Of a stretch of 64,000 nucleotides of DNA, positions 1-64,000 are shown piece after piece. Each line of letters opens with the position of its first letter. Position 1 is the first letter of the stretch. A program made the position numbers and the translations under genes. Below the pieces are notes generated by a model. That model saw nothing but the letters and a program-made list of their open reading frames with translations. It did not search any database and was not told the DNA's origin. The stretch is from the NCBI RefSeq assembly GCF_014698015.1, contig NZ_JACXBS010000002.1:372001-436000 (forward strand), read 5' to 3'. The DNA is from Kocuria sp. cx-455. Lineage in GTDB: Bacteria > Actinomycetota > Actinomycetes > Actinomycetales > Micrococcaceae.

Positions 1-400
1 GGGTACGCAGGTAGCGGGCGTGGTCCTCGCCAAACACCATAGAAATGTGCGGAACCGGGTTGATGAAGCTGGAAGGATCCTTGAGCACTCCGCTCTCCAC
101 CAAGGTGGACCACAGCTGACGGGTCACGTGGAACTGCTCGTTGATATTCAGTGCCTTCTGCGCGCTCACGGAACCGTCTGCGGCCTGGGGTGCGTAGTTG
201 AGTTCACACAGGGCCGCGTGACCGGTACCGGCATTGTTCCAGGCGTTGGAACTTTCCAACCCTGCGCGGTCCAGACGCTCCAGGATGGTCATGTCCCAGT
301 GGGGCTGAAGATCCTTGAGGATGGTTGCAAGCGTGGCACTCATGATGCCTGCGCCAACCAGAAGAACGTCAGTGGATTCTATGGGCTGAGTTGAAGTCAA
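1..400 (-). CDS. mqo: Malate:quinone oxidoreductase, N-terminal part
   Basis: This is the first ~133 residues of a membrane-associated FAD enzyme that oxidises malate to oxaloacetate and passes electrons to quinone. Seen: a Rossmann FAD-binding motif [18 protein letters not shown] near residues 10-27 and the family signature [14 protein letters not shown] near residues 50-65. The reading frame is open to the window edge, so the C-terminal two thirds lie outside. The start is placed at a TTG (398-400) because GGGAGA lies just upstream at 405-410 and no ATG precedes the conserved region. It stands alone, on the same strand as the binding protein upstream of it. Confidence 0.92.
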
Positions 401-420
401 GGTGTCTCCCGGAATGCTTT

Positions 421-440
421 GCGGCGCCTCGGTGCGCCGC
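421..440. terminator. Hairpin downstream of the oligopeptide-binding protein gene
   Basis: Perfect 7-bp arms GCGGCGC and GCGCCGC flank a 6-base loop. It sits between the end of the binding-protein gene and the start of mqo. There is no T-tract, so a terminator role is an inference. Confidence 0.4.
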
Positions 441-513
441 GTGAGGTTCGCCCCAAGACTATCCCCAGCCCGTGACGATCACCGAATGGAAGGTGTCACG
501 GAATGCGCATTCA

Positions 514-2130
514 TCAGCTGCCACGCAGGGTCAGGTCGTTGAACAGCTCATGTCCGGTCGAGGTCAAGGGAAAGGTCTCGACCCTGTTGTTAACGGCCAC
601 GGCCGATACGGGGTGCGCAAGCGGAATGGCCGGCAGCATTTGCGAGATCCGATTGTTCAACGCCCGGTACGTGTTGGCCCGGGCGGCGTCGTCGGAGATT
701 GCGGCCGCCCGATTGACGGCCGTGAACAGGCCCGTGTCCCGAATCCCGAATTCGGCGTTGGGGGAGCCCAGCAACGGGCCCAGGAAATTATCCGGATCCC
801 GGAACCCGCCACTCCATCCCATCAGACTGAGGGCATGACGTGACTCCGGATCCGTCACCTTCTGCACGTAGTCGTCGTCCCAGTTCACGGCTACCGGGTC
901 CACGGTGAACCCCACCCGCGTGAGCTGCGAGGAGATCATGGCAAATACCTGCTCGGGTTTTTGCAGGTACAACCGGGAGGTATTGCGCGGATAGTAAAAA
1001 CTCAGCCGTTCGCCGTTGTACTTCGAGTCGGCGAGCAGGTCGCGAGCGCGTTGTGGGTTGAATCCTGGGACCTGTAGGTCATCACCATCCACGTTGAATC
1101 GCGCCGGGATGAACTGATCGGCCACGTTGGTGCCATTGGGGAACAGTTCGCGGGCAATGGCACCTCGGTCAATCGCCGCGGCGATCGCACGGCGAATCAT
1201 CACGTCCTGGAGCAGCGGAAGACGCTGATTGATTCCCACGTAGGACACGGAATACGGGTCACGGAACAGCACCTGGGTGCCGCTGCGGGCCAGGGGAGCG
1301 AAATCGTCCAGGCCCACCTGGTCATAGGCATCCACCTGGCCGGACACGAGGGCCGCATACCGGACTTTGGAGTCCGGGACACTGCGGAACTCCACGCTGC
1401 CGAGGTGGCCCAGTTGCGCCCAGTAATCGGGATTCACGCTCAATCGAACCGTGGTGGCATCGGCGGAGTCGAAGCGAAACGGGCCGGTGCCCACGGGATG
1501 GCTGCGTGAGGCGTCGGCCGCGATGCTGTCGGGTGAGGCGAGACCGAACGACGGCTGGGTCAGCGCGTGGAGCAGCGGGCGGTACGGGTGGCGCAGCACG
1601 ATCTTGACCGTGCGCTCGTCGACCACCTCGCAGCCGCCGTAACTGGACGGTGTGGACGGATCCGTGTTGCCGTGCCGGAACACCGTGGCGAAAGACGTTC
1701 TGGGCGCCCACGGCGCATCCGACTCGGCCTGCTCCCGCCACTTGTCGAAGTTCGCGCGCACGGCCTCAGCGTCCAGGGCGGCGCCGTCGTGAAACGAGAT
1801 ACCGCGCCGGAGGGTGAAGGTCACGGAGCGCTTGTCGCCGTCGACCTCCCAGGATTCGGCCAGACCCGGGAGCGGCTCCCCGGTCGAGGAATCCGCCCTG
1901 ACCAGACCCTCGAGAACTTGAGCGGCGATCCGAGAAGTCTCCACCGAATTACTGATGGACGGATCCAATGTGGCGGGAGAGGCCGCCTGGGCGAAAACGA
2001 ACGAGGCGTCGGGTGCAGCCGGGGAATCCTGTGACCGCGGCGTGGTGGCACCGCAACCTGTGAGCACCATTCCCAGCCCGGCCGCGGCCAGAAACCCGCG
2101 ACGACCGAACTGGAATTCCGAGGTGCGCAA
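514..2130 (-). CDS. ABC transporter substrate-binding lipoprotein, peptide/nickel family (SBP_bac_5)
   Basis: This 538-residue extracellular solute-binding protein belongs to the oligopeptide/dipeptide class. Seen: a signal with twin arginines and a lipobox, GRRGFLAAAGLGMVLTGCG, giving Cys26 as the lipidation site and suggesting Tat export. The mature protein then shows family features such as ATLDPSISNSVETSRI, LEGLVR and the SFHDGAALDAEAVRANF region. TTG at 2128-2130 is chosen as start, with AAAGGA about 10 bases upstream; longer readings would run through the tRNA-Leu gene. No permease or ATPase genes of the transporter are adjacent, so it may be an orphan binding protein. The ligand is not predictable. 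Confidence 0.88.
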   Translation of the reverse strand: MRTSEFQFGRRGFLAAAGLGMVLTGCGATTPRSQDSPAAPDASFVFAQAASPATLDPSISNSVETSRIAAQVLEGLVRADSSTGEPLPGLAESWEVDGDKRSVTFTLRRGISFHDGAALDAEAVRANFDKWREQAESDAPWAPRTSFATVFRHGNTDPSTPSSYGGCEVVDERTVKIVLRHPYRPLLHALTQPSFGLASPDSIAADASRSHPVGTGPFRFDSADATTVRLSVNPDYWAQLGHLGSVEFRSVPDSKVRYAALVSGQVDAYDQVGLDDFAPLARSGTQVLFRDPYSVSYVGINQRLPLLQDVMIRRAIAAAIDRGAIARELFPNGTNVADQFIPARFNVDGDDLQVPGFNPQRARDLLADSKYNGERLSFYYPRNTSRLYLQKPEQVFAMISSQLTRVGFTVDPVAVNWDDDYVQKVTDPESRHALSLMGWSGGFRDPDNFLGPLLGSPNAEFGIRDTGLFTAVNRAAAISDDAARANTYRALNNRISQMLPAIPLAHPVSAVAVNNRVETFPLTSTGHELFNDLTLRGS

Positions 2131-2180
2131 CGAAGCAGATCCTTTCACCGACCGACAGCTGTTGACGGAGCTAACCGGGT

Positions 2181-2265
2181 TGGTGCGCAAGACGGGAATC
2201 GAACCCGCACGCCGTGAGGCACAGGAACCTAAATCCTGCGTGTCTACCAGTTCCACCACTCGCGC
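2181..2265 (-). tRNA. tRNA-Leu (anticodon UAG)
   Basis: Read on the minus strand, the 7-bp acceptor stem GCGCGAG/CTTGCGC closes a class II tRNA with a long variable arm. The anticodon loop TTTAGGT carries TAG between CAGGA/TCCTG stems. CCA is encoded at 2181-2183. Confidence 0.95.
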
Positions 2266-2327
2266 AGCTCGCACGGGCCTGCCCGGCGAACGAGAACCAT
2301 GGTAACCGGACAATCGTGGTCGAACGT

Positions 2328-2355
2328 GCCGGGCACCCGCGTCGCAGTGCCCGGC
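2328..2355. terminator. Hairpin between the peroxiredoxin gene and tRNA-Leu
   Basis: Perfect 9-bp arms GCCGGGCAC and GTGCCCGGC flank a 10-base loop, just downstream of the minus-strand peroxiredoxin gene. There is no T-run, so it is a probable intrinsic terminator of the GC-rich actinobacterial type. Confidence 0.55.
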
Positions 2356-2376
2356 CGCGTGCCACGACCCCGCCGT

Positions 2377-2847
2377 TCAGTCCAGGTGCAGGTCCCGGCG
2401 CAACTTGGCCACGTGGCCCTTTGCGCGAACGTTGTATTGCGCGAGTTCCACGACACCCTGGGCATCCACGACCACGGTGGAACGGATGAGACCCTCATAC
2501 GTCTTGCCGTAGTTCTTCTTCTCGCCCCAGGCACCATAGGCTTCGGCCACGGCATGGTCCTGGTCCGAGAGCAGCGGGAACGTCAGTTCCTCCTTGTGGG
2601 TGAAGCGTTCCAGCGCGGCCGGGGCGTCGGGGGAAATTCCCAGCACCGCGAAGCCGTCTGACGTGAACCGCGCAAGGTTGTCACGAAAATCACACGCCTG
2701 CGTGGTGCAGCCCGGTGTGGCTGCTTTGGGGTAGAAGTACACGATCACTCGCTTGCCGCGGTAGTCCTGAAGGGAGACGTCGTGGCCATTCGCATCGTTG
2801 AGGGTGAACGCGGGTGCGGTGTCTCCGGCGGTTAACGTGGTTGTCAC
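2377..2847 (-). CDS. bcp: Thiol peroxidase, BCP/PrxQ-type peroxiredoxin
   Basis: This 156-residue cytoplasmic peroxiredoxin reduces hydrogen peroxide and organic hydroperoxides. Seen: the thioredoxin-like fold start, then FYPKAATPGCTTQACDF, where Cys47 is the peroxidatic residue and Cys52 is in the +5 position typical of atypical two-Cys BCP enzymes. The length is normal for the family. The GTG start at 2845-2847 is preceded by GGAAA at a good distance. It is divergent from the MarR-type regulator, with about 200 bases between them. No regulatory link between the two can be proved from sequence. Confidence 0.93.
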   Translation of the reverse strand: MTTTLTAGDTAPAFTLNDANGHDVSLQDYRGKRVIVYFYPKAATPGCTTQACDFRDNLARFTSDGFAVLGISPDAPAALERFTHKEELTFPLLSDQDHAVAEAYGAWGEKKNYGKTYEGLIRSTVVVDAQGVVELAQYNVRAKGHVAKLRRDLHLD

Positions 2848-3036
2848 AGGGGGTTTCCTTCCGATGGGCAACAGGGGTCTCGTATCTAGGCCGGCCGCGC
2901 AAGGACATCTCGTGGCCAGGGGCCAGAGGTTGCAGCAGGCTCATGCGTAGGGTATCCGCTGGAAGAGGCGCCCTACATCACGACCCTTGCTTAATAAGTA
3001 CCCTGATTAGAATCTGTCGGATTCATCCGCGGCGGG

Positions 3037-3042
3037 TATACT
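3037..3042 (+). promoter_or_regulatory. -10 box TATACT for a leaderless marR transcript
   Basis: TATACT ends 7 bases before the ATG at 3050. Transcription would start at or next to the start codon, and no Shine-Dalgarno sequence is visible. Confidence 0.6.
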
Positions 3043-3049
3043 GGTGGGT

Positions 3050-3538
3050 ATGTCTTATCGAAACCAGTGGCCCCCGAATCGCCTGCTGTCGACCGCAGCG
3101 CGACTGGTGGAACACGCATGGAACGAGAGCCTCGCGTCGCTGGGCATCACTCATGCAGGTGTAATGGCCCTGGATGTCCTGCAGGCCGAGGGCAGTATGA
3201 CCCAGGCGCAACTTGCACACAAGGTTCGCGTTCAGGCTCAAACCATGGGCAAGACCTTGCATCGACTTGAGGTTCACGGGCACATCACCCGGTCCAAGAA
3301 CGTTCGTGACCGTCGTTCCCATGTCGTGTCCATCTCCCCGGAGGGGGAAAGAGTCCTGGACACGGCGACCAAACTGGAAAATGATCTCCTGGGTGAGGGC
3401 ACCCTGATGGATGATCATCTGCGGCGTTCGTTGGCCGAAATCATTTCCACCCTGGGCGGTGCCCGATGGAAATTGGAGGTTTCCAATGACGGTGTGGTGC
3501 GAGAGGACACGGAGAACTCCGTCAGCGAGGCGCAGTAA
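3050..3538 (+). CDS. MarR family transcriptional regulator
   Basis: This 162-residue winged-helix DNA-binding protein has the MarR pattern. An N-terminal dimerisation helix (RLLSTAARLVEHAWNESL) is followed by the HTH region MTQAQLAHKVRVQAQTMGKTL and the wing DRRSHVVSISPEGERVL. The wing has the DRR...S.T.GE consensus with SPEGERVL. ATG 3050 is preferred over GTG 3044 because the TATACT box is 7 bases upstream, giving a leaderless start. It is divergent from bcp and followed by a strong terminator. The effector is unknown. Confidence 0.88.
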   Translation: MSYRNQWPPNRLLSTAARLVEHAWNESLASLGITHAGVMALDVLQAEGSMTQAQLAHKVRVQAQTMGKTLHRLEVHGHITRSKNVRDRRSHVVSISPEGERVLDTATKLENDLLGEGTLMDDHLRRSLAEIISTLGGARWKLEVSNDGVVREDTENSVSEAQ

Positions 3539-3557
3539 CTCCTGCGGGCCGACCGAC

Positions 3558-3593
3558 ATCAACGCCACCTCAGCTGAGGTGGCGTTGATCTTT
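3558..3593 (+). terminator. Intrinsic terminator after marR
   Basis: A perfect inverted repeat of 16 bases per arm (3558-3573 and 3574-3589), each half carrying ACGCCACCTCAG or its complement, is followed by CTTT. Because the arms abut, a few central pairs open to form the loop. Confidence 0.8.
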
Positions 3594-3621
3594 AACAGCA
3601 AGTTCCATTGCACATTAAAGA

Positions 3622-3655
3622 AGTTCGGCCGCATTTCAAGCAATGCGGCCGAACT
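3622..3655 (-). terminator. Terminator of tRNA-Lys
   Basis: Perfect 14-bp arms, AGTTCGGCCGCATT and its complement, flank a 6-base loop (3636-3641). On the minus strand the stem is followed by TCTTTAAT. It lies immediately 3' of the tRNA-Lys gene. Confidence 0.8.
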
Positions 3656-3662
3656 CATAGGG

Positions 3663-3735
3663 TGCGCCCCCTGGGACTCGAACCCAGAACCCATTGATTA
3701 AGAGTCAATTGCTCTGCCAATTGAGCTAGGAGCGC
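3663..3735 (-). tRNA. tRNA-Lys (anticodon CUU)
   Basis: On the minus strand the acceptor GCGCTCC/GGGGCGC, D-arm GCTCAATTGGCAGAGC, anticodon loop with CTT between TTGA/TCAA stems and T-arm GGGTTCGAGTCCC are all present. CCA is not fully encoded. Confidence 0.95.
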
Positions 3736-3905
3736 CAGCGTCACCGGGAAAAATTTAGCACACGATCCGCTCCGTCCGGCAACGGCTCCGTGCGAGATTT
3801 CCCTGCGCAACGAGAGATAACTGTAGCACCGCCCGAGGATCTGTCCAATTCGGCAGGCGTGGCGCCGGACACGTCCGAAGAGGCCCTCGCACGTACCATG
3901 GAGCC

Positions 3906-4892
3906 ATGACCTCTCAGTACCCCGTCGTGCCCCTGTCGGACTTGCGCGTGATCTCCCTGCCGGAGCAAAAGCTCTTCGATCAAATCAGTGCCGAACTTGA
4001 TGACTTCACCTGTGTTCTGTGGGATCTCGAGGGTGAACCCGAGGGGTGCGCACGCGAAGACATCGACATCGCCGTGGCACCGTACTTCAGCGGTCGGTGG
4101 TTGAAGAATCCCGCCGTGGTCGAACACGTGAAACTCCTCCAGTTGCAGTCCACCGGTTACGACGGCGTGCCGGAGCGAATCGGCCCTGACGTGGCGTTGA
4201 GCTCCGCCGGCTGGGTGCACGCCGCGGGTACCGCGGAGATCGCGGTGGGTCTCATCATTGCCGCGCAGCGCAACATCGATCGCGCCATCCTGCAGCAGAA
4301 GGACGGTGTGTACAAGCGGTTCTTTTCCCGTGCGGTGGCGGATTCCCGGGTCACGGTGGCGGGAATCGGAGAAATCGGCTCGGCCGTCATCGACCGCCTG
4401 CGCCCGTTCGAGGTCAAGATCACTCGCGTGGCGTCGTCGGCGCGCGAGGACGAGCAGGGCCAGGTTCGCGGCGTGGCCGACTTGGATCAGATCCTGCCCG
4501 AGACCGACATTCTGGTGCTCGCGCTCCCGCTCACCGAGGCCACGGAGGGCCTGTTCGACGCGGCGGCCCTGCGGAAACTCCCCGACGACGCTCTGGTCGT
4601 CAACGTGGGGCGGGGGTCGTTGGTCGATACGGATGCTCTCACCGAGGAAGTGCTGCAGGGACGGCTACGCTGCGCCCTGGACGTGGTGGACCCGGAGCCG
4701 CTACCCGGCGATCACCCCCTCATGAGCGCCGCGGGATCCATCGTGCTCCCGCACGTGGGCGGATCCAATGTGTCCTACCGGCCCCGCGTGCGCGATCTGA
4801 TTCTCCAGCAGGCCGAGCGCATCAGGGCCGGGCACGCGCCGCAATTCTTGGTGCAACCCGGGCGCCTCTACATCCCGCCCACCGGTGAGTAG
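3906..4892 (+). CDS. D-isomer-specific 2-hydroxyacid dehydrogenase
   Basis: This 328-residue NAD-dependent dehydrogenase of the phosphoglycerate dehydrogenase-like superfamily reduces a 2-keto acid to a D-2-hydroxy acid. Seen: the cofactor motif GIGEIGSAVIDRL near residues 156-168, and the catalytic set Arg in NVGRGSLVDTDAL, Glu/Asp in DVVDPEPLPGDHPL and His in LPHVGG. It lacks the ACT and intervening domains of full SerA, so it is probably not the main serine-pathway enzyme. TACCAT at 3894-3899 ends 6 bases before the ATG, suggesting a leaderless transcript. The substrate is unknown. Confidence 0.82.
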   Translation: MTSQYPVVPLSDLRVISLPEQKLFDQISAELDDFTCVLWDLEGEPEGCAREDIDIAVAPYFSGRWLKNPAVVEHVKLLQLQSTGYDGVPERIGPDVALSSAGWVHAAGTAEIAVGLIIAAQRNIDRAILQQKDGVYKRFFSRAVADSRVTVAGIGEIGSAVIDRLRPFEVKITRVASSAREDEQGQVRGVADLDQILPETDILVLALPLTEATEGLFDAAALRKLPDDALVVNVGRGSLVDTDALTEEVLQGRLRCALDVVDPEPLPGDHPLMSAAGSIVLPHVGGSNVSYRPRVRDLILQQAERIRAGHAPQFLVQPGRLYIPPTGE

Positions 4893-4921
4893 TTCATAAT
4901 GTGAGACATGATGTCCGAAGA

Positions 4922-4952
4922 TTGACACAGGAGACGCGCGCTTCAGTACAGT
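4922..4952 (+). promoter_or_regulatory. Promoter of the ilv leader and ilvBNC operon
   Basis: TTGACA (4922-4927) and TACAGT (4947-4952) lie 19 bases apart. The -10 box ends 7 bases before the leader ATG, so the leader peptide is predicted to be read from a leaderless transcript. Confidence 0.65.
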
Positions 4953-4959
4953 GGGTGTT

Positions 4960-5025
4960 ATGCAGTTCGCACCGAGTGACGTCGTAGACCTTGGAGTCGT
5001 AGTTCTTATCGGACATCGGGCCTGA
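4960..5025 (+). CDS. ilv operon leader peptide
   Basis: A 21-codon open frame begins MQFAPSDVVDLGVVVLI and ends with TGA at 5023-5025. Eight of ten consecutive residues (8-17) are branched-chain, including a Val-Val-Val-Leu-Ile run. This is the hallmark of a ribosome-mediated attenuation leader that senses charged tRNA-Val, tRNA-Leu and tRNA-Ile. It precedes ilvB by 160 bases and is followed by an attenuator hairpin. A comparable leader is known upstream of the corynebacterial ilvBNC operon. Detection rests on composition and position, and both are strong. Confidence 0.9.
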   Translation: MQFAPSDVVDLGVVVLIGHRA

Positions 5026-5050
5026 GGAACATACGCCGCGCGTGGACACA

Positions 5051-5092
5051 GGCCCGAACGCTCACGAAACCCGTGGCGTGAGGGCCTTTCCT
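5051..5092 (+). terminator. Attenuator terminator of the ilv operon
   Basis: A two-part stem pairs GGCCC (5051-5055) with GGCC (5083-5086) and CTCACG (5061-5066) with CGTGAG (5077-5082), followed by TTTCCTTAT. Its place between the leader peptide and ilvB fits transcription attenuation. The competing antiterminator pairing was not resolved by eye. Confidence 0.7.
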
Positions 5093-5185
5093 TATGTACA
5101 ACGATCCGCACCGGTTCACCGTCATCGGTCAGGGGATGGCCCGCCCGGCGTTCAGCACCAATAGCAGGTAAAGGAAATATCCACT

Positions 5186-7066
5186 ATGAGTAAGGATCAG
5201 CCGATTTCACCGGCCGTGATGGCCCATCGGCGTGCCGAGAACACCTCAGCGTCATTGGTGGGCGCGGAATCGGAGCAGCATCCCGTGGCCACCGCGGTGG
5301 CCGGTGCTGAAGGCCCGGAGGAAATGACCGGCTCGCGGGCCATTATTCGCTCCCTCGAGCAGCTCGGGGTCACCGATGTCTTCGGTCTTCCGGGTGGCGC
5401 GATCCTTCCCACCTACGACCCCCTGATGGATGCGGAGAAGATCAACCACATCCTGGTGCGTCATGAACAGGGTGCGGGACACGCGGCGGAGGGCTACGCC
5501 CTGGCATCGGGTCGCACCGGTGTGTGCATTGTGACGTCCGGTCCGGGCGCGACCAACTTGGTCACCGCACTCGCGGACGCGAACATGGATTCGATCCCCA
5601 TGGTGGCCATTACGGGTCAGGTCCACAGCGCTTTCATCGGAACCGATGCGTTCCAAGAGGCGGACATCGTGGGCATGACCATGCCCATCACCAAGCACTC
5701 CTACTTGGTGACAGACCCCCGGGACATTCCCCGCGTTCTGGCGGAGGCCTTCCACTTGGCCTCCACCGGACGCCCCGGCCCGGTCCTGGTGGACGTGTCC
5801 AAGGACGCCCAGGTCTCCACCATGACGTTCTCCTGGCCCCCGCAGTTGGATCTGGCGGGCTACCGCCCCGTGACGCGCGGTCATTCCAAGCAGATCAGGG
5901 AAGCGGCCCGTCTGATTGCTTCCGCCGAGCGTCCGGTGCTCTACACGGGCGGAGGCACCATGCGGGCCGACGCCGCTGCGGAGCTTCTCGAGCTCGCCGA
6001 GCTCACCGGGGCGCCCGTGGTCACCACGCTCACCGCTCGTGGCGTGTTCCCGGACTCCCACGAGTTGAACCTGGGTATGCCCGGTATGCACGGCACGGTC
6101 CCGGCCGTTTACGCATTGCAGCAGGCGGACCTCTTGGTGACCCTGGGTGCCCGGTTCGACGATCGGGTGACCGGTCAGTTGGACACCTTCGCCCCCAATG
6201 CCAAGGTGATCCACGCGGACATCGATCCCGCGGAGATCTCCAAGAACCGCACGGCGGACGTTCCGATCGTGGGTGACCTCAAGAGCGTGATCCCTGATCT
6301 CAGTGAGGCGGTGCGGCAAGAATTCGAGACGCGCGGGACGCCGGATCTGGGCACGTGGTGGACCACGCTGTCGAGCCTGCGCGAGACATACCCGCTCGGT
6401 TACAACCGCACCGATGACGGGCTGGGTAGCCCCCAGTACGTGATCGAACGCATCTCGGCGCTGACCGGGCCCGAAGCCGTCTACGTCTCCGGTGTGGGCC
6501 AGCACCAGATGTGGTCCGCGCAATTCGTCAACTACGAGCGCCCGCGGCAGTGGCTGAACTCTTCCGGCCTGGGCACCATGGGCTTTGCGGTTCCCGCAGC
6601 CATGGGCGCACAGGTGTCCCAGCCGGACCGCGTGGTGTGGGCCATTGACGGCGACGGCTGTTTCCAGATGACCAATCAGGAACTGGCCACGTGCGTGATC
6701 AACAACATCCCCATCAAGGTGGCCGTGATCAACAACTCCTCGTTGGGCATGGTGCGCCAGTGGCAGACCCTGTTCTACGACGGTCGCTACTCCAACACGG
6801 AGCTGAACACCGGCCACAATTCCCGTCGCGTGCCGGACTTCGAGAAGTTGGCCGAGGCCTACGGGTGCGCCGCGTTGCGGTGCGAAAACGATGATCAAGT
6901 GGATGACGTGATCAAGCAGGCCCTGGAGATCAACGACCGCCCCGTGGTGATCGACTTCGTGGTCTCTGCCGACGCCATGGTCTGGCCCATGGTTCCCTCG
7001 GGCGTTTCCAACGACCAGATCCAAATTGCCAAGAACCTGACTCCTGACTGGAACCCGGAGGACTAA
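5186..7066 (+). CDS. ilvB: Acetolactate synthase, large (catalytic) subunit
   Basis: This 626-residue ThDP-dependent enzyme condenses two pyruvates to acetolactate, or pyruvate with 2-oxobutyrate, the first common step to valine, leucine and isoleucine. Seen: [29 protein letters not shown] with the catalytic Glu, GPGATN, the FAD/central domain ([24 protein letters not shown]) and the ThDP motif region [12 protein letters not shown] followed by [12 protein letters not shown]. There is a ~45-residue low-conservation N-terminal tail. GGTAAAGGAAA lies upstream of the ATG. It is followed three bases later by ilvN and controlled by the leader/attenuator upstream. Confidence 0.97.
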
Positions 7067-7069
7067 TCG

Positions 7070-7579
7070 ATGAGCCGACACACTCTCTCCGTTCTGGTCG
7101 AGGACAAGCCCGGCGTGCTCACGCGCGTTGCCGGTTTGTTCGCGCGCCGTGCGTTCAACATCCACTCGCTGGCGGTGGGCCCCACCGAACTTCCGGGGAT
7201 CTCACGGATCACCGTGGTGGTCGATGCGGACGGCGAACTGCTGGAGCAGGTCACCAAACAACTCAACAAGCTCATCAACGTCATCAAGATTGTTGAGCTC
7301 GCCCCGGAGTCCTCCGTGCAGCGTGACCACATCATGGTTAAGGTGCGTGCGGACGCGTCCACTCGTTTGCAGGTCACCCAGGCTGCAGATCTGTTCCGGG
7401 CCACCATCGTGGACGTCTCCACCGAATCCGTGATCATTGAATCCACGGGCGCGCGGGACAAGATCCACGCCCTGTTGGACGTGCTCGAACCCTTCGGCGT
7501 CCGCGAAATCGTGCGCGCCGGCACGCTGGCCCTGGGGCGCGGCCCCAAGTCCATGTCGGACCGCGCGCTGCGCCACTAG
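7070..7579 (+). CDS. ilvN: Acetolactate synthase, small (regulatory) subunit
   Basis: This 169-residue subunit activates the catalytic subunit and gives valine feedback inhibition. Seen: an N-terminal ACT domain (HTLSVLVEDKPGVLTRVAGL; FNIHSLAVGPTE) and the conserved C-terminal half (QVTQAADLFRATIVDVS; REIVRAGTLALGRGPK). The length is typical of the actinobacterial subunit. The ATG is 3 bases after the ilvB stop, so the two are translationally linked. The symbol ilvH is used for the same protein in other lineages. Confidence 0.96.
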   Translation: MSRHTLSVLVEDKPGVLTRVAGLFARRAFNIHSLAVGPTELPGISRITVVVDADGELLEQVTKQLNKLINVIKIVELAPESSVQRDHIMVKVRADASTRLQVTQAADLFRATIVDVSTESVIIESTGARDKIHALLDVLEPFGVREIVRAGTLALGRGPKSMSDRALRH

Positions 7580-8695
<1,116 letters not shown>

Positions 8696-8741
8696 TCGGT
8701 TCTGATCCGGCATCCCCGTGGGGTGCCGTCCTTCGATCGCC

Positions 8742-8783
8742 GACGCCGCCGCGAGAGTTCACGAGAACTCTCACGGCGGCGTC
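8742..8783 (+). terminator. Terminator of the ilvBNC operon
   Basis: Two 19-base arms (8742-8760 and 8765-8783) around a 4-base loop pair at 18 of 19 positions, with one C/A mismatch. GACGCCGCCG pairs with CGGCGGCGTC at the base. There is no T-run, which is common in this GC range. Confidence 0.75.
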
Positions 8784-8829
8784 GTGCTGTCCGAGGATGC
8801 GCGAGGCGGGAAAAGTACTGGACGGTCGC

Positions 8830-8835
8830 TAGAGT
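8830..8835 (+). promoter_or_regulatory. -10 box TAGAGT for a leaderless metG transcript
   Basis: TAGAGT ends 7 bases before the GTG start at 8843, with only G and C residues between. This supports a transcript that begins at the start codon. Confidence 0.55.
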
Positions 8836-8842
8836 GGGGGGC

Positions 8843-10396
8843 GTGAGCGAGCAGATTCCCTACTACCTGACCACCGCGATTTCTTACCCCAACGGGTCCC
8901 CGCACATCGGGCACGCGTACGAGGCGATCGCCGCGGACACCATGGCGCGGTTCAAGCGCTTGGACGGCTTTGACGTGCGGTTCCAGACCGGCACTGACGA
9001 GCACGGCCAGAAGATGCAGCAGACCGCCGAGAAGCAGGGTGTGTCCCCGCGGGAACTCGCGGATCAGAACGCGTCCCAGTTCAAGCAGATGGACGACGAG
9101 TTGCAGGTCAGCTACGACAGGTTCATCCGCACCACGGACGAGGACCACTATGCCGCGAGCCAGGACATCTGGCGGCGGATGGAGGCCAACGGTGACATCT
9201 ATCTGGACAAGTACGCCGGGTGGTATTCCGTGCGCGACGAGGCCTACTACGCCGAGGACGAGACCGAGGTCCGCGAGGACGGCCATCGGTACTCGATCGG
9301 CACCGGCACCGAACTGACGTGGACCGAGGAGGAAAGCTACTTCTTCCGCCTCTCGGCCTACCAGGACAGGCTGCTGGAGCTCTACGAGACGGGCTTCGTG
9401 CAACCCGAGACCCGTTCCCATGAAATTGCATCTTTTGTGGGGGGCGGACTGCAGGACCTGTCGATCTCACGCACCACCTTCGACTGGGGTGTCCCCGTGC
9501 CGGGCAACCCGGATCACGTGATGTACGTGTGGGTGGACGCACTGACCAATTACCTCACCGGCCTGGGCTACCCGGACACGGAGGACACCAAGTTCCAGAC
9601 GTACTGGCCCGCCGATCTGCACCTGATCGGCAAGGACATCGCCCGGTTCCACGCCGTGTACTGGCCGGCGTTCCTGATGTCCGCCGGACTGGACCTGCCC
9701 AAACGCGTTTACGCCCACGGGTTCCTGTTCAACCAGGGCGAGAAGATGTCCAAGTCGGTGGGCAACGTGATCGACCCGCACTCGCTGATTTGTGAATACG
9801 GCCTGGACCAACTGCGCTTCTTCCTGTTGCGCGAGGTCCCGTTCGGACAGGACGGCAATTACTCCCACGACTCGATTGCTGCGCGCATCAACTCGGACCT
9901 GGCCAACGACCTGGGCAACCTGGCCCAACGCAGCCTGTCCATGGTCGCCAAGAACCTCGGGGGAGTGGCCCCCGAACCCGGCGAGTTCACCGCCGAGGAC
10001 CGGGCCATGCTCGCCGAGGCGAACGCCGTGATGGACACGTTCCGCACCGCATTCGACGCCCAGGCGTTCCACCGTGGGTTGGAAGCGGTCTGGCGCGTGA
10101 TTGCCAACGCCAACCGCTACTTCACGGCGCAGGAGCCGTGGGTGTTGCGCAAGACGGACCCTGAGCGCATGGCCACCGTGTTGTACGTGACGGCGGAGGT
10201 GCTGCGGATCGTGGCGATCCTGGTGCAGCCGGTCATGCCGGACTCCATGGCCACGCTGCTGACTCAGCTGGGCCAGCCCGACGGTGCAGCCCGCCGATAT
10301 GCGGCGATTCCCGATCGGTTGGTGCCCGGTACCGAGCTGCCCAAGCCGAGCGGCGTGTTCCCGCGCTATGAAGAGCCCGAGGTCCTCAAGTCCTGA
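8843..10396 (+). CDS. metG: Methionyl-tRNA synthetase
   Basis: This 517-residue class I synthetase charges tRNA-Met. Seen: the HIGH-type motif [19 protein letters not shown] near residue 20, the [10 protein letters not shown] segment, and the KMSKS-type loop [16 protein letters not shown] near residue 300. The insertion between the two signature halves lacks the zinc-knuckle cysteines of long MetG, matching the short actinobacterial form without a C-terminal dimerisation domain. GTG 8843 is chosen from the TAGAGT box 7 bases upstream and the alignment of the conserved N terminus. Confidence 0.96.
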
Positions 10397-10508
10397 GTGC
10401 CGGCGGTGGTGCGACGGCGGCGTCACGGGAGCGTGGCGGCGCCGTTGTTGCCTGTCTCGGTATTCGAGACACGTATTCACGTTGTGGAATCCCGAGGCCC
10501 GCCAGATC

Positions 10509-10514
10509 TAGGCT
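10509..10514 (+). promoter_or_regulatory. -10 box TAGGCT for a leaderless leuB transcript
   Basis: TAGGCT is followed by exactly 6 bases and then the ATG of leuB, with no Shine-Dalgarno sequence. Confidence 0.55.
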
Positions 10515-10520
10515 GGATTC

Positions 10521-11600
10521 ATGAGCGAAGCATCGTTGAACGCAGCCACCACATACTCGATCGCCGTGATTCCCGGGGACGGAATCGGCCCCGAGGTCGT
10601 TGCAGAGGCGGTGAAAGTACTCGATGCCGTGACCGAGCCGGCCGGCGTCACCCTGGAAAAAACCCACTACCCGCTGGGAGCCGAGCATTGGTTGGCCACG
10701 GGTGAGGTTCTCAGTGACGACACCCTGGACAAGCTCCGCGGTCACGACGCCATCCTGTTCGGCGCGGTCGGGGCCGCCCCCAACGACACCCGTGTTCCCT
10801 CCGGAATCATCGAGCGTGACCTGCTGCTGAAACTGCGCTTCAGCTTCGACCACTACATCAACCTGCGCCCCGCCACCTTGTACCCGGGAACTACCAGCCC
10901 GTTGGCCGAGCCCGGGGACATTGATTTCGTGGTGGTTCGTGAAGGCACCGAGGGTCTCTACGCCGGCAACGGCGGCCGGGTCCGCCAGGGCACCGACCAC
11001 GAGATCGCCACCGAGGTGTCGATCAACACCGCCCACGGTGTACGTCGCCTGGTCAAGTACGCGTTCGAGCTGGCGCGCAAACGCCCGCGCAAGAAGCTCA
11101 CCCTGGTGCACAAGCACAATGTGCTCGTCAATGCGGGCCGACTGTACCAGGAGACCGTCAACGCGTACGCGGCGCAGTACCCGGACATCACCGTGGATTA
11201 CCTGCACATCGACGCCGCCACCATCTTCTTGACCACCGAGCCCTCCCGCTTCGACGTGATCGTCACCGACAACCTGTTCGGCGACATCCTCACCGACCAG
11301 GCGGGGGCGGTGACCGGAGGTATCGGTCTGGCACCGTGCGGTAACATCAACGCAGATCGCACCGCGCCGTCCATGTTCGAACCCGTTCATGGTTCCGCAC
11401 CGGACATTGCGGGCACCGCAACAGCGCAGCCGGTGGCTGCTATCCTTGCCGCCGCCATGATGCTGGACCACCTGGGCCACGAGGATCTCGCAGACCAGAT
11501 CAACCAGGCAGTGCGCCGGGATCTCGAGACGCACGGCAACGAGAAGCGCAGCACCGATCAGGTGGGCGACCACATTGTGGCCGCCCTGAAAGCCGCCTGA
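10521..11600 (+). CDS. leuB: 3-isopropylmalate dehydrogenase
   Basis: This 359-residue NAD-dependent decarboxylating dehydrogenase converts 3-isopropylmalate to 2-ketoisocaproate in leucine synthesis. Seen: [18 protein letters not shown], the [14 protein letters not shown] phosphate/substrate loop, [14 protein letters not shown], the metal-binding [11 protein letters not shown], and [20 protein letters not shown]. This is the actinobacterial LeuB subtype. It precedes ilvE by 26 bases, so leuB and ilvE probably form one unit. Confidence 0.96.
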
Positions 11601-11626
11601 TTCCGAGCAGTCGAAGGAGAACACTC

Positions 11627-12724
11627 TTGAGCACCCAGTTCGTCCGTCAGCCCAATCCCCACCCGGCCACCGACGAGGTCCGCAGCGCCATCCTGGCCAA
11701 CCCGGGTTTCGGCGTACATTTCACGGACAATATGATCTCCATCGACTGGACCGGTGACGTGGAAAAGGGCACCGGGCAGTGGGACAACCCTCGCCTGGAG
11801 GCCTACGGTCCGATGGCCCTGGATCCCTCCGCCGCCGTGTTCCACTACGGCCAGGAGATCTTCGAGGGGCTCAAGGCCTACCGTCACGAGGATGGCTCCG
11901 TGTGGAGCTTCCGCCCCGAGGCCAATGCGGCTCGACTGAACCGCTCGGCCGAGCGCCTCGCGTTGCCGGCACTGCCGGAAGACACGTTCGTGGACGCCGT
12001 GCGCGAGCTCGTGAGCACGGACGAGAAATGGGTGCCCTCCGGTGACGGTGAGTCCCTGTATCTGCGCCCCTTCATGATCGCCACGGAGCCGTTCCTCGGG
12101 GTGCGTCCGTCACGCCAGGCGCGGTTTTCCGTGATCGCCTCCCCGGCCGGAAACTACTTCGGTACGGTGGAACCCGTGGACATCTGGCTGTCCCGCAGCT
12201 ACGCCCGCGCGGGTAAGGGCGGCACCGGTTCGGCCAAGTGCGGCGGCAACTACGCGGCGTCGTTGATTGCGCAAATGGAAGGCGACGCCCACGGCTGCAG
12301 CCAGGTGTTGTTCCTCGACCACGAACGCGACGACGCCATCGAGGAACTCGGTGGCATGAACGTGTTCTTCGTCTTCAAGAACGGCCGCGTGGTGACCCCG
12401 GAACTCACGGGAACCATCCTGGAGGGCGTCACCCGCCGCTCGATCATCGAACTGGCCAGGGAGCGCGGCCTGCAGGTCGAGGAACGTCGCTTCACGTTGG
12501 ACGAATGGCGTGAGCGCAAAGCCTCGGGAGAGCTGACGGAGGTGTTCGCGTGCGGTACCGCAGCGGTGATCGCGCCCGTGCGTCGTTTGGTCAGTCACGA
12601 CGAGGTCATTGGTAACGAAGACGACCAGCCGGGGGAGGTGACCTTGTCCCTGCGCCAGCAGCTGCTCGACATCCAGACCGGTCGCGCGGAGGACACTCAC
12701 GGCTGGCTCACGCGACTGGCCTGA
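11627..12724 (+). CDS. ilvE: Branched-chain amino acid aminotransferase
   Basis: This 365-residue class IV PLP enzyme carries out the last step of valine, leucine and isoleucine synthesis. Seen: FGVHFTDNMISIDW, FHYGQEIFEGLKAYRHEDGS, YLRPFMIATEPFLGVRPS, and the PLP-lysine region GTGSAKCGGNYAASLIAQ, with EVFACGTAAVIAPV near the C terminus. The start is a TTG at 11627 preceded by GAAGGAGAACACTC, a clear ribosome binding site. Confidence 0.96.
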   Translation: MSTQFVRQPNPHPATDEVRSAILANPGFGVHFTDNMISIDWTGDVEKGTGQWDNPRLEAYGPMALDPSAAVFHYGQEIFEGLKAYRHEDGSVWSFRPEANAARLNRSAERLALPALPEDTFVDAVRELVSTDEKWVPSGDGESLYLRPFMIATEPFLGVRPSRQARFSVIASPAGNYFGTVEPVDIWLSRSYARAGKGGTGSAKCGGNYAASLIAQMEGDAHGCSQVLFLDHERDDAIEELGGMNVFFVFKNGRVVTPELTGTILEGVTRRSIIELARERGLQVEERRFTLDEWRERKASGELTEVFACGTAAVIAPVRRLVSHDEVIGNEDDQPGEVTLSLRQQLLDIQTGRAEDTHGWLTRLA

Positions 12725-12778
12725 TCGCTCACCGCTCAACGCGGCTCCGAGGTGGGCCGTGCTGTGTAGCCTTGGGGC

Positions 12779-13552
12779 ATGCGCATTGCACGGTTCACCT
12801 TCGACAATGAAATTCACTTCGGCGTGGTTGCCGGGCCCGAGGGCCAGGAGAAGATCACGTACCTCTCGGGCGACCCCCTCTACGTGGGCGTGCAGCCCCT
12901 CGATCGCACGGTGGAGATCTCCGAGGTGCGGTTGCTGGCTCCGGTCATCCCGCGCTCCAAGATCGTGTGCGTGGGACGCAACTACGCGGACCACGCCGCC
13001 GAGATGGGCAATGACCTGCCCACCAGCCCGCTGCTGTTCTTCAAACCGAACACCTCGGTGTCCGGCCCCGGCGATCCGGTGACGTTGCCGTCCTGGACCG
13101 AGCAGGTCTCCTACGAGGCCGAACTCGCCGTGGTGATCGGGCGGATGTGCAAGGACGTACCCGTCGAGAGAGTGCCCGAGGTCGTGTTCGGCTACACCGG
13201 TGCCAACGATCTCACCGCGCGTGACGCTCAGAAGACGGACGGCCAGTGGGCCCGCGCCAAGGGGTTCGACGGCGCCTGCCCCCTGGGCCCGTGGGTCGAG
13301 ACCGAGTTGGACGTCAGTTCGATCGGGGTGCAGTCCCGGGTCAACGGTGAACCGAAGCAGGACGGGAACACCTCGGACATGGTCTTCGACGTCCCCACGC
13401 TGGTGTCCTACGTGTCCCAGGCCTTCACGCTGCTGCCCGGTGACGTCATCCTCACGGGCACACCGGCCGGGGTGGGCATCGTGGACGAGGGTGACACCCT
13501 GGATGTGGACATCGAGGGGATCGGTCGTCTCACCACGGTGCTGCGCCGCTGA
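12779..13552 (+). CDS. Fumarylacetoacetate hydrolase family protein
   Basis: This 257-residue FAH-superfamily enzyme acts on a 2-keto/hydroxy acid, as hydrolase, hydratase or oxaloacetate decarboxylase. Seen: the core KIVCVGRNYADHAAEMG, FFKPNTSVSGPGDPV, the metal-binding EAELAVVIG, and GYTGANDLTARDAQ, ending in LTGTPAGVGIVDEGD. TAGCCT ends 6 bases before the ATG, so a leaderless start is likely. It sits between ilvE and gltX, a common actinobacterial order. The physiological substrate is not predictable. Confidence 0.9.
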   Translation: MRIARFTFDNEIHFGVVAGPEGQEKITYLSGDPLYVGVQPLDRTVEISEVRLLAPVIPRSKIVCVGRNYADHAAEMGNDLPTSPLLFFKPNTSVSGPGDPVTLPSWTEQVSYEAELAVVIGRMCKDVPVERVPEVVFGYTGANDLTARDAQKTDGQWARAKGFDGACPLGPWVETELDVSSIGVQSRVNGEPKQDGNTSDMVFDVPTLVSYVSQAFTLLPGDVILTGTPAGVGIVDEGDTLDVDIEGIGRLTTVLRR

Positions 13553-13588
13553 GCCGGTGGTGTCCCTTGAGCCTAGACTGGTCACATC

Positions 13589-15103
13589 ATGACTGACCAC
13601 GAAACTTCACTGCAGCCCACCGTTTCCGCCGACACCCCCGTGCGCGTGCGCTTCTGCCCGTCTCCCACGGGCACGCCTCACGTGGGCTTGATCCGCACCG
13701 CATTGTCCAACTGGGCCTGGGCTCGCCACACCGGCGGCACCATGGTGTTCCGGATCGAGGACACGGACGCCGCCCGCGACTCCGAGGAGAGCTTCGGCCA
13801 GATCCTCGACGCACTCGCCTGGTTGGGTATCGACTGGGACGAGGGAGTCAACGTGGGTGGCCCCCACGAGCCGTACCGCCAGTCCCAGCGCGGTGAGATC
13901 TACCAGGACGTGCTGGCCAAATTGGTGGAGTCCGGACACGTGTACGAGGACTTCTCCACCCCGGACGAGGTGGAAGCCCGTCACCGGGCCAAGGGGGAGG
14001 ACCCCAAGCTCGGCTACGACAATTACGATCGCGACCTGACCGAGGAGCAGAAGCAGGCATTCCGGGACGAGGGTCGCAAGCCCGTTCTGCGACTGCGGAT
14101 GCCCAACGAGGACATTTCCTTCACCGACCTGGTGCGCGGTGAGATCTCCTTCAAGGCCGGGTCCGTGCCGGACTTCGTGGTGGCCCGCGCCAACGGTAAG
14201 CCGCTCTACACGCTGGTCAACCCCGTGGACGACGCCCTCATGGGTATCACCCAGGTGCTGCGCGGAGAGGATCTGCTGTCCTCGACCCCTCGCCAGATCG
14301 CCCTGTACCGCGCCCTCATGGACATCGGCGTGGCCGAGTTCATCCCCGAGTTCGGCCACCTGCCCTACGTGATGGGTGAAGGCAACAAGAAGCTGTCCAA
14401 GCGCGATCCCGAGTCCAATTTGTTCCACCACCGGGACAACGGGTTCATCCCCGAGGGACTGTTGAACTACCTGGCGCTGCTGGGTTGGTCACTGTCCGCG
14501 GACGAGGACATCTTCAGCGTGGACCAGCTCGTGGCGAATTTCGACATCCACAATGTTCTGGCCAATCCCGCGCGCTTCGACATCAAGAAGGCCACGGCCA
14601 TCAACGGCACCCATATTCGCATGCTGGAGCCGCAGGACTTCCGCAACCGCTTGATTCCGTACCTGCGGTCGGCCGGCTTGACGGGGGAGACCCTCACGGA
14701 CGAGCAGAACGCGATCCTGGACCAAGCGGCGCCTTTGGTCCAGGAACGCATGAACCTGCTGGGCGAGACCCCGGGACTGTTGGGCTTCCTGTTCCGTTCC
14801 GACGATCAGATCCAGATCGCCCCGGACGCCCGGAAGCAGCTCAAGGACAGCGCCCCGCAGGTGCTGCAGGCCGCGGTCGAGGCGCTCGAACCATTGGACG
14901 ATTTCACGGCGGAGCCCATTGAGGCCGCATTGCGCGAGGCCATTGTCGAGGGACTGGAGATCAAGCCCCGGCTGGCCTTCGGCCCGGTGCGCACCGCGGT
15001 GTCCGGTGAGCGCATTTCCCCGCCGCTCTTCGAGTCACTGGAAATCCTGGGCAAGGAATCGTCCCTGAACCGCATCAAGGCGCTCGCCTCCCAGCTCAGT
15101 TAG
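13589..15103 (+). CDS. gltX: Glutamyl-tRNA synthetase
   Basis: This 504-residue class I synthetase charges tRNA-Glu and, where GatCAB is used, also tRNA-Gln. Seen: the HIGH-type motif [18 protein letters not shown] near residues 18-35, [17 protein letters not shown], and the KMSKS-type KLSKRDPES near residue 270, followed by an alpha-helical anticodon-binding C terminus. TAGACT lies 9 bases before the ATG. The genes for tRNA-Gln and tRNA-Glu follow within 300 bases, one of them its cognate substrate. Confidence 0.97.
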
Positions 15104-15188
15104 TGGCACCGTGCCCGGTTTGGCACCCGCGCGGCGATTGGGTATAGTTATTGCTCGTTGCGCGGGTGCGAGAGCCCCGGCACGACAT

Positions 15189-15260
15189 TGGGATATGGTG
15201 TAATTGGCAACACAGCGGTTTCTGGTACCGTCGTTCTAGGTTCGAGTCCTGGTATCCCAG
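15189..15260 (+). tRNA. tRNA-Gln (anticodon CUG)
   Basis: Acceptor TGGGATA/TATCCCA, anticodon loop TTCTGGT with CTG between CGG-type stems, and T-arm GGTTCGAGTCC are present. CCA is not encoded. Confidence 0.94.
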
Positions 15261-15381
15261 CGCTGATCATCCACTGATTCACCAGTGGATAAGATGCACC
15301 GAACGAGCAAGTTGGTGCAGGCGACATCTGATGTTACTGTTTAGTCCGTCGATTGAGCCTGAAAGCTTCTCGATCACCTAG

Positions 15382-15454
15382 GGCCCCATCGTATAGCGGC
15401 CTAGTACGCCGCCCTCTCACGGCGGTAACGCGGGTTCGAATCCCGCTGGGGTCA
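15382..15454 (+). tRNA. tRNA-Glu (anticodon CUC)
   Basis: Acceptor GGCCCCA/TGGGGTC with one G-T pair, anticodon CTC between CCGCC/GGCGG stems, and T-arm CGGGTTCGAATCCCG are present. It is followed by a strong terminator. Confidence 0.95.
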
Positions 15455-15466
15455 CGCACGTGACGA

Positions 15467-15498
15467 AACCCCGTCTCCCTCCGGAGGCGGGGTTTTTT
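15467..15498 (+). terminator. Terminator after tRNA-Glu
   Basis: The 12-bp stem AACCCCGTCTCC / GGAGGCGGGGTT, with one wobble pair and a 4-base loop, is followed by a T-run of six. This is the clearest canonical intrinsic terminator in the window. Confidence 0.92.
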
Positions 15499-15613
15499 CG
15501 TTCCCGCGGCCGGTGGTCTCGCACGTGACCGCTCACGCGTGCCGCCGCATCCTGCGTTCGTGTCGTGGGTGACGTAGCACTCGCCCCGAGCTGAAGGCTG
15601 GCACAATGGCGGC

Positions 15614-17368
15614 GTGAGCACCGACAACGCATCCGCCACTTCGCTGATCGACGCGCTCGAGCGGACCCGAGACCTCCTGAGCTCCACCACGTTGCCGCTG
15701 GCCACGGCCAGTGCGCCGCAGCAGCGAGAGACCGTGGGCCGGGCCGTCGCCCAGCTCGACGACTACGTGTTGCCGCGCGTCCGGTCCCTGGACGCCCCGT
15801 TGCTGGCGGTGGTCGGCGGATCCACCGGCGCGGGAAAATCCACGCTGGTCAACGCACTCGTGGGTCATCCCGTCACGCGTTCCGGTGCCATTCGGCCCAC
15901 CACTCGCAGACCGCTGCTGATCCACCACCCCCACGACGCCGCCGCGTTCACGTCGCAGCGCGTCCTGCCGCATCTGGCTCGGGTGCGAGGCAAGCTCATG
16001 GACCCCACGGTCACGGCCCCGGCGCGGTCCGAGGGCGATCGCCCCGTGGAGGACACGGGTTCGTTGGTTCTGCTGGCGGACGAGAAGATTCCGCAGGGCC
16101 TGGCCGTGCTCGACGCACCGGACGTGGATTCCGTATCCGACGACAACCGCGCGCTCGCCGCCCAGTTGCTGTCCGCGGCGGACCTCTGGCTGTTCGTCAC
16201 GACCGCCAATCGATACGCGGACGCGGTGCCGTGGCAATTGCTTCGTAACGCGGCCGGCCGCGATATCACCGTGGCCGTGGTGCTGGATCGTGTGCAGGCG
16301 GCGTCGGCGGAAGAAATCCAGGACGACCTGCGGCGGATGCTCAATCAAGAAGGGCTCGGGCACGCGCCCATCTTTGTGGTGGAGGAATCTCCGCTCAATG
16401 AGCTGGGCATGCTGCCGCCGCCCGTGGTGGCCCCGTTGCGTGGCTGGCTCGAAGAGCTCGGGGCCGACGCCCAGGCGCGCGCGGACATCGCGGCACGCAC
16501 GCTGGGTGGGGCCGTGCGCGAGCTCGCGGACACCACCGATCGAACCGCGGACGCGGTGGAGGGCCAGCAACGCACGGAAGACCACTTGCGCCGTGAGGTC
16601 ACCACCGCCTTCGACGACGCCCTGGCCGCCATCATCGACTCCACCCGTGACGGCACGTTGCTGCGCGGGGAGGTCCTGGCCCGCTGGCAGGACTTCGTGG
16701 GCACCGGCGAGTTCTTCCGCAACCTCGAGGCCGGCATCGGGCGGGTGCGCGACCGGATCACCGCGTTCTTCAAAGGTGAGCCCGCCCCGGAGGTCCAGGT
16801 CGAAGAAGCCATTGAAACCGGTCTGCAGGCCGTGATCGTGGAACACACCGCGCGCGCCTCGGAGTTGGCCGAGCGGCGCTGGCGTGATGAAACCTCGGGG
16901 CAGGTCCTGCTCGCGGGGCGGGATCTGTCCGCCCTGCCGGCGAACTATCCCGAAACCACCGCCGAGCACATCCGCTCGTGGCAGTCGGACGTCATGCTCA
17001 TGATCCAACAGGAAGGCGCGGGTAAGCGCACGCAGGCCCGGGCCCTGTCCCTGGGGGTCAATGCCCTGGCCGTGATTCTGATGATCGGTGTGTTCTCCAT
17101 GACCGGTGGTCTCACCGGTCTCGAGGTCGGCATTGCCGGTGGCTCCGGCGTGGTCGGTACCAAACTGCTCGAAGCGGTCTTCGGGGAGGACGCCGTCCGG
17201 CGAATGAGCCAAAAAGCGCGCGAGAACCTGGAAACCCGCATCAAGCACCTGCTGGATCAGCGCGCCAAGGCGTTCCTGGACCGTCTGGACGAACTGGGTG
17301 AGCACCCCACCGCGGGCGAGTTGCGGTCCGCGGCCCGGGACATTCGCACGGCCGGTGAGGCCCTGTGA
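15614..17368 (+). CDS. Dynamin-like GTPase, first of a pair
   Basis: This 584-residue protein has an N-terminal G domain and membrane-associated C terminus. Seen: the G1 P-loop VVGGSTGAGKSTLVNALVGH near residues 64-83, a switch-region threonine pair RPTTRRP, a G3-like LAVLDAPDVDSV, and a hydrophobic hairpin (ALSLGVNALAVILMIGVFSM ... LEVGIAGGSGVVGT) near residues 478-525. Helices follow. This matches bacterial dynamin-like proteins that remodel or tether membranes. The stop overlaps the next GTPase start by 4 bases (GTGA), indicating an obligate pair. CACAAT ends 6 bases before the GTG start. Confidence 0.82.
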   Translation: MSTDNASATSLIDALERTRDLLSSTTLPLATASAPQQRETVGRAVAQLDDYVLPRVRSLDAPLLAVVGGSTGAGKSTLVNALVGHPVTRSGAIRPTTRRPLLIHHPHDAAAFTSQRVLPHLARVRGKLMDPTVTAPARSEGDRPVEDTGSLVLLADEKIPQGLAVLDAPDVDSVSDDNRALAAQLLSAADLWLFVTTANRYADAVPWQLLRNAAGRDITVAVVLDRVQAASAEEIQDDLRRMLNQEGLGHAPIFVVEESPLNELGMLPPPVVAPLRGWLEELGADAQARADIAARTLGGAVRELADTTDRTADAVEGQQRTEDHLRREVTTAFDDALAAIIDSTRDGTLLRGEVLARWQDFVGTGEFFRNLEAGIGRVRDRITAFFKGEPAPEVQVEEAIETGLQAVIVEHTARASELAERRWRDETSGQVLLAGRDLSALPANYPETTAEHIRSWQSDVMLMIQQEGAGKRTQARALSLGVNALAVILMIGVFSMTGGLTGLEVGIAGGSGVVGTKLLEAVFGEDAVRRMSQKARENLETRIKHLLDQRAKAFLDRLDELGEHPTAGELRSAARDIRTAGEAL

Positions 17369-19032
17369 AACGGCGCACCAAACACCTCGGGCTCACGCTG
17401 TCCGACCGGATCAAGGGTCTCGCCCAAGCCGCGGAACTGGCCGAGGGTCGTCTCGACCAGGACGCGGTGACGGCCGCCCGCCACGCCCTGGACCGTGCGG
17501 GGCAGCGGCGGGCGCTGTCCGCCGATCACACCGTGGTCGGTTTCTTCGGCGCCACAGGATCGGGAAAATCCACATTGTTCAACGCGGTGATCGGCCAGGA
17601 TCTGGCGCGCACCGCGGCGCGCCGGCCCACCACGTCCCAGCCGCTGGCTGCGATCCGGGGAGAGGAGGGCAGCGAGGCCCTGCTCGACTGGCTCGACGTC
17701 AGCGACCGCCACGTGGTGGGCCCCGCCCTGAGCATCAGCACAGGCAAGGGCCGCAGGGCGAGCACCACGAGTGGCGGCCTGATTCTGCTGGACCTGCCCG
17801 ATTTCGACTCGGTCACGCGTGAGCACCGGGACATCGTGGAGCGCATGGTGGGCCTGGTGGACGTGGTCGTGTGGGTGGTGGACCCCCAGAAGTACGCCGA
17901 CGCCGTGCTGCACCAGGATTTCGTGCAGCCACTGGCCCGGCACGGCGCGGTGACCATGGTGGTGCTGAACCAGGCCGACCGCCTGGCCCCCTCAGACCTG
18001 CCCCACGTGCTGGCCTCGCTGCGGGAGCTGCTCGCCCAGGACGGGTTGCCCACGTCCGGGCCCAGTACCCCCGTAGCGGTGTCCGCGTTGACCGGGGAGG
18101 GTGTGCCCGATCTGCGCGAGCGCATCCACGCCATCGCAGCACACCGGGCAGCCGCGGGGCAACGGCTCGAGGCGGACGTGATCCATGCCGGACACGTTCT
18201 CGCGGAGGCCGCCGGCGAGGGCGACCCCCGGGGCATCACACGCGAAGCGAGTGAGCAGCTCACCTCGGGCCTCGTGCGCGCCGCGGGAGTGGACCTCATT
18301 GCCGACGCCGCCGCACGCTCCTACCGCCTGCGCGCCGGCAAGCACACGGGCTGGATCGCAACACGCTGGCTCGCGAACTTCCGCAAGGATCCGCTCAAGC
18401 GCCTGCACATCGAAAGCCACGACAAGGGCTCTGACCCTTCGGTGCATCGCACGTCCCTGCCACCCATGAACGCCTCACAGAAGGCATCGGCGGACTCCGC
18501 CGTGCGCCATTACGCGGATGCGGTGTCCGAGGGTGCCGGGGCACCGTGGCGGCGCAGTGTGCGTGTGGCCGCTCGGTCCAACGACTCACGCCTCCCGGAC
18601 GCTCTGGACCAGGCCGTGGCGCGCACCAAGTTCTCCGCACGATCCGCGTCCTGGTGGTGGATTCTTTTCGACGTGCTGCAGTGGATTGCCATGGCCATGA
18701 CCGTGGTGGGACTGCTGTGGTTGTTGGGCTTGTTCGCGGCAGACTACTTCCAGATTCCGCTGCCCCCGCCGCCCACGGTCGAGGGATTCCCGCTCCCGGT
18801 GCCCACGCTCATGGTCATCACGGGCGTGGTGGTGGCGATCTTCCTGGCCATCACGGGCGGAGTCATCGCCTCCGTCGCCTCGCGCCTGCGGGCCTCCCGA
18901 CTACGACGCCGCCTGGGCGAGTCGGTGCGCGAGACCGCACGAGAGCTCGTGGAGTCCCCGGTGGAGCGTGAACTGCAGGCCCACCGCAGGTTCGGCGAGT
19001 CCCTCACGGTGACCACCGCGCAGGTCCGCTAG
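17365..19032 (+). CDS. Dynamin/Era-like GTPase, second of a pair
   Basis: This 555-residue GTPase has the G1 motif FFGATGSGKSTLFNAVIGQ near residue 55, a G3 motif LLDLPDFDSV, a G4-like VVLNQADRL, and SALTGEGVPDLRERI as G5. Two transmembrane segments follow (WWWILFDVLQWIAMAMTVVG and LMVITGVVVAIFLAITGGVI). It is translationally coupled to the upstream dynamin-like protein. Paired dynamin-like GTPases in actinobacteria (for example DynA/DynB in Streptomyces, IniA/IniC in mycobacteria) act at membranes. The exact role of this pair is not predictable. Confidence 0.82.
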   Translation: MKRRTKHLGLTLSDRIKGLAQAAELAEGRLDQDAVTAARHALDRAGQRRALSADHTVVGFFGATGSGKSTLFNAVIGQDLARTAARRPTTSQPLAAIRGEEGSEALLDWLDVSDRHVVGPALSISTGKGRRASTTSGGLILLDLPDFDSVTREHRDIVERMVGLVDVVVWVVDPQKYADAVLHQDFVQPLARHGAVTMVVLNQADRLAPSDLPHVLASLRELLAQDGLPTSGPSTPVAVSALTGEGVPDLRERIHAIAAHRAAAGQRLEADVIHAGHVLAEAAGEGDPRGITREASEQLTSGLVRAAGVDLIADAAARSYRLRAGKHTGWIATRWLANFRKDPLKRLHIESHDKGSDPSVHRTSLPPMNASQKASADSAVRHYADAVSEGAGAPWRRSVRVAARSNDSRLPDALDQAVARTKFSARSASWWWILFDVLQWIAMAMTVVGLLWLLGLFAADYFQIPLPPPPTVEGFPLPVPTLMVITGVVVAIFLAITGGVIASVASRLRASRLRRRLGESVRETARELVESPVERELQAHRRFGESLTVTTAQVR

Positions 19033-19036
19033 CCGG

Positions 19037-19849
19037 TCAGGATCCACTCACGCGCACCGCCTCGGTGAGCTGGCGTGCCGCCTGCACGATCACTTCCGCG
19101 TGCTTTTGCCCCGGCTGCTTGGAGAGTCGTTCAATGGGGCCGGAAATGGACACGGCGGCAATCACGCGACCGGAAGGTCCGCGCACGGGAGCCGAGACCG
19201 AGGCGATGCCGGGTTCGCGCTCGCCGATGGACTGGGCCCAGCCGCGGCGTCGGACGCCGGCCAGGGTCGTGGCGGAGAACCGGGCGTGGGACAGCCCTTC
19301 GATCAGCCGGGCGTGGTCCTCCCACGCAATCAGGACCTGGGCGGCGGAACCCGCCCTCATGGACAGCTGGGTGCCCACGGGAATGGTGTCACGCAGCCCG
19401 ATGGGCCGTTCCGCGGAGGCCACGCAGACACGCCACTCGCCCTGCCGGCGGAACACCTGCGACGATTCACCGGTGGCGTCACGCAATTGGAGCAGCACGG
19501 GCGCCGACGCCGAAATGAGCCGATCCTCACCGGCCGCGGAGGCGAGTTCGACCACGCGGGAGCCCAGGACGAACCTGCCCTGCACATCACGACCCACAAA
19601 CCGGTGGTGAGCTAGTGCCACGGCCAGGCGATGCACGGTGGGACGCGCGAGCCCGGTGGCTTCCACAAGATCGGCCAGTGATGCGGGGCCGGCCTCCAGG
19701 GCGTCCAGGATCAGCGAGGCCTTGTCGATGACTCCCACGCCGGACGGGGAGAAGGAGGACTCCCCGGGCATGCCGGCACCCGTTCCTCGACCGCCCAGCG
19801 GGGTTCCCAGGGGTGCACCGGTCGGATCCATCGCATCAAGAATGTCCAT
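19037..19849 (-). CDS. IclR family regulator, probable leuCD regulator
   Basis: This 270-residue regulator has a winged HTH ([37 protein letters not shown]) after a ~35-residue glycine-rich N-terminal tail, and a C-terminal IclR effector domain ([51 protein letters not shown]). It is divergent from leuC. That is the arrangement of LtbR, the corynebacterial IclR-type repressor of leuBCD, so a role in repressing leuCD is inferred. The true start could lie further in, since the tail is poorly conserved. Confidence 0.83.
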
Positions 19850-19864
19850 GTTCTAAGATTGCCG

Positions 19865-19895
19865 TCTCACAATGCGAGAAGCAAGCGAGTACACT
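19865..19895 (+). promoter_or_regulatory. leuCD promoter with probable IclR-type operator
   Basis: An imperfect dyad TCTCACAATGCGAGA (19865-19879) lies just upstream of a TACACT -10 box (19890-19895), about 110 bases before the leuC ATG and 15 bases after the divergent iclR start. The position fits an operator shared by both genes. Confidence 0.5.
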
Positions 19896-20005
19896 GGAAC
19901 TCTTCGCCGGGTCCCGTGGACCATGGAGACAACACAGCGCCGGGCAAACCACGCGCGGCGACTCGCGGCCGGCTCGCCGACGCAGCCATGACCAGGAGAG
20001 TTGAG

Positions 20006-21472
20006 ATGTCACAAACCACCGGAACCCGCTCTGTTGCGCAGGATTCCAGCGCCACCGCGCGCACACTGGCCGAGAAGGTCTGGGCGGACCACCTGGTGCG
20101 CCAGGGGGAGAACGGTCAGCCGGATCTGATCTACATCGACCTCCACCTCGTTCACGAGGTCACCAGCCCCCAGGCCTTCGAGGGCCTGCGCCTGGCCGGG
20201 CGTGGTTTGCGCCGCCCCGATCTGACGATTGCCACCGAAGACCACAACACTCCCACCGAGGACATTTTCTCGACCATCAAGGACGAGACCTCCCGCAAAC
20301 AAATCGACACCCTGCGCGCCAACTGCGAAGAGTTCGGCGTGCGCCTGCATTCCCTGGGAGACGCCGAGCAGGGCATTGTGCACGTGGTGGGCCCGCAGCT
20401 GGGTCTGACCCAGCCGGGGATGACCGTCGTGTGCGGTGACTCCCACACCTCCACCCACGGTGCGTTCGGTGCCCTGGCCTTCGGTATTGGCACGTCAGAG
20501 GTCGAGCACGTCATGGCCACCCAGACCCTGTCGCTGGCGCCGTTCAAGACCATGGCCGTCACGGTGGAGGGCACCCTCAAACCGGGCGTGACCTCCAAGG
20601 ACATCATTCTGGCCGTGATCGCCAAGATCGGCACCGGCGGCGGTCAGGGCTACGTGCTGGAGTACCGCGGTTCGGCCATCCGGTCGCTGTCCATGGAAGC
20701 GCGGATGACCATTTGCAACATGTCCATCGAGGCGGGGGCGCGCGCCGGCATGATCGCCCCGGACCAGACCACGTTCGATTACGTGCAGGGCCGCCCGCAC
20801 GCCCCGCAGGGTGAGGACTGGGATGCGGCGGTCCAGTACTGGAACACTTTGCACACCGATGAGGGCGCGGAGTTCGACAACGAGGTGTTCATCAACGCGG
20901 ACGAGCTGGAGCCGTTCGTCACCTGGGGCACCAACCCCGGCCAGGGTGTTCCGCTGTCCGAAGCCGTCCCGAACCCCGAGGACGCCGGGGACGACAACGC
21001 CAAGGATGCCGCGCGGCGTGCGCTGGACTACATGGGGTTGGAATCCGGTACTCCCATGAAGGACATCGCGGTGGACACCGTGTTCCTGGGCTCGTGCACC
21101 AACTCCCGTATCGAGGACCTGCGGATCGCCGCGGACATCGTGAAGGGACGCACCAAGGCCGAGAACGTGCGCATGATGGTGGTTCCCGGTTCCGCCAAGG
21201 TCCGACTGCAGGCCGAGGCGGAGGGTCTGGACCGGGTGTTCAAGGACTTCGGCGCGGACTGGCGTTTCGCCGGTTGCTCCATGTGCCTGGGCATGAACCC
21301 GGATCAACTGGCACCGGGGGAGCGCTGCGCCTCGACCTCCAACCGCAACTTCGAGGGCCGCCAGGGCAAGGGCGGCCGAACCCACCTGGTCTCACCAGTG
21401 GTTGCCGCGGCAACCGCGGTGCGCGGAACGCTCAGCTCGCCGTCCGATCTGGAATCCGCACCCGCACGCTAA
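20006..21472 (+). CDS. leuC: 3-isopropylmalate dehydratase, large subunit
   Basis: This 488-residue [4Fe-4S] aconitase-family subunit, with LeuD, isomerises 2-isopropylmalate to 3-isopropylmalate. Seen: [54 protein letters not shown] and the cluster cysteines in [14 protein letters not shown] and [15 protein letters not shown] 20006 is chosen because AGGAGAG lies just upstream and the conserved N terminus follows. leuD follows after 58 bases. Confidence 0.97.
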
Positions 21473-21530
21473 GTCGTTCGCTGGTGCCCCGCCACAGCGG
21501 GCGGGGCCCGCAACAGTAAAGGACCTCACC

Positions 21531-22130
21531 ATGGAGAAATTCACCACTCACCGCGGTACCGGTGTGCCCCTGAAGCAGTCCAACGTGGACACGGACCAGA
21601 TCATCCCGGCCGTGTACCTCAAGCGCATCACCAAAACCGGCTTTGACGACGCCCTCTTTGCGGGCTGGCGGAAGAATCCGGACTTCGTGCTGAATCAGGA
21701 GGTCTACAAGAACGGTTCCGTCCTGGTGGCCGGCTCGGACTTCGGTACCGGCTCATCGCGTGAGCACGCCGTGTGGGCGCTGCGTGACTACGGCTTCCAC
21801 GTGGTCATTTCCTCCCGTTTTGCTGACATTTTCCGCGGCAACTCGGGTAAGCAGGGTCTGTTGGCCGCCCAGGTGGATCAGTCGGACGTGGAGATGTTGT
21901 GGAAACTCATGGACGAGCAGCCCGGCATTGAGATCGAGGTGGATCTCGAGTCCAAGACCATCACGTGCGACACGGTCACGGTGCCCTTCCAGATCGACGA
22001 CTACACCCGGTGGCGTCTAATGGAAGGTCTTGATGACATTGGTCTCACCCTGCAACACGATGAGGACGTCAAGGCCTACGAACACGGCCGACCGGCCTTC
22101 AAGCCCGTCACGCTCCCGGCAGAAAGCTGA
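21531..22130 (+). CDS. leuD: 3-isopropylmalate dehydratase, small subunit
   Basis: This 199-residue swivel-domain partner of LeuC has [33 protein letters not shown], the substrate-recognition [17 protein letters not shown] and [31 protein letters not shown] precedes the ATG. The length and motifs are normal. Confidence 0.97.
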
Positions 22131-22230
22131 GAACTCCGTGCGATGATCACGCCGCCGACTCGTTAGAATGGGCGGGTTCCGTACCGCGGTGTGCGGCGGG
22201 ACATTAGCTTCCCCCCGAGATCGGTAGGTC

Positions 22231-23550
22231 ATGAGTTCTTTAAGAATCACCGGCGGAGTCCCGCTGTCAGGTCAGGTCACCGTGCGCGGAGCCAAGAACC
22301 TGGTTCCCAAGGCCATGGTCGCTGCGCTGCTCGGTTCCACGCCGTCGGTGCTCGGTAACGTTCCCGACATCAAGGACGTTGCCGTGGTGACGAATCTTCT
22401 CACCCTGCACGGGGTCACGGTCACCCGCGACGGCGCCGACGGCGTTCTGAGCCTTGACCCTTCCAACGTCACCCGGGCGCGCCACGCGGATATCGACGCT
22501 CACGCGGGGGATTCCCGGATTCCGATCCTGCTGTGCGGACCGCTGCTGCATGCCCTGGGTGAGGCATTCATCCCGGACCTGGGAGGCTGCCGCATCGGCG
22601 ACCGACCCATCAACTACCACTTGGAAGTGCTGCGTAATTTCGGTGCCCGCGTGGAGAAGCTGGAATCCGGCATCCGCATGAGCGCACCGCACGGGCTGCA
22701 GGGCGCCAAGATCGATCTGCCGTACCCGTCCGTGGGCGCCACCGAGCAGGTGCTGCTCACCGCAACCCGCGCGGAGGGTCACACCGAGCTGCGCGGCGCC
22801 GCGACCGAGCCCGAGATCATGGACCTGATCGCCATCCTGCAGAAGATGGGTGCGATCATCACGGTGCAGACCGACCGGGTCATCCGGATCGAGGGTGTCC
22901 CCGAGCTGCGCGGCTACAGGCACCGTGCGTTGCCGGATCGGATCGAAGCCGCGTCCTGGGGGTCGGCGGCGCTGGCCACCGGCGGAGACATCCTGGTGGC
23001 AGGGGCCAAGCAATCGGACATGATGGCCTTCCTCAACACCTACCGGAAACTGGGCGGCGGCCTGGACATTCAGGACGAAGGTATCCGTTTCTACCACCCG
23101 GGCGGCGACCTCAACCCCCTCATTGTGGAAACCAATGTGCACCCCGGGTTCATGACCGACTGGCAGCAACCACTGGTGGTCGCCCTCACCCAGGCCAATG
23201 GTGTGTCGATCGTGCACGAGACCGTGTACGAGAACCGCTTCGGGTTCACCCGCGCCCTCAACCGCATGGGCGCCAACATCCAACTGCACCGCGAGTGCCT
23301 GGGTTCCGTGCCCTGCCGTTTCGGTCAGCGCAACTTCCTGCACTCCGCCGTGATCTCCGGACCCACCCCGTTGAAGGCCACGGACATCAACATTCCCGAC
23401 CTGCGCGGTGGATTCTCGCACCTGATCGCGGCCATGGCGGCGGACGGTGTCTCCCACGTGACCGGTATCGAGCTGATCAAACGCGGCTACGAGCACTTCA
23501 CCGATAAGCTGGCGGGACTGGGCGCGGATTTCGATCTCGAAGAACGCTGA
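22231..23550 (+). CDS. murA: UDP-N-acetylglucosamine 1-carboxyvinyltransferase
   Basis: This 439-residue enoylpyruvate transferase makes the first committed step of peptidoglycan synthesis, from PEP and UDP-GlcNAc. Seen: the GAKNLVPKAMVAALL substrate loop with the catalytic Lys, and GGCRIGDRPINYH, which carries the loop cysteine that fosfomycin alkylates. Later motifs are YPSVGATEQVLLTA and IPDLRGGFSHLIAAMAADG. TAGAAT at about 22165 is the likely -10 box and GATCGGTAGGTC precedes the ATG. It heads a run of envelope genes (plsC, gpsA, ddl). Confidence 0.96.
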   Translation: MSSLRITGGVPLSGQVTVRGAKNLVPKAMVAALLGSTPSVLGNVPDIKDVAVVTNLLTLHGVTVTRDGADGVLSLDPSNVTRARHADIDAHAGDSRIPILLCGPLLHALGEAFIPDLGGCRIGDRPINYHLEVLRNFGARVEKLESGIRMSAPHGLQGAKIDLPYPSVGATEQVLLTATRAEGHTELRGAATEPEIMDLIAILQKMGAIITVQTDRVIRIEGVPELRGYRHRALPDRIEAASWGSAALATGGDILVAGAKQSDMMAFLNTYRKLGGGLDIQDEGIRFYHPGGDLNPLIVETNVHPGFMTDWQQPLVVALTQANGVSIVHETVYENRFGFTRALNRMGANIQLHRECLGSVPCRFGQRNFLHSAVISGPTPLKATDINIPDLRGGFSHLIAAMAADGVSHVTGIELIKRGYEHFTDKLAGLGADFDLEER

Positions 23551-23606
23551 GGTGGCCTTGGCCCAGCGAGTATCTGTCACGAGCGGTGTAGGGAGAGAAT
23601 GCTCGA

Positions 23607-24350
23607 GTGAGTAGAACGTCGCAGCGGTCCACGTACCGGATTCTGGCCGGGATCGCCATTCCCGTCTACCGCTTGGTCGCCAGGATTTCCTGGCGCGGGA
23701 CCGAGAACTTTCCGGCCTCCGGCGGGTTCGTGGTCGCGGCCAACCATCTCACGGAGATCGACCCCATCACGGTGGCGTACCCGGTCTACAAGTCCGGCAT
23801 CATGCCCCGGTTCCTGGCCAAGGAATCCCTGTTCCGTGTGCCCGTCCTGGGATGGTTGCTCTCACACATCGGCATGGTGCCCGTCTATCGCGGGACCACC
23901 CGCGCCAAGGATTCCCTGGAGGCAGCTTTCGCCGAACTCAAGGACGGCGGCGCCATTCTGGTCTACCCGGAGGGCACCGTGACCCTCGACCCCCGCATGT
24001 GGCCCATGCGAGCCCACACGGGTGCGGCCCGGTTGTCCCTGCAGGGGCAGGTTCCCGTGGTGCCGCTTGCGCACTGGGGTGACCAGGATGTGCTGTACCG
24101 TGACCCGCAGGGTCACCGGACGGTCAACCTGTTCCCGCCCAAGAGGGTCCGCGTGATCATTGGGGAACCGCTGCAGCCGCGGGAGCTCCTGCGCCCCGGC
24201 AAACAGCCCACGGACCACCCGACGGCGGAGGACCTCACGTACGCGACCGCCGCGATCATGGACCGGATCACCGATCTGGTGGCCGAGTTGCGCGGTGAAC
24301 AGGCACCCGAGTCCCGCTTTGATCCCCGCGCCCGCAAGGAATCTTCATGA
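23607..24350 (+). CDS. plsC: 1-acyl-sn-glycerol-3-phosphate acyltransferase
   Basis: This 247-residue membrane-associated acyltransferase makes phosphatidate from lysophosphatidate. Seen: the catalytic NHxxxxD motif ANHLTEIDPI near residues 46-55, the acyl-phosphate site MVPVYRGTTRAKDSL, and the YPEGTVT motif. GTG start with GGGAGAG upstream. Its stop overlaps the start of gpsA by 4 bases, so glycerophospholipid steps are coupled. Confidence 0.93.
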   Translation: MSRTSQRSTYRILAGIAIPVYRLVARISWRGTENFPASGGFVVAANHLTEIDPITVAYPVYKSGIMPRFLAKESLFRVPVLGWLLSHIGMVPVYRGTTRAKDSLEAAFAELKDGGAILVYPEGTVTLDPRMWPMRAHTGAARLSLQGQVPVVPLAHWGDQDVLYRDPQGHRTVNLFPPKRVRVIIGEPLQPRELLRPGKQPTDHPTAEDLTYATAAIMDRITDLVAELRGEQAPESRFDPRARKESS

Positions 24351-25492
24351 ACGTCTCGACCGGCCGTCCGATCGATCGCGAGGCACCCCCGGAGGCCGCC
24401 GCGGCGTCGTCGTTGACGGCCCTGGCCGAGGAACCCAACGGCCCGAGCAAGATCGCGGTGCTGGGCGCGGGCTCGTGGGGCACCACCTTCGCCAAGGTCC
24501 TCGCCGACGCCGCCCGGGATGCGGGTGCCGAACGCACCGTCCACCTGTGGGGCCGTGATCACGAGGCAATGAACCGGGTCCGCGAGACCGGCCGCAACGA
24601 GCGGTATGTGCCGGACATCGATCTGCCGCGTGAGATCCATGTCACCTCTGATCTGGGGGAAGCTCTCAGCGGGGCGCGGCTGGTGGTGGCCGCCATTCCC
24701 GCTCAATCCCTGCGCGCCCAACTCGGCGCGGTGGCGGAATTCATTGATCCGGACGCGGTGGTGCTGTCGTTGGCCAAAGGCCTGGAATCCGCGACCGGAC
24801 TGCGCATGACGGAGGTCATCGCCCAGGCTCTGGGCGAGCGCGCGGGCGGTGGTCGTGATCGGTGGGCGCGCCGTTCCTGCGTGCTGTCCGGCCCGAACCT
24901 GGCCATGGAAATTGCGCGGGAAGAGCCCACGGCCTCCGTGGTGGCGGCCCCCGAGCTGACCACCGCGGCGTGGGTGGCCCGTTGCTGCGCGGCACCCTAC
25001 TTCCGGCCGTACACGAATACCGACGTCACCGGCACCGAGATCGGTGGTCTGGTGAAGAACGTGATCGCCCTGTGCGTGGGCATCTGCGACGGCCGCGGCT
25101 ACGGCGACAATTCCAAGGCCTCCGTGATGACTCGCGGACTGGCCGAAACCACCCGTCTGGCCCTGGCGCTGGGAGGGGAGCTGACCACATTGTCCGGGTT
25201 GTCCGGCATGGGCGACCTGGTCGCCACGTGCTCGTCCTCGCTGTCCAGGAACCACACTGCGGGTAGGCTGCTGGGTTCGGGACTGACTGTGTCCCAGGTC
25301 CAGGACGCCATGACTCAGACCGCGGAGGCCATTAGATCCGCCCCCGCCGTGCTGGCTCTGGCCCAAGAACACGGCGTGGAAATGCCCATCACCGAGGCGG
25401 TGGTGGGTGTGCTGCGCGGTGACATCCCGGTGGATCAGCTGGCACCCAAGCTGCTCGGCCGAGACCTCAAATCCGAAGGGAACAGCGCATGA
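24347..25492 (+). CDS. gpsA: Glycerol-3-phosphate dehydrogenase [NAD(P)+]
   Basis: This 381-residue enzyme makes sn-glycerol-3-phosphate for phospholipids. Seen: the Rossmann motif VLGAGSWGTTFAKVLADAA near residue 42, SLAKGLE, LSGPNLAMEIAREEPTAS, the catalytic Lys in LVKNVIALCVGICDG and RGLAETTRLALALGG. The N-terminal 40 residues are an extension relative to most homologues, so an internal start is possible. It overlaps plsC and ddl by 4 bases on each side. Confidence 0.95.
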   Translation: MNVSTGRPIDREAPPEAAAASSLTALAEEPNGPSKIAVLGAGSWGTTFAKVLADAARDAGAERTVHLWGRDHEAMNRVRETGRNERYVPDIDLPREIHVTSDLGEALSGARLVVAAIPAQSLRAQLGAVAEFIDPDAVVLSLAKGLESATGLRMTEVIAQALGERAGGGRDRWARRSCVLSGPNLAMEIAREEPTASVVAAPELTTAAWVARCCAAPYFRPYTNTDVTGTEIGGLVKNVIALCVGICDGRGYGDNSKASVMTRGLAETTRLALALGGELTTLSGLSGMGDLVATCSSSLSRNHTAGRLLGSGLTVSQVQDAMTQTAEAIRSAPAVLALAQEHGVEMPITEAVVGVLRGDIPVDQLAPKLLGRDLKSEGNSA

Positions 25493-26652
25493 TGAACACG
25501 GCGGAGGACGCTCAAGGAACTGCGGAGGGGGTCGGCGCGGCCGGTAAACCCTGCGTGGCCGTGGTGTTCGGAGGCCGTTCCTCCGAACATTCGGTGTCCT
25601 TGATCACCGCCCGTTCGGTGCTGCGTGCCATCAATCGTGATCGGTGGGACGTGGTGAGCGTGGGCATCTCCACCGATGGCACCTGGTTCCTGTTTTCGCA
25701 GGAGGAACTGGAGAGCCTTCTGGACAGCCAGCCCATGGCCGTATTGCCCGTGGGCGAGAAACGAGTGACCCTGCCGTTGCAAGTGGGGGAGAACGAGTTG
25801 CTCATCCACGGGTGCGGGACCGAAGGGGGCGCACTGTCGCGGGGCCGTCACATCGACGCCGTGTTCCCGCTGCTGCACGGGCCGTTCGGTGAGGACGGCA
25901 CCCTGCAGGGTCTGCTGGAGCTGGCCGATCTGCCGTACGTGGGCTGCGGTGTCTCGGCCTCGGCCATCGGCATGGACAAGCACTTCATGAAGGTCGCCTT
26001 CGAAGCCGCCGGGCTGGAGGTTGGCCCCTACACCGTGGTCCACAACCGCGACTGGTTGACCAATCCGGAGCGGGTCCGTGAGAACGTGGCGGCATTGGGT
26101 TTCCCCGTGTTCGTCAAGCCCGCACGTGCGGGTTCCTCGTTCGGGATCACCCGTGTGGACAGGACCGAAGACCTCGACGCCGCAATCGAGACCGCTCGCG
26201 AGCACGACCTGAAGCTCGTGATCGAAGCGGGGATCGACGGCCGTGAAATCGAGTGCGCCGTGCTGGGTGCTCACGAGTGGTCCGCGCCCCGTGCGTCCCT
26301 GCCCGGTGAGATCGAGGTTCAGGGTCATGACTTCTACGACTTCGAGGCCAAGTACGTGGTGGACGACGGCGCCCGGCTGTCCTGCCCGGCGAATCTGCCC
26401 GAGGATGTGATCGAGACCCTGCGGGAGAGGGCAGTCGTGGCATTCGACGCCATTGACGGTGAAGGACTCTCGCGCTGCGATTTCTTTGTCACGCCCGATC
26501 ACCGGGTGATCATCAATGAGATCAACACGATGCCCGGGTTCACCCCGATTTCCATGTACCCGCGGATGTGGGCGGCCTCCGGTTTGGAGTATCCGGATCT
26601 GATTGATGAGCTGATTTCACTGGCGCTCGAACGCCCCGTGGGACTGCGCTGA
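25489..26652 (+). CDS. ddl: D-alanine--D-alanine ligase
   Basis: This 387-residue ATP-grasp ligase makes the D-Ala-D-Ala dipeptide of peptidoglycan. Seen: VVFGGRSSEHSVSLITARSV, LHGPFGEDGTLQGLLE, PYVGCGVSASAIGMDKHFMK, FVKPARAGSSFGITRV and the metal/ATP motif FFVTPDHRVIINEINTMPGF. An ~18-residue N-terminal tail precedes the conserved core. Its start overlaps gpsA. Confidence 0.95.
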   Translation: MMNTAEDAQGTAEGVGAAGKPCVAVVFGGRSSEHSVSLITARSVLRAINRDRWDVVSVGISTDGTWFLFSQEELESLLDSQPMAVLPVGEKRVTLPLQVGENELLIHGCGTEGGALSRGRHIDAVFPLLHGPFGEDGTLQGLLELADLPYVGCGVSASAIGMDKHFMKVAFEAAGLEVGPYTVVHNRDWLTNPERVRENVAALGFPVFVKPARAGSSFGITRVDRTEDLDAAIETAREHDLKLVIEAGIDGREIECAVLGAHEWSAPRASLPGEIEVQGHDFYDFEAKYVVDDGARLSCPANLPEDVIETLRERAVVAFDAIDGEGLSRCDFFVTPDHRVIINEINTMPGFTPISMYPRMWAASGLEYPDLIDELISLALERPVGLR

Positions 26653-26705
26653 GCACTCCGCGCGTCGATCGCCGACCGTCCCGGGTCCCCGTGGCCCGTC
26701 GTGGG

Positions 26706-27242
26706 TCAGGGGGTGCTCTGCGCGTCCAGGGTGTCGGCCACGGACAGGCACGCATTTTGCTGGGGGATCTGCGCCACCGCGCTGCTGGCCTCCACGATCA
26801 CGGTGGATGACGGAACACGACCGGTGTCGAAGAGCATCTCCACGGCGGGGGAGCGACCGTAGCTGACGGCTCGCCACTGGTTCTCCTGACCCTCCACCTC
26901 GGAGATGAGCCAGTCCACTCCGTTGACATTGGTGCACGGATCCGTGGTGGGAGCCGGCGGCTCCACTCCGCAGCGCACAATCACGCCCGAGGGATCACCG
27001 TAGGCCGTGGTGCCCTGGCTGGTGGTGGCCCGCTGGTCCAAATCGCCCATGGTCTCGGGCATGGCCAGCATGGCGGAAGCGCACGCGGGATCGGTATTAT
27101 TCGGGGCTCCCTCGACCGTCACGGGGGAGCCACAGCCGGTGAGCAGCAAAGCCCCCAGTGTCATGGTCGTCAGTGCCGCGCGGCGGGTGGGAATGGGGAG
27201 TCCGTGGGATCCGTCCTGGGTGCGCACGCGGGAGAAGAACAT
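26706..27242 (-). CDS. DUF3515 family lipoprotein
   Basis: This 178-residue secreted lipoprotein belongs to an actinobacterial family of unknown function. Seen: a signal peptide ending in the lipobox LLLTGCGS (Cys near residue 38), then CASAMLAMPETMGDLDQRAT, RCGVEPPAPTTDPC and VEMLFDTGRVPSSTVI. Several paired cysteines suggest disulfides outside the cell. It is divergent from thiL and lies beside ddl, an order common in the group. It may have an envelope role, which is inference from context only. Confidence 0.8.
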   Translation of the reverse strand: MFFSRVRTQDGSHGLPIPTRRAALTTMTLGALLLTGCGSPVTVEGAPNNTDPACASAMLAMPETMGDLDQRATTSQGTTAYGDPSGVIVRCGVEPPAPTTDPCTNVNGVDWLISEVEGQENQWRAVSYGRSPAVEMLFDTGRVPSSTVIVEASSAVAQIPQQNACLSVADTLDAQSTP

Positions 27243-27313
27243 GATCTCCACTGTAGACGCGCTGACCGGGTGGCCTCTGCGAAGCCGGGTGTGCCGCTCG
27301 TTACGCTGAACCC

Positions 27314-28387
27314 ATGACCGTTTCTCCCACTCCGACCCCCGCAGCCACGGTGGAGCAGGTCTCCGAATCCGAGCTGTTGAAGGCGTTCCTCCCGCTGGCC
27401 AGGACCTCGTCACCCTACGTCGAGGTGGGCCCCGGTGACGACTGCGCCGTGGTGGCGGTTCCACAAGGGCGAGTGGTCATCACCACCGACACGCAGGTGG
27501 TGGATCAGGATTTCCGGGTGCGCTGGCCCAACGGTTACGAGACCACGGGAGCGGACACCGCACACAAGTGCGCCGCTCAGAACCTCGCGGACATCGCGTC
27601 CATGGGAGCGGTTCCCACGTCCATGGTCGTGTCGCTGACCCTGCCCGGGGACACCCCCGTGCGCTGGGTGCGGGATTTCGCCACCGGGCTGACGGAAGCC
27701 TTCGTGCGGCTCGGTGCCGCGGACTGCGCCCTGGTGGGTGGGGACCTGGGGCGCGGCCGAGAACTGTCCGTCACCGCAACGGTGCTGGGGGTCATGGAAC
27801 ACGGGGATCCCGTACTGCGCTCGGGAGCGGGCGCGGGCGGAACGGTGGTGCACGCGGGCGTTCTCGGACACGCCGCCGCCGGGCTCTGCTCGCTGGAAGC
27901 CCCTCCCCGCAGCGGCTGGGATCGCCGGCCCCGGGACGAGCGGCGAGAGCTCGAACGAGCACAATTGCGCCCGCATGCCCCGATCACGGCGGGGCCACGG
28001 GCCGCGCGAGCGGGAGCGAGCGCCATGATCGACATCTCCGACGGGCTGTTGCGGGATGCCGGCCGCGTGGCCCGAGCGAGCGGCGTCGTGATCGATCTGG
28101 ATCCGGAAGCGCTCGGGAAGGATGCGGCGATGCTGGACGCCGCGGGTCACGCCGCGGGCGTGGACCCGTGGCGCTGGGTGCTGACCGGCGGCGAGGATCA
28201 CGGTTTGCTCGCCGTGGTTGCCCCCGATGTTCAGCTTCCCCCGGGGATGCGTGCGATAGGCTCGTGTGCGCCCGCAGACCGCCGACAGGCGTTCCCCGGT
28301 GACAGTGCCGTCACCATTGCCGGGCAGGATCCGAGCCAATGGCTGGGCTACGACGTGGGTGAAGGATGGGATCATTTTGAGCCATAA
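27314..28387 (+). CDS. thiL: Thiamine-monophosphate kinase
   Basis: This 357-residue PurM-fold kinase makes thiamine diphosphate from the monophosphate. Seen: VGPGDDCAVVAVPQGRVVITTD near residue 38, AAQNLADIASMGAVPTSMV, CALVGGDLGRG, SAMIDISDGLLRDAGRVA and VLTGGEDHGLLAVV, all hallmarks of ThiL. TACGCT at 27302-27307 ends 6 bases before the ATG, so it may be leaderless. It is followed by the DAK2 protein and recG in a tightly packed unit. Confidence 0.94.
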   Translation: MTVSPTPTPAATVEQVSESELLKAFLPLARTSSPYVEVGPGDDCAVVAVPQGRVVITTDTQVVDQDFRVRWPNGYETTGADTAHKCAAQNLADIASMGAVPTSMVVSLTLPGDTPVRWVRDFATGLTEAFVRLGAADCALVGGDLGRGRELSVTATVLGVMEHGDPVLRSGAGAGGTVVHAGVLGHAAAGLCSLEAPPRSGWDRRPRDERRELERAQLRPHAPITAGPRAARAGASAMIDISDGLLRDAGRVARASGVVIDLDPEALGKDAAMLDAAGHAAGVDPWRWVLTGGEDHGLLAVVAPDVQLPPGMRAIGSCAPADRRQAFPGDSAVTIAGQDPSQWLGYDVGEGWDHFEP

Positions 28388-29339
28388 GGGAGGCTCTACC
28401 GTATCGGCGGTGCGCGACTGGTTGGATTCCGCGCACCGTGCCCTCACGGAGCACACCGAGGTGCTCAACGATCTTAATGTCTTCCCCGTGGCCGATTCGG
28501 ACACCGGCGTCAATCTCAGCACCACGGTGGGTTATGCGACCGAGGCGGCGCAGCTGATCGAGGGCAATGACATCGGCGAGTTGCTCCACCATGCAGGCCG
28601 CACCGCTATGGAAGAGGCCCGCGGGAACTCGGGCCTCCTGATGGCCTTGACGTTGACGGCCATGGGAACTTCTCTCGAAGGATCCACGCGGGTCACCGCC
28701 GGCGGACTACGCGATGCGTTCTCCGCCGCCCAGGTGCGCTGCTGGTCGGCCCTCACCGATCCGGTGGAGGGAACCATGATTTCCGTTCTCGACGCCGTGA
28801 GCGAGGTGTCTCTTCCCGAGAACTCGCAGGACGGCTCCAATCAGCAGCTCTCCGACTGGCTGGACCTGGTGATCGCAAGAGGGAGCAACGCGGTGATCGA
28901 CACGGTGGAGCAACTGCCGGTGCTGCACGAACGCGGCACCGTGGATTCCGGTGCGTTGGGCATGTTGATCGTGCTGGTCGAGCTCAGGGCGGCCCTGACC
29001 GGCGACGAGCAGCGATACAACCCGGTCCCGGGCATCCTCCGTGACTACTCAGACCACACCGGATACCAGGACAAGCATGATTGTGAGGGTTTCGAGGTCA
29101 TGTGCACCGTGAAACTCTCCGCCCTGGACGCCGCCGAGCTGCGCCACGAACTGGACAGCGCCGGGGACAGCGTGTTGGTCAGCGCGGTGAGTGAAGCGGA
29201 CAACGACGAATACACGTGGCGCGTTCACGTGCACATCGCGGACCCCGAGGAAGCACTCACGCTCATGCGCGCCCGCGGGCACGCTGTCAACGTGAGCGTG
29301 ACATCGCTGGGATCCGACGACAACCGGGTTTCCCCGTGA
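28377..29339 (+). CDS. DAK2 domain protein, FakA-like
   Basis: This ~320-residue protein has the phosphate-binding DAK2 signature LNDLNVFPVADSDTGVNLS near residues 24-42 and ARGNSGLLMALTL, as in the kinase FakA that phosphorylates fatty acids bound to FakB. It is shorter than typical FakA (about 550 residues), stopping after part of the middle region. TTG 28377 is chosen, overlapping the thiL stop and preceded by AAGGA; GTG 28359 is an alternative. The stop overlaps the recG start (GTGA). Function in this lineage is not established. Confidence 0.75.
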   Translation: MSHKGGSTVSAVRDWLDSAHRALTEHTEVLNDLNVFPVADSDTGVNLSTTVGYATEAAQLIEGNDIGELLHHAGRTAMEEARGNSGLLMALTLTAMGTSLEGSTRVTAGGLRDAFSAAQVRCWSALTDPVEGTMISVLDAVSEVSLPENSQDGSNQQLSDWLDLVIARGSNAVIDTVEQLPVLHERGTVDSGALGMLIVLVELRAALTGDEQRYNPVPGILRDYSDHTGYQDKHDCEGFEVMCTVKLSALDAAELRHELDSAGDSVLVSAVSEADNDEYTWRVHVHIADPEEALTLMRARGHAVNVSVTSLGSDDNRVSP

Positions 29340-31603
29340 CCACCGGGGCCCCGCCGGTCTCGGCCTTCGCCGGGCTCCTGGACCAGCCGCTGTCCCGCTA
29401 CATTCCCGGCAATGCCCCCACCGCCACGGTCAAGTTGCTCGAGAAGGATCTGGGCATCACCACCGTGGGTGAGCTGCTGGACTACGCCCCGCGCCGCTAC
29501 ATTCGCCGTGGCCACCTGCAGCTATTGAGCGATCTGGTCGCCGGGGAACGGACGTCCTTCGTGGCCCGCGTGGAGTCCTCCTCGACACGGCGCATGCAGC
29601 GGGATCCGCGCCGCAGCCTGACCGATGTGATCGTCTCGGACGGCACCGGGGCCAGCCTCAAGATCACGTTCTTCAACGCGTACACCGCCCAGAAAGAATT
29701 GCCGGTGGGAACCCACGCGCTATTCACGGGCAAGCCCGAACTCTACCGGGGCCACCTGTCCATGACGGGCGCCGATTACGCCGTGGTGGACACCCCGGAT
29801 TCCGTCACGGATTTCACCTCCCAGTCCGGTGAGGTCTACCCCATCCCGGTGTACCCGGAAAGCGGCAAACTCACCACCCCGCGGATCACGCGCGCCGTCC
29901 AGCAACTGCTTCTCACCGCCGACCTCGACTCGCTCACGGACCCGATTCCACCGCACATCCTGGAGCGGGAAACGCTCGTGGGTCTCGCGCAGGCCTACCG
30001 CGACCTGCACCGCCCGGAATCGGTGGTCGCGTTCCAGAAAGCGCAAGAGCGTTTCCGCTACCAAGAGGCCTTCGTGCTGCAAACGGAACTCGCGCGGCGT
30101 CGTCATGACCACGCGTCCCAGCCCGTGGCCGAGCGCCCGGCCCGCGCGGACGGGCTGCTGTCCCGCTACGACGCCGCCCTGCCGTTCACCCTCACGGACG
30201 GTCAGCGGGCGGTGGGCGAACAGATCCGGGCCGAACTGGCCGGCACCGCACCCATGAACCGCTTGCTCCAGGGTGACGTGGGCTCCGGTAAGACCGTGGT
30301 GGCCCTGCGCGCCATGCTCCAGATCGTGGACACCGGGGGTCAAGCGGCCATGCTCGCGCCCACCGAGGTACTCGCCCAGCAGCACTACGACAAGATCGTG
30401 ACCTCTCTGGGCCCGCTCGCCCGCCCCGATCAACTCGACGGCGACCCGGACGGCACCAAGGTCGTGCTGCTGACCGGCTCCCTTCCCACGGCCGCCAAAC
30501 GCGCGGCCCTGTTGGACATCGCCAGCGGTGCGGCGGGCATTGTGGTCGGAACGCACGCGCTCATCCAGGAGAAAGTGCAGTTCGCGGACCTCGGCCTGGC
30601 GGTCGTGGACGAACAACACCGCTTCGGCGTGGAACAGCGCGACGCCCTGCGCGACAAGGCCGGACACGCACCCCACACCCTGGTCATGACGGCGACCCCC
30701 ATCCCGCGCACCGTGGCCATGACGGTGTTCGGAGACCTGGACGTGAGCACCCTGCGCGAGCTGCCCGGCGGACGGCGCCCCATCCACACCCACGTGGTGG
30801 GCCTGGCCGAGCACGGCCCCGCGTGGGAACGCCGCGTGTGGGCGCTCGCCGGCGAGCACATCTCGCACGGCCGTCAGGTCTACGTGGTGGCACCCAAGAT
30901 CGGCGACGACGCCGCCCTCCCGCCCTTCACTTCGCTGCGCGAGTCATTGCGTGCCGCCCAGGAGGCCGGGGAGGACGGGGACGGCCCGGAACCGGCGACC
31001 GTCCAGTGGCTCGAACGGCTGATCAGCGCCCAACCCGAGTTGCGGGACGCACGCATTGCCGTGCTGCACGGGCGACAGGATCCGCTCGTGAAGTCCGAGA
31101 CCATGAACCGGTTCGCGGCCGGTGAGATCGACGTGCTCATTTCCACCACGGTGATCGAGGTGGGGGTGGACGTGGCCAATGCCTCGCTGATGATCATGGT
31201 GGACCCGGAACGCTTCGGGATCTCGCAGCTGCATCAGTTGCGCGGTCGCATCGGGCGTGGCGAGCACGAGAGCACATGTTTGTTGGTGACCCGCAGCGAC
31301 CCCGAGCATCCCGGCCGCGAACGGCTCGCCGCGGTGGCGGCCACCACGGACGGTTTCGAACTCGCGGAAGTGGACCTGAAACTGCGCCGGGAAGGCAACA
31401 TTCTGGGCGCGTCCCAGTCCGGGCGGAAGTCCGGGTTGCGCTGGATCAGCGCCCTGCGGGACGAAGCACTGGTGGCCCGAGCTCGGGAGGATGCCGAAGC
31501 GGTGATTGCCGAGGACCCGCACTTGACCCGGCACACCGAACTGCTCGCCGCCATCGGTCGCGTGGTGGACGAGAACAACCAAGCATTTTTGGAGCGCGGA
31601 TGA
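29336..31603 (+). CDS. recG: ATP-dependent DNA helicase RecG
   Basis: This 755-residue SF2 helicase remodels stalled replication forks and branched DNA. Seen: an N-terminal wedge/OB region, the Walker A motif GDVGSGKTVVALRAM, VVDEQHRFGVEQR (a DEQH box), MTATPIPRTVAMT, STTVIEVGVDVANAS and QLRGRIGRGEHES. GTG start overlapping the preceding gene. It is followed by rsmD with a 4-base overlap. Confidence 0.96.
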   Translation: MTTGAPPVSAFAGLLDQPLSRYIPGNAPTATVKLLEKDLGITTVGELLDYAPRRYIRRGHLQLLSDLVAGERTSFVARVESSSTRRMQRDPRRSLTDVIVSDGTGASLKITFFNAYTAQKELPVGTHALFTGKPELYRGHLSMTGADYAVVDTPDSVTDFTSQSGEVYPIPVYPESGKLTTPRITRAVQQLLLTADLDSLTDPIPPHILERETLVGLAQAYRDLHRPESVVAFQKAQERFRYQEAFVLQTELARRRHDHASQPVAERPARADGLLSRYDAALPFTLTDGQRAVGEQIRAELAGTAPMNRLLQGDVGSGKTVVALRAMLQIVDTGGQAAMLAPTEVLAQQHYDKIVTSLGPLARPDQLDGDPDGTKVVLLTGSLPTAAKRAALLDIASGAAGIVVGTHALIQEKVQFADLGLAVVDEQHRFGVEQRDALRDKAGHAPHTLVMTATPIPRTVAMTVFGDLDVSTLRELPGGRRPIHTHVVGLAEHGPAWERRVWALAGEHISHGRQVYVVAPKIGDDAALPPFTSLRESLRAAQEAGEDGDGPEPATVQWLERLISAQPELRDARIAVLHGRQDPLVKSETMNRFAAGEIDVLISTTVIEVGVDVANASLMIMVDPERFGISQLHQLRGRIGRGEHESTCLLVTRSDPEHPGRERLAAVAATTDGFELAEVDLKLRREGNILGASQSGRKSGLRWISALRDEALVARAREDAEAVIAEDPHLTRHTELLAAIGRVVDENNQAFLERG

Positions 31604-32163
31604 CACGCATCATTTCCGGAACCGCGGGTGGGCTGCGCATCAAGTCGGTGCCCGGTTCGGCCACCCGTCCCACGACCGACCGCGTCAAGGAATCCCTGTT
31701 CGCTCGCTTGGACGCGTGGGGCATGTGCCGGGACGCCCGGGTACTGGACCTGTTCGCCGGTTCCGGAGCCCTCGGACTCGAGGCGGTGAGTCGAGGAGCC
31801 CGTGAGGTGACCCTGGTCGAGAAGGCCGCCGGGGCGGCGTCGGTGTGTCGGGCCAATGCCCACGTGCTCGCCAACGCCCGCCCGGACGCCATCATGACCA
31901 CGGTGCAGTCTCCCGTGGCAACCTTTCTTGCGCGGCAGGGAAGCCACCGATGGGACCTGGTGCTGGTGGATCCGCCGTACCCGCTGCCCAACGAGGATCT
32001 GACCGCGCTGCTGGCGCGCCTGGTGGGGCACCTCGGCCCGGGCGCGGTCATCGTGGTGGAACGATCCGCTCGCACCGCGGAACCCGACTGGCCGGCGGGG
32101 TTGCAGCGATTCGAGCACAGCACCCACGGTGAAACGGTGCTCTGGTACGTCGAGGAGTCTTAG
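31600..32163 (+). CDS. rsmD: 16S rRNA (guanine-N2)-methyltransferase RsmD
   Basis: This 187-residue SAM-dependent methyltransferase modifies G966 of 16S rRNA (E. coli numbering). Seen: RIISGTAGGLRIKSVPG at the N terminus, TRPTTDRVKESLFARL, the SAM motif VLDLFAGSGALGLEAVSRGA and the catalytic LVLVDPPYPL. ATGA overlap with recG. It is followed by coaD in most actinobacteria, but here a convergent aminotransferase gene intervenes, overlapping its stop by 4 bases. Confidence 0.93.
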   Translation: MTRIISGTAGGLRIKSVPGSATRPTTDRVKESLFARLDAWGMCRDARVLDLFAGSGALGLEAVSRGAREVTLVEKAAGAASVCRANAHVLANARPDAIMTTVQSPVATFLARQGSHRWDLVLVDPPYPLPNEDLTALLARLVGHLGPGAVIVVERSARTAEPDWPAGLQRFEHSTHGETVLWYVEES

Positions 32164-33404
32164 AGCGACAGCGCGAGATCGGCCATGGCGTGACGCAGCA
32201 CGTCCGAGCGCTTGCAGAACGCCAAGCGGAGCCAGTCCGTGTAGAGGTCGCGGTTGGCCTCACCCACGAACGCGGACACGGGAATTCCGACCACGCCGGC
32301 GTTCTCGGCCCAGTGCTCGCCCAAGTCTTTGGCGGTGCTGACCCCGGCCAGCGCATAGTGATCGCTGACATCCGCAATCGCGAAGAACGTGCCCTGGGGT
32401 TCCGGAGGGTTCAGTCCGGCCTCGCGCAATCCGTTGACCAGAATGTCACGCCGGTCGCGGTAGTCAGCCAACAGACGCTCGTAGAACTCGGCGGGGAATC
32501 CCACTGCCTCCGCCACGGCGTGCTGCAGCGGTGCGGCGGCGCTGTGGGACATGTAGGACTTCACCGCGGTGACGCCGCGTATCAAGTGCTCCGGGCCGCT
32601 GACCCAGCCCACGCGCCAGCCCGTGGCGGAAAAGGTCTTCCCCGCCGATGACACGGTCAGGGTGCGTTCGAACGCACCGGGCAGGGTGGCGATCGGCGTG
32701 TGGTCGCCGGTGAAACGCAAATGCTCGTAGACCTCATCGGTGACGACCACGGCCTCGAACTCGGTAGCCAGTTCCACCAGCTGCCCGAGGAACTCCCGCG
32801 AGGCCACGGTGCCCGTGGGGTTGTGCGGATCATTGAGGATCACGGCGCGGGTGCGGGGCGAGAAGGCGGCCCGCACGTCGTCGGGATCGGGCGTGAACGC
32901 GGGCGGCAGCAGAGGCACCGGTACGGCGGTGGCCCCGGCAAATCGGATCACCGCGCCGTAAAGGTCGTAGTGCGGTTCGAACACGACCACCTCATCGCCT
33001 GGTTCCAGGACGGACAGCAGGCTGGCCGTCAGTCCCTCGGTGGCGCCGGCACTGACAATGATCTGGGATTCGGCGTCCAGCTCGAGCCCGTAGAAGTGGC
33101 GCTGGTGCTCGGCAATGGCGGTGCGCAGGGAGGGGATGCCCTTGATGGGCGCGTACTGGTTGTGGCCGGCGGCCAGCGCCTCGGACGCTGCCTGGACCAT
33201 GCGCTCGGGCGCGGGGAAATCCGGGAAGCCCTGACCGAGGTTCGCGGCACCGGTGCGCTGGGCAAGCGCCGTCATTTCCTCGAAAACCGTGGAGAGCATC
33301 CGGCCGGACGCGTCCAGGAGTCCGCCACCGGCGGCCATTCGCTGCCAGGGCGTCTCGGTCGAGCCGGTCGTGCGGAACGGGGAACCGGAGGTGTGCGCTG
33401 TCAT
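32160..33404 (-). CDS. PLP-dependent class I/II aminotransferase
   Basis: This 414-residue fold-type I aminotransferase belongs to the group that includes kynurenine, methionine and N-succinyldiaminopimelate aminotransferases. Seen: NLGQGFPDFPAPERMVQAA, VSAGATEGLTASLL, NDPHNPTGTV, and the PLP lysine in SSAGKTFSATGWRVGWVSG. TAGACT on the minus strand (33416-33411) ends 6 bases before the ATG, giving a leaderless start. It shares the intergenic region with divergent coaD. The best guess is a DapC-like or methionine aminotransferase role, and the choice is uncertain. Confidence 0.85.
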   Translation of the reverse strand: MTAHTSGSPFRTTGSTETPWQRMAAGGGLLDASGRMLSTVFEEMTALAQRTGAANLGQGFPDFPAPERMVQAASEALAAGHNQYAPIKGIPSLRTAIAEHQRHFYGLELDAESQIIVSAGATEGLTASLLSVLEPGDEVVVFEPHYDLYGAVIRFAGATAVPVPLLPPAFTPDPDDVRAAFSPRTRAVILNDPHNPTGTVASREFLGQLVELATEFEAVVVTDEVYEHLRFTGDHTPIATLPGAFERTLTVSSAGKTFSATGWRVGWVSGPEHLIRGVTAVKSYMSHSAAAPLQHAVAEAVGFPAEFYERLLADYRDRRDILVNGLREAGLNPPEPQGTFFAIADVSDHYALAGVSTAKDLGEHWAENAGVVGIPVSAFVGEANRDLYTDWLRLAFCKRSDVLRHAMADLALSL

Positions 33405-33435
33405 GGAATCAGTCTAGGGAATCGCGCCCGGCCGT

Positions 33436-33441
33436 TAGGGT
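33436..33441 (+). promoter_or_regulatory. -10 box TAGGGT for a leaderless coaD transcript
   Basis: TAGGGT ends 6 bases before the coaD ATG. On the opposite strand TAGACT (33416-33411) ends 6 bases before the aminotransferase ATG, so two leaderless promoters sit back to back within 45 bases. Confidence 0.55.
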
Positions 33442-33447
33442 GGAAAC

Positions 33448-33930
33448 ATGCGACGCGCAATCTGCCCCGGCTCCTTCGACCCGATCCACCTGGGCCACGT
33501 GGCCGTGATCCGCCGCGCGTGCCGGCTCTTCGACGAGGTGATCGTGGCGGTGTCCACGAACCCCAACAAGAAGCCCCGCTTCGACGAGCAAACGCGCTTG
33601 CGGCTGGTGCGGGAGGTGTTCGCGGATCAACCCGCCGTGGTGGTGGAGCCGCTCGAGGCCGGGTTGATTGCCGATTACGCGGCCGATCGTGACGCCGTGG
33701 CGCTGGTCAAGGGTCTGCGCAACGGCGCCGACTACGACTACGAACTCCCCATGGCCACCATGAATCGCACGCTGACCGGGGTGGAGACGGTGTTCATCCC
33801 GGGGGAGCCGTCGCTGCTGCATTTATCCTCCACGCTCGTCATGGAGGTCCACGGCCTGGACGGGAACGTCAGCGACTTCGTCCCGCCCCAGGTGCTGGAC
33901 GCCATCGAGGAACGCGACCGCGCTGTTTAG
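33448..33930 (+). CDS. coaD: Phosphopantetheine adenylyltransferase
   Basis: This 160-residue nucleotidyltransferase performs the penultimate step of coenzyme A synthesis. Seen: the T/HxGH motif RRAICPGSFDPIHLGHVAVI near the N terminus, NPNKKPRF, LVKGLRNGADYDYELPMATMN and the C-terminal PSLLHLSSTLVMEV. The length is exactly typical. Confidence 0.96.
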   Translation: MRRAICPGSFDPIHLGHVAVIRRACRLFDEVIVAVSTNPNKKPRFDEQTRLRLVREVFADQPAVVVEPLEAGLIADYAADRDAVALVKGLRNGADYDYELPMATMNRTLTGVETVFIPGEPSLLHLSSTLVMEVHGLDGNVSDFVPPQVLDAIEERDRAV

Positions 33931-34015
33931 CCGCTTTCCGTCCCCACCGCGTGGCTCGTCACCTTGCGTGCGTGCTACCATGATCTGTCGGCCCATGTCG
34001 TCAGCCAGGAGTTTC

Positions 34016-34609
34016 GTGAATAACCGCAATAGTTCAGCCCTCACGCACAGCGTTCGGGATCTCGAACATCGTCCGGGGACCATGCGAAACCTGGTGATCG
34101 AGGTGCCCGCACCGAAAGATTTCGGTACGGCGCTCATTGGTTCGCCAGAAGGCGCGCCCATGGATCTGCAGCTCCGACTCGAATCCGTGCACGACGGTAT
34201 TCTGGTATCCGGAACCGTCATCGTCAGTATTCACGGCGAGTGCAGCAGATGTCTCGACCCGATTGACTACGATTTACCGGTCGACGTACAAGAACTTTTC
34301 GTGTTCGATGCCTCTCCCGACGGTGACGAGGACATCGAGGACGAGCAAGTGTATGAAGTGCGGGACGAGGAAATCGACCTCGAACCCATGCTTCGGGACG
34401 CAGTAATTACTCAGCTGCCGTTCCAACCGGTGTGCCGGGCTGATTGCCCGGGCTTGTGCGCCCAATGCGGTGCGCGGCTCGAGGATGACCCGGATCACCA
34501 CCACGAAGTGCTTGACCCCCGTTGGTCCGCTCTGGAAGGGCTGCTCAACAGCGCCGACCAGGGTTCTGACACTTCGGATCAGACAACCGAGACGAGAGAA
34601 GAGAGATAG
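34016..34609 (+). CDS. DUF177 (YceD) domain protein
   Basis: This 197-residue protein belongs to the YceD family, which always precedes rpmF. Seen: [34 protein letters not shown], an acidic DEDIEDEQ segment, and a zinc-type cysteine set [16 protein letters not shown] 34016 is preferred because CAGGAG precedes it. It lies two bases before rpmF. Related proteins affect 23S rRNA processing and rRNA levels in other organisms, so a link to ribosome assembly is inferred. Confidence 0.88.
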
Positions 34610-34611
34610 CC

Positions 34612-34815
34612 GTGGCTGTTCCCAAGCGGAAACTTTCCCGTGCGAATACCCGGATGCGCCGCTCCCAGTGGAAGGCTAACGCCCCCAAACTGGTGAAGAC
34701 CGTGGAAAACGGCAAGGTGAGCTACAGCCTGCCGCACCAGGCCAAGGTCGTTTCCGATTCCGCCGGCACCCCCTTGTTCTACGAATACAAGGGACGCAAG
34801 GTAGCTGACGCGTAA
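34612..34815 (+). CDS. rpmF: 50S ribosomal protein L32
   Basis: This 67-residue ribosomal protein opens with the diagnostic [20 protein letters not shown]. It has none of the four zinc-ligand cysteines of C+ L32 and so is the zinc-independent (C-) form. GTG start two bases after the DUF177 stop. Confidence 0.96.
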
Positions 34816-34817
34816 GC

Positions 34818-35522
34818 GTGACTACCATGCCGGATCCCGGTGCATTGCTCGAGCGTCTCGGTGTCGATATCGACACCGAGACGCTTCGCATTGCGCTGAC
34901 GCATCGCTCCTACGCGTACGAACACGAGGGCGAAAAGCACAACGAGCGCCTCGAGTTCCTGGGGGACGCCGTTTTGCAACTGGCCGTGACGGACGAGATC
35001 TTCCACCGGTACACCGACTGGAGCGAGAGCCAATTGGCCAAGCTTCGCGCCTCCGTGGTGTCCTCACGCACCCTCGCGGACATTGCACGGTCTCTGGAAC
35101 TCGGTCCGCACATCCGCCTGGGTAAGGGTGAGATTCGCACCAAGGGCAGCGAAAAGCCGTCGATCCTCGCGGACACCATGGAAGCCCTGATCGGCGCCAC
35201 CTACGAGTCCGCCGGGGAGAAACCCGCCCGCGACCTGGTGCTGCGGCTGATCGTTCCACTGCTCGAGGACTCCCACGTGCTCCATGAGGGTCGTGACTGG
35301 AAGACCGAGATCAGCGAGCTCGCCGCCCACCACGGCTTGGGACCCGTTCGTTACGACGTCGCGGGCACCGGTCCCGATCACGCCCGTCACTTCGCGGCGT
35401 CCGTGTCCCTGAACGGCACGGTCTTGGGACACGGCGAAGGTACCTCCAAGAAGGCCTCCGAACGATCCGCGGCTGCCGCGGCCTGCCAGGCCATTTACGA
35501 CCGCTACGGACCCAAGGCCTGA
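34818..35522 (+). CDS. rnc: Ribonuclease III
   Basis: This 234-residue double-strand RNA endonuclease has the signature [19 protein letters not shown] with catalytic acidic residues, [15 protein letters not shown], and a C-terminal dsRNA-binding domain ending in [19 protein letters not shown]. It starts with GTG two bases after rpmF. It processes rRNA and structured mRNA. The order coaD-DUF177-rpmF-rnc-mutM is the standard actinobacterial one. Confidence 0.96.
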
Positions 35523-35526
35523 ACCC

Positions 35527-36420
35527 GTGCCCGAACTTCCCGAGGTCGAGGTAGTACGACGCGGCGTGGCCAACTGGGTGGTCGGTCGCACCATTGAACA
35601 CGTCACCGTCAACGACGAACGCTCCCTGCGCCGTCACGTGGCCGGCCCTCAAGATTTCATCGACCGCGTGACCGGACTGACCGTCACGGACGCCCAGCGC
35701 CGCGGCAAATTTCTGTGGCTGCCCGTCAGCGAGGCTCACAAGACCAAGGCGAACCGAGCCCTGCTCGTTCACCTGGGGATGAGCGGCCAGCTTCTCGTGG
35801 CCTCCCACGACCAACCCGCGCCCCGCCACGAGCGGCTGCGCTTCGAACTGTCCCCGGCTCCGTCGGACACCGGCGAGCCCCTGCCGGAACAACTGCGCTT
35901 CGTGGACCAGCGGATCTTCGGCGGGATGCTGCTGGACCGACTGGTGCCCAGCCCGCAGGGCGGGGGACCGGTGCCCGAGCACGCCGCTCACATCGCCCTG
36001 GATCCCTTGGACCCTATGTTCGACGCGGCGGCTTTCCACGCCGCCCTGCGGCGCAAGAAAACCGGTATCAAACGCGCCCTGCTGGATCAGGGGCTGATCT
36101 CCGGGATCGGCAACATTTACGCGGACGAGGCGCTGTGGGCCGCCCAACTGCACTGGGCTGCGCCCACCGACACAATGACCGCTGCCAAGACCCAGCGGTT
36201 GATCGAGGCGTGCCAAGCCGTGATGCGCAGGGCGCTGGATGCCGGCGGCACGAGCTTCGACTCGCTGTACGTAAACGTTAATGGTGAATCCGGAAGAAGC
36301 TCATTGAATGTCTATGGACGGGAGGGTCGCCCGTGCAAGCGCTGCGGCACCCCGATCGTGCGCGAGCGCTTCATGAACCGGTCGAGTCATCTTTGCCCGG
36401 TCTGCCAGCGAAGACGCTAG
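35527..36420 (+). CDS. mutM: Formamidopyrimidine-DNA glycosylase with island-derived 3' end
   Basis: This 297-residue DNA repair glycosylase/AP lyase removes 8-oxoguanine. Seen: the catalytic N terminus [13 protein letters not shown], a helix-two-turn-helix [22 protein letters not shown], and the C-terminal zinc finger CKRCG...CPVCQRR. GTG start four bases after rnc. The reading frame is intact, but from about 36271 the codons change style (GTA, GTT, AAT, GGT, TTG, TAT) relative to the GC-ending codons before. The final 117 bases have a diverged second copy at 42774-42890. The gene is therefore the insertion target of the resistance region and probably received its last ~40-50 codons from the island. 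Confidence 0.93.
36304..36420. repeat. Left copy of a mutM 3'-end attachment-like repeat
   Basis: These 117 bases encode the last 38 residues of mutM plus the stop. They align without gaps to 42774-42890, with 95 of 117 positions identical by hand count, and both copies share TTGAATGTCTATGG at the start and ACGCTAG at the end. The boundary between backbone and accessory genes lies at its right end. Confidence 0.85.
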
Positions 36421-36943
36421 CTGAACGTCGCAGTCGAGTAGCTCGACAGCGGCCCAGACGGGGAGCCTGCCGCCGTACTTCTGCCGGTGGTGCTCGACGA
36501 AGTCCTCGCTGGGCGTGCTGCAGCTCGAACTCGTAGCCGGCGAGCCAGTCGGCGTAGGAACCACCGCTGCGGGCCGTGGGACCGAGTAGATTCGGCTCCA
36601 GGTGCGCGCACGGGTCGACGCGGCCGAGCTCGTGACCCAGCAGTGCTCTGATGGCGAGCTCGATGCGGGACAGCTCGGCGAAGGCCGCGGTGCGCAGCCG
36701 GGCGTCGAACTCGTAGAGCGCGGCGACGTCGGCCAACCGGGTCCCGGAGTAGAAGTCGTCCTGGCGTTGGCTCCCGACGATCTGTCGGAACGGGTACCAG
36801 TACCCGCTGAGCCGGTAGTAGCTGACGCGCCGCAGCAGGGCGACGGCCTCGTCGCGGTCCCCGACGTCCATGCCGCGTTGGATGAGCAGGTCGACTTGCT
36901 CGTCGTAGGAGCGGTACTCCTTGACTGCTCCGTCCAACTGCAC
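36421..36943 (-). pseudogene. Abi_2-type abortive infection gene, frameshifted and truncated
   Basis: Seen: VKEYRSYDEQVDLLIQRGM, LLRRVSYYRLSGYWYPFRQ, LYEFDARLRTAAFAELSRIE and LGHELG, the conserved N-terminal two thirds of Abi_2 (AbiD/F-like) proteins. Near 36515 the frame shifts by one base, and the family motif SEDFVEHHRQKYGGRLP WAAVE-type continuation is found in another frame. The homology stops at VELLD, exactly against the mutM stop codon. The C terminus was therefore lost at the island edge. The start is probably GTG 36941-36943. The gene is almost certainly inactive. Confidence 0.8.
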
Positions 36944-37090
36944 CGTCCAGAAAAGAATGAGGACCGGCCCTGGACCTACCGAGGTAGGCGGAACCGGTCT
37001 TGGTGAGTCCATAGTAGCCGAGACGAGATCGCCCGGCAATCGAACGCCGAAACCGAAGAGGAGCCCGTCGGCAGCCAATGCTGGTAAGAG

Positions 37091-37588
37091 TCAAGCCTCC
37101 GAGTGACGCCAGGGGGCGTCGGGATCGGCGAGGGTCTCGAGCATGAGCTGGCACCAGACCTGGGCCGCGCCAACGACGAGGCGAGCGTGCCGCGGGCGCA
37201 CCCATCTGGGCACTTCCTCGGCTCCGTGGTCGATGCCGACGCTGTTCCTGAGCTCGGTGACGCTCTGGGTGAGGGTGATCAGCGACTGCAGGGCCTGGCG
37301 GAGCGCTCGGTCCTCGTCGCTGACCGACTTGGGGGCGAGGCCGAGCGATACCTGGGCGGCCTTGACCAGCGCGGGCACCTTGGCTGCTCGGGCATAGCTC
37401 TGCCCGCGGGCGGTGAGGACGCACTTGGCGGTCGATTCGATCAGCGCCTTGGCGGTGCTGACGGCGAGCCGTGGGTCGGTGTCGACGCTGTCGCCGAGCC
37501 TGCGCAGGTGGTCCTGGATGGACTGCGGGTCGGGGAGGGCGTTGAGCGCGTGCTCGGTCAGCTTCGCCCCGGCCCGGCCGATGCGCAC
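37091..37588 (-). pseudogene. Abi_C (abortive infection C-terminal) domain protein, 5' end disrupted
   Basis: The 165-residue open frame carries LAVSTAKALIESTAKCVLTARG and LITLTQSVTELRNSVGIDHG, plus a conserved ending VVGAAQVWCQLMLETL. This matches the C-terminal abortive infection domain (pfam Abi_C), often the output part of phage-defence proteins. Upstream homologous-looking sequence (IGWVSTDGLRDKWVRILREN) is in frame but has no start codon. The only nearby start (37790) is in another frame and overlaps the upstream CMD-family stop. A frameshift or fusion near 37690 is inferred. Confidence 0.65.
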
Positions 37589-37779
37589 GGTGCCGCTGGC
37601 CTCGTCGACGTCGAAGCCGTTCTCGCGCAGGATCCGGACCCACTTGTCCCGCAGGCCATCGGTGCTGACCCAGCCGATAGACGTGTCCTGGACGATCGGC
37701 CAGGACCCAGTCGGGGCTGCGGCCGGCGACCAGGGCGGGGGCCTTCGACGTCGCCGGCTTCGAAAGCATGGTCATCTGC

Positions 37780-38099
37780 TCAGCGGGCATCGAGGACCTC
37801 TTTGAGGACGGTGGCCGCGCTCATCCCCGCCGGCCACCCGGCGTAGAAGGCCAGGTGCGTCGCGACCTCGGCCAGTTCCTCCTGGGTCACTCCGTTGTCG
37901 AGCGCCAGGTTGAGATGAGACCGCAGCTGGTCGGTCCGCCCGAGCGCGGTCAGGGCCGCGACGGTCGCCAGGCTGCGGTCGCGCCGAGAGAGTTCAGCCC
38001 GTGCCCAGACGTCGCCGAACAGCACCTCGTCGGTCAGTTCGGCGAGCTTCGGGGCGACGTCGCCTACCAGCTGCTGTGCCCTGCTCTTCTCCTTGCCAT
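37780..38099 (-). pseudogene. Carboxymuconolactone decarboxylase family gene, frameshifted at the start
   Basis: The frame encodes KSRAQQLVGDVAPKLAELTD, DRSLATVAALTALGR, LRSHLNLALDNGVTQEELAE and HLAFYAGWPAGMSAATVLKE, a clear CMD/AhpD-like fold. The only start with a ribosome binding site (GGAGG then ATG at 38099) leads into an 11-codon frame. One missing base after the first codons would give M-A-K-E-K-S-R-A and restore it. The gene may be silent, or the base may be an assembly error. Its stop overlaps the next ATG. Confidence 0.7.
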
Positions 38100-38235
38100 G
38101 CGATCCTCCTGCGGGTCCACCGAGAACGAGACTCGTCCCGTTCGTGATCGACGTTAAACCTCCGGAAGCGGCGGAGGGAGGAACCGCCATTACACCCAAC
38201 GGCCGTGCGCCGCGGGCGTCCCGTTGACATCTCAC

Positions 38236-38596
38236 CGACGAGACGACGCTCAGCCGCCGGGCTCATACCGGTGGGCGAATCGCAGAGCGCCGCTTCGTCG
38301 GGGGATGAACTCCACGACACTGGACTATGCGGTCCAGACGTAGAGCATCGTCTTGCCGACACCGGCATCGCTCGAACTCGCCAGCCCCATGATGCGCAGC
38401 TGACATCGAATGAACTTGTGATGATCGCACAGTTTTCGCTAGTGGTGCGGGGATCGCAGGGTCTGGCATAACCGCCCCATAGGCACCGCACCGGACCCAA
38501 TGACCTTAAGTGCATAGGTGGGTGCTGGCTCGCGTCAGCCGCAGCCGACACTCCGTGAACTACCCACCTATGCGCAGCAAAGATTCAATTCACCGA
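38236..38596. other. Non-coding or decayed interval
   Basis: No convincing gene is seen in these 361 bases. On the minus strand a short stretch reads MMGLASSSDAGVGKTMLY before a stop, which resembles a P-loop fragment and may be gene debris. A 12-bp perfect inverted repeat lies near the right end. Confidence 0.4.
38512..38573. repeat. 12-bp perfect inverted repeat with 38-base spacer
   Basis: GCATAGGTGGGT (38512-38523) and ACCCACCTATGC (38562-38573) match perfectly as inverted repeats around a 38-base spacer, 23 bases from the end of merR. It may be a recombinase or transposon-end relic, or a terminator-like stem for merR. Confidence 0.5.
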
Positions 38597-38986
38597 TCAC
38601 ACGTATCGGCAGACCTGATCGACACTGCATGTATCGGGTTCCGGGTGCGAGGCGTTCTCCCGGAGCTCTGCGATCGTGTCGCGCAGCGCGCCGAGCTGAG
38701 CGATCTGCTGCTCGATGTCGTTCAGCCGCGCGTCGAGCAGGTCACGCACGTGCTCGCACGGCGCACGACCGGCATCACGGATCTCGACGATCTGGCGGAT
38801 CTGGGCGAGGGTGAGGCCGGCTGCTCGGCCGCGGTGGATGAAGTCGATCCGCGCGACGGCCTCCGGCGTGTAGTCGCGGTACCCGGCCGGTGTCCGGTCG
38901 GTTGGCGAGAGCAGTCCCTGCTCCTCGTAGAACCTCAGTGTCTTCGTCGTGGTGCCTGTCTCCGCGGCGAGTTCTCCGATCCGCAT
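38597..38986 (-). CDS. merR: MerR family mercury-responsive regulator
   Basis: This 129-residue regulator has the N-terminal MerR HTH (MRIGELAAETGTTTKTLRFYEE then GLLSPTDRTPAGYRDYTPEAVARIDFI), a coiled dimer helix, and a cysteine in GRAPCEHVRDLLDARL followed by a C-terminal PDTCSVDQVC. Cys in PCEHV matches the metal-ligand position of MerR-type sensors. ATG 38984-38986 is chosen at the conserved N terminus. It is divergent from merA over a MerR-type promoter, so it most likely represses and activates the mer genes in response to Hg(II). Confidence 0.85.
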   Translation of the reverse strand: MRIGELAAETGTTTKTLRFYEEQGLLSPTDRTPAGYRDYTPEAVARIDFIHRGRAAGLTLAQIRQIVEIRDAGRAPCEHVRDLLDARLNDIEQQIAQLGALRDTIAELRENASHPEPDTCSVDQVCRYV

Positions 38987-39016
38987 CGCTGCCTCCCGTC
39001 GCGCGGCGCGCCGCTC

Positions 39017-39048
39017 TTGACCTTCCCCTGCACTGGAAGGTCCAGTAT
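39017..39048 (+). promoter_or_regulatory. MerR-type promoter and operator of the mer operon
   Basis: TTGACC (39017-39022) and CAGTAT (39043-39048) are separated by 20 bases, longer than the usual 17. Between them lies the dyad ACCTTCC-N8-GGAAGGT (39020-39041). Long-spacer promoters with a central dyad are the hallmark of MerR regulation, where bound regulator untwists the DNA. Confidence 0.85.
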
Positions 39049-39090
39049 GGCTGAGAAAGACGAAGAGTCCAAGCGTCGACAGGAGCAAGG

Positions 39091-40515
39091 ATGCCTACGA
39101 AGTACGACCTCGCCGTCATCGGGTCCGGCGGCGGCGCGTTCGCCGCCGCCATCCGCGCGAGCACGCTCGGCAAGTCGGTGGTGATGATCGAGCGCGGCAC
39201 CTTCGGAGGGACGTGCGTGAACACCGGATGCGTGCCGTCGAAGGCGCTCATCGCCGCGGCGGAGGCGCGGCACGTCGCCGCGGATGCGACCGGCCGGTTC
39301 CCGGGCATCATGACGAGCGCGGCACCGGTCGACATGCCCGGCCTCGTCGGCGGAAAGCAGGCACTAGTCGAGTCGTTGCGGGGCGAGAAGTACGTCGACG
39401 TCGCCGACTCCTACGGCTGGCAGGTCCTGCGGGGTGACGCCTCGTTCGCAGGCACGCCCGATGTTCCTCTCCTCGAGGTCATGGCGTCTGACGGGACTGT
39501 TGAGACCGTCGAGACCGATCACTTTCTGGTCGCGACCGGCTCCCGGCCGTGGGCCCCGCCGATCGACGGCCTGGAGGAGGCCGGGTATCTGACGTCGACC
39601 ACGTCGATGGAGCTAACCGGGGTCCCGGAGTCGCTGCTGGTGCTCGGCGGCGGCTACGTCGCCCTGGAGCAGGCCCAGCTGTTCGCCCGGCTCGGGTCGA
39701 AGGTCACCGTGCTGGTGCGCTCACGGCTGGCGTCGAAGGAGGAGCCGGAGGTCTCCAAGACGCTTGAGGAGGTCTTCGCCGAGGAGGGCATTCGGGTGGT
39801 CCGCCGTGCGGTTCCCCTCCGCGTCGTCCGCGACGCGAGCGGCGGCCAGGTGGTTGTCACCGCGGATGTGTCCGGCGGGTCGCAGGAGTTCCGCGCCGGA
39901 CACGTCCTGGTCGCGCTCGGCCGCCGGCCAGTCACCGACGGGCTGAACCTCGGCGCGGTCGGAGTGAAGACCGGCGACGCCGGGGAGGTCGTGGTCACCG
40001 ATCAGTTGCAGTCGTCCAACCCGCGGGTCTGGGGCGCGGGCGACGTGACCGGGCACCCCGAGTTCGTCTACGTCGCCGCGCACCACGGCACCCTCGTCGC
40101 GGAGAACGCCTTCACCGACGCCCATCGGTCGGTGGACTACGCGCGGCTGCCGCGGGTGACGTTCACCGGCCCGGCGATCGGCGCGGTCGGCATGACCGAG
40201 CAGCAGGCCCTCGACGCCGGGATCCGCTGCGACTGTCGAGTGCTGCCGCTGCACCACGTGTCGCGGGCACTGGTCAACCGCGACACCCGCGGCTTCATCA
40301 AGATGGTGGCGAATGCCGACACCGGGAAGATCCTCGGCCTGACCGCGGTAGCGAAGGACGCCGGTGAGCTGGCGGCTGCCGGAGTCCACGTGCTGGGCAA
40401 GACCATCGCTGAGGTCGCCGACGCCTGGGCCCCGTATCTGACCATGGCCGAGGGCATCCGCATCGCCGCCAAGGCCTTCACCACCGACGTCTCGAAACTG
40501 TCGTGCTGCGCGTAA
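39091..40515 (+). CDS. merA: Mercuric reductase
   Basis: This 474-residue cytoplasmic FAD enzyme reduces Hg(II) to volatile Hg(0) with NADPH. Seen: the FAD motif LAVIGSGGGAFAAAIRAS, the redox-active FGGTCVNTGCVPSK near residues 39-52, the NAD(P)H motif VLGGGYVALEQAQLFARLG, GAGDVTG, and the C-terminal vicinal cysteines in KLSCCA that hand over mercury. It lacks the NmerA heavy-metal-binding domain, so it is the short form. AGGAGCAAGG precedes the ATG. It is first in a four-gene operon. Confidence 0.96.
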   Translation: MPTKYDLAVIGSGGGAFAAAIRASTLGKSVVMIERGTFGGTCVNTGCVPSKALIAAAEARHVAADATGRFPGIMTSAAPVDMPGLVGGKQALVESLRGEKYVDVADSYGWQVLRGDASFAGTPDVPLLEVMASDGTVETVETDHFLVATGSRPWAPPIDGLEEAGYLTSTTSMELTGVPESLLVLGGGYVALEQAQLFARLGSKVTVLVRSRLASKEEPEVSKTLEEVFAEEGIRVVRRAVPLRVVRDASGGQVVVTADVSGGSQEFRAGHVLVALGRRPVTDGLNLGAVGVKTGDAGEVVVTDQLQSSNPRVWGAGDVTGHPEFVYVAAHHGTLVAENAFTDAHRSVDYARLPRVTFTGPAIGAVGMTEQQALDAGIRCDCRVLPLHHVSRALVNRDTRGFIKMVANADTGKILGLTAVAKDAGELAAAGVHVLGKTIAEVADAWAPYLTMAEGIRIAAKAFTTDVSKLSCCA

Positions 40516-40551
40516 GCGCGCGACGAGGCGAGGCGGAGAGAGAGGAACGAG

Positions 40552-40848
40552 ATGGGATCCGACCACGATAGGAGGCATAGCAGCGGCGGCCTGCTGGTGG
40601 CGGGTGCAGGACTGCTGATGGTCCTCTGCTGCGCACTGCCCCTCCTCATCGCCGGCGGCGCGCTCGCGGGCGTTGGCGGCGTGCTAGGCAGTCCCTGGGT
40701 CATCAGTGCCGGACTCGTCGTCGTGGCGGTCGCGGTGATCGCCAGCTTGCGACGACGACGCCGCAACGACGTCCAAGGCTGCTGTCCACCCACCCCGCAG
40801 ACAGGTGCCGACCAAGGAGACGAAACGAAGGAGGAGAAAGACAGATGA
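40552..40848 (+). CDS. MerF-like small mercury transporter
   Basis: This 98-residue membrane protein has two predicted transmembrane segments (LLVAGAGLLMVLCCALPLLI and VISAGLVVVAVAVIASL). A vicinal cysteine pair lies in the first segment (LCCA) and another after the second (GCCPP). This layout matches MerF and MerT, where cysteine pairs pass Hg(II) across the membrane to MerA. GAGAGAGGAACGAG precedes the ATG. The last bases overlap the next gene start (ATGA). Sequence identity to named Mer transporters cannot be judged by eye. Confidence 0.72.
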   Translation: MGSDHDRRHSSGGLLVAGAGLLMVLCCALPLLIAGGALAGVGGVLGSPWVISAGLVVVAVAVIASLRRRRRNDVQGCCPPTPQTGADQGDETKEEKDR

Positions 40849-41360
40849 CGTACCGTATCTCCCGCCGGACGGCGATCTCAATCGCAGGCGTCCTGGCTGT
40901 CGGGTCGTTGGGTCTCACCGGCTGCGGCAGCAGCGACGCGGCCGAGAGCGATGGACCGGTGACGGTGGCCGCTCTCGATGGCCAGCAGATCAGCCTGCCC
41001 GCCGCCGGGAAGCCCACCGCGGTGTTCTTCTTCTCCGTCGGCTGCGGCGAATGTGTCAATGGCGTCCGCTTCCTCGGCGAAGCGGTCACCATCGCAGACG
41101 AGAACGGCAACGAGGCCAGTTTCCTCGCCGTCGACATGGATCCGCGCGAGTCCGAGGAGACCATCGAGGGCTTCATGGAGTACGTCGGGGCCGAGCACGT
41201 CCCGGCCGCCATCGACGAGGGCGCGGCCGTGTCCCAGCGGTTCAAAGTCGCTGCTCTGTCCACCCTCATCGTCGTCGACGCCGACGGCCAGGTGACCTTC
41301 CGCGCCACGGACCCCGATGCCGAGACGATCACCGCCGAGCTCGCGAAGGCCGGGGCTTGA
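40845..41360 (+). CDS. Thioredoxin-like lipoprotein of the mer operon
   Basis: This 171-residue exported protein has a signal with twin arginines (SRRTAISIAG) and lipobox LGLTGC giving Cys27. A thioredoxin/TlpA-type fold follows, with the redox motif C67-G-E-C70 in FFFSVGCGEC and the cis-Pro region in KVAALSTLIVVDADG. It is anchored outside the membrane. The CcdA-like protein three bases downstream would keep the CxxC pair reduced. In this context it may bind or shuttle extracytoplasmic Hg(II), replacing MerP, or repair oxidised thiols. Both are inference. Confidence 0.82.
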   Translation: MTYRISRRTAISIAGVLAVGSLGLTGCGSSDAAESDGPVTVAALDGQQISLPAAGKPTAVFFFSVGCGECVNGVRFLGEAVTIADENGNEASFLAVDMDPRESEETIEGFMEYVGAEHVPAAIDEGAAVSQRFKVAALSTLIVVDADGQVTFRATDPDAETITAELAKAGA

Positions 41361-41363
41361 GCC

Positions 41364-42287
41364 ATGGGCGGCCTGCTCGCCCTCGCCTTCGCCGCCGGCA
41401 TGATCGCCCCGGTCAACCCCTGCGGCTTCGCGCTACTCCCGGCATGGATCGCCCATACGCTGGGTGACGCCGACGCCTCCCCGGTCCCGGTCCGCGTTCT
41501 GCGGGCCCTGCGGGCAGGGCTCGCGCTGTCGATCGGGTTCGCAGGCACGCTTGCGCTGGCCGGGGTCGTGGTGAGCGCCGGGGCACGGGGCTTGATTCAG
41601 GCGGCTCCAGCGCTCGGGCTCGCCGTCGGAGCCGTGCTGGTGCTGCTCGGCGCGGCGATGCTGGCCGGCCGATCGATTTCCCTTCGACTGCCCAGCATCC
41701 CCGGCCGAGCGACCGAGAGGCTGCCAAGCACTGTCCGAATGGTCGTCTTCGGTGTCGGCTACGCGGCGGCGTCATTGTCGTGCACCGTCGGGGTCCTCCT
41801 CGCGGTCATCGCTCAGGCCCAGGCCACCGCCAGCTTCTCCGGCCTGCTCCTCGTCTTCGGCGTCTACGCCGCCGGCTCGGCCACCGTCCTGCTGCTCGTC
41901 GCCATGACCACGGCCACCGCTGGCTCCCTGCTCACCCGACGCGTCGCGGCACTCGCTCGCTACGGCCCCAAAGTCACCGCCGCCGTCCTCGTGCTCACCG
42001 GGATCTACCTGACGTGGTACTGGTTTCCGGCCGCCACCAGCGACGCCCCGGCCTCCGGCCGCACCGACGGGATCGCCGCCGTCTCCGCGGCGGTGTCCGG
42101 CTGGCTCCAGGGACAGACCGTCCTCATTACTGGACTCTCCATCGCAGCGGTGCTGCTGGCCCTAGTGGTCGGGGCGCTCCAACGGCGACGTCGGACGTCG
42201 GCCCGGATGACGACCGAGGACTGCTGCGGCGCAGAGTCGCCGCGCTCGGCAGACGATGAGCCCGACGCATCGACCGCACAGGGCTGA
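41364..42287 (+). CDS. CcdA/DsbD-like thiol-transfer membrane protein with C-terminal Cys pair
   Basis: This 307-residue polytopic protein has about six core helices and one extra. The two family cysteines lie in NPCGFALLPAWI (helix 1) and ASLSCTVGVLLAV (helix 4), which carry electrons from cytoplasmic thioredoxin to the outside. After a linker and a last helix (TVLITGLSIAAVLLALVVGA) the cytoplasmic tail has a vicinal pair in EDCCGAE. That tail pair is not part of standard CcdA and may bind Hg(II). It follows the thioredoxin-like lipoprotein by 3 bases. Confidence 0.82.
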   Translation: MGGLLALAFAAGMIAPVNPCGFALLPAWIAHTLGDADASPVPVRVLRALRAGLALSIGFAGTLALAGVVVSAGARGLIQAAPALGLAVGAVLVLLGAAMLAGRSISLRLPSIPGRATERLPSTVRMVVFGVGYAAASLSCTVGVLLAVIAQAQATASFSGLLLVFGVYAAGSATVLLLVAMTTATAGSLLTRRVAALARYGPKVTAAVLVLTGIYLTWYWFPAATSDAPASGRTDGIAAVSAAVSGWLQGQTVLITGLSIAAVLLALVVGALQRRRRTSARMTTEDCCGAESPRSADDEPDASTAQG

Positions 42288-42773
42288 CCAGGCCCGTACG
42301 AGCGTGGTCGGCAAGGAGTGCGAGTCACGCCGTTCGTCATCAGAGCGGTCGGCGTGAGGTAGGACGCCGCGTGGGCGCTCAGGTCGACGTCGTGCACGCG
42401 GTTCGTCAAGCAGTAGCCGCGACGCCGTCTCGCAGACATCCCTTTGGCAGGACGAGACCCGACCTCCCCGATCGCGCGAGAGGTCCGGTCTCAGAACATT
42501 GTAGGGCGAGCGTCCAAGGCGGGTGACCGGCAGGTGTCGAAGATCTGGAGGAGCGCGCGCGATGAGGGATGGCTCGACGTCGCCGCCGCGGCCGAATGCC
42601 TCCGTCGAAGCATCCGGACCACCCGGCGACTCACACCTGTATCGTGCTCTTCAGTGCGTCCGGCGCTGCTGGAATGGGAGTGCGAGTCGAGTGCCTCTTC
42701 AATTGCGAGTCGATTGGCGAGTCGACTCGCAGTACATGAACGTCTCAATCGTGTGGAGTCGGGACGTTATGCG
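42288..42773. other. Non-coding stretch before the second mutM-like repeat
   Basis: No convincing full gene is seen in these 486 bases. One frame contains [21 protein letters not shown], which resembles the HTH of excisionase-type proteins but is not in a recognisable gene. A cluster of GCGAGTCGA repeats lies at the right end. Confidence 0.45.
42682..42730. repeat. Triple GCGAGTCGA repeat ending in a palindrome
   Basis: GCGAGTCGA occurs at 42682-42690, 42705-42713 and 42717-42725. The last extends to the 14-base palindrome GCGAGTCGACTCGC (42717-42730). The cluster lies 44 bases before the mutM-like attachment repeat, a position typical of recombinase or excisionase arm sites. Confidence 0.65.
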
Positions 42774-42890
42774 TTGAATGTCTATGGGCGGGAAGGTCAC
42801 CCGTGCAACCGTTGCGGTACTCCAATCGTACGGGAGAAGTTCAGGAACCGCTCGAGCCATTTTTGCCCGCGCTGCCAACGGAAACGCTAG
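42774..42890 (+). repeat. Right copy of the mutM 3'-end attachment-like repeat
   Basis: It encodes [15 protein letters not shown]...CPRCQRKR and a TAG stop in the frame of a mutM C terminus, including all four zinc cysteines, but no glycosylase body lies upstream. A few more matching residues (ESGR) extend it to about 42756. It matches 95 of 117 bases with 36304-36420. It is either the displaced host end or the end carried by another island. Confidence 0.88.
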
Positions 42891-43018
42891 CTTCGGCGGT
42901 TGTGCCCGGCACGACTACGACTGGCCGGACGAGATCCTCGCACACTTTCCATAGCTACGAGAGATTCGTGCCGTCCTGGGTCCCACGGCTCCACGAGATT
43001 TGCCGAGACAATGGAGCC

Positions 43019-43993
43019 ATGGAACGATTCATCAACTTCTGGCGCGATCGGCGCATGCTGTGTACCGGCTGCGGCCATTGTTTCGTCGTCGACCTGGACT
43101 GGATCGACCGCTGGGAGCAGAGCGGAGAGAAGTGCCCCGGTTGCGGCTTGACGTGCGAGCACGAGGACGCACCACGCGTGACGGTCGATGCTGGCGACCC
43201 GGCCCTGAACGACGACCAAGTCGCTCAGTTCTCCTGGTACCACACGAGCACGCATCCGGACTGGCCGACAAGCGAGTTCGACCCGGCGGCGGACCTGACG
43301 CCTGGGATCCGAAGGATGATGGGCGGCGACGAGAGGGTCGCCGCGTGGGCCGCGAGGCAGCAGGCGAAGGCGCTCCATGTCGGCACGTACGAGGCCGCGG
43401 TCCACAACATGCTGCGGCGAATGCGCGACCAGGCTGACCACGGCAGCCAGTTCTACCTCTACCGAGTGCACCTGAAGCCATCTGTCACCGAGCGGGAGGG
43501 CTGGATCGTCGATCCCAGCAACTGGCTCGGCGACGTCGTCCTCGCCGAGGTCTGTCCTCCAGGAGTCGACGTCACCCGGTACCTCAACTACCACGAGGAC
43601 CCCGGAGGGCTCTCCCTGGCGCTGGGACGAGATGCGATCGCCGGGGTCCAGCGGGTCGCCGTGCCGCTCTCGGATTCCTGGAAGGCCGACTGGGTGATTG
43701 ACGCCGTCGCAGCCCTTGAGGGTGCATCGGACAAACCGGTCCCAGCGACCGGGAAGCTGGGCAGATTCTTGCGGCCTTCGTCTCCTCGAGCCGGCCTCGC
43801 TGGCGAGCTCGGTACGGAGCTGGCTGACCGATTACCGGTCAACCTCCATGACCAATTCGCCTCGGCTGCCGCGTTTGCTGAGGGTGACGACCCAGCGCGG
43901 TGGGCGCGCCGGGTAAGCAGCCTGTTCGACCTCATCAAGAATCCAAGCCGGGTGCTGGCGGAGCTCGATAAGGCTCAGCACCGACAGGTCTGA
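43019..43993 (+). CDS. Zinc-ribbon protein of unknown function
   Basis: This 324-residue protein is not one I recognise. Seen: a four-cysteine zinc ribbon near residues 16-42 (CTGCGHC and CPGCGLTC), a region KALHVGTYEAAVHNMLRRMRD near residue 125, then FYLYRVHLKPSVTEREGWIVD and LNYHEDPGGLSLALGRDAI, and a basic C terminus. The HVGT segment followed by a helix with arginines and a YLYRV strand faintly recalls ADP-ribosyltransferase-type folds, but this is speculative. ATG 43019 starts just before the ribbon. It is the first gene after the second attachment-like repeat. Confidence 0.6.
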   Translation: MERFINFWRDRRMLCTGCGHCFVVDLDWIDRWEQSGEKCPGCGLTCEHEDAPRVTVDAGDPALNDDQVAQFSWYHTSTHPDWPTSEFDPAADLTPGIRRMMGGDERVAAWAARQQAKALHVGTYEAAVHNMLRRMRDQADHGSQFYLYRVHLKPSVTEREGWIVDPSNWLGDVVLAEVCPPGVDVTRYLNYHEDPGGLSLALGRDAIAGVQRVAVPLSDSWKADWVIDAVAALEGASDKPVPATGKLGRFLRPSSPRAGLAGELGTELADRLPVNLHDQFASAAAFAEGDDPARWARRVSSLFDLIKNPSRVLAELDKAQHRQV

Positions 43994-44016
43994 ACTTGCA
44001 AACATGGGCAGAGAAA

Positions 44017-44053
44017 ATCCCCCAAGTGCGCATCGTGGAGAGGCGTGGGGGAT
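44017..44053. terminator. Hairpin between the zinc-ribbon gene and arsN
   Basis: ATCCCCCA (44017-44024) and TGGGGGAT (44046-44053) form a perfect 8-bp stem with a 21-base loop in the gap between convergent genes. There is no T-run, so its role is uncertain. Confidence 0.35.
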
Positions 44054-44176
44054 GTAGTGCTCTCAAGGTAGCACAGGCTGGTCCTGGTCGACGCGGTCGC
44101 TGCGACGTGGTTTCCGCAGGCTGTCGCCTTGGTTCAGGCGTTGCGATGCGATTTCTTTGCCTTGTCAGGGAAGAAC

Positions 44177-44692
44177 TCAGCCAGACTTGGGGACACGTCT
44201 CTCGATGAGCACGGTGTCCCGCCACTGACCGGCAAGAGGTCCGCACGGCATCAGCCCGATGAGCTCGCGCCGTCCGACAACCCTGAAGCCAGCTCTCTGG
44301 TGGAGCCTGAGGCTGGTTGCGTTCTCGGGGAAGACCGAGGACTGGAGCGTCCAGACGCCTGATCGGTCGGCGACGCCGAGGAAGTCGGCGAGGAGCCGTG
44401 AACCGACGCCACATCCGGCCGCGTCGGGATCGACGTACACCGAGTGCTCGACGACACCTCGGTAGACGGCGCGGGTCGAGACGGGGCCGGCTGCGGCCCA
44501 GCCGAGGACGCAGTCGTCACCGCCGACGGCGACGAGCATGAGGTCCGGGCGCTTGCTCGACGCGAACGTGTACCAGTCAGGCGGCGGTTCGGTCTCGAAG
44601 GTGGCGTGCCCGGACGCGATGCCTGCTTGGTAGATGGCCTCGACGGCGGGCCAGTCGGTCGGCGTCATGGGCCTGGTCGACACGCCTTCCAT
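44177..44692 (-). CDS. arsN: GNAT acetyltransferase, ArsN-like
   Basis: This 171-residue GNAT belongs to the phosphinothricin/arsinothricin acetyltransferase type. Seen: TRPMTPTDWPAVEAIYQAGIASGHATFET, YRGVVEHSVYVDPDAAGCGVGSRLLADFL (acetyl-CoA loop) and LHQRAGFRVVGRRELIGLM. ArsN enzymes inactivate the organoarsenical antibiotic arsinothricin by N-acetylation, and the ars location supports that role over a general one. Its ATG overlaps the arsR stop by one base (TGATG), so it is co-translated with the regulator. A phosphinothricin-specific activity is the alternative. Confidence 0.8.
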   Translation of the reverse strand: MEGVSTRPMTPTDWPAVEAIYQAGIASGHATFETEPPPDWYTFASSKRPDLMLVAVGGDDCVLGWAAAGPVSTRAVYRGVVEHSVYVDPDAAGCGVGSRLLADFLGVADRSGVWTLQSSVFPENATSLRLHQRAGFRVVGRRELIGLMPCGPLAGQWRDTVLIERRVPKSG

Positions 44693-45036
44693 CAGGTGAT
44701 GAGCGCCTTGGCTGCGGCGGCGAGAGTGTCGATGGTGGGCCGGTAGTAGGCCCAGCGGCCGCGCTGCTCGCGCTCGACGAGGCCGGCCTCGACGAGCAGC
44801 TTCATGTGGTGGGAGACGGTCGGCTGTGATAGCCCGACGGGCTCGGTGAGATCGCAGACGCACATCTCGCCCGCGCTGCTTCCGGCAATGAGGGACATGA
44901 GCTTGACCCGGGTGGGGTCGCCGAGGGCCTTGAACACCCTGGCGAGATCCTGGGCGACCGTGTCGTCGATCGTCTCGCCGAGGACGCAGCAGGGCGCGAC
45001 GTCGGCCGCGGATTCGATGGCTGGGGGAGTGCTCAT
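44692..45036 (-). CDS. arsR: ArsR family arsenic-responsive repressor
   Basis: This ~114-residue winged-helix repressor has VFKALGDPTRVKLMSLIAG, the HTH VGLSQPTVSHHMKLLVEAGLV, and a probable As(III)-binding site in GEMCVCDLTEP, with an extra vicinal pair near the N terminus (APCCVLGE). ATG 45036 is preferred, with GGAGG directly upstream. It is divergent from the flavoprotein-MFS operon across an operator-like motif, and co-transcribed with arsN. Confidence 0.9.
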   Translation of the reverse strand: MSTPPAIESAADVAPCCVLGETIDDTVAQDLARVFKALGDPTRVKLMSLIAGSSAGEMCVCDLTEPVGLSQPTVSHHMKLLVEAGLVEREQRGRWAYYRPTIDTLAAAAKALIT

Positions 45037-45042
45037 GCCTCC

Positions 45043-45074
45043 ATTCTGCCTCACGCATTGACATCTGTCGATAC
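45043..45074. promoter_or_regulatory. Divergent ars promoter region with ArsR operator motif (copy 1)
   Basis: The 17-base motif TTGA-N6-TCGAT-R-C occupies 45058-45074. TTGACA at 45058-45063 is a good -35 toward the flavoprotein genes. On the minus strand TCGACA (45071-45066) and CAGAAT (45048-45043), 17 bases apart, fit the arsR promoter. The motif recurs at three other ars sites. Confidence 0.7.
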
Positions 45075-45122
45075 GTGAGGCAAGCTCGACCCATCGAAGA
45101 ACATCAATACATGGAGGTTGAA

Positions 45123-46439
45123 GTGAATCCCGTCGTCATCATCGGAGCCGGTCCGCAGGGCCTGGCCGCCGCCGCTCATCTGCTCGAGCGAGGCCTGGAG
45201 TCCCTGGTTCTGGAGTCGGGCGACGGTCCAGCGTCGGCCGTGGCCGAGTGGGGCCACGTCCGCCTGTTCTCGCCATGGTCTGAACTCATTGACCCAGCGT
45301 CGCGCCGGCTGCTCGAGCCGACCGGTTGGAGCGCGCCCGAGACCGGCTACCCGACCGGGGCCCAGTGGGTCGAGGAGTACCTGACGCCGCTGGCCGAGAC
45401 TCTGAGCGACCGTGTCCGGTACGGCTACCGCGTCGTCGGCGTGGGCCGTAAGGGCCGCGACCTTTCCGTCGACGCCGGCCGCGCGGAGCAGCCGTTCGTC
45501 GTCCACGTCCGCCGCGCTGACGGCGAAGAAGAGAGGCTCGAAGCCCAGGCCGTCGTCGACGCCTCCGGGACCTGGCGGGCCCCGAGCCCGGCGGGCGCGG
45601 AGGGACTGCCCGCCCTCGGCGAACACGCCGCCGTCGAAGCCGGCCTGCTTGATCACCGCACGCCGAGCCGCGACGAGGCCGCCGAACTGGCTGGCAAGCA
45701 CGTCGTCGTGGTCGGCAGCGGCCACTCGGCCGCGACAGCAATCGGCGACCTCGCGGCAGTGGTCCGCCGCGAGCCAGGCACCCGGGTGACCTGGGCGCTG
45801 CGCCGCGGTACCGTCGGCAACGCCTTCGGTGGCGGGTCGGCTGACGAGTTGCCCGAGCGCGGTGACCTGGGCCAGCGGGCGAAGAAGGCCGTCGAGGACG
45901 GCTACGTCGACCTCGTCACAGGGTTCCGCGTCGAGCGGGTCCTCGTCGAGGATGGTCGGGCAGTCTTGGTGGGCGAAGACGGGCGGCGGCTCGAGCCCGC
46001 GGACCGAGTGGTCGTCGCGACGGGCTTCCGACCGGACCTGTCGTTCCTCTCCGAGGTCCGCCTCGACCTCGACGTCCGCCTGCAGGCTCCGACGAAGGTC
46101 GCCACTGAAGTCGACCCGAACCTTCACTCCTGCGGCTCAGTGCGCGCCACGGGAGCCGCTGACCTCGCCCACCCGGAGCCGGGCTTCTACATCGTCGGCG
46201 CGAAGTCCTACGGCCGCGCGCCGACGTTCCTGGCGATGACCGGATACGAGCAGGTCCGCAGCGTCGTCGCCGAGCTCGCCGGGGATCACGAGGCGGCTGA
46301 CCGTGTCGAGCTGGAGCTGCCCGACACCGGCGTGTGCGGCGGGTCCGGCCTGTTCGACGCCCCGGAGCAGGCGACGTCGGGCGGGTGCTGCACACCCGCG
46401 CCCCAGCTGGTCCAGATCGGCACGAGGACCGACGGATGA
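45123..46439 (+). CDS. Flavin-dependent NAD(P)-binding oxidoreductase of the ars operon, first of a pair
   Basis: This ~438-residue flavoprotein has the FAD motif VVIIGAGPQGLAAAAHLLERG at its N terminus, a second dinucleotide site HVVVVGSGHSAATAIGDLAA near residue 200, and VVVATGFRPDLSFLSEVRLDLDVR. It ends in SGGCCTPAPQLVQIGTR with a vicinal cysteine pair. GTG 45123 is chosen because GGAGG lies 5 bases before it. ATGA overlap with the next flavoprotein shows coupling. It resembles monooxygenase-type enzymes linked to organoarsenical resistance (ArsO/ArsV group), but the substrate is unknown. Confidence 0.75.
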   Translation: MNPVVIIGAGPQGLAAAAHLLERGLESLVLESGDGPASAVAEWGHVRLFSPWSELIDPASRRLLEPTGWSAPETGYPTGAQWVEEYLTPLAETLSDRVRYGYRVVGVGRKGRDLSVDAGRAEQPFVVHVRRADGEEERLEAQAVVDASGTWRAPSPAGAEGLPALGEHAAVEAGLLDHRTPSRDEAAELAGKHVVVVGSGHSAATAIGDLAAVVRREPGTRVTWALRRGTVGNAFGGGSADELPERGDLGQRAKKAVEDGYVDLVTGFRVERVLVEDGRAVLVGEDGRRLEPADRVVVATGFRPDLSFLSEVRLDLDVRLQAPTKVATEVDPNLHSCGSVRATGAADLAHPEPGFYIVGAKSYGRAPTFLAMTGYEQVRSVVAELAGDHEAADRVELELPDTGVCGGSGLFDAPEQATSGGCCTPAPQLVQIGTRTDG

Positions 46440-47500
46440 GCCGCGGTCGCCTGCTGATCGTGGGCGGCGGGCAGTCCGGCCTCGCCGCGGCCCGTGCCGG
46501 GCGCGACCGAGGCTGGGAGCCGGTGGTGCTCGAGGCCGGTGACGAGCCAGTCGGGTCGTGGCCGCGCTACTACGACAGCCTGCGGCTGTTCTCTCCGCGC
46601 CGGTACAGCGCCTTCCCGGGTCACCCGTTCCCCGGCGACCCCGACGGGTACCCGGGACGCGACGAGGTCGCCGACTACTTGCGCAGCTACGCAGAGTGGC
46701 TGGGCGTCGAGGTCCGCACTGGTGCCCGCGTCACCGAGGTCGCCGCCGACGGCCCGTGCTTTGCCGTGGATCTGGCCGACGGGAGCCGCCTGGTTGGGGA
46801 CGCGCTCATCGCTGCCTCGGGTTCGTTTGCCAGCCCCTACGTGCCGACGATCCCAGGCAGGGAGGCATTCCAGGGCCGGGTCCTGCACGTGGCCGACTAC
46901 CGGTCGCCCGAGGAGTTCGCCGGTCAGCGGGTCGTGGTCGTCGGGGCGGGCAACTCCGCCGTCCAGATCGCCCACGAGCTCGCCGACCACGCCCAGGCCT
47001 CGCTGGCGGTGCGGGACCGGGTCCGGTACGCGCCGCAGGTCATCGCCGGGCGTGACCTGCACTGGTGGTTGCGACTCACCCGCGCCGACCTCCTGCCGCC
47101 GTCGGTCCTGAACAGGATTATCACAGGCACACCGGTCATCGACGCCGGAAAGTACAGGGCGGCGCTCGAGGCAGCGCATCCAGACGAGCGACCGATGTTC
47201 GCGGAGTACGTCCCGGACGGCGTCGTGTGGCCTGGCGGTTCGCGGGAGCGCGTGGACTCGGTGGTCTTCGCGACCGGCTATCGGCCGCACCTGCCGTACC
47301 TGCGATCCCTCGGCGTCCTCGACGAGTCCGGCGCGCCGAGGCACGATCGCGGCGTCTCGACCGTGCGGCCCGGCCTAGCCTTCCTGGGCCTGGAGTTCCA
47401 GCGCTCGTTCTCGTCGAACACCCTGCGTGGAGTCCACCGCGACGCGGGTTACGTCGTCGATGCCCTGGCCAGGCAACTGCGAGGCGTCGTCGTTGGCTGA
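46436..47500 (+). CDS. arsO: Flavin-containing monooxygenase, ArsO-like
   Basis: This 354-residue FMO-type protein shows the FAD motif LLIVGGGQSGLAAARAGRDRG, DSLRLFSPRRYSAFPGHPFPG, the NADPH motif VVVVGAGNSAVQIAHELADHA and FATGYRPHLPYLRSLGVLDESG, with SFSSNTLRGVHRDAGYVVDAL near the end. It is a classical ArsO-like partner in actinobacterial ars clusters, where biochemical roles remain poorly defined. It is translationally coupled to the flavoprotein before it and lies just before the MFS gene. Confidence 0.82.
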   Translation: MSRGRLLIVGGGQSGLAAARAGRDRGWEPVVLEAGDEPVGSWPRYYDSLRLFSPRRYSAFPGHPFPGDPDGYPGRDEVADYLRSYAEWLGVEVRTGARVTEVAADGPCFAVDLADGSRLVGDALIAASGSFASPYVPTIPGREAFQGRVLHVADYRSPEEFAGQRVVVVGAGNSAVQIAHELADHAQASLAVRDRVRYAPQVIAGRDLHWWLRLTRADLLPPSVLNRIITGTPVIDAGKYRAALEAAHPDERPMFAEYVPDGVVWPGGSRERVDSVVFATGYRPHLPYLRSLGVLDESGAPRHDRGVSTVRPGLAFLGLEFQRSFSSNTLRGVHRDAGYVVDALARQLRGVVVG

Positions 47501-47525
47501 GGCTGCTGTGCAGCCTGGGCGGGCA

Positions 47526-48728
47526 ATGGTGCTGGCTGCGCTGTGCGTGACCGAGATCGTCTCGTGGGGCTTGCTCTACTACGCTTTCCCGGTCCTGGCT
47601 CCGCGGATCAGCGTGGATACCGGCTGGTCGCCGGTGGCCGTCACCTCGGCGTTCTCTGTGGCCCTGGCCGTGTCGGCGTTGGCCGGGGTGCCGGTCGGGC
47701 GCTTCATCGATCGGCACGGACCCCGTCTCGTCATGACCGCTGGCTCGGGTCTCGGCGTCGTGTCGCTGGTGGTGATCGCCGCGTCGACGAACCTGCTGGT
47801 GTTCATCGTCGGCTGGGCGCTGGCCGGAGTCGCCATGGCCGGAGTCCTCTATCCGCCGGCCTTCGCCGCGATCACCGGCTGGTTCGCTGCCGGCCGGCTC
47901 GGCGCGCTGACCACGCTGACGCTGGTGGCCGGACTGGCGAGCACGGTCTTCGCGCCGTTGACCGCAGTTGCGTATGAACAGCTGGGATGGCGAGGCACGT
48001 ACTTCTGGGCGGCGGTCGTGCTGGCGGCCCTCACCGTCCCGATCCACTCGCTCGTGCTGCGACGCCCCTGGCCCCACCCGGTGCATGCCGACGCGGAGGA
48101 GCCAGAGGCCGAGAAGGCCTACGCTGCCGGCGTCGTCCGGGACTCACGGTTCCGGTGGCTTGCCGCTGGACTGACTTTGGTCGCCTTGGCCATGTACGCT
48201 GCGTTGCTGGCTCTGGTGCCTCTTATGCTCGAGCGCGGCCTGAGTCCTCAGGCCGCCGCCTGGGTGCTCGGCCTCGGCGGACTCGGTCAGGTCGCCGGTC
48301 GGCTCGTCTACACCGCTCTTGCCCGGCATGCCTCGCTGACCGTGCGCACCGCGACCGTGTTCGGCCTCGTCACCGTCAGCACCGCGGTACTCGCTGTGGT
48401 CCCCGGGCCGGTCGGTCTGCTGGTCGCGGCGTCGATGACCGCCGGGGTCGGGCGCGGCATCGCGACGCTGCTTCAGGCGACCGCGGTCACCGACCGGTGG
48501 GGCGCGCGCGGATACGGCCGCCTCTCCGGCGTCCTCGGCCTCCCGGTCCTGCTGGCCACCGCCTTGGCTCCCGGGGCCGGTGCGGTCCTTGCCGAGGTCA
48601 CCGGTAGCTACGCAACCGGGTTTGCGGTCCTGGCCGCGGTTGCCGCGGTGGGGACCGTGCTCATGGTCGCCAGCTCGTCCACGGGGACCCCGCGTTCGGC
48701 GGGCGTCGCGTCCTCGCGAGCGGCCTGA
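47526..48728 (+). CDS. MFS transporter of the ars operon
   Basis: This ~400-residue major facilitator protein has about 12 hydrophobic segments. Seen: EIVSWGLLYYAFPVLAPRIS at the N terminus, VPVGRFIDRHGPRLVM (the loop 2-3 signature), and FAAITGWFAAGRLGALTTLT. ATG 47526 is a conservative choice; GTG 47508, or TTG 47493 overlapping the arsO stop, are possible. Position after two flavoproteins suggests it exports the oxidised product, as ArsJ and ArsK export other arsenic species. Substrate is inference. Confidence 0.8.
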   Translation: MVLAALCVTEIVSWGLLYYAFPVLAPRISVDTGWSPVAVTSAFSVALAVSALAGVPVGRFIDRHGPRLVMTAGSGLGVVSLVVIAASTNLLVFIVGWALAGVAMAGVLYPPAFAAITGWFAAGRLGALTTLTLVAGLASTVFAPLTAVAYEQLGWRGTYFWAAVVLAALTVPIHSLVLRRPWPHPVHADAEEPEAEKAYAAGVVRDSRFRWLAAGLTLVALAMYAALLALVPLMLERGLSPQAAAWVLGLGGLGQVAGRLVYTALARHASLTVRTATVFGLVTVSTAVLAVVPGPVGLLVAASMTAGVGRGIATLLQATAVTDRWGARGYGRLSGVLGLPVLLATALAPGAGAVLAEVTGSYATGFAVLAAVAAVGTVLMVASSSTGTPRSAGVASSRAA

Positions 48729-48734
48729 CCCAGC

Positions 48735-49166
48735 TCAGGCCACGGGCCCTGCAGCGAGTTCGCCGACAAGTTGGCGCACCTTCTCGGCGAGCTCGTCGCG
48801 GACCAGGCGCATTCGTTCCTCGCCCTCGATCCCTCGCGCCGAGGGCTCGTCGATCGTCCATTTCTCGATAGTCCCGGCCATCCCCGGCACGGGCTCGACG
48901 ACAGCCTCGTCGCCGATTACGACGACGCGGTCCGCAGTCTGCAACATAGTGGGATCGATCGGCTTCGGGTGCTCGTCGGCCATGCTCGCCCCGACCTCGG
49001 CGACAGAGGCAGCGGACAGGGCATTGAGCCCCGTCCCGGGGGAGGTGCCCGCCGAGTGCACCCGGACGGAGTTGCCGGCGACCTGGCGCATGAGTGCGGC
49101 GGCCATCTGCGACTTGCCTGCGTTCTTGACGCAGACGAATAGGATGGACGGCTTCTTCTCGATCAC
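48735..49166 (-). CDS. arsC: Arsenate reductase / arsenate-mycothiol transferase
   Basis: This 143-residue low-molecular-weight phosphatase-fold enzyme has the P-loop FVCVKNAGKSQMAAAL with nucleophile Cys near residue 12 and Lys in place of the usual Arg. That is the form of actinobacterial ArsC1/ArsC2 enzymes that join arsenate to mycothiol. Only this one cysteine lies in a catalytic position, as expected for that class. GTG start at 49166. It converges on the MFS gene with 6 bases between stops. Confidence 0.88.
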   Translation of the reverse strand: MIEKKPSILFVCVKNAGKSQMAAALMRQVAGNSVRVHSAGTSPGTGLNALSAASVAEVGASMADEHPKPIDPTMLQTADRVVVIGDEAVVEPVPGMAGTIEKWTIDEPSARGIEGEERMRLVRDELAEKVRQLVGELAAGPVA

Positions 49167-49181
49167 GATGTCTACCTTTGT

Positions 49182-49256
49182 TCAGTCGATGTTAAGAGCC
49201 ACCAGGAGCTCGCGGGCACGGGCCGCGATGTCATCGCGGCCGAGCAGTCCCCGCAT
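49182..49256 (-). pseudogene. Remnant of an arsC 3' end
   Basis: A 24-codon frame ending in RDDIAARARELLVALNID matches the C-terminal helix of ArsC proteins (compare IRDDIAARVSRLL in the fusion gene further right). No body of the gene is present, so it is a deletion scar next to the intact arsC. Confidence 0.6.
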
Positions 49257-49335
49257 GCCAGCGGCTCGTCATTGTCGAGGGACCAGTGGATGGCGTTTAT
49301 GCCCACCACTCATCAACAGAGGCGCGCCAGCCGCG

Positions 49336-49623
49336 TCAGCACGACGCGGCTGCGGACTCTGGCCCGGTGGTTGCCAGATCGCGCAGGCGTTGCTCCGCTC
49401 GGTGCACGGGGACGGACTCGACGAAAGCTTCGCGGCAGGTCGAGCAGCAGATCTTCCGGCCGTCAGGCAGCAGGCGCGTGGGCGATCCCATGCCGTTCTG
49501 GCGAACGCGTTCGTCCGTACAGACTGTCGCATGATCCCGGCACAGCGCCGCGCCGCAGTGCCGGCAGAATGCGACGGCGGGGACAGGACCCTGGCCGGCC
49601 GTTTCGTGTTCCCAGCAGTCCAT
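49336..49623 (-). CDS. DUF2180-like zinc-binding protein
   Basis: This 95-residue protein has a first part MDCWEHETAGQGPVPAVAFC followed by RHCGAALCRDHATVC and RKICCSTCREAF. These eight or so Cys/His positions form a zinc-ribbon pattern known from small actinobacterial and archaeal proteins of unknown function (DUF2180). A good ribosome binding site (GGAGTGGCAG) precedes ATG 49623. An ars-type promoter lies upstream, so it is likely arsenic-induced. It may act as a metal-binding accessory protein; function is unknown. Confidence 0.72.
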   Translation of the reverse strand: MDCWEHETAGQGPVPAVAFCRHCGAALCRDHATVCTDERVRQNGMGSPTRLLPDGRKICCSTCREAFVESVPVHRAEQRLRDLATTGPESAAASC

Positions 49624-49657
49624 CTGCCACTCCTTGATTCGATGATGATCTATATAG

Positions 49658-49686
49658 AATCTACGCGACGCATCGATAGACGTCAA
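49658..49686 (-). promoter_or_regulatory. ars promoter with operator motif (copy 2)
   Basis: On the minus strand TTGACG (49686-49681) and TAGATT (49663-49658) are 17 bases apart. The ArsR-type motif TTGA-N6-TCGAT-R-C (49670-49686) covers the -35 box and spacer, directly upstream of the DUF2180-like gene. Confidence 0.78.
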
Positions 49687-49721
49687 TATCATCTGCGCCA
49701 TCGATACGTCCGACATCAGCG

Positions 49722-50771
49722 TTAAGCCCTAGCCATCCGAGCGCCGATCTCGGCGACGGCGGGCTTGGCGGTGCGAGCCGCGCCGATGATGGTGGCGGAG
49801 GCGAATCCGGTCCAGTCGCCATAGCCGAGCAAATGCAGCCCGCGGTGGTCAATGCTCCGAGTACTGTCGGTGGCGGGATGGCCGTGCTCGCGCGTCAGTC
49901 CGAGCCCGCTCAGGTGGCCTAGGTGAGGGCGGAAGCCGGTGCTCCAGATGATCGCATCGCACTCGTGCTCGCGGCCGTCGTTCCAGGAGACTCCCGTCGG
50001 GCTGAGGCGGTCGAACATGGGCGAACGGTCCAGGACGCCGCGATCTCGAGCGGCCTGCACGGGAGGCACCATGACGATGTCTCCAAGTCCGGACACACCG
50101 TCGTGGTCCCGGCCAGAGCGACGGGCTGCCTCGCGGGCGGTAGCGACGTCGAAGAGCACTCTGCCGTCGACATCGTCTGGCATGAATCGCGGTGGGTGCC
50201 GCGTGACCCACAGCGTTTCGGCGACCGTGGAGACCTCGGCGAGGATCTGTGCGGCGGAGTTCCCTCCTCCGACGACCACGACCCGTTGGCCGGCGAACAT
50301 GTCGGGCGAGTCGTAGTCGACGGTGTGCAGCTGCCTGCCGGAGAACGTGTCCTGACCGGGGACGTACGGCAGGTAGGGGCTCTGCCACGTGCCGGTGGCA
50401 CTGATCACCGCAGCGGCCTTCAGAGAGCCCGCGTCCGTGTCCACGGTCCAACGCTCGTGCTCCCGGTGGACGCTTGTGACGCCGACCGAACGGCGCACAG
50501 GCAACTCGTAGCGCTCCTCGTATCGTTCGAGGTAGTCTACGACGTGGCTCGCGGTGGGGAACACCTCGCCGGTCTGGGCAGGCATCGGCCATCCGGGTAG
50601 AGGACTGTACTGGGCTGGGGAGAACATCCTGAGCGATTGCCAGCCGTGCTGCCAGGCCCCGCCCGGTCGTTCCTGTTCGTCGAGGATGACGAAGTCCAGG
50701 CCGGCGCGGCGGAGGAAGTATCCTGCGGCGAGTCCGGCCTGGCCTCCTCCGATGACGACGACGTCACTCAC
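49722..50771 (-). CDS. Flavin-containing monooxygenase, second ArsO-like protein
   Basis: This 349-residue FMO-type protein shows VVVIGGGQAGLAAGYFLRRAG at the N terminus, SLRMFSPAQYSPLPGWPMP, the second nucleotide motif VVVVGGGNSAAQILAEVS and WSTGFRPHLGHLSGLGLT. It is a paralogue of the gene at 46436 in layout. GTG 50769-50771 is chosen because it overlaps the arsC stop (GTGA), indicating co-translation. It is last in the acr3-(arsR-arsC)-arsC operon. Confidence 0.85.
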   Translation of the reverse strand: MSDVVVIGGGQAGLAAGYFLRRAGLDFVILDEQERPGGAWQHGWQSLRMFSPAQYSPLPGWPMPAQTGEVFPTASHVVDYLERYEERYELPVRRSVGVTSVHREHERWTVDTDAGSLKAAAVISATGTWQSPYLPYVPGQDTFSGRQLHTVDYDSPDMFAGQRVVVVGGGNSAAQILAEVSTVAETLWVTRHPPRFMPDDVDGRVLFDVATAREAARRSGRDHDGVSGLGDIVMVPPVQAARDRGVLDRSPMFDRLSPTGVSWNDGREHECDAIIWSTGFRPHLGHLSGLGLTREHGHPATDSTRSIDHRGLHLLGYGDWTGFASATIIGAARTAKPAVAEIGARMARA

Positions 50772-51190
50772 GCCAGCGCCGGGTCCTGGCCGAGCAGCTC
50801 TGAAGTGAGCGTCTCGATCCGGGACCTGATTTCGTCGCGGATCGGGCGCACCGCCTCGATGCCCTGGCCAGCGGGATCGTCGAGCTTCCAATCCTCGTAG
50901 CGCTTGCCGGGGAAGAACGGGCAGGCGTCACCGCAGCCCATCGTGATGACGACGTCGGAGTCCTGCACGGCCTCGGTGGTGAGGACCTTGGGCTCCTCGG
51001 CGATGATATCGATCCCCTCTTCAGCCATGGCCTCTACAGCGACCGGGTTGATCTGCTCGGCGGGCATTGACCCTGCCGAGCGGACCTCGATGCGGTCCGC
51101 GGCGAGGTGGCGCAGCCAACCGGCGGCCATCTGGGAGCGGCCGGCGTTGTGGACGCAGACGAACAGGACGGAGGGTGTTTGATCGCTCAT
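50768..51190 (-). CDS. arsC: Arsenate reductase, LMW-phosphatase fold
   Basis: This 140-residue enzyme has the P-loop FVCVHNAGRSQMAAGWLRHLA, the VRSAGSMPAEQINPVAVEAM segment and the redox/second-shell motif VITMGCGDACPFFPGKRYEDW, with cysteines near residues 82 and 86 as in thioredoxin-linked ArsC. ATG 51190 is chosen; ATG 51211, overlapping the fusion gene stop, is an alternative. It lies within the acr3 operon after the ArsR-ArsC fusion. Confidence 0.92.
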   Translation of the reverse strand: MSDQTPSVLFVCVHNAGRSQMAAGWLRHLAADRIEVRSAGSMPAEQINPVAVEAMAEEGIDIIAEEPKVLTTEAVQDSDVVITMGCGDACPFFPGKRYEDWKLDDPAGQGIEAVRPIRDEIRSRIETLTSELLGQDPALA

Positions 51191-51207
51191 GTCTGTGCTT
51201 CTCTCGT

Positions 51208-52224
51208 TCATTCGGTGGTGAAGGTGGCGAGGAGCCGGCTGACGCGTGCAGCGATGTCGTCGCGTATAGCGGCGAGTCCCTCCGGCGATGCCAGTGCCGG
51301 GTCGCCGACAGCCCAGTCTTCGTACCGGACTCCGGGGACGATGGGGCAGGCGTCGCCGCAGCCCATGGTCACCACGACATCGGCAGCGCGAATGGCGTCG
51401 TCGGTGAGCGGCTTGGGGAACGCCTCGTCGGCGGCCTCGCGGTCGATGTCGGCGACGAGGTCGCGCACGTGCGGGTGGATGCCCGTCGCCGGGGTCGAGC
51501 CGGCGGACCGGGCGATGACCCTGCCCTCGGACAGGCTGCGGGTCAGCGCCGCGGCCAGCTGGGAACGACCTGCGTTGGCGACGCAGACAAACAGCACCTG
51601 AGGCGGTGCGGTTGCTCGGTTGCGGGTGAGGTCGGCCAGTCGCTGCCGGGCGAAGCGCTCGGTCAGGGGCACCAGGTAGCGTGTGATCTTCGCCGACCGG
51701 GCCAGCGCCGTGTACGATTCCCGGACGATGCTGGTGACGGTCTCCCGCGGCAGCTGTGACGTCGCGTCCGCGAGGTCGGCGGCCAGACGCCTGATGTGCT
51801 CGTCCATGCTCTCCAGCTCCGCGTCGGCCGTCGTCTCCGGTTCCACGCTGGGGGCAACGGCCGCGGGCGCGAACCCCTCGAGCAAGGCGGCGACGGCGGC
51901 ACTCTTCCCTGGCGCGATGCTGTACCAGACCCAAGTCCCACGGCGCTCGGAATTGAGCAGCCCCACTGTCCGGAGGACCTTGAGGTGGTGGGAGACGGTC
52001 GGCTGTGAGACCTCGGCGAGGTCGGCGAGATCGCACACGCACGACTCTCCGCGAGGATCGGCAGCGATTGCCGAGAGCATCCGCAGACGCAATGGGTCGG
52101 CGAGGGCCTTGAGTGTGCCCGCGAGAGTCGCGGCAACCTCCTGGCCGAGGGCTGTTGAGATCGGCGGCACCTGGGGTGGGCAGTCTTCATCGGGGGCGGC
52201 TGGCGTCAGCGCGATGTCGGTCAT
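51208..52224 (-). CDS. ArsR-ArsC fusion protein
   Basis: This 338-residue protein has three parts. Residues 25-115 are an ArsR winged helix (LKALADPLRLRMLSAIAAD, CVCDLADLAEVSQPTVSHHL, LLNSERRGTWVWYSI). Residues 140-205 are a helical linker domain (MDEHIRRLAADLADATSQLP to ITRYLVPLTERFARQRL) seen before ArsC in some actinobacterial reductases. Residues 210-338 are an ArsC domain with FVCVANAGRSQLAAALTRSL and VVTMGCGDACPIVPGVRYEDW. It therefore joins arsenite sensing with arsenate reduction in one chain. ATGA overlap with acr3. Confidence 0.88.
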   Translation of the reverse strand: MTDIALTPAAPDEDCPPQVPPISTALGQEVAATLAGTLKALADPLRLRMLSAIAADPRGESCVCDLADLAEVSQPTVSHHLKVLRTVGLLNSERRGTWVWYSIAPGKSAAVAALLEGFAPAAVAPSVEPETTADAELESMDEHIRRLAADLADATSQLPRETVTSIVRESYTALARSAKITRYLVPLTERFARQRLADLTRNRATAPPQVLFVCVANAGRSQLAAALTRSLSEGRVIARSAGSTPATGIHPHVRDLVADIDREAADEAFPKPLTDDAIRAADVVVTMGCGDACPIVPGVRYEDWAVGDPALASPEGLAAIRDDIAARVSRLLATFTTE

Positions 52225-53318
52225 GACGTTCGTACCTCCTGGTTATAGGGATCGGTGCGGAACCACGCCTTGGCGGCCCAGAGGGAGACGTAGACGAGGC
52301 CGACGAGGACGGGCACCTCGATGAGCGGTCCGACGACGCCGGCCAGAGCCTGGCCAGAGGCCGCACCGAAGGTGCCGATCGCGACGGCGATGGCGAGCTC
52401 GAAGTTGTTGCCCGCCGCGGTAAATGCAAGTGTGGTCGACCGTGCATAGCCGAGGCCGATGCCCTTGCCCAACAGCAGGCCCGCGAACCACATGACGGCG
52501 AAGTACACCAACAGCGGCAGGGCGATCCGGACGACGTCCAGCGGCCGGCTCGTGATCTGCTCACCCTGGAGGGCGAACAGCAGCACGATGGTGAACAGCA
52601 GCCCGTAGAGCGCCCACGGCCCGATCTTCGGGACGAACTTCTCCTCGTACCAGTCCCGGCCCTTGCGCTTCTCGCCGATCCAGCGCGAGGCGAATCCCGC
52701 GATCAGGGGTAATCCGAGGAAGACGAGGACGTTGAGGGCGATCTGGCCCATCGACACCTCGAGCCCTTGTGTGTCCAGGCCGAGCCAGCTCGGCAGGACG
52801 CTGAGGTAGAACCAGCCGAGGACGGAGAACATGACGACTTGGAAGACCGAGTTGATCGCCACCAGCACCGCGGTCGCCTCGCGGTCGCCGCAGGCCAGGT
52901 CGTTCCAGATCACGACCATGGCGATGCACCGGGCCAGACCGACGATGATGAGCCCGGTGCGGTATTCGGGAAGGTCGGGCAGGAGCAGCCAGGCCAGGGC
53001 GAACATGATCGCCGGCCCGGCGAGCCAATTGAGCACTAGAGAGGAGATGAGGAGCTTCTTGTCGCCGGTGACCGCGGCGACCTTGTCGTAGCGGACCTTG
53101 GCCAGGACCGGGTACATCATCACCAGCAGGCCGAGTGCGATCGGCACTGAGATGCCGGCGATCTCGAGCCGGGCGAGCACGTCGGAGACGCCGGGCACCA
53201 GGCGGCCGAGCAGGAGGCCTGCGACCATGGCGAGTCCGATCCAGGCCGGCAGCCACCTGTCGAGGGTTGAGAGCCGTCGGGTCACGGGAGGTGCGGCGAA
53301 CGCCGCTTGATTCGACAT
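52221..53318 (-). CDS. acr3: Arsenite efflux transporter Acr3
   Basis: This 365-residue membrane protein with ten predicted helices exports As(III). Seen: PIALGLLVMMYPVLAKVRYDKV, LARCIAMVVIWNDLACGDRE with the conserved transport cysteine in LARCIAMV, and TLAFTAAGNNFELAIAVAIGTFG. It is first in an operon of acr3, the ArsR-ArsC fusion, arsC and a flavoprotein, all joined by overlapping or close junctions. An operator motif lies just upstream. Confidence 0.96.
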   Translation of the reverse strand: MSNQAAFAAPPVTRRLSTLDRWLPAWIGLAMVAGLLLGRLVPGVSDVLARLEIAGISVPIALGLLVMMYPVLAKVRYDKVAAVTGDKKLLISSLVLNWLAGPAIMFALAWLLLPDLPEYRTGLIIVGLARCIAMVVIWNDLACGDREATAVLVAINSVFQVVMFSVLGWFYLSVLPSWLGLDTQGLEVSMGQIALNVLVFLGLPLIAGFASRWIGEKRKGRDWYEEKFVPKIGPWALYGLLFTIVLLFALQGEQITSRPLDVVRIALPLLVYFAVMWFAGLLLGKGIGLGYARSTTLAFTAAGNNFELAIAVAIGTFGAASGQALAGVVGPLIEVPVLVGLVYVSLWAAKAWFRTDPYNQEVRTS

Positions 53319-53327
53319 GCTTCTATG

Positions 53328-53344
53328 TTGACAGGCTTCGATGC
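53328..53344. promoter_or_regulatory. ArsR operator motif upstream of acr3 (copy 3)
   Basis: The motif TTGA-N6-TCGAT-R-C lies 10-26 bases before the acr3 start, but in the opposite orientation relative to its gene when compared with copy 2. The 29 bases 53316-53344 match 21 of 29 positions with 60832-60860. Confidence 0.65.
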
Positions 53345-53468
53345 AGTGGGCAACTTCGGACCTCCAGAGGTGAGCAGCTACCTGCCACCGCAGGACATCG
53401 CCGCTGGATCGAGTTCCCTGCCGGGCGGCGTCGGCCTAGGGAAGCGCCGGTCCCGGCCGATTCAGGAA

Positions 53469-53690
53469 TCAGGATCGCCAGGCGGGTTCGTCGCGGAATT
53501 CGAAGTCGATATATGCCTTCTCCAGGCCGGCCAGGGCTTCGGCGATGGTCTCGAACAGCGCCTGGGCCCAAGAGTCGTCGATCTTGGTGACGTTCTCACA
53601 CAGGTGTGCGGTCACCTCTGACAGCCGCTCGCGGACCTGGCTGGTGTGGCGGCGGGGGTCGTGCTCGGCCAACTGTGTCGGATCAGACAT
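53469..53690 (-). CDS. Small conserved-looking protein of unknown function
   Basis: This 73-residue, mostly helical, acidic protein includes RHTSQVRERLSEVTAHLC and TKIDDSWAQALFETIAEALA. I do not recognise it. The frame and start are supported by GAGAGGAAGCCAGTC before the ATG and by its own divergent promoter region. It faces the P19-like gene across a TATCG dyad operator, so the two are likely co-regulated. Confidence 0.65.
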   Translation of the reverse strand: MSDPTQLAEHDPRRHTSQVRERLSEVTAHLCENVTKIDDSWAQALFETIAEALAGLEKAYIDFEFRDEPAWRS

Positions 53691-53706
53691 GACTGGCTTC
53701 CTCTCG

Positions 53707-53750
53707 TTGACTGGGCCTTCAATATCGGTCTACGATATCGGCATCCGATA
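53707..53750. promoter_or_regulatory. Promoter with double TATCG/CGATA operator
   Basis: TTGACT (53707-53712) and TACGAT (53731-53736) are 18 bases apart toward the P19-like gene. Over and after the -10 box lie two dyads with 5-base spacers: ATATCG-N5-CGATAT (53722-53738) and TATCG-N5-CGATA (53736-53750), sharing TAT. The PadR regulator encoded two genes down is the likely binder. Confidence 0.72.
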
Positions 53751-53770
53751 GATCAGGGAAGGGGACTGCG

Positions 53771-54283
53771 ATGCATGTATGGGGATCGCCGGAGACGCGA
53801 ACCTTCGGCCGGTTGCGGGTGGATGTGGCCGTCGGGCCGATCGCCCGGATGTTCGACGCCGAGGACTGGCAGCAGCCGGCCAATGCGGGCGGCGGTGCCG
53901 TGTTCGCCGGCCGGGCGGACGAAGTGGTGGAGAACATCGCGGCCGAGCCCGGCCCGGCAGATCCACCGGCGGATCTGTTCAACCTCGACGCACACATCTA
54001 CGACGTCGACACCGGGCATCCGGTGCCGTACCTCGACGTCGCCGTCGACGTCATCCGCCTCGACGGCGACGATGACGATAGACCGGAGTTCACGGGGCTG
54101 GGGCTGGTGCCGGTGGCCCGGCCCCGCAAGGGCACGGCCGGTCTGCACTACGGCAACAACGTCGCCCTCGACCCCGAAGGCAGCTATCGAGTGTGGGTCC
54201 ACATCGGCGCGTCGGCGCTGACCGGCACCGACGAGCCCTCGAGCCTGGACTTCACCCTCGATCTCGGTGCCGCCGATGAGTGA
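53771..54283 (+). CDS. P19/Tp34-like metal-binding protein without signal peptide
   Basis: This 170-residue beta-rich protein resembles the P19/Tp34 (Fe2+ transport, pfam10634) family. Seen: HIYDVDTGHPVPYLDVAVDVIRLDG and LHYGNNVALDPEGSYRVWVHIG. In P19 proteins conserved His, Met and acidic residues bind Cu/Fe in the periplasm, but this protein starts MHVWGSPETRTFGRL with no signal peptide. AGGGGACTGCG precedes the ATG. Its last 8 bases (ATGAGTGA) contain the start of the PadR gene. Confidence 0.65.
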   Translation: MHVWGSPETRTFGRLRVDVAVGPIARMFDAEDWQQPANAGGGAVFAGRADEVVENIAAEPGPADPPADLFNLDAHIYDVDTGHPVPYLDVAVDVIRLDGDDDDRPEFTGLGLVPVARPRKGTAGLHYGNNVALDPEGSYRVWVHIGASALTGTDEPSSLDFTLDLGAADE

Positions 54284-54611
54284 GTTCATCCGGGGCGCGG
54301 TGCGGATGCACATCCTGCATCACGCCGCCGAGGGCGAGATCCACGGCGCATGGATGGCCGAGGAGCTCGGCCATCACGGATATCAGATCAGCCCCGGCAC
54401 CCTGTACCCGACCCTGCATCGCTTGGAAGACCAGGGGCTGCTGACCTCGCGGCAGACCACGGTGGAGGGGCGCAACCGGCGGCTGTACCAGATCACCGAC
54501 GCCGGCCGGGCCGTATTGGCCGACGAACGCCAGGCCCTGACCGAACTCGCGCGCGAAATCCTCCACACCGAAACCCCCGACGCTCCCGATGGGATGACAC
54601 CTGATGAGTGA
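54276..54611 (+). CDS. PadR family transcriptional regulator
   Basis: This 111-residue winged-helix regulator has FIRGAVRMHILHHAAEGEIHG, the recognition region GYQISPGTLYPTLHRLEDQGLL and RRLYQITDAGRAVLADER, all diagnostic of PadR. It overlaps the gene before it by 8 bases and the permease after it by 8 bases, each time through the same string ATGAGTGA. It probably controls this cassette through the TATCG dyads upstream. Confidence 0.88.
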   Translation: MSEFIRGAVRMHILHHAAEGEIHGAWMAEELGHHGYQISPGTLYPTLHRLEDQGLLTSRQTTVEGRNRRLYQITDAGRAVLADERQALTELAREILHTETPDAPDGMTPDE

Positions 54612-55896
54612 ACCGACTCCGCAGTTGGATCGACGCCTGGGCACCGGCGACGCGGTGATCATCGGGCTCGGGTCGATGATCGGTGCCGGCATCTTCGCCG
54701 CCTTCGGGCCGGCGGCCCAGGCGGCCGGCACCGGCCTGCTGATCGGCTTGGGAATCGCGGCGGTGATCGCCTACTGCAACGCCACCGCCTCGGCCCAGCT
54801 CGCCGCGGTCTACCCGACCTCGGGAGGCACCTACATCTATGGCCGAGAGCGCATCGGTCACTGGTTCGGGTTCACCGCTGGCTGGGGCTTCGTGGTCGGC
54901 AAGACCGCCTCCTGCGCGGCGATGGCGCTGACCTTTGCCACCTACGCCGTGCCCGGCCCCTGGTGGGCCCAGCGGTTGGTGGCGGTGGCCGGCATCGTCG
55001 GACTGGCCGCGTTGAACTACCGCGGGGTGAGCAAGACCGCCGGCCTGACCCGGATCCTGGTCGCCATCACCCTGGTCGCGCTGGCGGTGCTGGTGGTCGG
55101 CATCTTCGCCGTCGGCCAACCCTCGCCGACGAACCTGGGCGGCTGGCCGGCGTTGACCGTCGGCGGGCCGTACGGGATCCTACAGTCGGCCGGGCTGTTG
55201 TTCTTCGCCTTCGCCGGCTACGCCCGGATCGCGACCATGGGCGAGGAGGTCCGCGACCCGCAGCGCACCATCCCGCGCGCCATCCCCATCGCCCTGATCA
55301 TCGTGGTGATCATCTACCTGGTCGTCGGCGTGAGCGTCCTGCTCGCCGCCGGGCCGGACAAGATCGCCGCCGCGACAGCACCCCTGACCACAGCCGTGCC
55401 AGCAGCCGGGGTCGGCGGGCTGGGCCCGGTGGTCCGGATCGGCGGCGCGGTCGCCAGCCTCGGGGCGCTGCTGGCGCTGATCGCCGGCATCGGCCGCACC
55501 AGCCTGGCCATGGCCCGGCATCGCGATCTGCCGTTCTGGCTGTCGGCGGTCCACCCCCGTCACAAGGTGCCCCACCACGCCGAGATCGCCCTCGCCGTCG
55601 TCGTGTCCGTCCTGGTGCTGACCACCGACCTGCGCGGCGTGATCGGATTCTCCTCCTTCGGCGTGCTCATCTACTACGGCATCGCCAACACCGCCGCATT
55701 CACCCAGCCGCCGTCCGACCGCCGCTGGCCACGCTGGCTCAACGTCCTCGGCGTCCTCGGCTGCCTGGTCCTGATCGCGACCCTGCCCTGGCAGTCGATC
55801 ATCGCTGGACTGGCCATGTTCGCCGTCGGCCTGCTCGGCCGCTGGATCGTCCTGCATCGACGTGAAAAGCCCGGCCCAGGGGCAGAGTCGGACTGA
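54604..55896 (+). CDS. APC family permease
   Basis: This 430-residue transporter belongs to the amino acid-polyamine-organocation family, with about 12 hydrophobic segments. Seen: LGTGDAVIIGLGSMIGAGIFAAFG at the N terminus, the classical APC helix 1 signature, then NATASAQLAAVYPTSGGTYIYGRERIG and FFAFAGYARIATMGEEVRDPQRTIPRAI. The substrate is unknown. Being coupled to a PadR regulator and a P19-like protein within a metal-resistance region is unusual. Confidence 0.88.
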   Translation: MSEPTPQLDRRLGTGDAVIIGLGSMIGAGIFAAFGPAAQAAGTGLLIGLGIAAVIAYCNATASAQLAAVYPTSGGTYIYGRERIGHWFGFTAGWGFVVGKTASCAAMALTFATYAVPGPWWAQRLVAVAGIVGLAALNYRGVSKTAGLTRILVAITLVALAVLVVGIFAVGQPSPTNLGGWPALTVGGPYGILQSAGLLFFAFAGYARIATMGEEVRDPQRTIPRAIPIALIIVVIIYLVVGVSVLLAAGPDKIAAATAPLTTAVPAAGVGGLGPVVRIGGAVASLGALLALIAGIGRTSLAMARHRDLPFWLSAVHPRHKVPHHAEIALAVVVSVLVLTTDLRGVIGFSSFGVLIYYGIANTAAFTQPPSDRRWPRWLNVLGVLGCLVLIATLPWQSIIAGLAMFAVGLLGRWIVLHRREKPGPGAESD

Positions 55897-55942
55897 CCTG
55901 CCGCGCCCCGGGGGAGTGAGGCGACTGGGCGGAAGTGCACGC

Positions 55943-56566
55943 TTACCCGACGTCGAGGGCCGCGAGCTGCTCCGCGCTGCCGGTGACGACGAGGCGCAGG
56001 TCGGCGTGGCTCTCGTCGATCGACCAGTCGACGAACGAACAGCAGGCGCTCTTGACCGCCACGAGGTCGTGAAGACGCTGGACGGAGTCGTCGGCTTTCG
56101 CGTAGTGGACGATGATCCGGGCGTCGCCGCGTTCGACGTCGAGGAGATATCCGTCGTCGAAGGCCCGCCATTTCTCGACCTGCTCCTTGCCGGCGTCCGG
56201 CGTGAGCGTGCAGGCGATGAGCACCGCGTTCGGCAGACCCTGCAGGGCGCTCTCGCGGACGTCCCGCGAGGCCCCACGGATGGCCGTGCGCAACTGCGCG
56301 ACGGTCGGCGACCCGGCCCGCCCGTCGGGAGTCCGATACATGCGGCACGCGAGGCCGACCGGCGCACTGTCTTCGGCGAACGGGTCGACGCCGTCGATCA
56401 GTACGGTCGGGGAGCCGTGGAAGCCGAGGCGCGAGGCGTCCTCGGGTGTCTCGACCCGTTGGTGGACGACCTCCGCGCCAGATCGCCCGTCGAGGGCTTC
56501 GGCAATCTTGGAGTCGAGGATCTCCCAGTTCGGGCAGCCGTCGAAGTACTGGAGCGTGATCTTCAT
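55943..56566 (-). CDS. Thioredoxin-fold protein fused to an ACC-F domain
   Basis: This 207-residue protein has an N-terminal thioredoxin-like part (ITLQYFDGCPNW; LGFHGSPTVLIDGVDPFAED). The C-terminal part (LIACTLTPDAGKEQVEKWRA ... VAVKSACCSFVDWSIDESHA) carries a vicinal cysteine pair followed by F-x-D/W-S. Similar N-terminal regions occur in proteins annotated as alkylmercury lyase-like, but I see no MerB catalytic set. It probably handles thiophilic metals. ATG 56566 is at the conserved start. It is downstream of the P-type ATPase on the same strand. Confidence 0.62.
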   Translation of the reverse strand: MKITLQYFDGCPNWEILDSKIAEALDGRSGAEVVHQRVETPEDASRLGFHGSPTVLIDGVDPFAEDSAPVGLACRMYRTPDGRAGSPTVAQLRTAIRGASRDVRESALQGLPNAVLIACTLTPDAGKEQVEKWRAFDDGYLLDVERGDARIIVHYAKADDSVQRLHDLVAVKSACCSFVDWSIDESHADLRLVVTGSAEQLAALDVG

Positions 56567-56648
56567 GGTCGTGGTCCTTTCCGTCGGCGTCGGGTCTCCT
56601 CGAGCGGCTCCCGGTTCGGGCGTCTCCCGAAGCGCTGGGCCTCGATGG

Positions 56649-58769
56649 TCATCGGTTCGCCTTCGTCCCGTGCGCCGGCTGGAGGTCCGAGGCTGCAGGC
56701 AGCCCTCGGCTCGCCGCGATGGGCCTGCGCGCGGCGCGTACGCCATTGAGGATGACGACGACCTCGGCAACCTCGTGGACGAGGACGACTCCGGCCAGGC
56801 CGAGCACCCCGAAGAGGGCGAGCGGGAACAGGACGACGATGATCGCCAGCGCGAGGACGATGTTGGCCGTCATGATGCGCCGGCCTCTGCGAGCATGCGC
56901 GAACGCGGCGGGGATCAGGCGCAGATCGTGGCCGGTGAAGGCGATGTCGGCGGATTCCACCGCGGCCGCGGAACCGGTGGCTCCCATCGCGATGCCCACG
57001 GTCGCGGTGGCCAGCGCGGGGGAGTCGTTGATGCCGTCGCCGACCATCGCCGTCGGCCGCGCTGCGGCCAGACCTGTGATCGCCTCCGCCTTGTCGGCTG
57101 GCAGCAGTTCGGCGCGGACGTCGTCGATGCAGGCCTGGGCGGCCAGGGCGCGGGCGGTGCGGGCGTCGTCGCCGGTGAGCATGACCGTGCCGATTCCCTG
57201 GTCGTGGAGCATGCGCACGGTCTCGGTGGCCTCGGGGCGGAGTTCGTCGCGCACGCCGATCAGGCCGGCGACCTCACCGTCGGCTTCCACCACGACGACC
57301 GTCATGCCCATTTCGGCCAGCTCGTCGGCGTCGGTCCGCAGGCCGGCCGGGGCGATCCAGCGTGGACTGCCGACCCTGACGAAACGGCCGGTGACCCGGC
57401 CGGCGATGCCGTGCCCGGCGTCCTCGGCCACCTCGCTCGCCGCCGGGGAGTCCGGCGCGGCCGCTGTGATCGCCGCCGCCAGGGGATGGGTGCTGGTCGC
57501 CTCGAGGGCCGCCGCCCACGCGAGGACGTCCTGTTGGCTGCCGCCCGGCGCGGTGCGGGTCTCGGTCACCTGCGGCTGGCCCTGGGTGAGGGTGCCGGTC
57601 TTGTCGAAGGCGACCGTGCGGATGGTGCCGAACTGCTCGAAGGCGGCCCCGGACTTGATGACGACGCCGAACCGTGAGGCGGACCCGATCGCGCTGATGA
57701 CGGTGACCGGCACGGCGATCGCCATCGCGCACGGCGACGCCGCGACGAGGACGACGAGGGCCCGTTCGACCCAGGTCCACGGGTCGCCGACGACGAGCCC
57801 GAGCAGCGCGACCAGGGCCGCGGCGACGAGGACGGCAGGGACGAGGGGACGGGCGATCCGGTCGGCCAGCCGGGCGCGCTCTCCCTTGCGGGCGTGGGCC
57901 TGCTCGACCAGGGCGACGATCTGTGTCAGCGAGTTGTCCCGTCCGTCTGCGGTCGCCTCGACCAGCAGGGACCCGGACCCGTTCACCGCGCCTGCTGGCA
58001 CGGGGTCGCCCGGTCCTACCTCCACGGGGATCGACTCCCCGGTCACGGCGGAGGCGTCGACGCTCGAGCCGCCCTCGGCGACCACGCCATCGGTCGGGAC
58101 ATGCTCACCGGCTCCGATCACGAGCAGGTCGAGTTCGCGGAGGTCGGCCACCGGCACGGTCGCGACTCCGCCCATGCGGGAGACGCGGGCGGTCTGCGGG
58201 ACCAGCGAGAGCAGCGCGCGCAGTCCCTCCTTGGCGCGGTCCATCGCCCGATCCTCCAGGGTCTCGGCCAGGGAGAACAGGAAAGCCAGGGCGGCGGCTT
58301 CGGCGACGTGGCCGAGCAGCACCGCGCCGACCGCGGCGATCGTCATCAGCAGGCCGACGCCGAGCCGTCCACGGATCAGGCGGCGCACCGCGCCGGGCAC
58401 GAACGTCCACGCGCCGGCCAGCAGCGCGATCCACTGGGTCACCAGCGCGGCGACGTCCAGGTCGGACCAGTCCAGCGCGTACCCGGCGACGAGGAACAGG
58501 CCGGCGACCGCTGAGGGGAGCAGGGCGAGGTCCCTCCACCACGGCGGGCGGGACTCCGGTTCCGCGCCAGGTTCCGATGGGCTCCGCGCCGGGTCTGGCC
58601 CGCAGCAGGCGTCGCCGTCGTCGTGTACCGCAGCCGGGACGGTCTCTGGCCCGCAGCAGGCATCGCCCGATGCCCTGGGTGCGTCCGTGCCGATCGGCTG
58701 CAGGGACGAGCGGCGGTTTTCCGCCCTCGGATGGCGCGGCTCGTCGACGCCGCAGCACTCATCGTTCAT
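56649..58769 (-). CDS. Heavy-metal P-type ATPase, CadA/ZntA-like
   Basis: This 706-residue export pump has a short N-terminal region with three Cys-Cys-Gly repeats (DECCG, DACCGPE, DACCGPD) in place of a folded HMA domain. It then has the actuator TGES (AVTGESIPVEV), the transmembrane SPC motif in AASPCAMAIAVPVTV, the phosphorylation site FDKTGTLTQG, HPLAAAI, TGDDARTARAL and GDGINDSPALA. The C terminus has HEVAEVVVILNGVRA. SPC together with the partner cmtR predicts Cd/Pb/Zn export. ATGA overlap with cmtR. Confidence 0.92.
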   Translation of the reverse strand: MNDECCGVDEPRHPRAENRRSSLQPIGTDAPRASGDACCGPETVPAAVHDDGDACCGPDPARSPSEPGAEPESRPPWWRDLALLPSAVAGLFLVAGYALDWSDLDVAALVTQWIALLAGAWTFVPGAVRRLIRGRLGVGLLMTIAAVGAVLLGHVAEAAALAFLFSLAETLEDRAMDRAKEGLRALLSLVPQTARVSRMGGVATVPVADLRELDLLVIGAGEHVPTDGVVAEGGSSVDASAVTGESIPVEVGPGDPVPAGAVNGSGSLLVEATADGRDNSLTQIVALVEQAHARKGERARLADRIARPLVPAVLVAAALVALLGLVVGDPWTWVERALVVLVAASPCAMAIAVPVTVISAIGSASRFGVVIKSGAAFEQFGTIRTVAFDKTGTLTQGQPQVTETRTAPGGSQQDVLAWAAALEATSTHPLAAAITAAAPDSPAASEVAEDAGHGIAGRVTGRFVRVGSPRWIAPAGLRTDADELAEMGMTVVVVEADGEVAGLIGVRDELRPEATETVRMLHDQGIGTVMLTGDDARTARALAAQACIDDVRAELLPADKAEAITGLAAARPTAMVGDGINDSPALATATVGIAMGATGSAAAVESADIAFTGHDLRLIPAAFAHARRGRRIMTANIVLALAIIVVLFPLALFGVLGLAGVVLVHEVAEVVVILNGVRAARRPIAASRGLPAASDLQPAHGTKANR

Positions 58770-59128
58770 CGCACAGCCCCGTCGGCGTCGCAGCAGCCGG
58801 GCACCGAGCACTCCGGGTCCAAGCACGGTGCGCTCTCGTCCACCGCCAGCGTCACGTCCACGAGCGCGGTCAGGGCTGCGGCGATGTGCGGGTCGGCGAT
58901 CTCGTAGCGGGTCTGCCGGCCCTCGGGCTCGGCGACGACGATCCCGCAGCCCCGCAGGCAGGACAGATGGTTCGACACATTCGTGCGCGTTAGCTCGAGC
59001 TCCCGGGCGAGTCTTGCCGGGTACCCAGGCTCATCGAGGAGGGACAGCAAGATCCGTGAGCGTGTCGGGTCGGACATGGCGCGGCCGAGGCGGTTCATGA
59101 CGTCGACGCGTGAAGCAATGGTCAGCAT
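58766..59128 (-). CDS. cmtR: CmtR-like Cd(II)/Pb(II)-sensing repressor
   Basis: This 120-residue ArsR-family repressor strongly resembles mycobacterial CmtR: RLGRAMSDPTRSRILLSLLD, then TRTNVSNHLSCLRGCGIVV with the two metal-ligand cysteines, and VDESAPC as the third ligand. ATG 59128 lies inside a perfect inverted repeat that is its probable operator. It is co-translated with the P-type ATPase and likely senses Cd or Pb. Confidence 0.92.
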   Translation of the reverse strand: MLTIASRVDVMNRLGRAMSDPTRSRILLSLLDEPGYPARLARELELTRTNVSNHLSCLRGCGIVVAEPEGRQTRYEIADPHIAAALTALVDVTLAVDESAPCLDPECSVPGCCDADGAVR

Positions 59129-59137
59129 GTACTGACC
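59120..59137. promoter_or_regulatory. Probable CmtR operator over the start codon
   Basis: The 18-base perfect palindrome GGTCAG-CATGTA-CTGACC (plus strand), half site GGTCAG with a 6-base centre, spans the cmtR ATG (59128-59126). Binding here would block both transcription start and translation initiation of the cmtR-ATPase unit. Confidence 0.72.
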
Positions 59138-59174
59138 ATACAGTGTTTGCTGACCGATTGGCCAGCCCGTGCGA

Positions 59175-59597
59175 TCAGCCCTGCTGGGCAGCCGTTCCGG
59201 CGAAGGCCCTGAATGCGCACTCCGACCGGCAGGGCTCGTCACTGTCGGGGCAGCCGTCGACGTGGTCCCGCGCCTGCCGCAGCTGGTCCTGCAGCCGTGT
59301 CAGTGACCGAAGCTGTTGCTCAACGGCAGCGATCTGCTCGGCCAGCAGCGGCTGCAGCGTTGCCTTCACCCCCGTGCAGGTCCCGTCGTCGACGAGCTCG
59401 ATGAGCCGGCGAATCTCGGGCAGCTCGAGGCCGAGCCGCTTCGCCGCGGTGATGAAGTCCAGCCGCTCGAGGTGGCCCTCGTCGAAGTCCCGGTACCCGT
59501 TCGGGCTCCGGTCCGCTGCGAGAATGCCGAGGCGCTCGTAGTAACGCAGCGTGCTCGCAGGCACCCCGGTGCGCTCGGAGACCTCGGAGATCTTCAT
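59175..59597 (-). CDS. MerR family metal-responsive regulator
   Basis: This 140-residue regulator has the HTH MKISEVSERTGVPASTLRYYER, GYRDFDEGHLERLDFITAAKRLGLELPE, a cysteine at GTCTGVKATL in the metal-loop position, and a C-terminal set HVDGCPDSDEPCRSECAF. The cysteine layout differs from the merR at 38597, so it senses another metal or metalloid. It is divergent from the ACR3/SBF-type transporter across a MerR-type promoter. Confidence 0.85.
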   Translation of the reverse strand: MKISEVSERTGVPASTLRYYERLGILAADRSPNGYRDFDEGHLERLDFITAAKRLGLELPEIRRLIELVDDGTCTGVKATLQPLLAEQIAAVEQQLRSLTRLQDQLRQARDHVDGCPDSDEPCRSECAFRAFAGTAAQQG

Positions 59598-59621
59598 GTT
59601 CCGACCATAGGGCGCTCCGGC

Positions 59622-59653
59622 TTGACCTTCAACCCGGGTTCAAGGTCTAGCGT
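59622..59653 (+). promoter_or_regulatory. MerR-type promoter of the ACR3/SBF-like transporter
   Basis: TTGACC (59622-59627) and TAGCGT (59648-59653) are 20 bases apart. The 22 bases between 59625 and 59646 form a near-perfect palindrome (ACCTTCAACCC and its complement, one mismatched pair). This is the standard MerR long-spacer arrangement. Confidence 0.85.
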
Positions 59654-59700
59654 TTAAAACGGCGCAGTGCATGCGCCCAGCCCGACAGAGAAGGAGACCC

Positions 59701-60686
59701 ATGCGCGCGAGTATGGAATGGATGGTTAGGCACCAGGTCGCGCTCTACGTCGCGGGACTGGCCCTCGGGGCCGTCGTCGACTGTCCCGGCCCACGATCGC
59801 CCACCCGGCAGAGCACGCGATTCACCCGGTGCTGGCGCTTCTGCTCTACGCCACGTTCCTCAGCATCCCGTTCGGCAGGCTCGGCCGGGCATTCAAGGAC
59901 TGGCGCTTCCTCACGACGGTCCTCGTCGTCAACTTCGTCCTGGTGCCGCTGGTCGTCTGGCCGCTGTCGCGGATCGTCGCCGGCGACCAGGCGCTGTTCG
60001 TCGGGGTGCTGTTCGTGCTGCTGACCCCGTGTATCGACTACGTCATCGTCTTTTCCGGCCTCGCGGGCGGCGACGAGGAGCGCCTCCTGGCGGCGGCCCC
60101 GCTGCTGATGATCGCCCAGATGCTCCTGCTGCCGCTGTACCTGTGGATCTTCATCGACGCGGAGTTCGTCGGCTCCGTCGAGTTCGGTCCCTTCGTCGAG
60201 GCCTTCGTCCTGATCATCGCCCTGCCGCTGGTCGCCGCCGCGCTCACGCAGCTCGCCGCCGCCCGATGGCGCATCGGGCGCAGGGTCGAAGAGATCGTCA
60301 TGGGCGCGATGGTGCCGCTGATGGTCGCCACCCTGGCGGTCGTGGTCGCCTCGCAGGTCGCCGGGGTGAGCGCCCGGTCCGGCTCCCTGCTCCTGGCGGT
60401 GCCGGTCTTCGTCCTCTTCGCGGCCGTCATGGTGCCGGTGGGGATGCTGGTCAGCCGCGCGGCGGGCCTCGACGTGCCCGGCAGGCGCGCCGTCGTGTTC
60501 AGCGGCGCGACTCGGAACTCGCTCGTCGTGCTCCCGCTGGTGCTCGCGTTGCCCGCGGCGTTTGACCTGGCACCGCTGGTCGTGGTCACCCAGACGCTCG
60601 TCGAGCTCGTCGCCATGGTCGTGTTCGTCCGGTTCGTGCCGCTGCTGGTGCCGGAACTCGTGCCGGCTGCCGACGCGTCCGCGTAG
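59701..60686 (+). pseudogene. ACR3/bile-acid symporter (SBF)-type transporter, frameshifted
   Basis: AAGGAGACCC precedes ATG 59701, which opens MRASMEWMVRHQVALYVAGL and then loses frame near 59778. The rest (TIAHPAEHAIHPVLALLLYA, FLSIPFGRLGRAFKDWR, LTPCIDYVIVFSGLAGGDEE, VFSGATRNSLVVLPLVLALP) continues in another frame to TAG at 60686. One missing G after GTCGTC would restore GAVVGLSRPTIAHP. The TPCIDYVIVFS motif with its cysteine and the size fit an arsenite/arsenical permease of the ACR3/SBF group. A true loss or an assembly error are both possible. Confidence 0.78.
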
Positions 60687-60760
60687 GTTTCGTAGTCGAA
60701 GCTGCCCTCGCGCCTCAACGGGTCGGCAGGAGTCCTCGGAGGGCTGCCGCACTCCGACGG

Positions 60761-60860
60761 TCAAGCAATGAGCGCCTTGGCGGCGGCGAGGATGTCGATG
60801 GTCGGCCGGTACTAGGCACTGCTTGATTAGACATGCATCCATTTTGAAGGATGTCGATGC
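60761..60860 (-). pseudogene. Scar of an ars operon: arsR tail fused to acr3 head and operator
   Basis: Reading the minus strand, 60812-60761 encodes YRPTIDILAAAKALIA and a stop, matching the end of ArsR at 44692 (YRPTIDTLAAAAKALIT). Directly before it, about 60834-60820, lie ATGTCTAATCAAGCA, encoding MSNQA, the start of Acr3 (MSNQAAFAAP). Further upstream 60832-60860 matches the acr3 upstream region. The pieces in between are gone, so this is a deletion product of a second ars operon. Confidence 0.75.
60844..60860. promoter_or_regulatory. ArsR operator motif in the ars scar (copy 4)
   Basis: TTGA-N6-TCGAT-R-C as at the other three ars sites, lying upstream of the truncated acr3-like start. 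Confidence 0.55.
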
Positions 60861-60951
60861 CGGCTACACGTCGACCGGATGGTGTTCGTGAAGGCGGGGC
60901 TCTCTGATCGTCGGTGATCCGCACTTCCTCGGCGTCTTCAGCATCCGGGCG

Positions 60952-61575
60952 TCACGTCAGTTGGAGAGTGGTTAAGCAGGTGGGGTCGTCGAGGCGGGTC
61001 GAGATGTCCTGTTTCGCGGTGCGGTCTTCGGTGCTGACCGTGAGCGTCGCATCAATACCGCGGGGCAGCCAGAGTCCGATGAATCCGTTGTCGTAAGTCG
61101 TGAGCGAATCTTCGAGGATGGTCTCGCCCGACGTCGTGTTGACCACTGTGACATCGACGTCAGTGTTGGCGAGCTCGCCGAGACAGGTAGTGAGGCTGTG
61201 GAAGTAGCACTCGTGGGTCTGCTCGAGATACGGGGCGATAGAGACGTAGAAGTCGTCCTCTGGCATCGGCAGAGTGGTTTGGTTGTTCTGATCGTCGGTG
61301 AGGACGAGTTGGTCGGGCTCGATCGAAGCCATGAGTTCGGTTGAGCGGTCTATGACCGGCATCGTGTCAAGACGCTTGATGATTTCCCGGGCGTCCAGGC
61401 CATCGAGGCCGTGGTGGGCTACCAGAGACTGATCGGATCCTGCGGAAGGGGATGGGTCAGCACCGGCGCAGCCGCTGAGCAGGAGGACGGCGCTGGCTGC
61501 CAGCGCGGTTATGGTCGCGCCGAGTCCCTGCCGGCTTCTGGAGGGTCGGATTGGTGCGGCAAGGGTAGGGGTCAT
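60952..61575 (-). CDS. cueP: CueP-like copper-binding lipoprotein
   Basis: This 207-residue exported lipoprotein has lipobox LLLSGC giving Cys36. The CueP core follows: REIIKRLDTMPVIDRSTELM, HECYFHSLTTCLGELANTDV, GFIGLWLPRGIDATLTV and a last cysteine in LDDPTCLTTLQL. CueP binds Cu in the cell envelope and supports copper resistance. ATG 61575 is chosen with AGAAGAG upstream. It lies last in the copB-csoR-cueP run. Confidence 0.92.
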   Translation of the reverse strand: MTPTLAAPIRPSRSRQGLGATITALAASAVLLLSGCAGADPSPSAGSDQSLVAHHGLDGLDAREIIKRLDTMPVIDRSTELMASIEPDQLVLTDDQNNQTTLPMPEDDFYVSIAPYLEQTHECYFHSLTTCLGELANTDVDVTVVNTTSGETILEDSLTTYDNGFIGLWLPRGIDATLTVSTEDRTAKQDISTRLDDPTCLTTLQLT

Positions 61576-61701
61576 ATCGAGCTCTTCTCTCGGGTAGATG
61601 TTGGTCATGTCGTCAGGCCCGATCTCCGCCTCCGTCCCGCCCCGGGACCGAAGGCGGGACGATGCTCAGCTCACGCCTGCGCGGAGCGAAATCCCAAGGT
61701 G

Positions 61702-62043
61702 TTAGGAGCGGACGAGGCGGTTGATGGCGTCGCTGGCTTCCTGGATCTTGGCGATAGCCGCGTCCTCATCGCCTTGCTTGGCGGCGTCGAGGACGCAGTG
61801 CTTGAGGTGGTCATCGAGCAGGCCGGTCGCCACACCCTGCAGGGCCCGGGTGAGGGCGGAGACCTGGGTGAGGATATCGATGCAGTACTTCTCGTCGTCG
61901 ATCATCTTCGTAATCCCCCGGGCCTGGCCTTCGATGCGCTTCATGCGGTTGCGGTAGCGGTCCTTGTCGCTGATGTAGCCGTGCTGGTGGGTCCCGGTGT
62001 CGGTCCTGATCTCGGTGCTGTCGGTGGCAGTGTCGTTGGCCAT
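61702..62043 (-). CDS. csoR: CsoR-type copper-sensing repressor
   Basis: This 113-residue helical repressor has RYRNRMKRIEGQARGITKMI, DEKYCIDILTQVSALTRALQG and DDHLKHCVLDAA. The Cys-His-Cys set C in YCIDI, H and C in LKHCV is the Cu(I) site of CsoR. It follows copB by 11 bases on the same strand, so it is autoregulated with the pump. Confidence 0.93.
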   Translation of the reverse strand: MANDTATDSTEIRTDTGTHQHGYISDKDRYRNRMKRIEGQARGITKMIDDEKYCIDILTQVSALTRALQGVATGLLDDHLKHCVLDAAKQGDEDAAIAKIQEASDAINRLVRS

Positions 62044-62054
62044 GGTTGTGTCCT

Positions 62055-64000
62055 TCACTTCTGGCGCTCCAGGACGGAGCGGGTGCTGGCTTCGGGGGTG
62101 AGGTCGATGCGCCGCAGCAGCTGGGCGTTGAGGGCGACAACGACGGTGGAGATCGACATCAGGATCGCGCCGACCGACATCGGCAGGACGAACCCGACGG
62201 GTGCGAGGACGCCGGCCGCGAGCGGGACGGAGATGAGGTTGTAGCCGGCGGCCCACCACAGGTTCTGCTTCATCTTCCGGTAGGCGGCCCTCGACAGCTG
62301 GATCACCGACAAGACGCTGCGCGGGTCGGAGCTGGCGAGAATGACCCCGGCCGAGGCGATGGCGACGTCGGTGCCGGCTCCGATGGCGATGCCGACATCG
62401 GCCTGGGCCAGCGCGGGGGCGTCGTTGACGCCGTCGCCGACCATGGCGACCTTCTTGCCCTCGTGCTGGAGCGCGGCGACTTTCGCGGACTTGTCCTCGG
62501 GACGAACGTCGGCGAAGACGCGGTCGATGCCGAGTTCCTGGCCGACCTCGTTCGCCACCGCTTCGGCGTCACCGGTGATCATGACGACCTCGACGCCGAG
62601 CTCATGGAGGGCGTCGACGGCATCGCGGGACTCTGGGCGAACCTCGTCGGCGAGCTTGAGGCCACCGATCACCTTGCCATCACGGAGGACGTGCAGGATG
62701 ATCGCGCCCTCTGCCCGCCACGCGTCTGCCGTGTCGACCTCGTCCTGCCCGGTCTCTTCGAGCAGCCGGGGTCCGCCGACGCGGATCTCCTGGTCGGCCA
62801 CCGTCGCAGTGACGCCGACCGCGGGGGAAGAGGTGAATCCGCTGGACGGCTCGAGGGTGAGGCTCTTCTCCTTGGCGGCGGTAACGATGGCCTGGGCGAG
62901 GGGGTGCTCGCTGTCGGCCTCGGCGGATGCGGCCAGGGCGAGCACCTGGTCGGCATCCATGCCTGCGGTCGGTTCGACGCCGGTGACGGTGGGCTCGCCC
63001 TTGGTCAGGGTGCCGGTCTTGTCGAAGAGGACCGCGTCGACTTGGCGCATGGACTCCAGGGCGAGGCGGTCCTTGACCAGGACGCCGCCGCGGGCGGCGC
63101 GCTCGGTGGCGATGGAGACGACCAGTGGGATCGCCAGGCCCAGAGCGTGGGGGCAGGCGATGACGAGGACGGTGATGGTGCGGATGACCGCGTCGTCGGG
63201 CAGTCCGAAGAGGGTCCAGACTGTTGCGGTGATCAGGGCGGCTACGAGGGCGAACCAGAACAGCAGGGCAGCGGCGCGGTCGGCGATGCGCTGTGCACGG
63301 GAGGAAGAGCCCTGCGCCTCAGCGACGAGCCGGTTGATGCCCGCCAGCGCCGTGTCGTCGCCCGTGGCGGTGATCTCCACCCGCAGGCCGGAGTCGGTGG
63401 CGACGGTGCCGGCGGTGACGTTCTCGCCCTCGCCGCGGGCGACGGGGCGTGACTCGCCGGTGATCATGGACTCGTCCATGTCGGCGCGGCCGTCGACGAC
63501 GATGCCGTCGGCGGGGACGCTGCCACCGGGGCGGACGATCACGACATCGCCGACGCGCAGCTCGGCCGGGTCGACCTTGACGACGTCGTCGCCCTCGATC
63601 CGCTCGGCCTCATCGGGCAGCAGCGCGGCCAGGGAGTCCAGCGCCGAAGTGGTCTGGGCCAGGGAGCGCATCTCGATCCAGTGGCCCAGCAACATGATGA
63701 CGATCAGCAACGCCAGCTCCCACCAGAACTCGAGCTCGTGATGGACGAGCCCGAGAGTGGCGGCCCAGGAGGCGAGGAACGCGACGGTGATCCCGAGCGC
63801 GATCAGCAGCATCATCCCGGGCTGGCGGCTCTTCAGCTCGCTGACGGCACCGGTGAGGAACGGGGTGCCGCCCCAGGCGTACATGACGGTGCCGAGCACT
63901 GCGGCGACCCAGCCCGCCCAGCCGGGCACCGAGTAGCCCAGCAGCATGGCGAACATGGGAGAGAACGCGACCACCGGGATGGCGATGACGAGGTTGATCC
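62055..64000 (-). CDS. copB: Copper P-type ATPase, CopB-type, C-terminal part
   Basis: At least 648 residues of a P1B-3-type pump are visible and the frame runs off the window. Seen: TGES (MITGESRPVARGEG), the CPH motif in VIACPHALGLAIPLVVSIA, FDKTGTLTKGEP, HPLAQAIVTAA, TGDAEAVANEV and GDGVNDAPALAQ. The CPH motif is the mark of CopB (Cu(II)/Ag) rather than CopA (CPC). The N-terminal metal-binding region, often His-rich, lies beyond position 64000. csoR and cueP follow. Confidence 0.93.
   Translation of the reverse strand, partial: INLVIAIPVVAFSPMFAMLLGYSVPGWAGWVAAVLGTVMYAWGGTPFLTGAVSELKSRQPGMMLLIALGITVAFLASWAATLGLVHHELEFWWELALLIVIMLLGHWIEMRSLAQTTSALDSLAALLPDEAERIEGDDVVKVDPAELRVGDVVIVRPGGSVPADGIVVDGRADMDESMITGESRPVARGEGENVTAGTVATDSGLRVEITATGDDTALAGINRLVAEAQGSSSRAQRIADRAAALLFWFALVAALITATVWTLFGLPDDAVIRTITVLVIACPHALGLAIPLVVSIATERAARGGVLVKDRLALESMRQVDAVLFDKTGTLTKGEPTVTGVEPTAGMDADQVLALAASAEADSEHPLAQAIVTAAKEKSLTLEPSSGFTSSPAVGVTATVADQEIRVGGPRLLEETGQDEVDTADAWRAEGAIILHVLRDGKVIGGLKLADEVRPESRDAVDALHELGVEVVMITGDAEAVANEVGQELGIDRVFADVRPEDKSAKVAALQHEGKKVAMVGDGVNDAPALAQADVGIAIGAGTDVAIASAGVILASSDPRSVLSVIQLSRAAYRKMKQNLWWAAGYNLISVPLAAGVLAPVGFVLPMSVGAILMSISTVVVALNAQLLRRIDLTPEASTRSVLERQK

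Follow-up and report, generated by a model that had tools for sequence, protein, structure and literature searches.

The mutM locus and its repeated 3' end

The window, a 64-kb stretch of the Kocuria sp. cx-455 genome (G000), carries mutM followed by two adjoining blocks, unit 1 and unit 2, the second of which runs past its right edge (Table 1). The top repeat family of the window is a pair of mutM 3' ends. Realignment of 36304-36420 with 42774-42890 reproduced the 95 identities over 117 gap-free positions given in the original prediction, with the mutM stop codon terminating both copies and four cysteines kept in each. In a repeat search the pair scored 82% over 119 nt, with chance expectations of E = 7.7e-27 for the whole genome and 2e-29 for a 144-kb stretch. 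Between 36301-36420 and copy 2, third codon positions hold 15 of the 24 base differences, and the codon differences divide into 12 synonymous and 8 non-synonymous. The 117-base match is exact as described, but the true block is slightly wider and begins at the two GG dinucleotides listed in Table 1.

Extension beyond the window located the third mutM-like end that had been anticipated before smc, at extended coordinates 75897-76059; it lies 12 kb past the window and 5.3 kb before smc (81390), and it resembles native congener ends. The sequence upstream of copy 2 recurs upstream of this third end (79%). The view that everything between and after the two copies is accessory is accurate up to coordinate 75897 but not beyond it, where core genes are found; the olefin-type names of the three genes that separate this end from smc are our own reading. 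The displacement of a native-type third end, together with a copy 2 brought by a second island, indicates two stacked units.

The cargo of unit 1 consists of Abi-like and mercury-type genes and that of unit 2 of arsenic- and metal-type genes, the names "mer" and "HipBA" and the metal designations that go beyond Pfam families being our own reading. The right ends of the two units are 79% identical over 338 bp. Alignment of seven right ends revealed a common segment of about 110 bp containing AGTCGACT repeats.

Table 1. Features of the mutM array in the window (units without an assigned strand have an empty cell)
Feature	Position	Strand	Basis or comparison
Host part of mutM, diverging with the species tree	35527..36291	+	48-64% to other mutM bodies compared; groups with congeners G004 and G019
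GG crossover, outer left junction (attL), Gly codon of GES-G	36292..36293	+	Junction comparison
Tail 1, mutM 3' end with zinc finger and stop codon, supplied by the island	36294..36420	+	Identical in G139 and G219
Unit 1, 6,470 bp: tail 1, Abi_2/AbiD-like fragment, Abi_C, CMD, MerR, merA-like FAD enzyme, redoxin, right end	36294..42763		Pfam and junctions
ORF with partial Abi_2/AbiD match (residues 81-171 of 235 aa)	36371..37078	-	Pfam
mer-like cluster: MerR, Pyr_redox enzyme, redoxin, membrane-type ORF without Pfam match	38597..42287		Pfam
Right-end region of unit 1, conserved; final ~110 bp, bearing AGTCGACT repeats, shared with the right ends of other units	42440..42761	+	Alignment
GG crossover at the boundary of units 1 and 2	42762..42763	+	Matches the left edge of unit 2 in B. 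rongguiense
Tail 2 (copy 2), mutM 3' end travelling with unit 2	42764..42890	+	Identical tail ends host mutM in B. rongguiense
Unit 2, 33,133 bp, running to extended coordinate 75896 (= L003:11896): ArsR, MFS, phosphatases, SBF transporters, P-type ATPases, multicopper oxidase, cation efflux	42764..64000		Pfam and comparison

Units, junctions and the chimeric gene across genomes

The junctions, the chimeric gene, unit 2 on its own and the composite in three species were each established by comparison of genome sequences. The pair of units recurs at 99.75-99.9% identity in two species of another genus, G139 and G219 (the latter Curtobacterium sp. S6, NZ_JHEL01000015.1), at the same spot of a diverged mutM: the composite matches G139 at 99.75% over 39,851 aligned bases, about 230 of which are host mutM, and G219 at 99.90% over 39,660 bases. 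The mutM bodies of G139 and G219 are only 53-54% identical to that of G000, whereas the tails are 100% identical in all three species; the bodies follow the genera. On this comparison mutM (35527-36420) is chimeric, its body coming from the host and its last 127 bp from an island. In the predicted structure of the chimera the body is confident and the rebuilt tail is of low confidence (block means of 31-67 over residues 241-297).

The mutM of Brevibacterium rongguiense holds unit 2 alone (99.84% over 33,181 bp), with tail 2 fused to the gene at the GG. The block in the window could also be a single composite island in which copy 2 is an internal passenger fragment of mutM rather than the end of a second island, as its occurrence as one block in three species might suggest. 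The isolated unit 2 of B. rongguiense and the shared type of right end in both units make this reading very unlikely; as an origin, a single composite is ruled out by B. rongguiense, although the pair now travels as one.

The position of the boundaries bears on how the blocks moved. On the right, the base that follows the GG is already divergent host DNA in G139, G219 and B. rongguiense alike. On the left, host differences extend to 1 base (G139) or 10 bases (G219) short of the GG. Homologous recombination between mutM ends, through gene conversion or transformation, could in principle have carried the islands, as the tails are mutM sequence able to pair with any mutM and the left boundary in G219 is fixed only to within 10 bp. 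However, mutM homology continues on both sides of boundaries that fall on the same base to the right and within 1-10 bp of the GG to the left, and we regard this route as extremely improbable.

Arrays with further mutM ends were found elsewhere: four ends in G219, three in B. rongguiense and several in Arsenicicoccus piscis. The original prediction of stacked islands at mutM is borne out by the third end and by the separability of the units, unit 2 standing alone in B. rongguiense and other segments occupying the same mutM spot in congeners. Relatives lacking the metal genes yet carrying the same two ends, the case named as contrary to that prediction, were not encountered; at 7 of 12 congener loci the site is empty, mutM being followed directly by the next core gene. 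When a carrier is counted as a genome in which a segment separates the mutM body from a later end or remnant of the gene (for G001, a segment at the same spot), cassettes occur at mutM in at least 12 of 395 family genomes, or 16 with unproven cases, some holding one gene; the tail search listed best matches only, and the carrier counts are lower bounds. Outside G000, G139 and G219, the 334-bp right end appears in family genomes only as fragments of 25-96 bp, in 15 of the 395.

Some loci contain a complete second mutM (mutM2), and mutM in G325 looks like broken, duplicated pieces, both of which would fit tandem duplication and decay of mutM paralogs with no mobile elements. Empty sites in congeners, near-identical blocks across genera and the grouping of mutM2 copies in one clade across hosts render that account almost certainly wrong, and for G000 the near-identical cross-genus blocks exclude it.

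The putative recombinase

A recombinase gene adjoining the array had also been expected, but neither the two units nor the adjoining sequence yielded one. No recombinase or relaxase family was detected among the 30 unit ORFs put to Pfam (some small ORFs lie outside this set), and no match to PF00589, PF00239 or PF07508 in the G000 genome falls inside the units. A tyrosine integrase near the array was considered and rejected: PF00589 occurs three times in G000, never in the units, and the nearest copy lies 31 kb past the third end. We take this nearest gene to be XerC/XerD-like, one of two such genes in the genome.

Attachment sites were reconstructed for 11 arrays, anchored on the GG by the analyst. 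In six, attB and attP have GG alone in common, and in the other five they share 9-21 bp, GG included. The restriction of the shared sequence to GG in those six favours a serine recombinase. Tyrosine recombinases need an identical overlap of about 6-8 bp, which the six arrays do not offer. The sole recombinase found beside a displaced mutM end is also of the serine type: in the congener G019, an 84-kb island occupies mutM, and a 482-aa protein with Resolvase and Recombinase domains starts about 235 bp from the displaced end. The right end of this island is 80-81% identical over 65-68 bp to right ends in G133 and A. piscis. Insertion by a tyrosine enzyme, whether Xer-like or a lost integrase, nevertheless draws on the PF00589 genes of G000 and on the conserved, repeat-bearing right end of about 110 bp, which resembles arm sites; a serine attP is usually shorter than this. 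Large serine recombinases (LSRs), moreover, were not found in several carriers. Weighing both sides, we consider a tyrosine recombinase unlikely.

The serine reading, which we prefer, has evidence against it as well. Besides the 30 unit ORFs without a recombinase or relaxase, PF07508 is absent from 8 of the 14 genomes searched, and close relatives of the G019 recombinase are scarce: matches at E <= 1e-60 occur in 10 other genomes of the family, all at 39-41% identity, and the best in the order sample reaches 46%. LSR homologs failed as markers of mutM insertion, as 0 of 31 LSR loci (10 from the family, 8 from viral contigs and 13 further from the order) had a mutM end beside the LSR within the stretches examined. 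The att patterns had no matches in viral contigs, no relatives of the LSR at 60% identity or more were found on plasmids and phages, and a search of plasmids for the island right end returned one weak Nocardia match, to the mutM tail only. An island combining a G000-type right end with a recombinase was not found among the family genomes, viral contigs and plasmids searched.

A model for cassette accretion at mutM

The data presented above have led us to propose, as very probably correct, that the 3' part of mutM holds a stack of two site-specific islands. Each has a 127-bp replacement zinc-finger end on its left and an att half-site with AGTCGACT repeats on its right. A recombinase would join attP and attB at the GG, which lies in the Gly codon of GES-G-YF; the tail carried by the island would then complete the host gene, and the former end would come to lie beyond the island. 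An att site would be restored at the left junction, allowing a second island to insert by accretion, and either unit, or both as one composite, may be able to move. The enzyme may be a large serine recombinase acting in trans from helper elements such as the 84-kb island of G019, and the chimeric MutM may remain active. As an island restores the end that it severs, blocks can accumulate at the site and leave the gene whole.

Many actinobacteria hold mobile blocks of metal-resistance or antiviral genes at a single precise position of a DNA-repair gene, where the blocks supply a substitute for the severed end. A broader generalization, to which we give about equal credence for and against, is that the actinobacterial mutM 3' end has long served as a cassette-capture platform. 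Cassettes without a recombinase, the smallest with one antiviral or toxin-antitoxin gene set and all with a spare MutM zinc finger, would enter, stack up and spread between families through helper serine recombinases that work in trans, and in some cassettes an element-borne, full-length mutM2 would travel with metal-resistance genes.

Site-specific accretion is a known kind of mechanism, as in CIMEs or SCC. What looks new is mutM as the target, the exchange of a zinc-finger end and the one-gene cassettes that lack a recombinase; no description of them was found in the literature searched. Staphylococcal cassette chromosome (SCC and SCCmec) elements insert at rlmH by means of Ccr serine recombinases, rebuild the 3' end of the gene, occur in tandem and "pseudo" forms and carry metal or resistance cargo. 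The mutM units resemble them as putative serine-type cassettes with a rebuilt gene end, tandem and recombinase-less forms and similar cargo, but differ in target (mutM, not rlmH), in phylum, in the longer replaced end and in having no ccr genes (no serine recombinase family matched within the units). In integrons, too, small recombinase-free cassettes gather at a fixed site; in contrast, no attC or integron integrase was seen in the mutM array (none of the three PF00589 genes lies in it), and each cassette rebuilds the host gene. A 2-bp core, as in LSR integrative elements, is present as GG in 6 of 11 arrays, whereas an LSR gene next to the att site is seen in G019 only and not in the G000 units.

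In the accretion known for CIMEs (cis-mobilizable elements), ICEs and IMEs, islands that lack integration and transfer genes retain attL and attR and stack at a single gene, and composites can transfer (PMC5704250). The mutM units are alike in that no integration or transfer gene was detected among the 30 ORFs put to Pfam, in junctions at or within 10 bp of the GG and in a tandem but separable arrangement. A derivation from an ICE or IME is conjectural: an 84-kb island with a serine recombinase sits at mutM in G019, and no such element with a G000-type right end was found. The units differ in the mutM target, in the rebuilding of a zinc-finger end of about 40 codons, in that a unit can hold one gene and in hosts from several families of Actinobacteria. 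Two further systems are comparable: the Dehalococcoides ssrA islands (PMC3146451), many of which share one gene, with an integration module in 16 of 31 and adaptive cargo, differ in their tmRNA target, and PAISt of Streptomyces turgidiscabies (PMC4057263), an actinobacterial island at a gene 3' end with modular excision via an internal att site, differs in using a tyrosine recombinase and an 8-bp palindrome in bacA.

The mutM site is a common docking point for metal-resistance and defence cassettes in at least three families (Brevibacteriaceae, Intrasporangiaceae and Pseudonocardiaceae) besides that of the window, and represents repeated natural replacement of the zinc finger of a DNA-repair enzyme by horizontally acquired versions. 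The near base-exact boundaries make excision and helper recombinases directly testable. A conserved right end with a displaced mutM tail provides a simple signature for small recombinase-free defence cassettes, which integrase-based island finders would miss. An attC-like hairpin in the right ends was considered and set aside: when five G000-type right ends were folded as DNA, two did no better than shuffled sequences (z about 0) and three were about 2 sd better (z about -2).

Successive mutM ends and the units they delimit

Examination of the isolate's own genome (G000; 3.06 Mb in 10 contigs, with the window at C2:372001-436000) showed that the 3'-end repeat of mutM on which the original prediction was based is genuine (95/117 positions identical; E = 7.7e-27 against the whole genome). 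The third mutM-like end, predicted further right and before smc, is also present: on extended coordinates, in which window numbering is carried on through stretches L003-L006, tblastn against 144 kb detected a single further mutM-like end at 75910-76038 (E = 4.6e-9), followed by three minus-strand genes and then smc at 81390. This copy 3 displays the native-end traits of most congeners shown, a longer first cysteine loop and an extended basic ending, both missing from copies 1 and 2. At seven of 12 congener loci (L012-L021, L080 and L081), the first of the three pre-smc genes lies ~60-240 bp after mutM (genomes G011, G006, G016, G023, G003, G015 and G005). The gap is 1.26 kb in G014; no such gene follows mutM within the 1.5 kb examined in G010 and G021, and in G001 and G002 a segment follows mutM. 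Since copy 3 has native-like traits and mutM stands directly before the same gene at seven congener loci, copy 3 is the native mutM end and copies 1 and 2 are acquired.

Features of the mutM array (extended coordinates continue the window numbering)
Feature	Coordinates	Remark
mutM	35527-36420	
Unit 1 (island starting with tail 1)	36294-42763	6,470 bp
Unit 2 (island starting with tail 2)	42764 to extended 75896	33,133 bp
Copy 3, third mutM end	extended 75897-76059	counted from its GG

Running an island-tail pattern over the genome_contigs collection gave five matching stretches from four records: one each in Arsenicicoccus piscis, Brevibacterium rongguiense and Thermocrispum municipale, and two in Curtobacterium sp. 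S6, which is G219. In B. rongguiense, tail 2 is fused to mutM, and unit 2 comes after it by itself (99.84% over 33,181 bp). The right junction falls at the same place, and the following end is one base short. Beyond the unit lies a cassette of 1.4 kb, which encodes one AbiD/Abi_2 protein of 328 aa, and another mutM end comes next. Because unit 2 stands alone there, the two units are separable, each with its own tail.

Unit 1 carries an Abi_2/AbiD fragment, Abi_C, CMD, MerR, a mercuric-reductase-like enzyme and a redoxin, while the cargo of unit 2 comprises ArsR, an acetyltransferase, MFS, LMW phosphatases, SBF transporters, P-type ATPases, a multicopper oxidase and cation efflux. Internal duplicates of arsR and phosphatase-type segments in unit 2 (repeat D5, 44794-44871 / 51973-52050; repeat D2, 49048-49165 / 51072-51189) suggest, at the sequence level, that it holds two ars clusters.

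The composite across genera and its attachment sites

The 334 bp preceding copy 2 are 100% identical in G139 and G219, both of another genus; as a query, this stretch gave any match in 18/395 family genomes and a full-length one only in these two and G000. The composite of both units is 99.75% identical between G000 and G139 (39,851 bp, including ~230 bp of host mutM; 81 mismatches) and 99.90% between G000 and G219 (39,660 bp; 40 mismatches). At the left junction, the last difference lies 1 base before the GG core against G139 and 10 bases before it against G219; at the right junction, both diverge from G000 at the first base past GG. The protein comparison agrees with these DNA junctions: the tails are 100% identical and the MutM bodies 53-54%. 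The mutM bodies group by genus (G000, G004 and G019; G139 and G291; G219 and G210).

In 11 arrays, the host halves were joined to rebuild attB and the island halves to rebuild attP; the analyst anchored the sites on GG and took the outer halves as a pair also in stacks of several units. Contiguous identity of attB and attP covers GG only in six arrays (G000, G397, G219, G395, G004 and G239) and 9-21 bp, GG included, in the other five (G139, G019, G396, G210 and G135). An overlap of 2 bp is a signature of serine recombinases. In the 84-kb island within mutM of G019, a protein of 482 aa bearing Resolvase and Recombinase domains begins ~235 bp from the displaced end. Seven of 13 right ends (two in G000; G210, G291, G397, G135 and G219) have in common 60-113 bp that adjoin the core and contain AGTCGACT repeats. 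TTTTTCAATGTATCTATCGTGGG is common to G019, G133 and one A. piscis end. Neither group fully accommodates the remaining three: the inner A. piscis end, that of G004 and the decayed one of B. rongguiense. PF07508 was not found in 8/14 genomes searched, and therefore keeping an array does not require a resident large serine recombinase, which may be supplied transiently in trans.

Among the arrays compared, 12 have a mutM body ahead of their first end (those of nine family genomes, A. piscis, B. rongguiense and T. municipale); their rebuilt ends all stay in frame and retain four cysteines. The G000-type end has a post-Gly loop two residues shorter (GRSSLNVYG vs GYFARSLNAYG), and solved MutM structures can be aligned to residues 1-295 of the 297-residue G000 protein (best E = 3.8e-42). 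An AlphaFold model made with 12 sequences as input had a confident body and a poor tail, so that the chimeric MutM is only putatively active.

Occupancy of mutM, cargo and element-borne mutM2

Nine family genomes have a mutM body followed by at least one later mutM end (G000, G004, G019, G135, G139, G210, G219, G239 and G291), and in G059 a later end lies ~1 kb beyond the body. In G001 and G002, the closest relatives of G000, mutM has another end and a segment of ~1.7 kb is present; beyond that segment, G002 retains about the final 80 bp of an otherwise truncated copy-3-type native end, and synteny in G001 (L155) picks up at the same base. By eye, the G002 segment (L153:6684-8380) encodes a putative HipB-HipA-like pair. 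Cassettes at mutM thus occur in at least 12/395 family genomes, a lower bound because only the tail matches listed are counted. Four candidates lie outside the 12: G133, G368 and G381, whose rnc-mutM neighbourhood is beyond the stretch examined, and G325, which has broken mutM-like pieces.

A literature search on mutM or formamidopyrimidine-DNA glycosylase with islands, integration or att sites did not find, among the papers listed, mutM described as an integration site, and the accessible part of an integrase survey (PMC12884075) mentions neither mutM nor fpg. The nearest known concept is CIME accretion (PMC5704250).

Cargo in other arrays includes a single YobI-ATPase/Tmn gene (G004), type III restriction-modification, a Snf2-type helicase and an OLD-like ATPase (G291), and a type I R subunit with a PDC-S53 protein (G210); G219 has ORFs that, judged by sequence, resemble cargo of other arrays. 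After displaced mutM ends, G368 (L107:12853-15265) and G381 (L108) encode a 683-aa protein that starts alike in the two genomes; the G368 protein has no match in Pfam or PADLOC, and its gene is a candidate for an undescribed defence gene.

Seven second copies of mutM (mutM2), all full-length, were found, two in G291 and one each in G210 (start uncertain), G133 (internal stop), G135, A. piscis and T. municipale; they form a single clade (support 1.0) with 70-90% mutual identity. Some islands contain them, and several of them neighbour metal-type genes (L102:4345-5184, L103:3075-3914, L118:4179-5018 and others). A published Brevibacterium island table groups fpg1 genes with merR/merA/merB as well as with metal genes (PMC12467314; the word mutM does not occur in the text available), a grouping that fits the mutM2-bearing islands.

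G133 (L104:5408-16800) holds mutM2, mer-like genes and mutM ends, has no rnc or smc nearby and, by eye, adjoins a pdxS-like gene, possibly a second site or a rearrangement. IS insertions adjoining att sites are suggested in A. piscis (L116, L115) by two 415-aa ORFs that look transposase-like by eye and start alike, together with 99 bases shared exactly close to two right ends.
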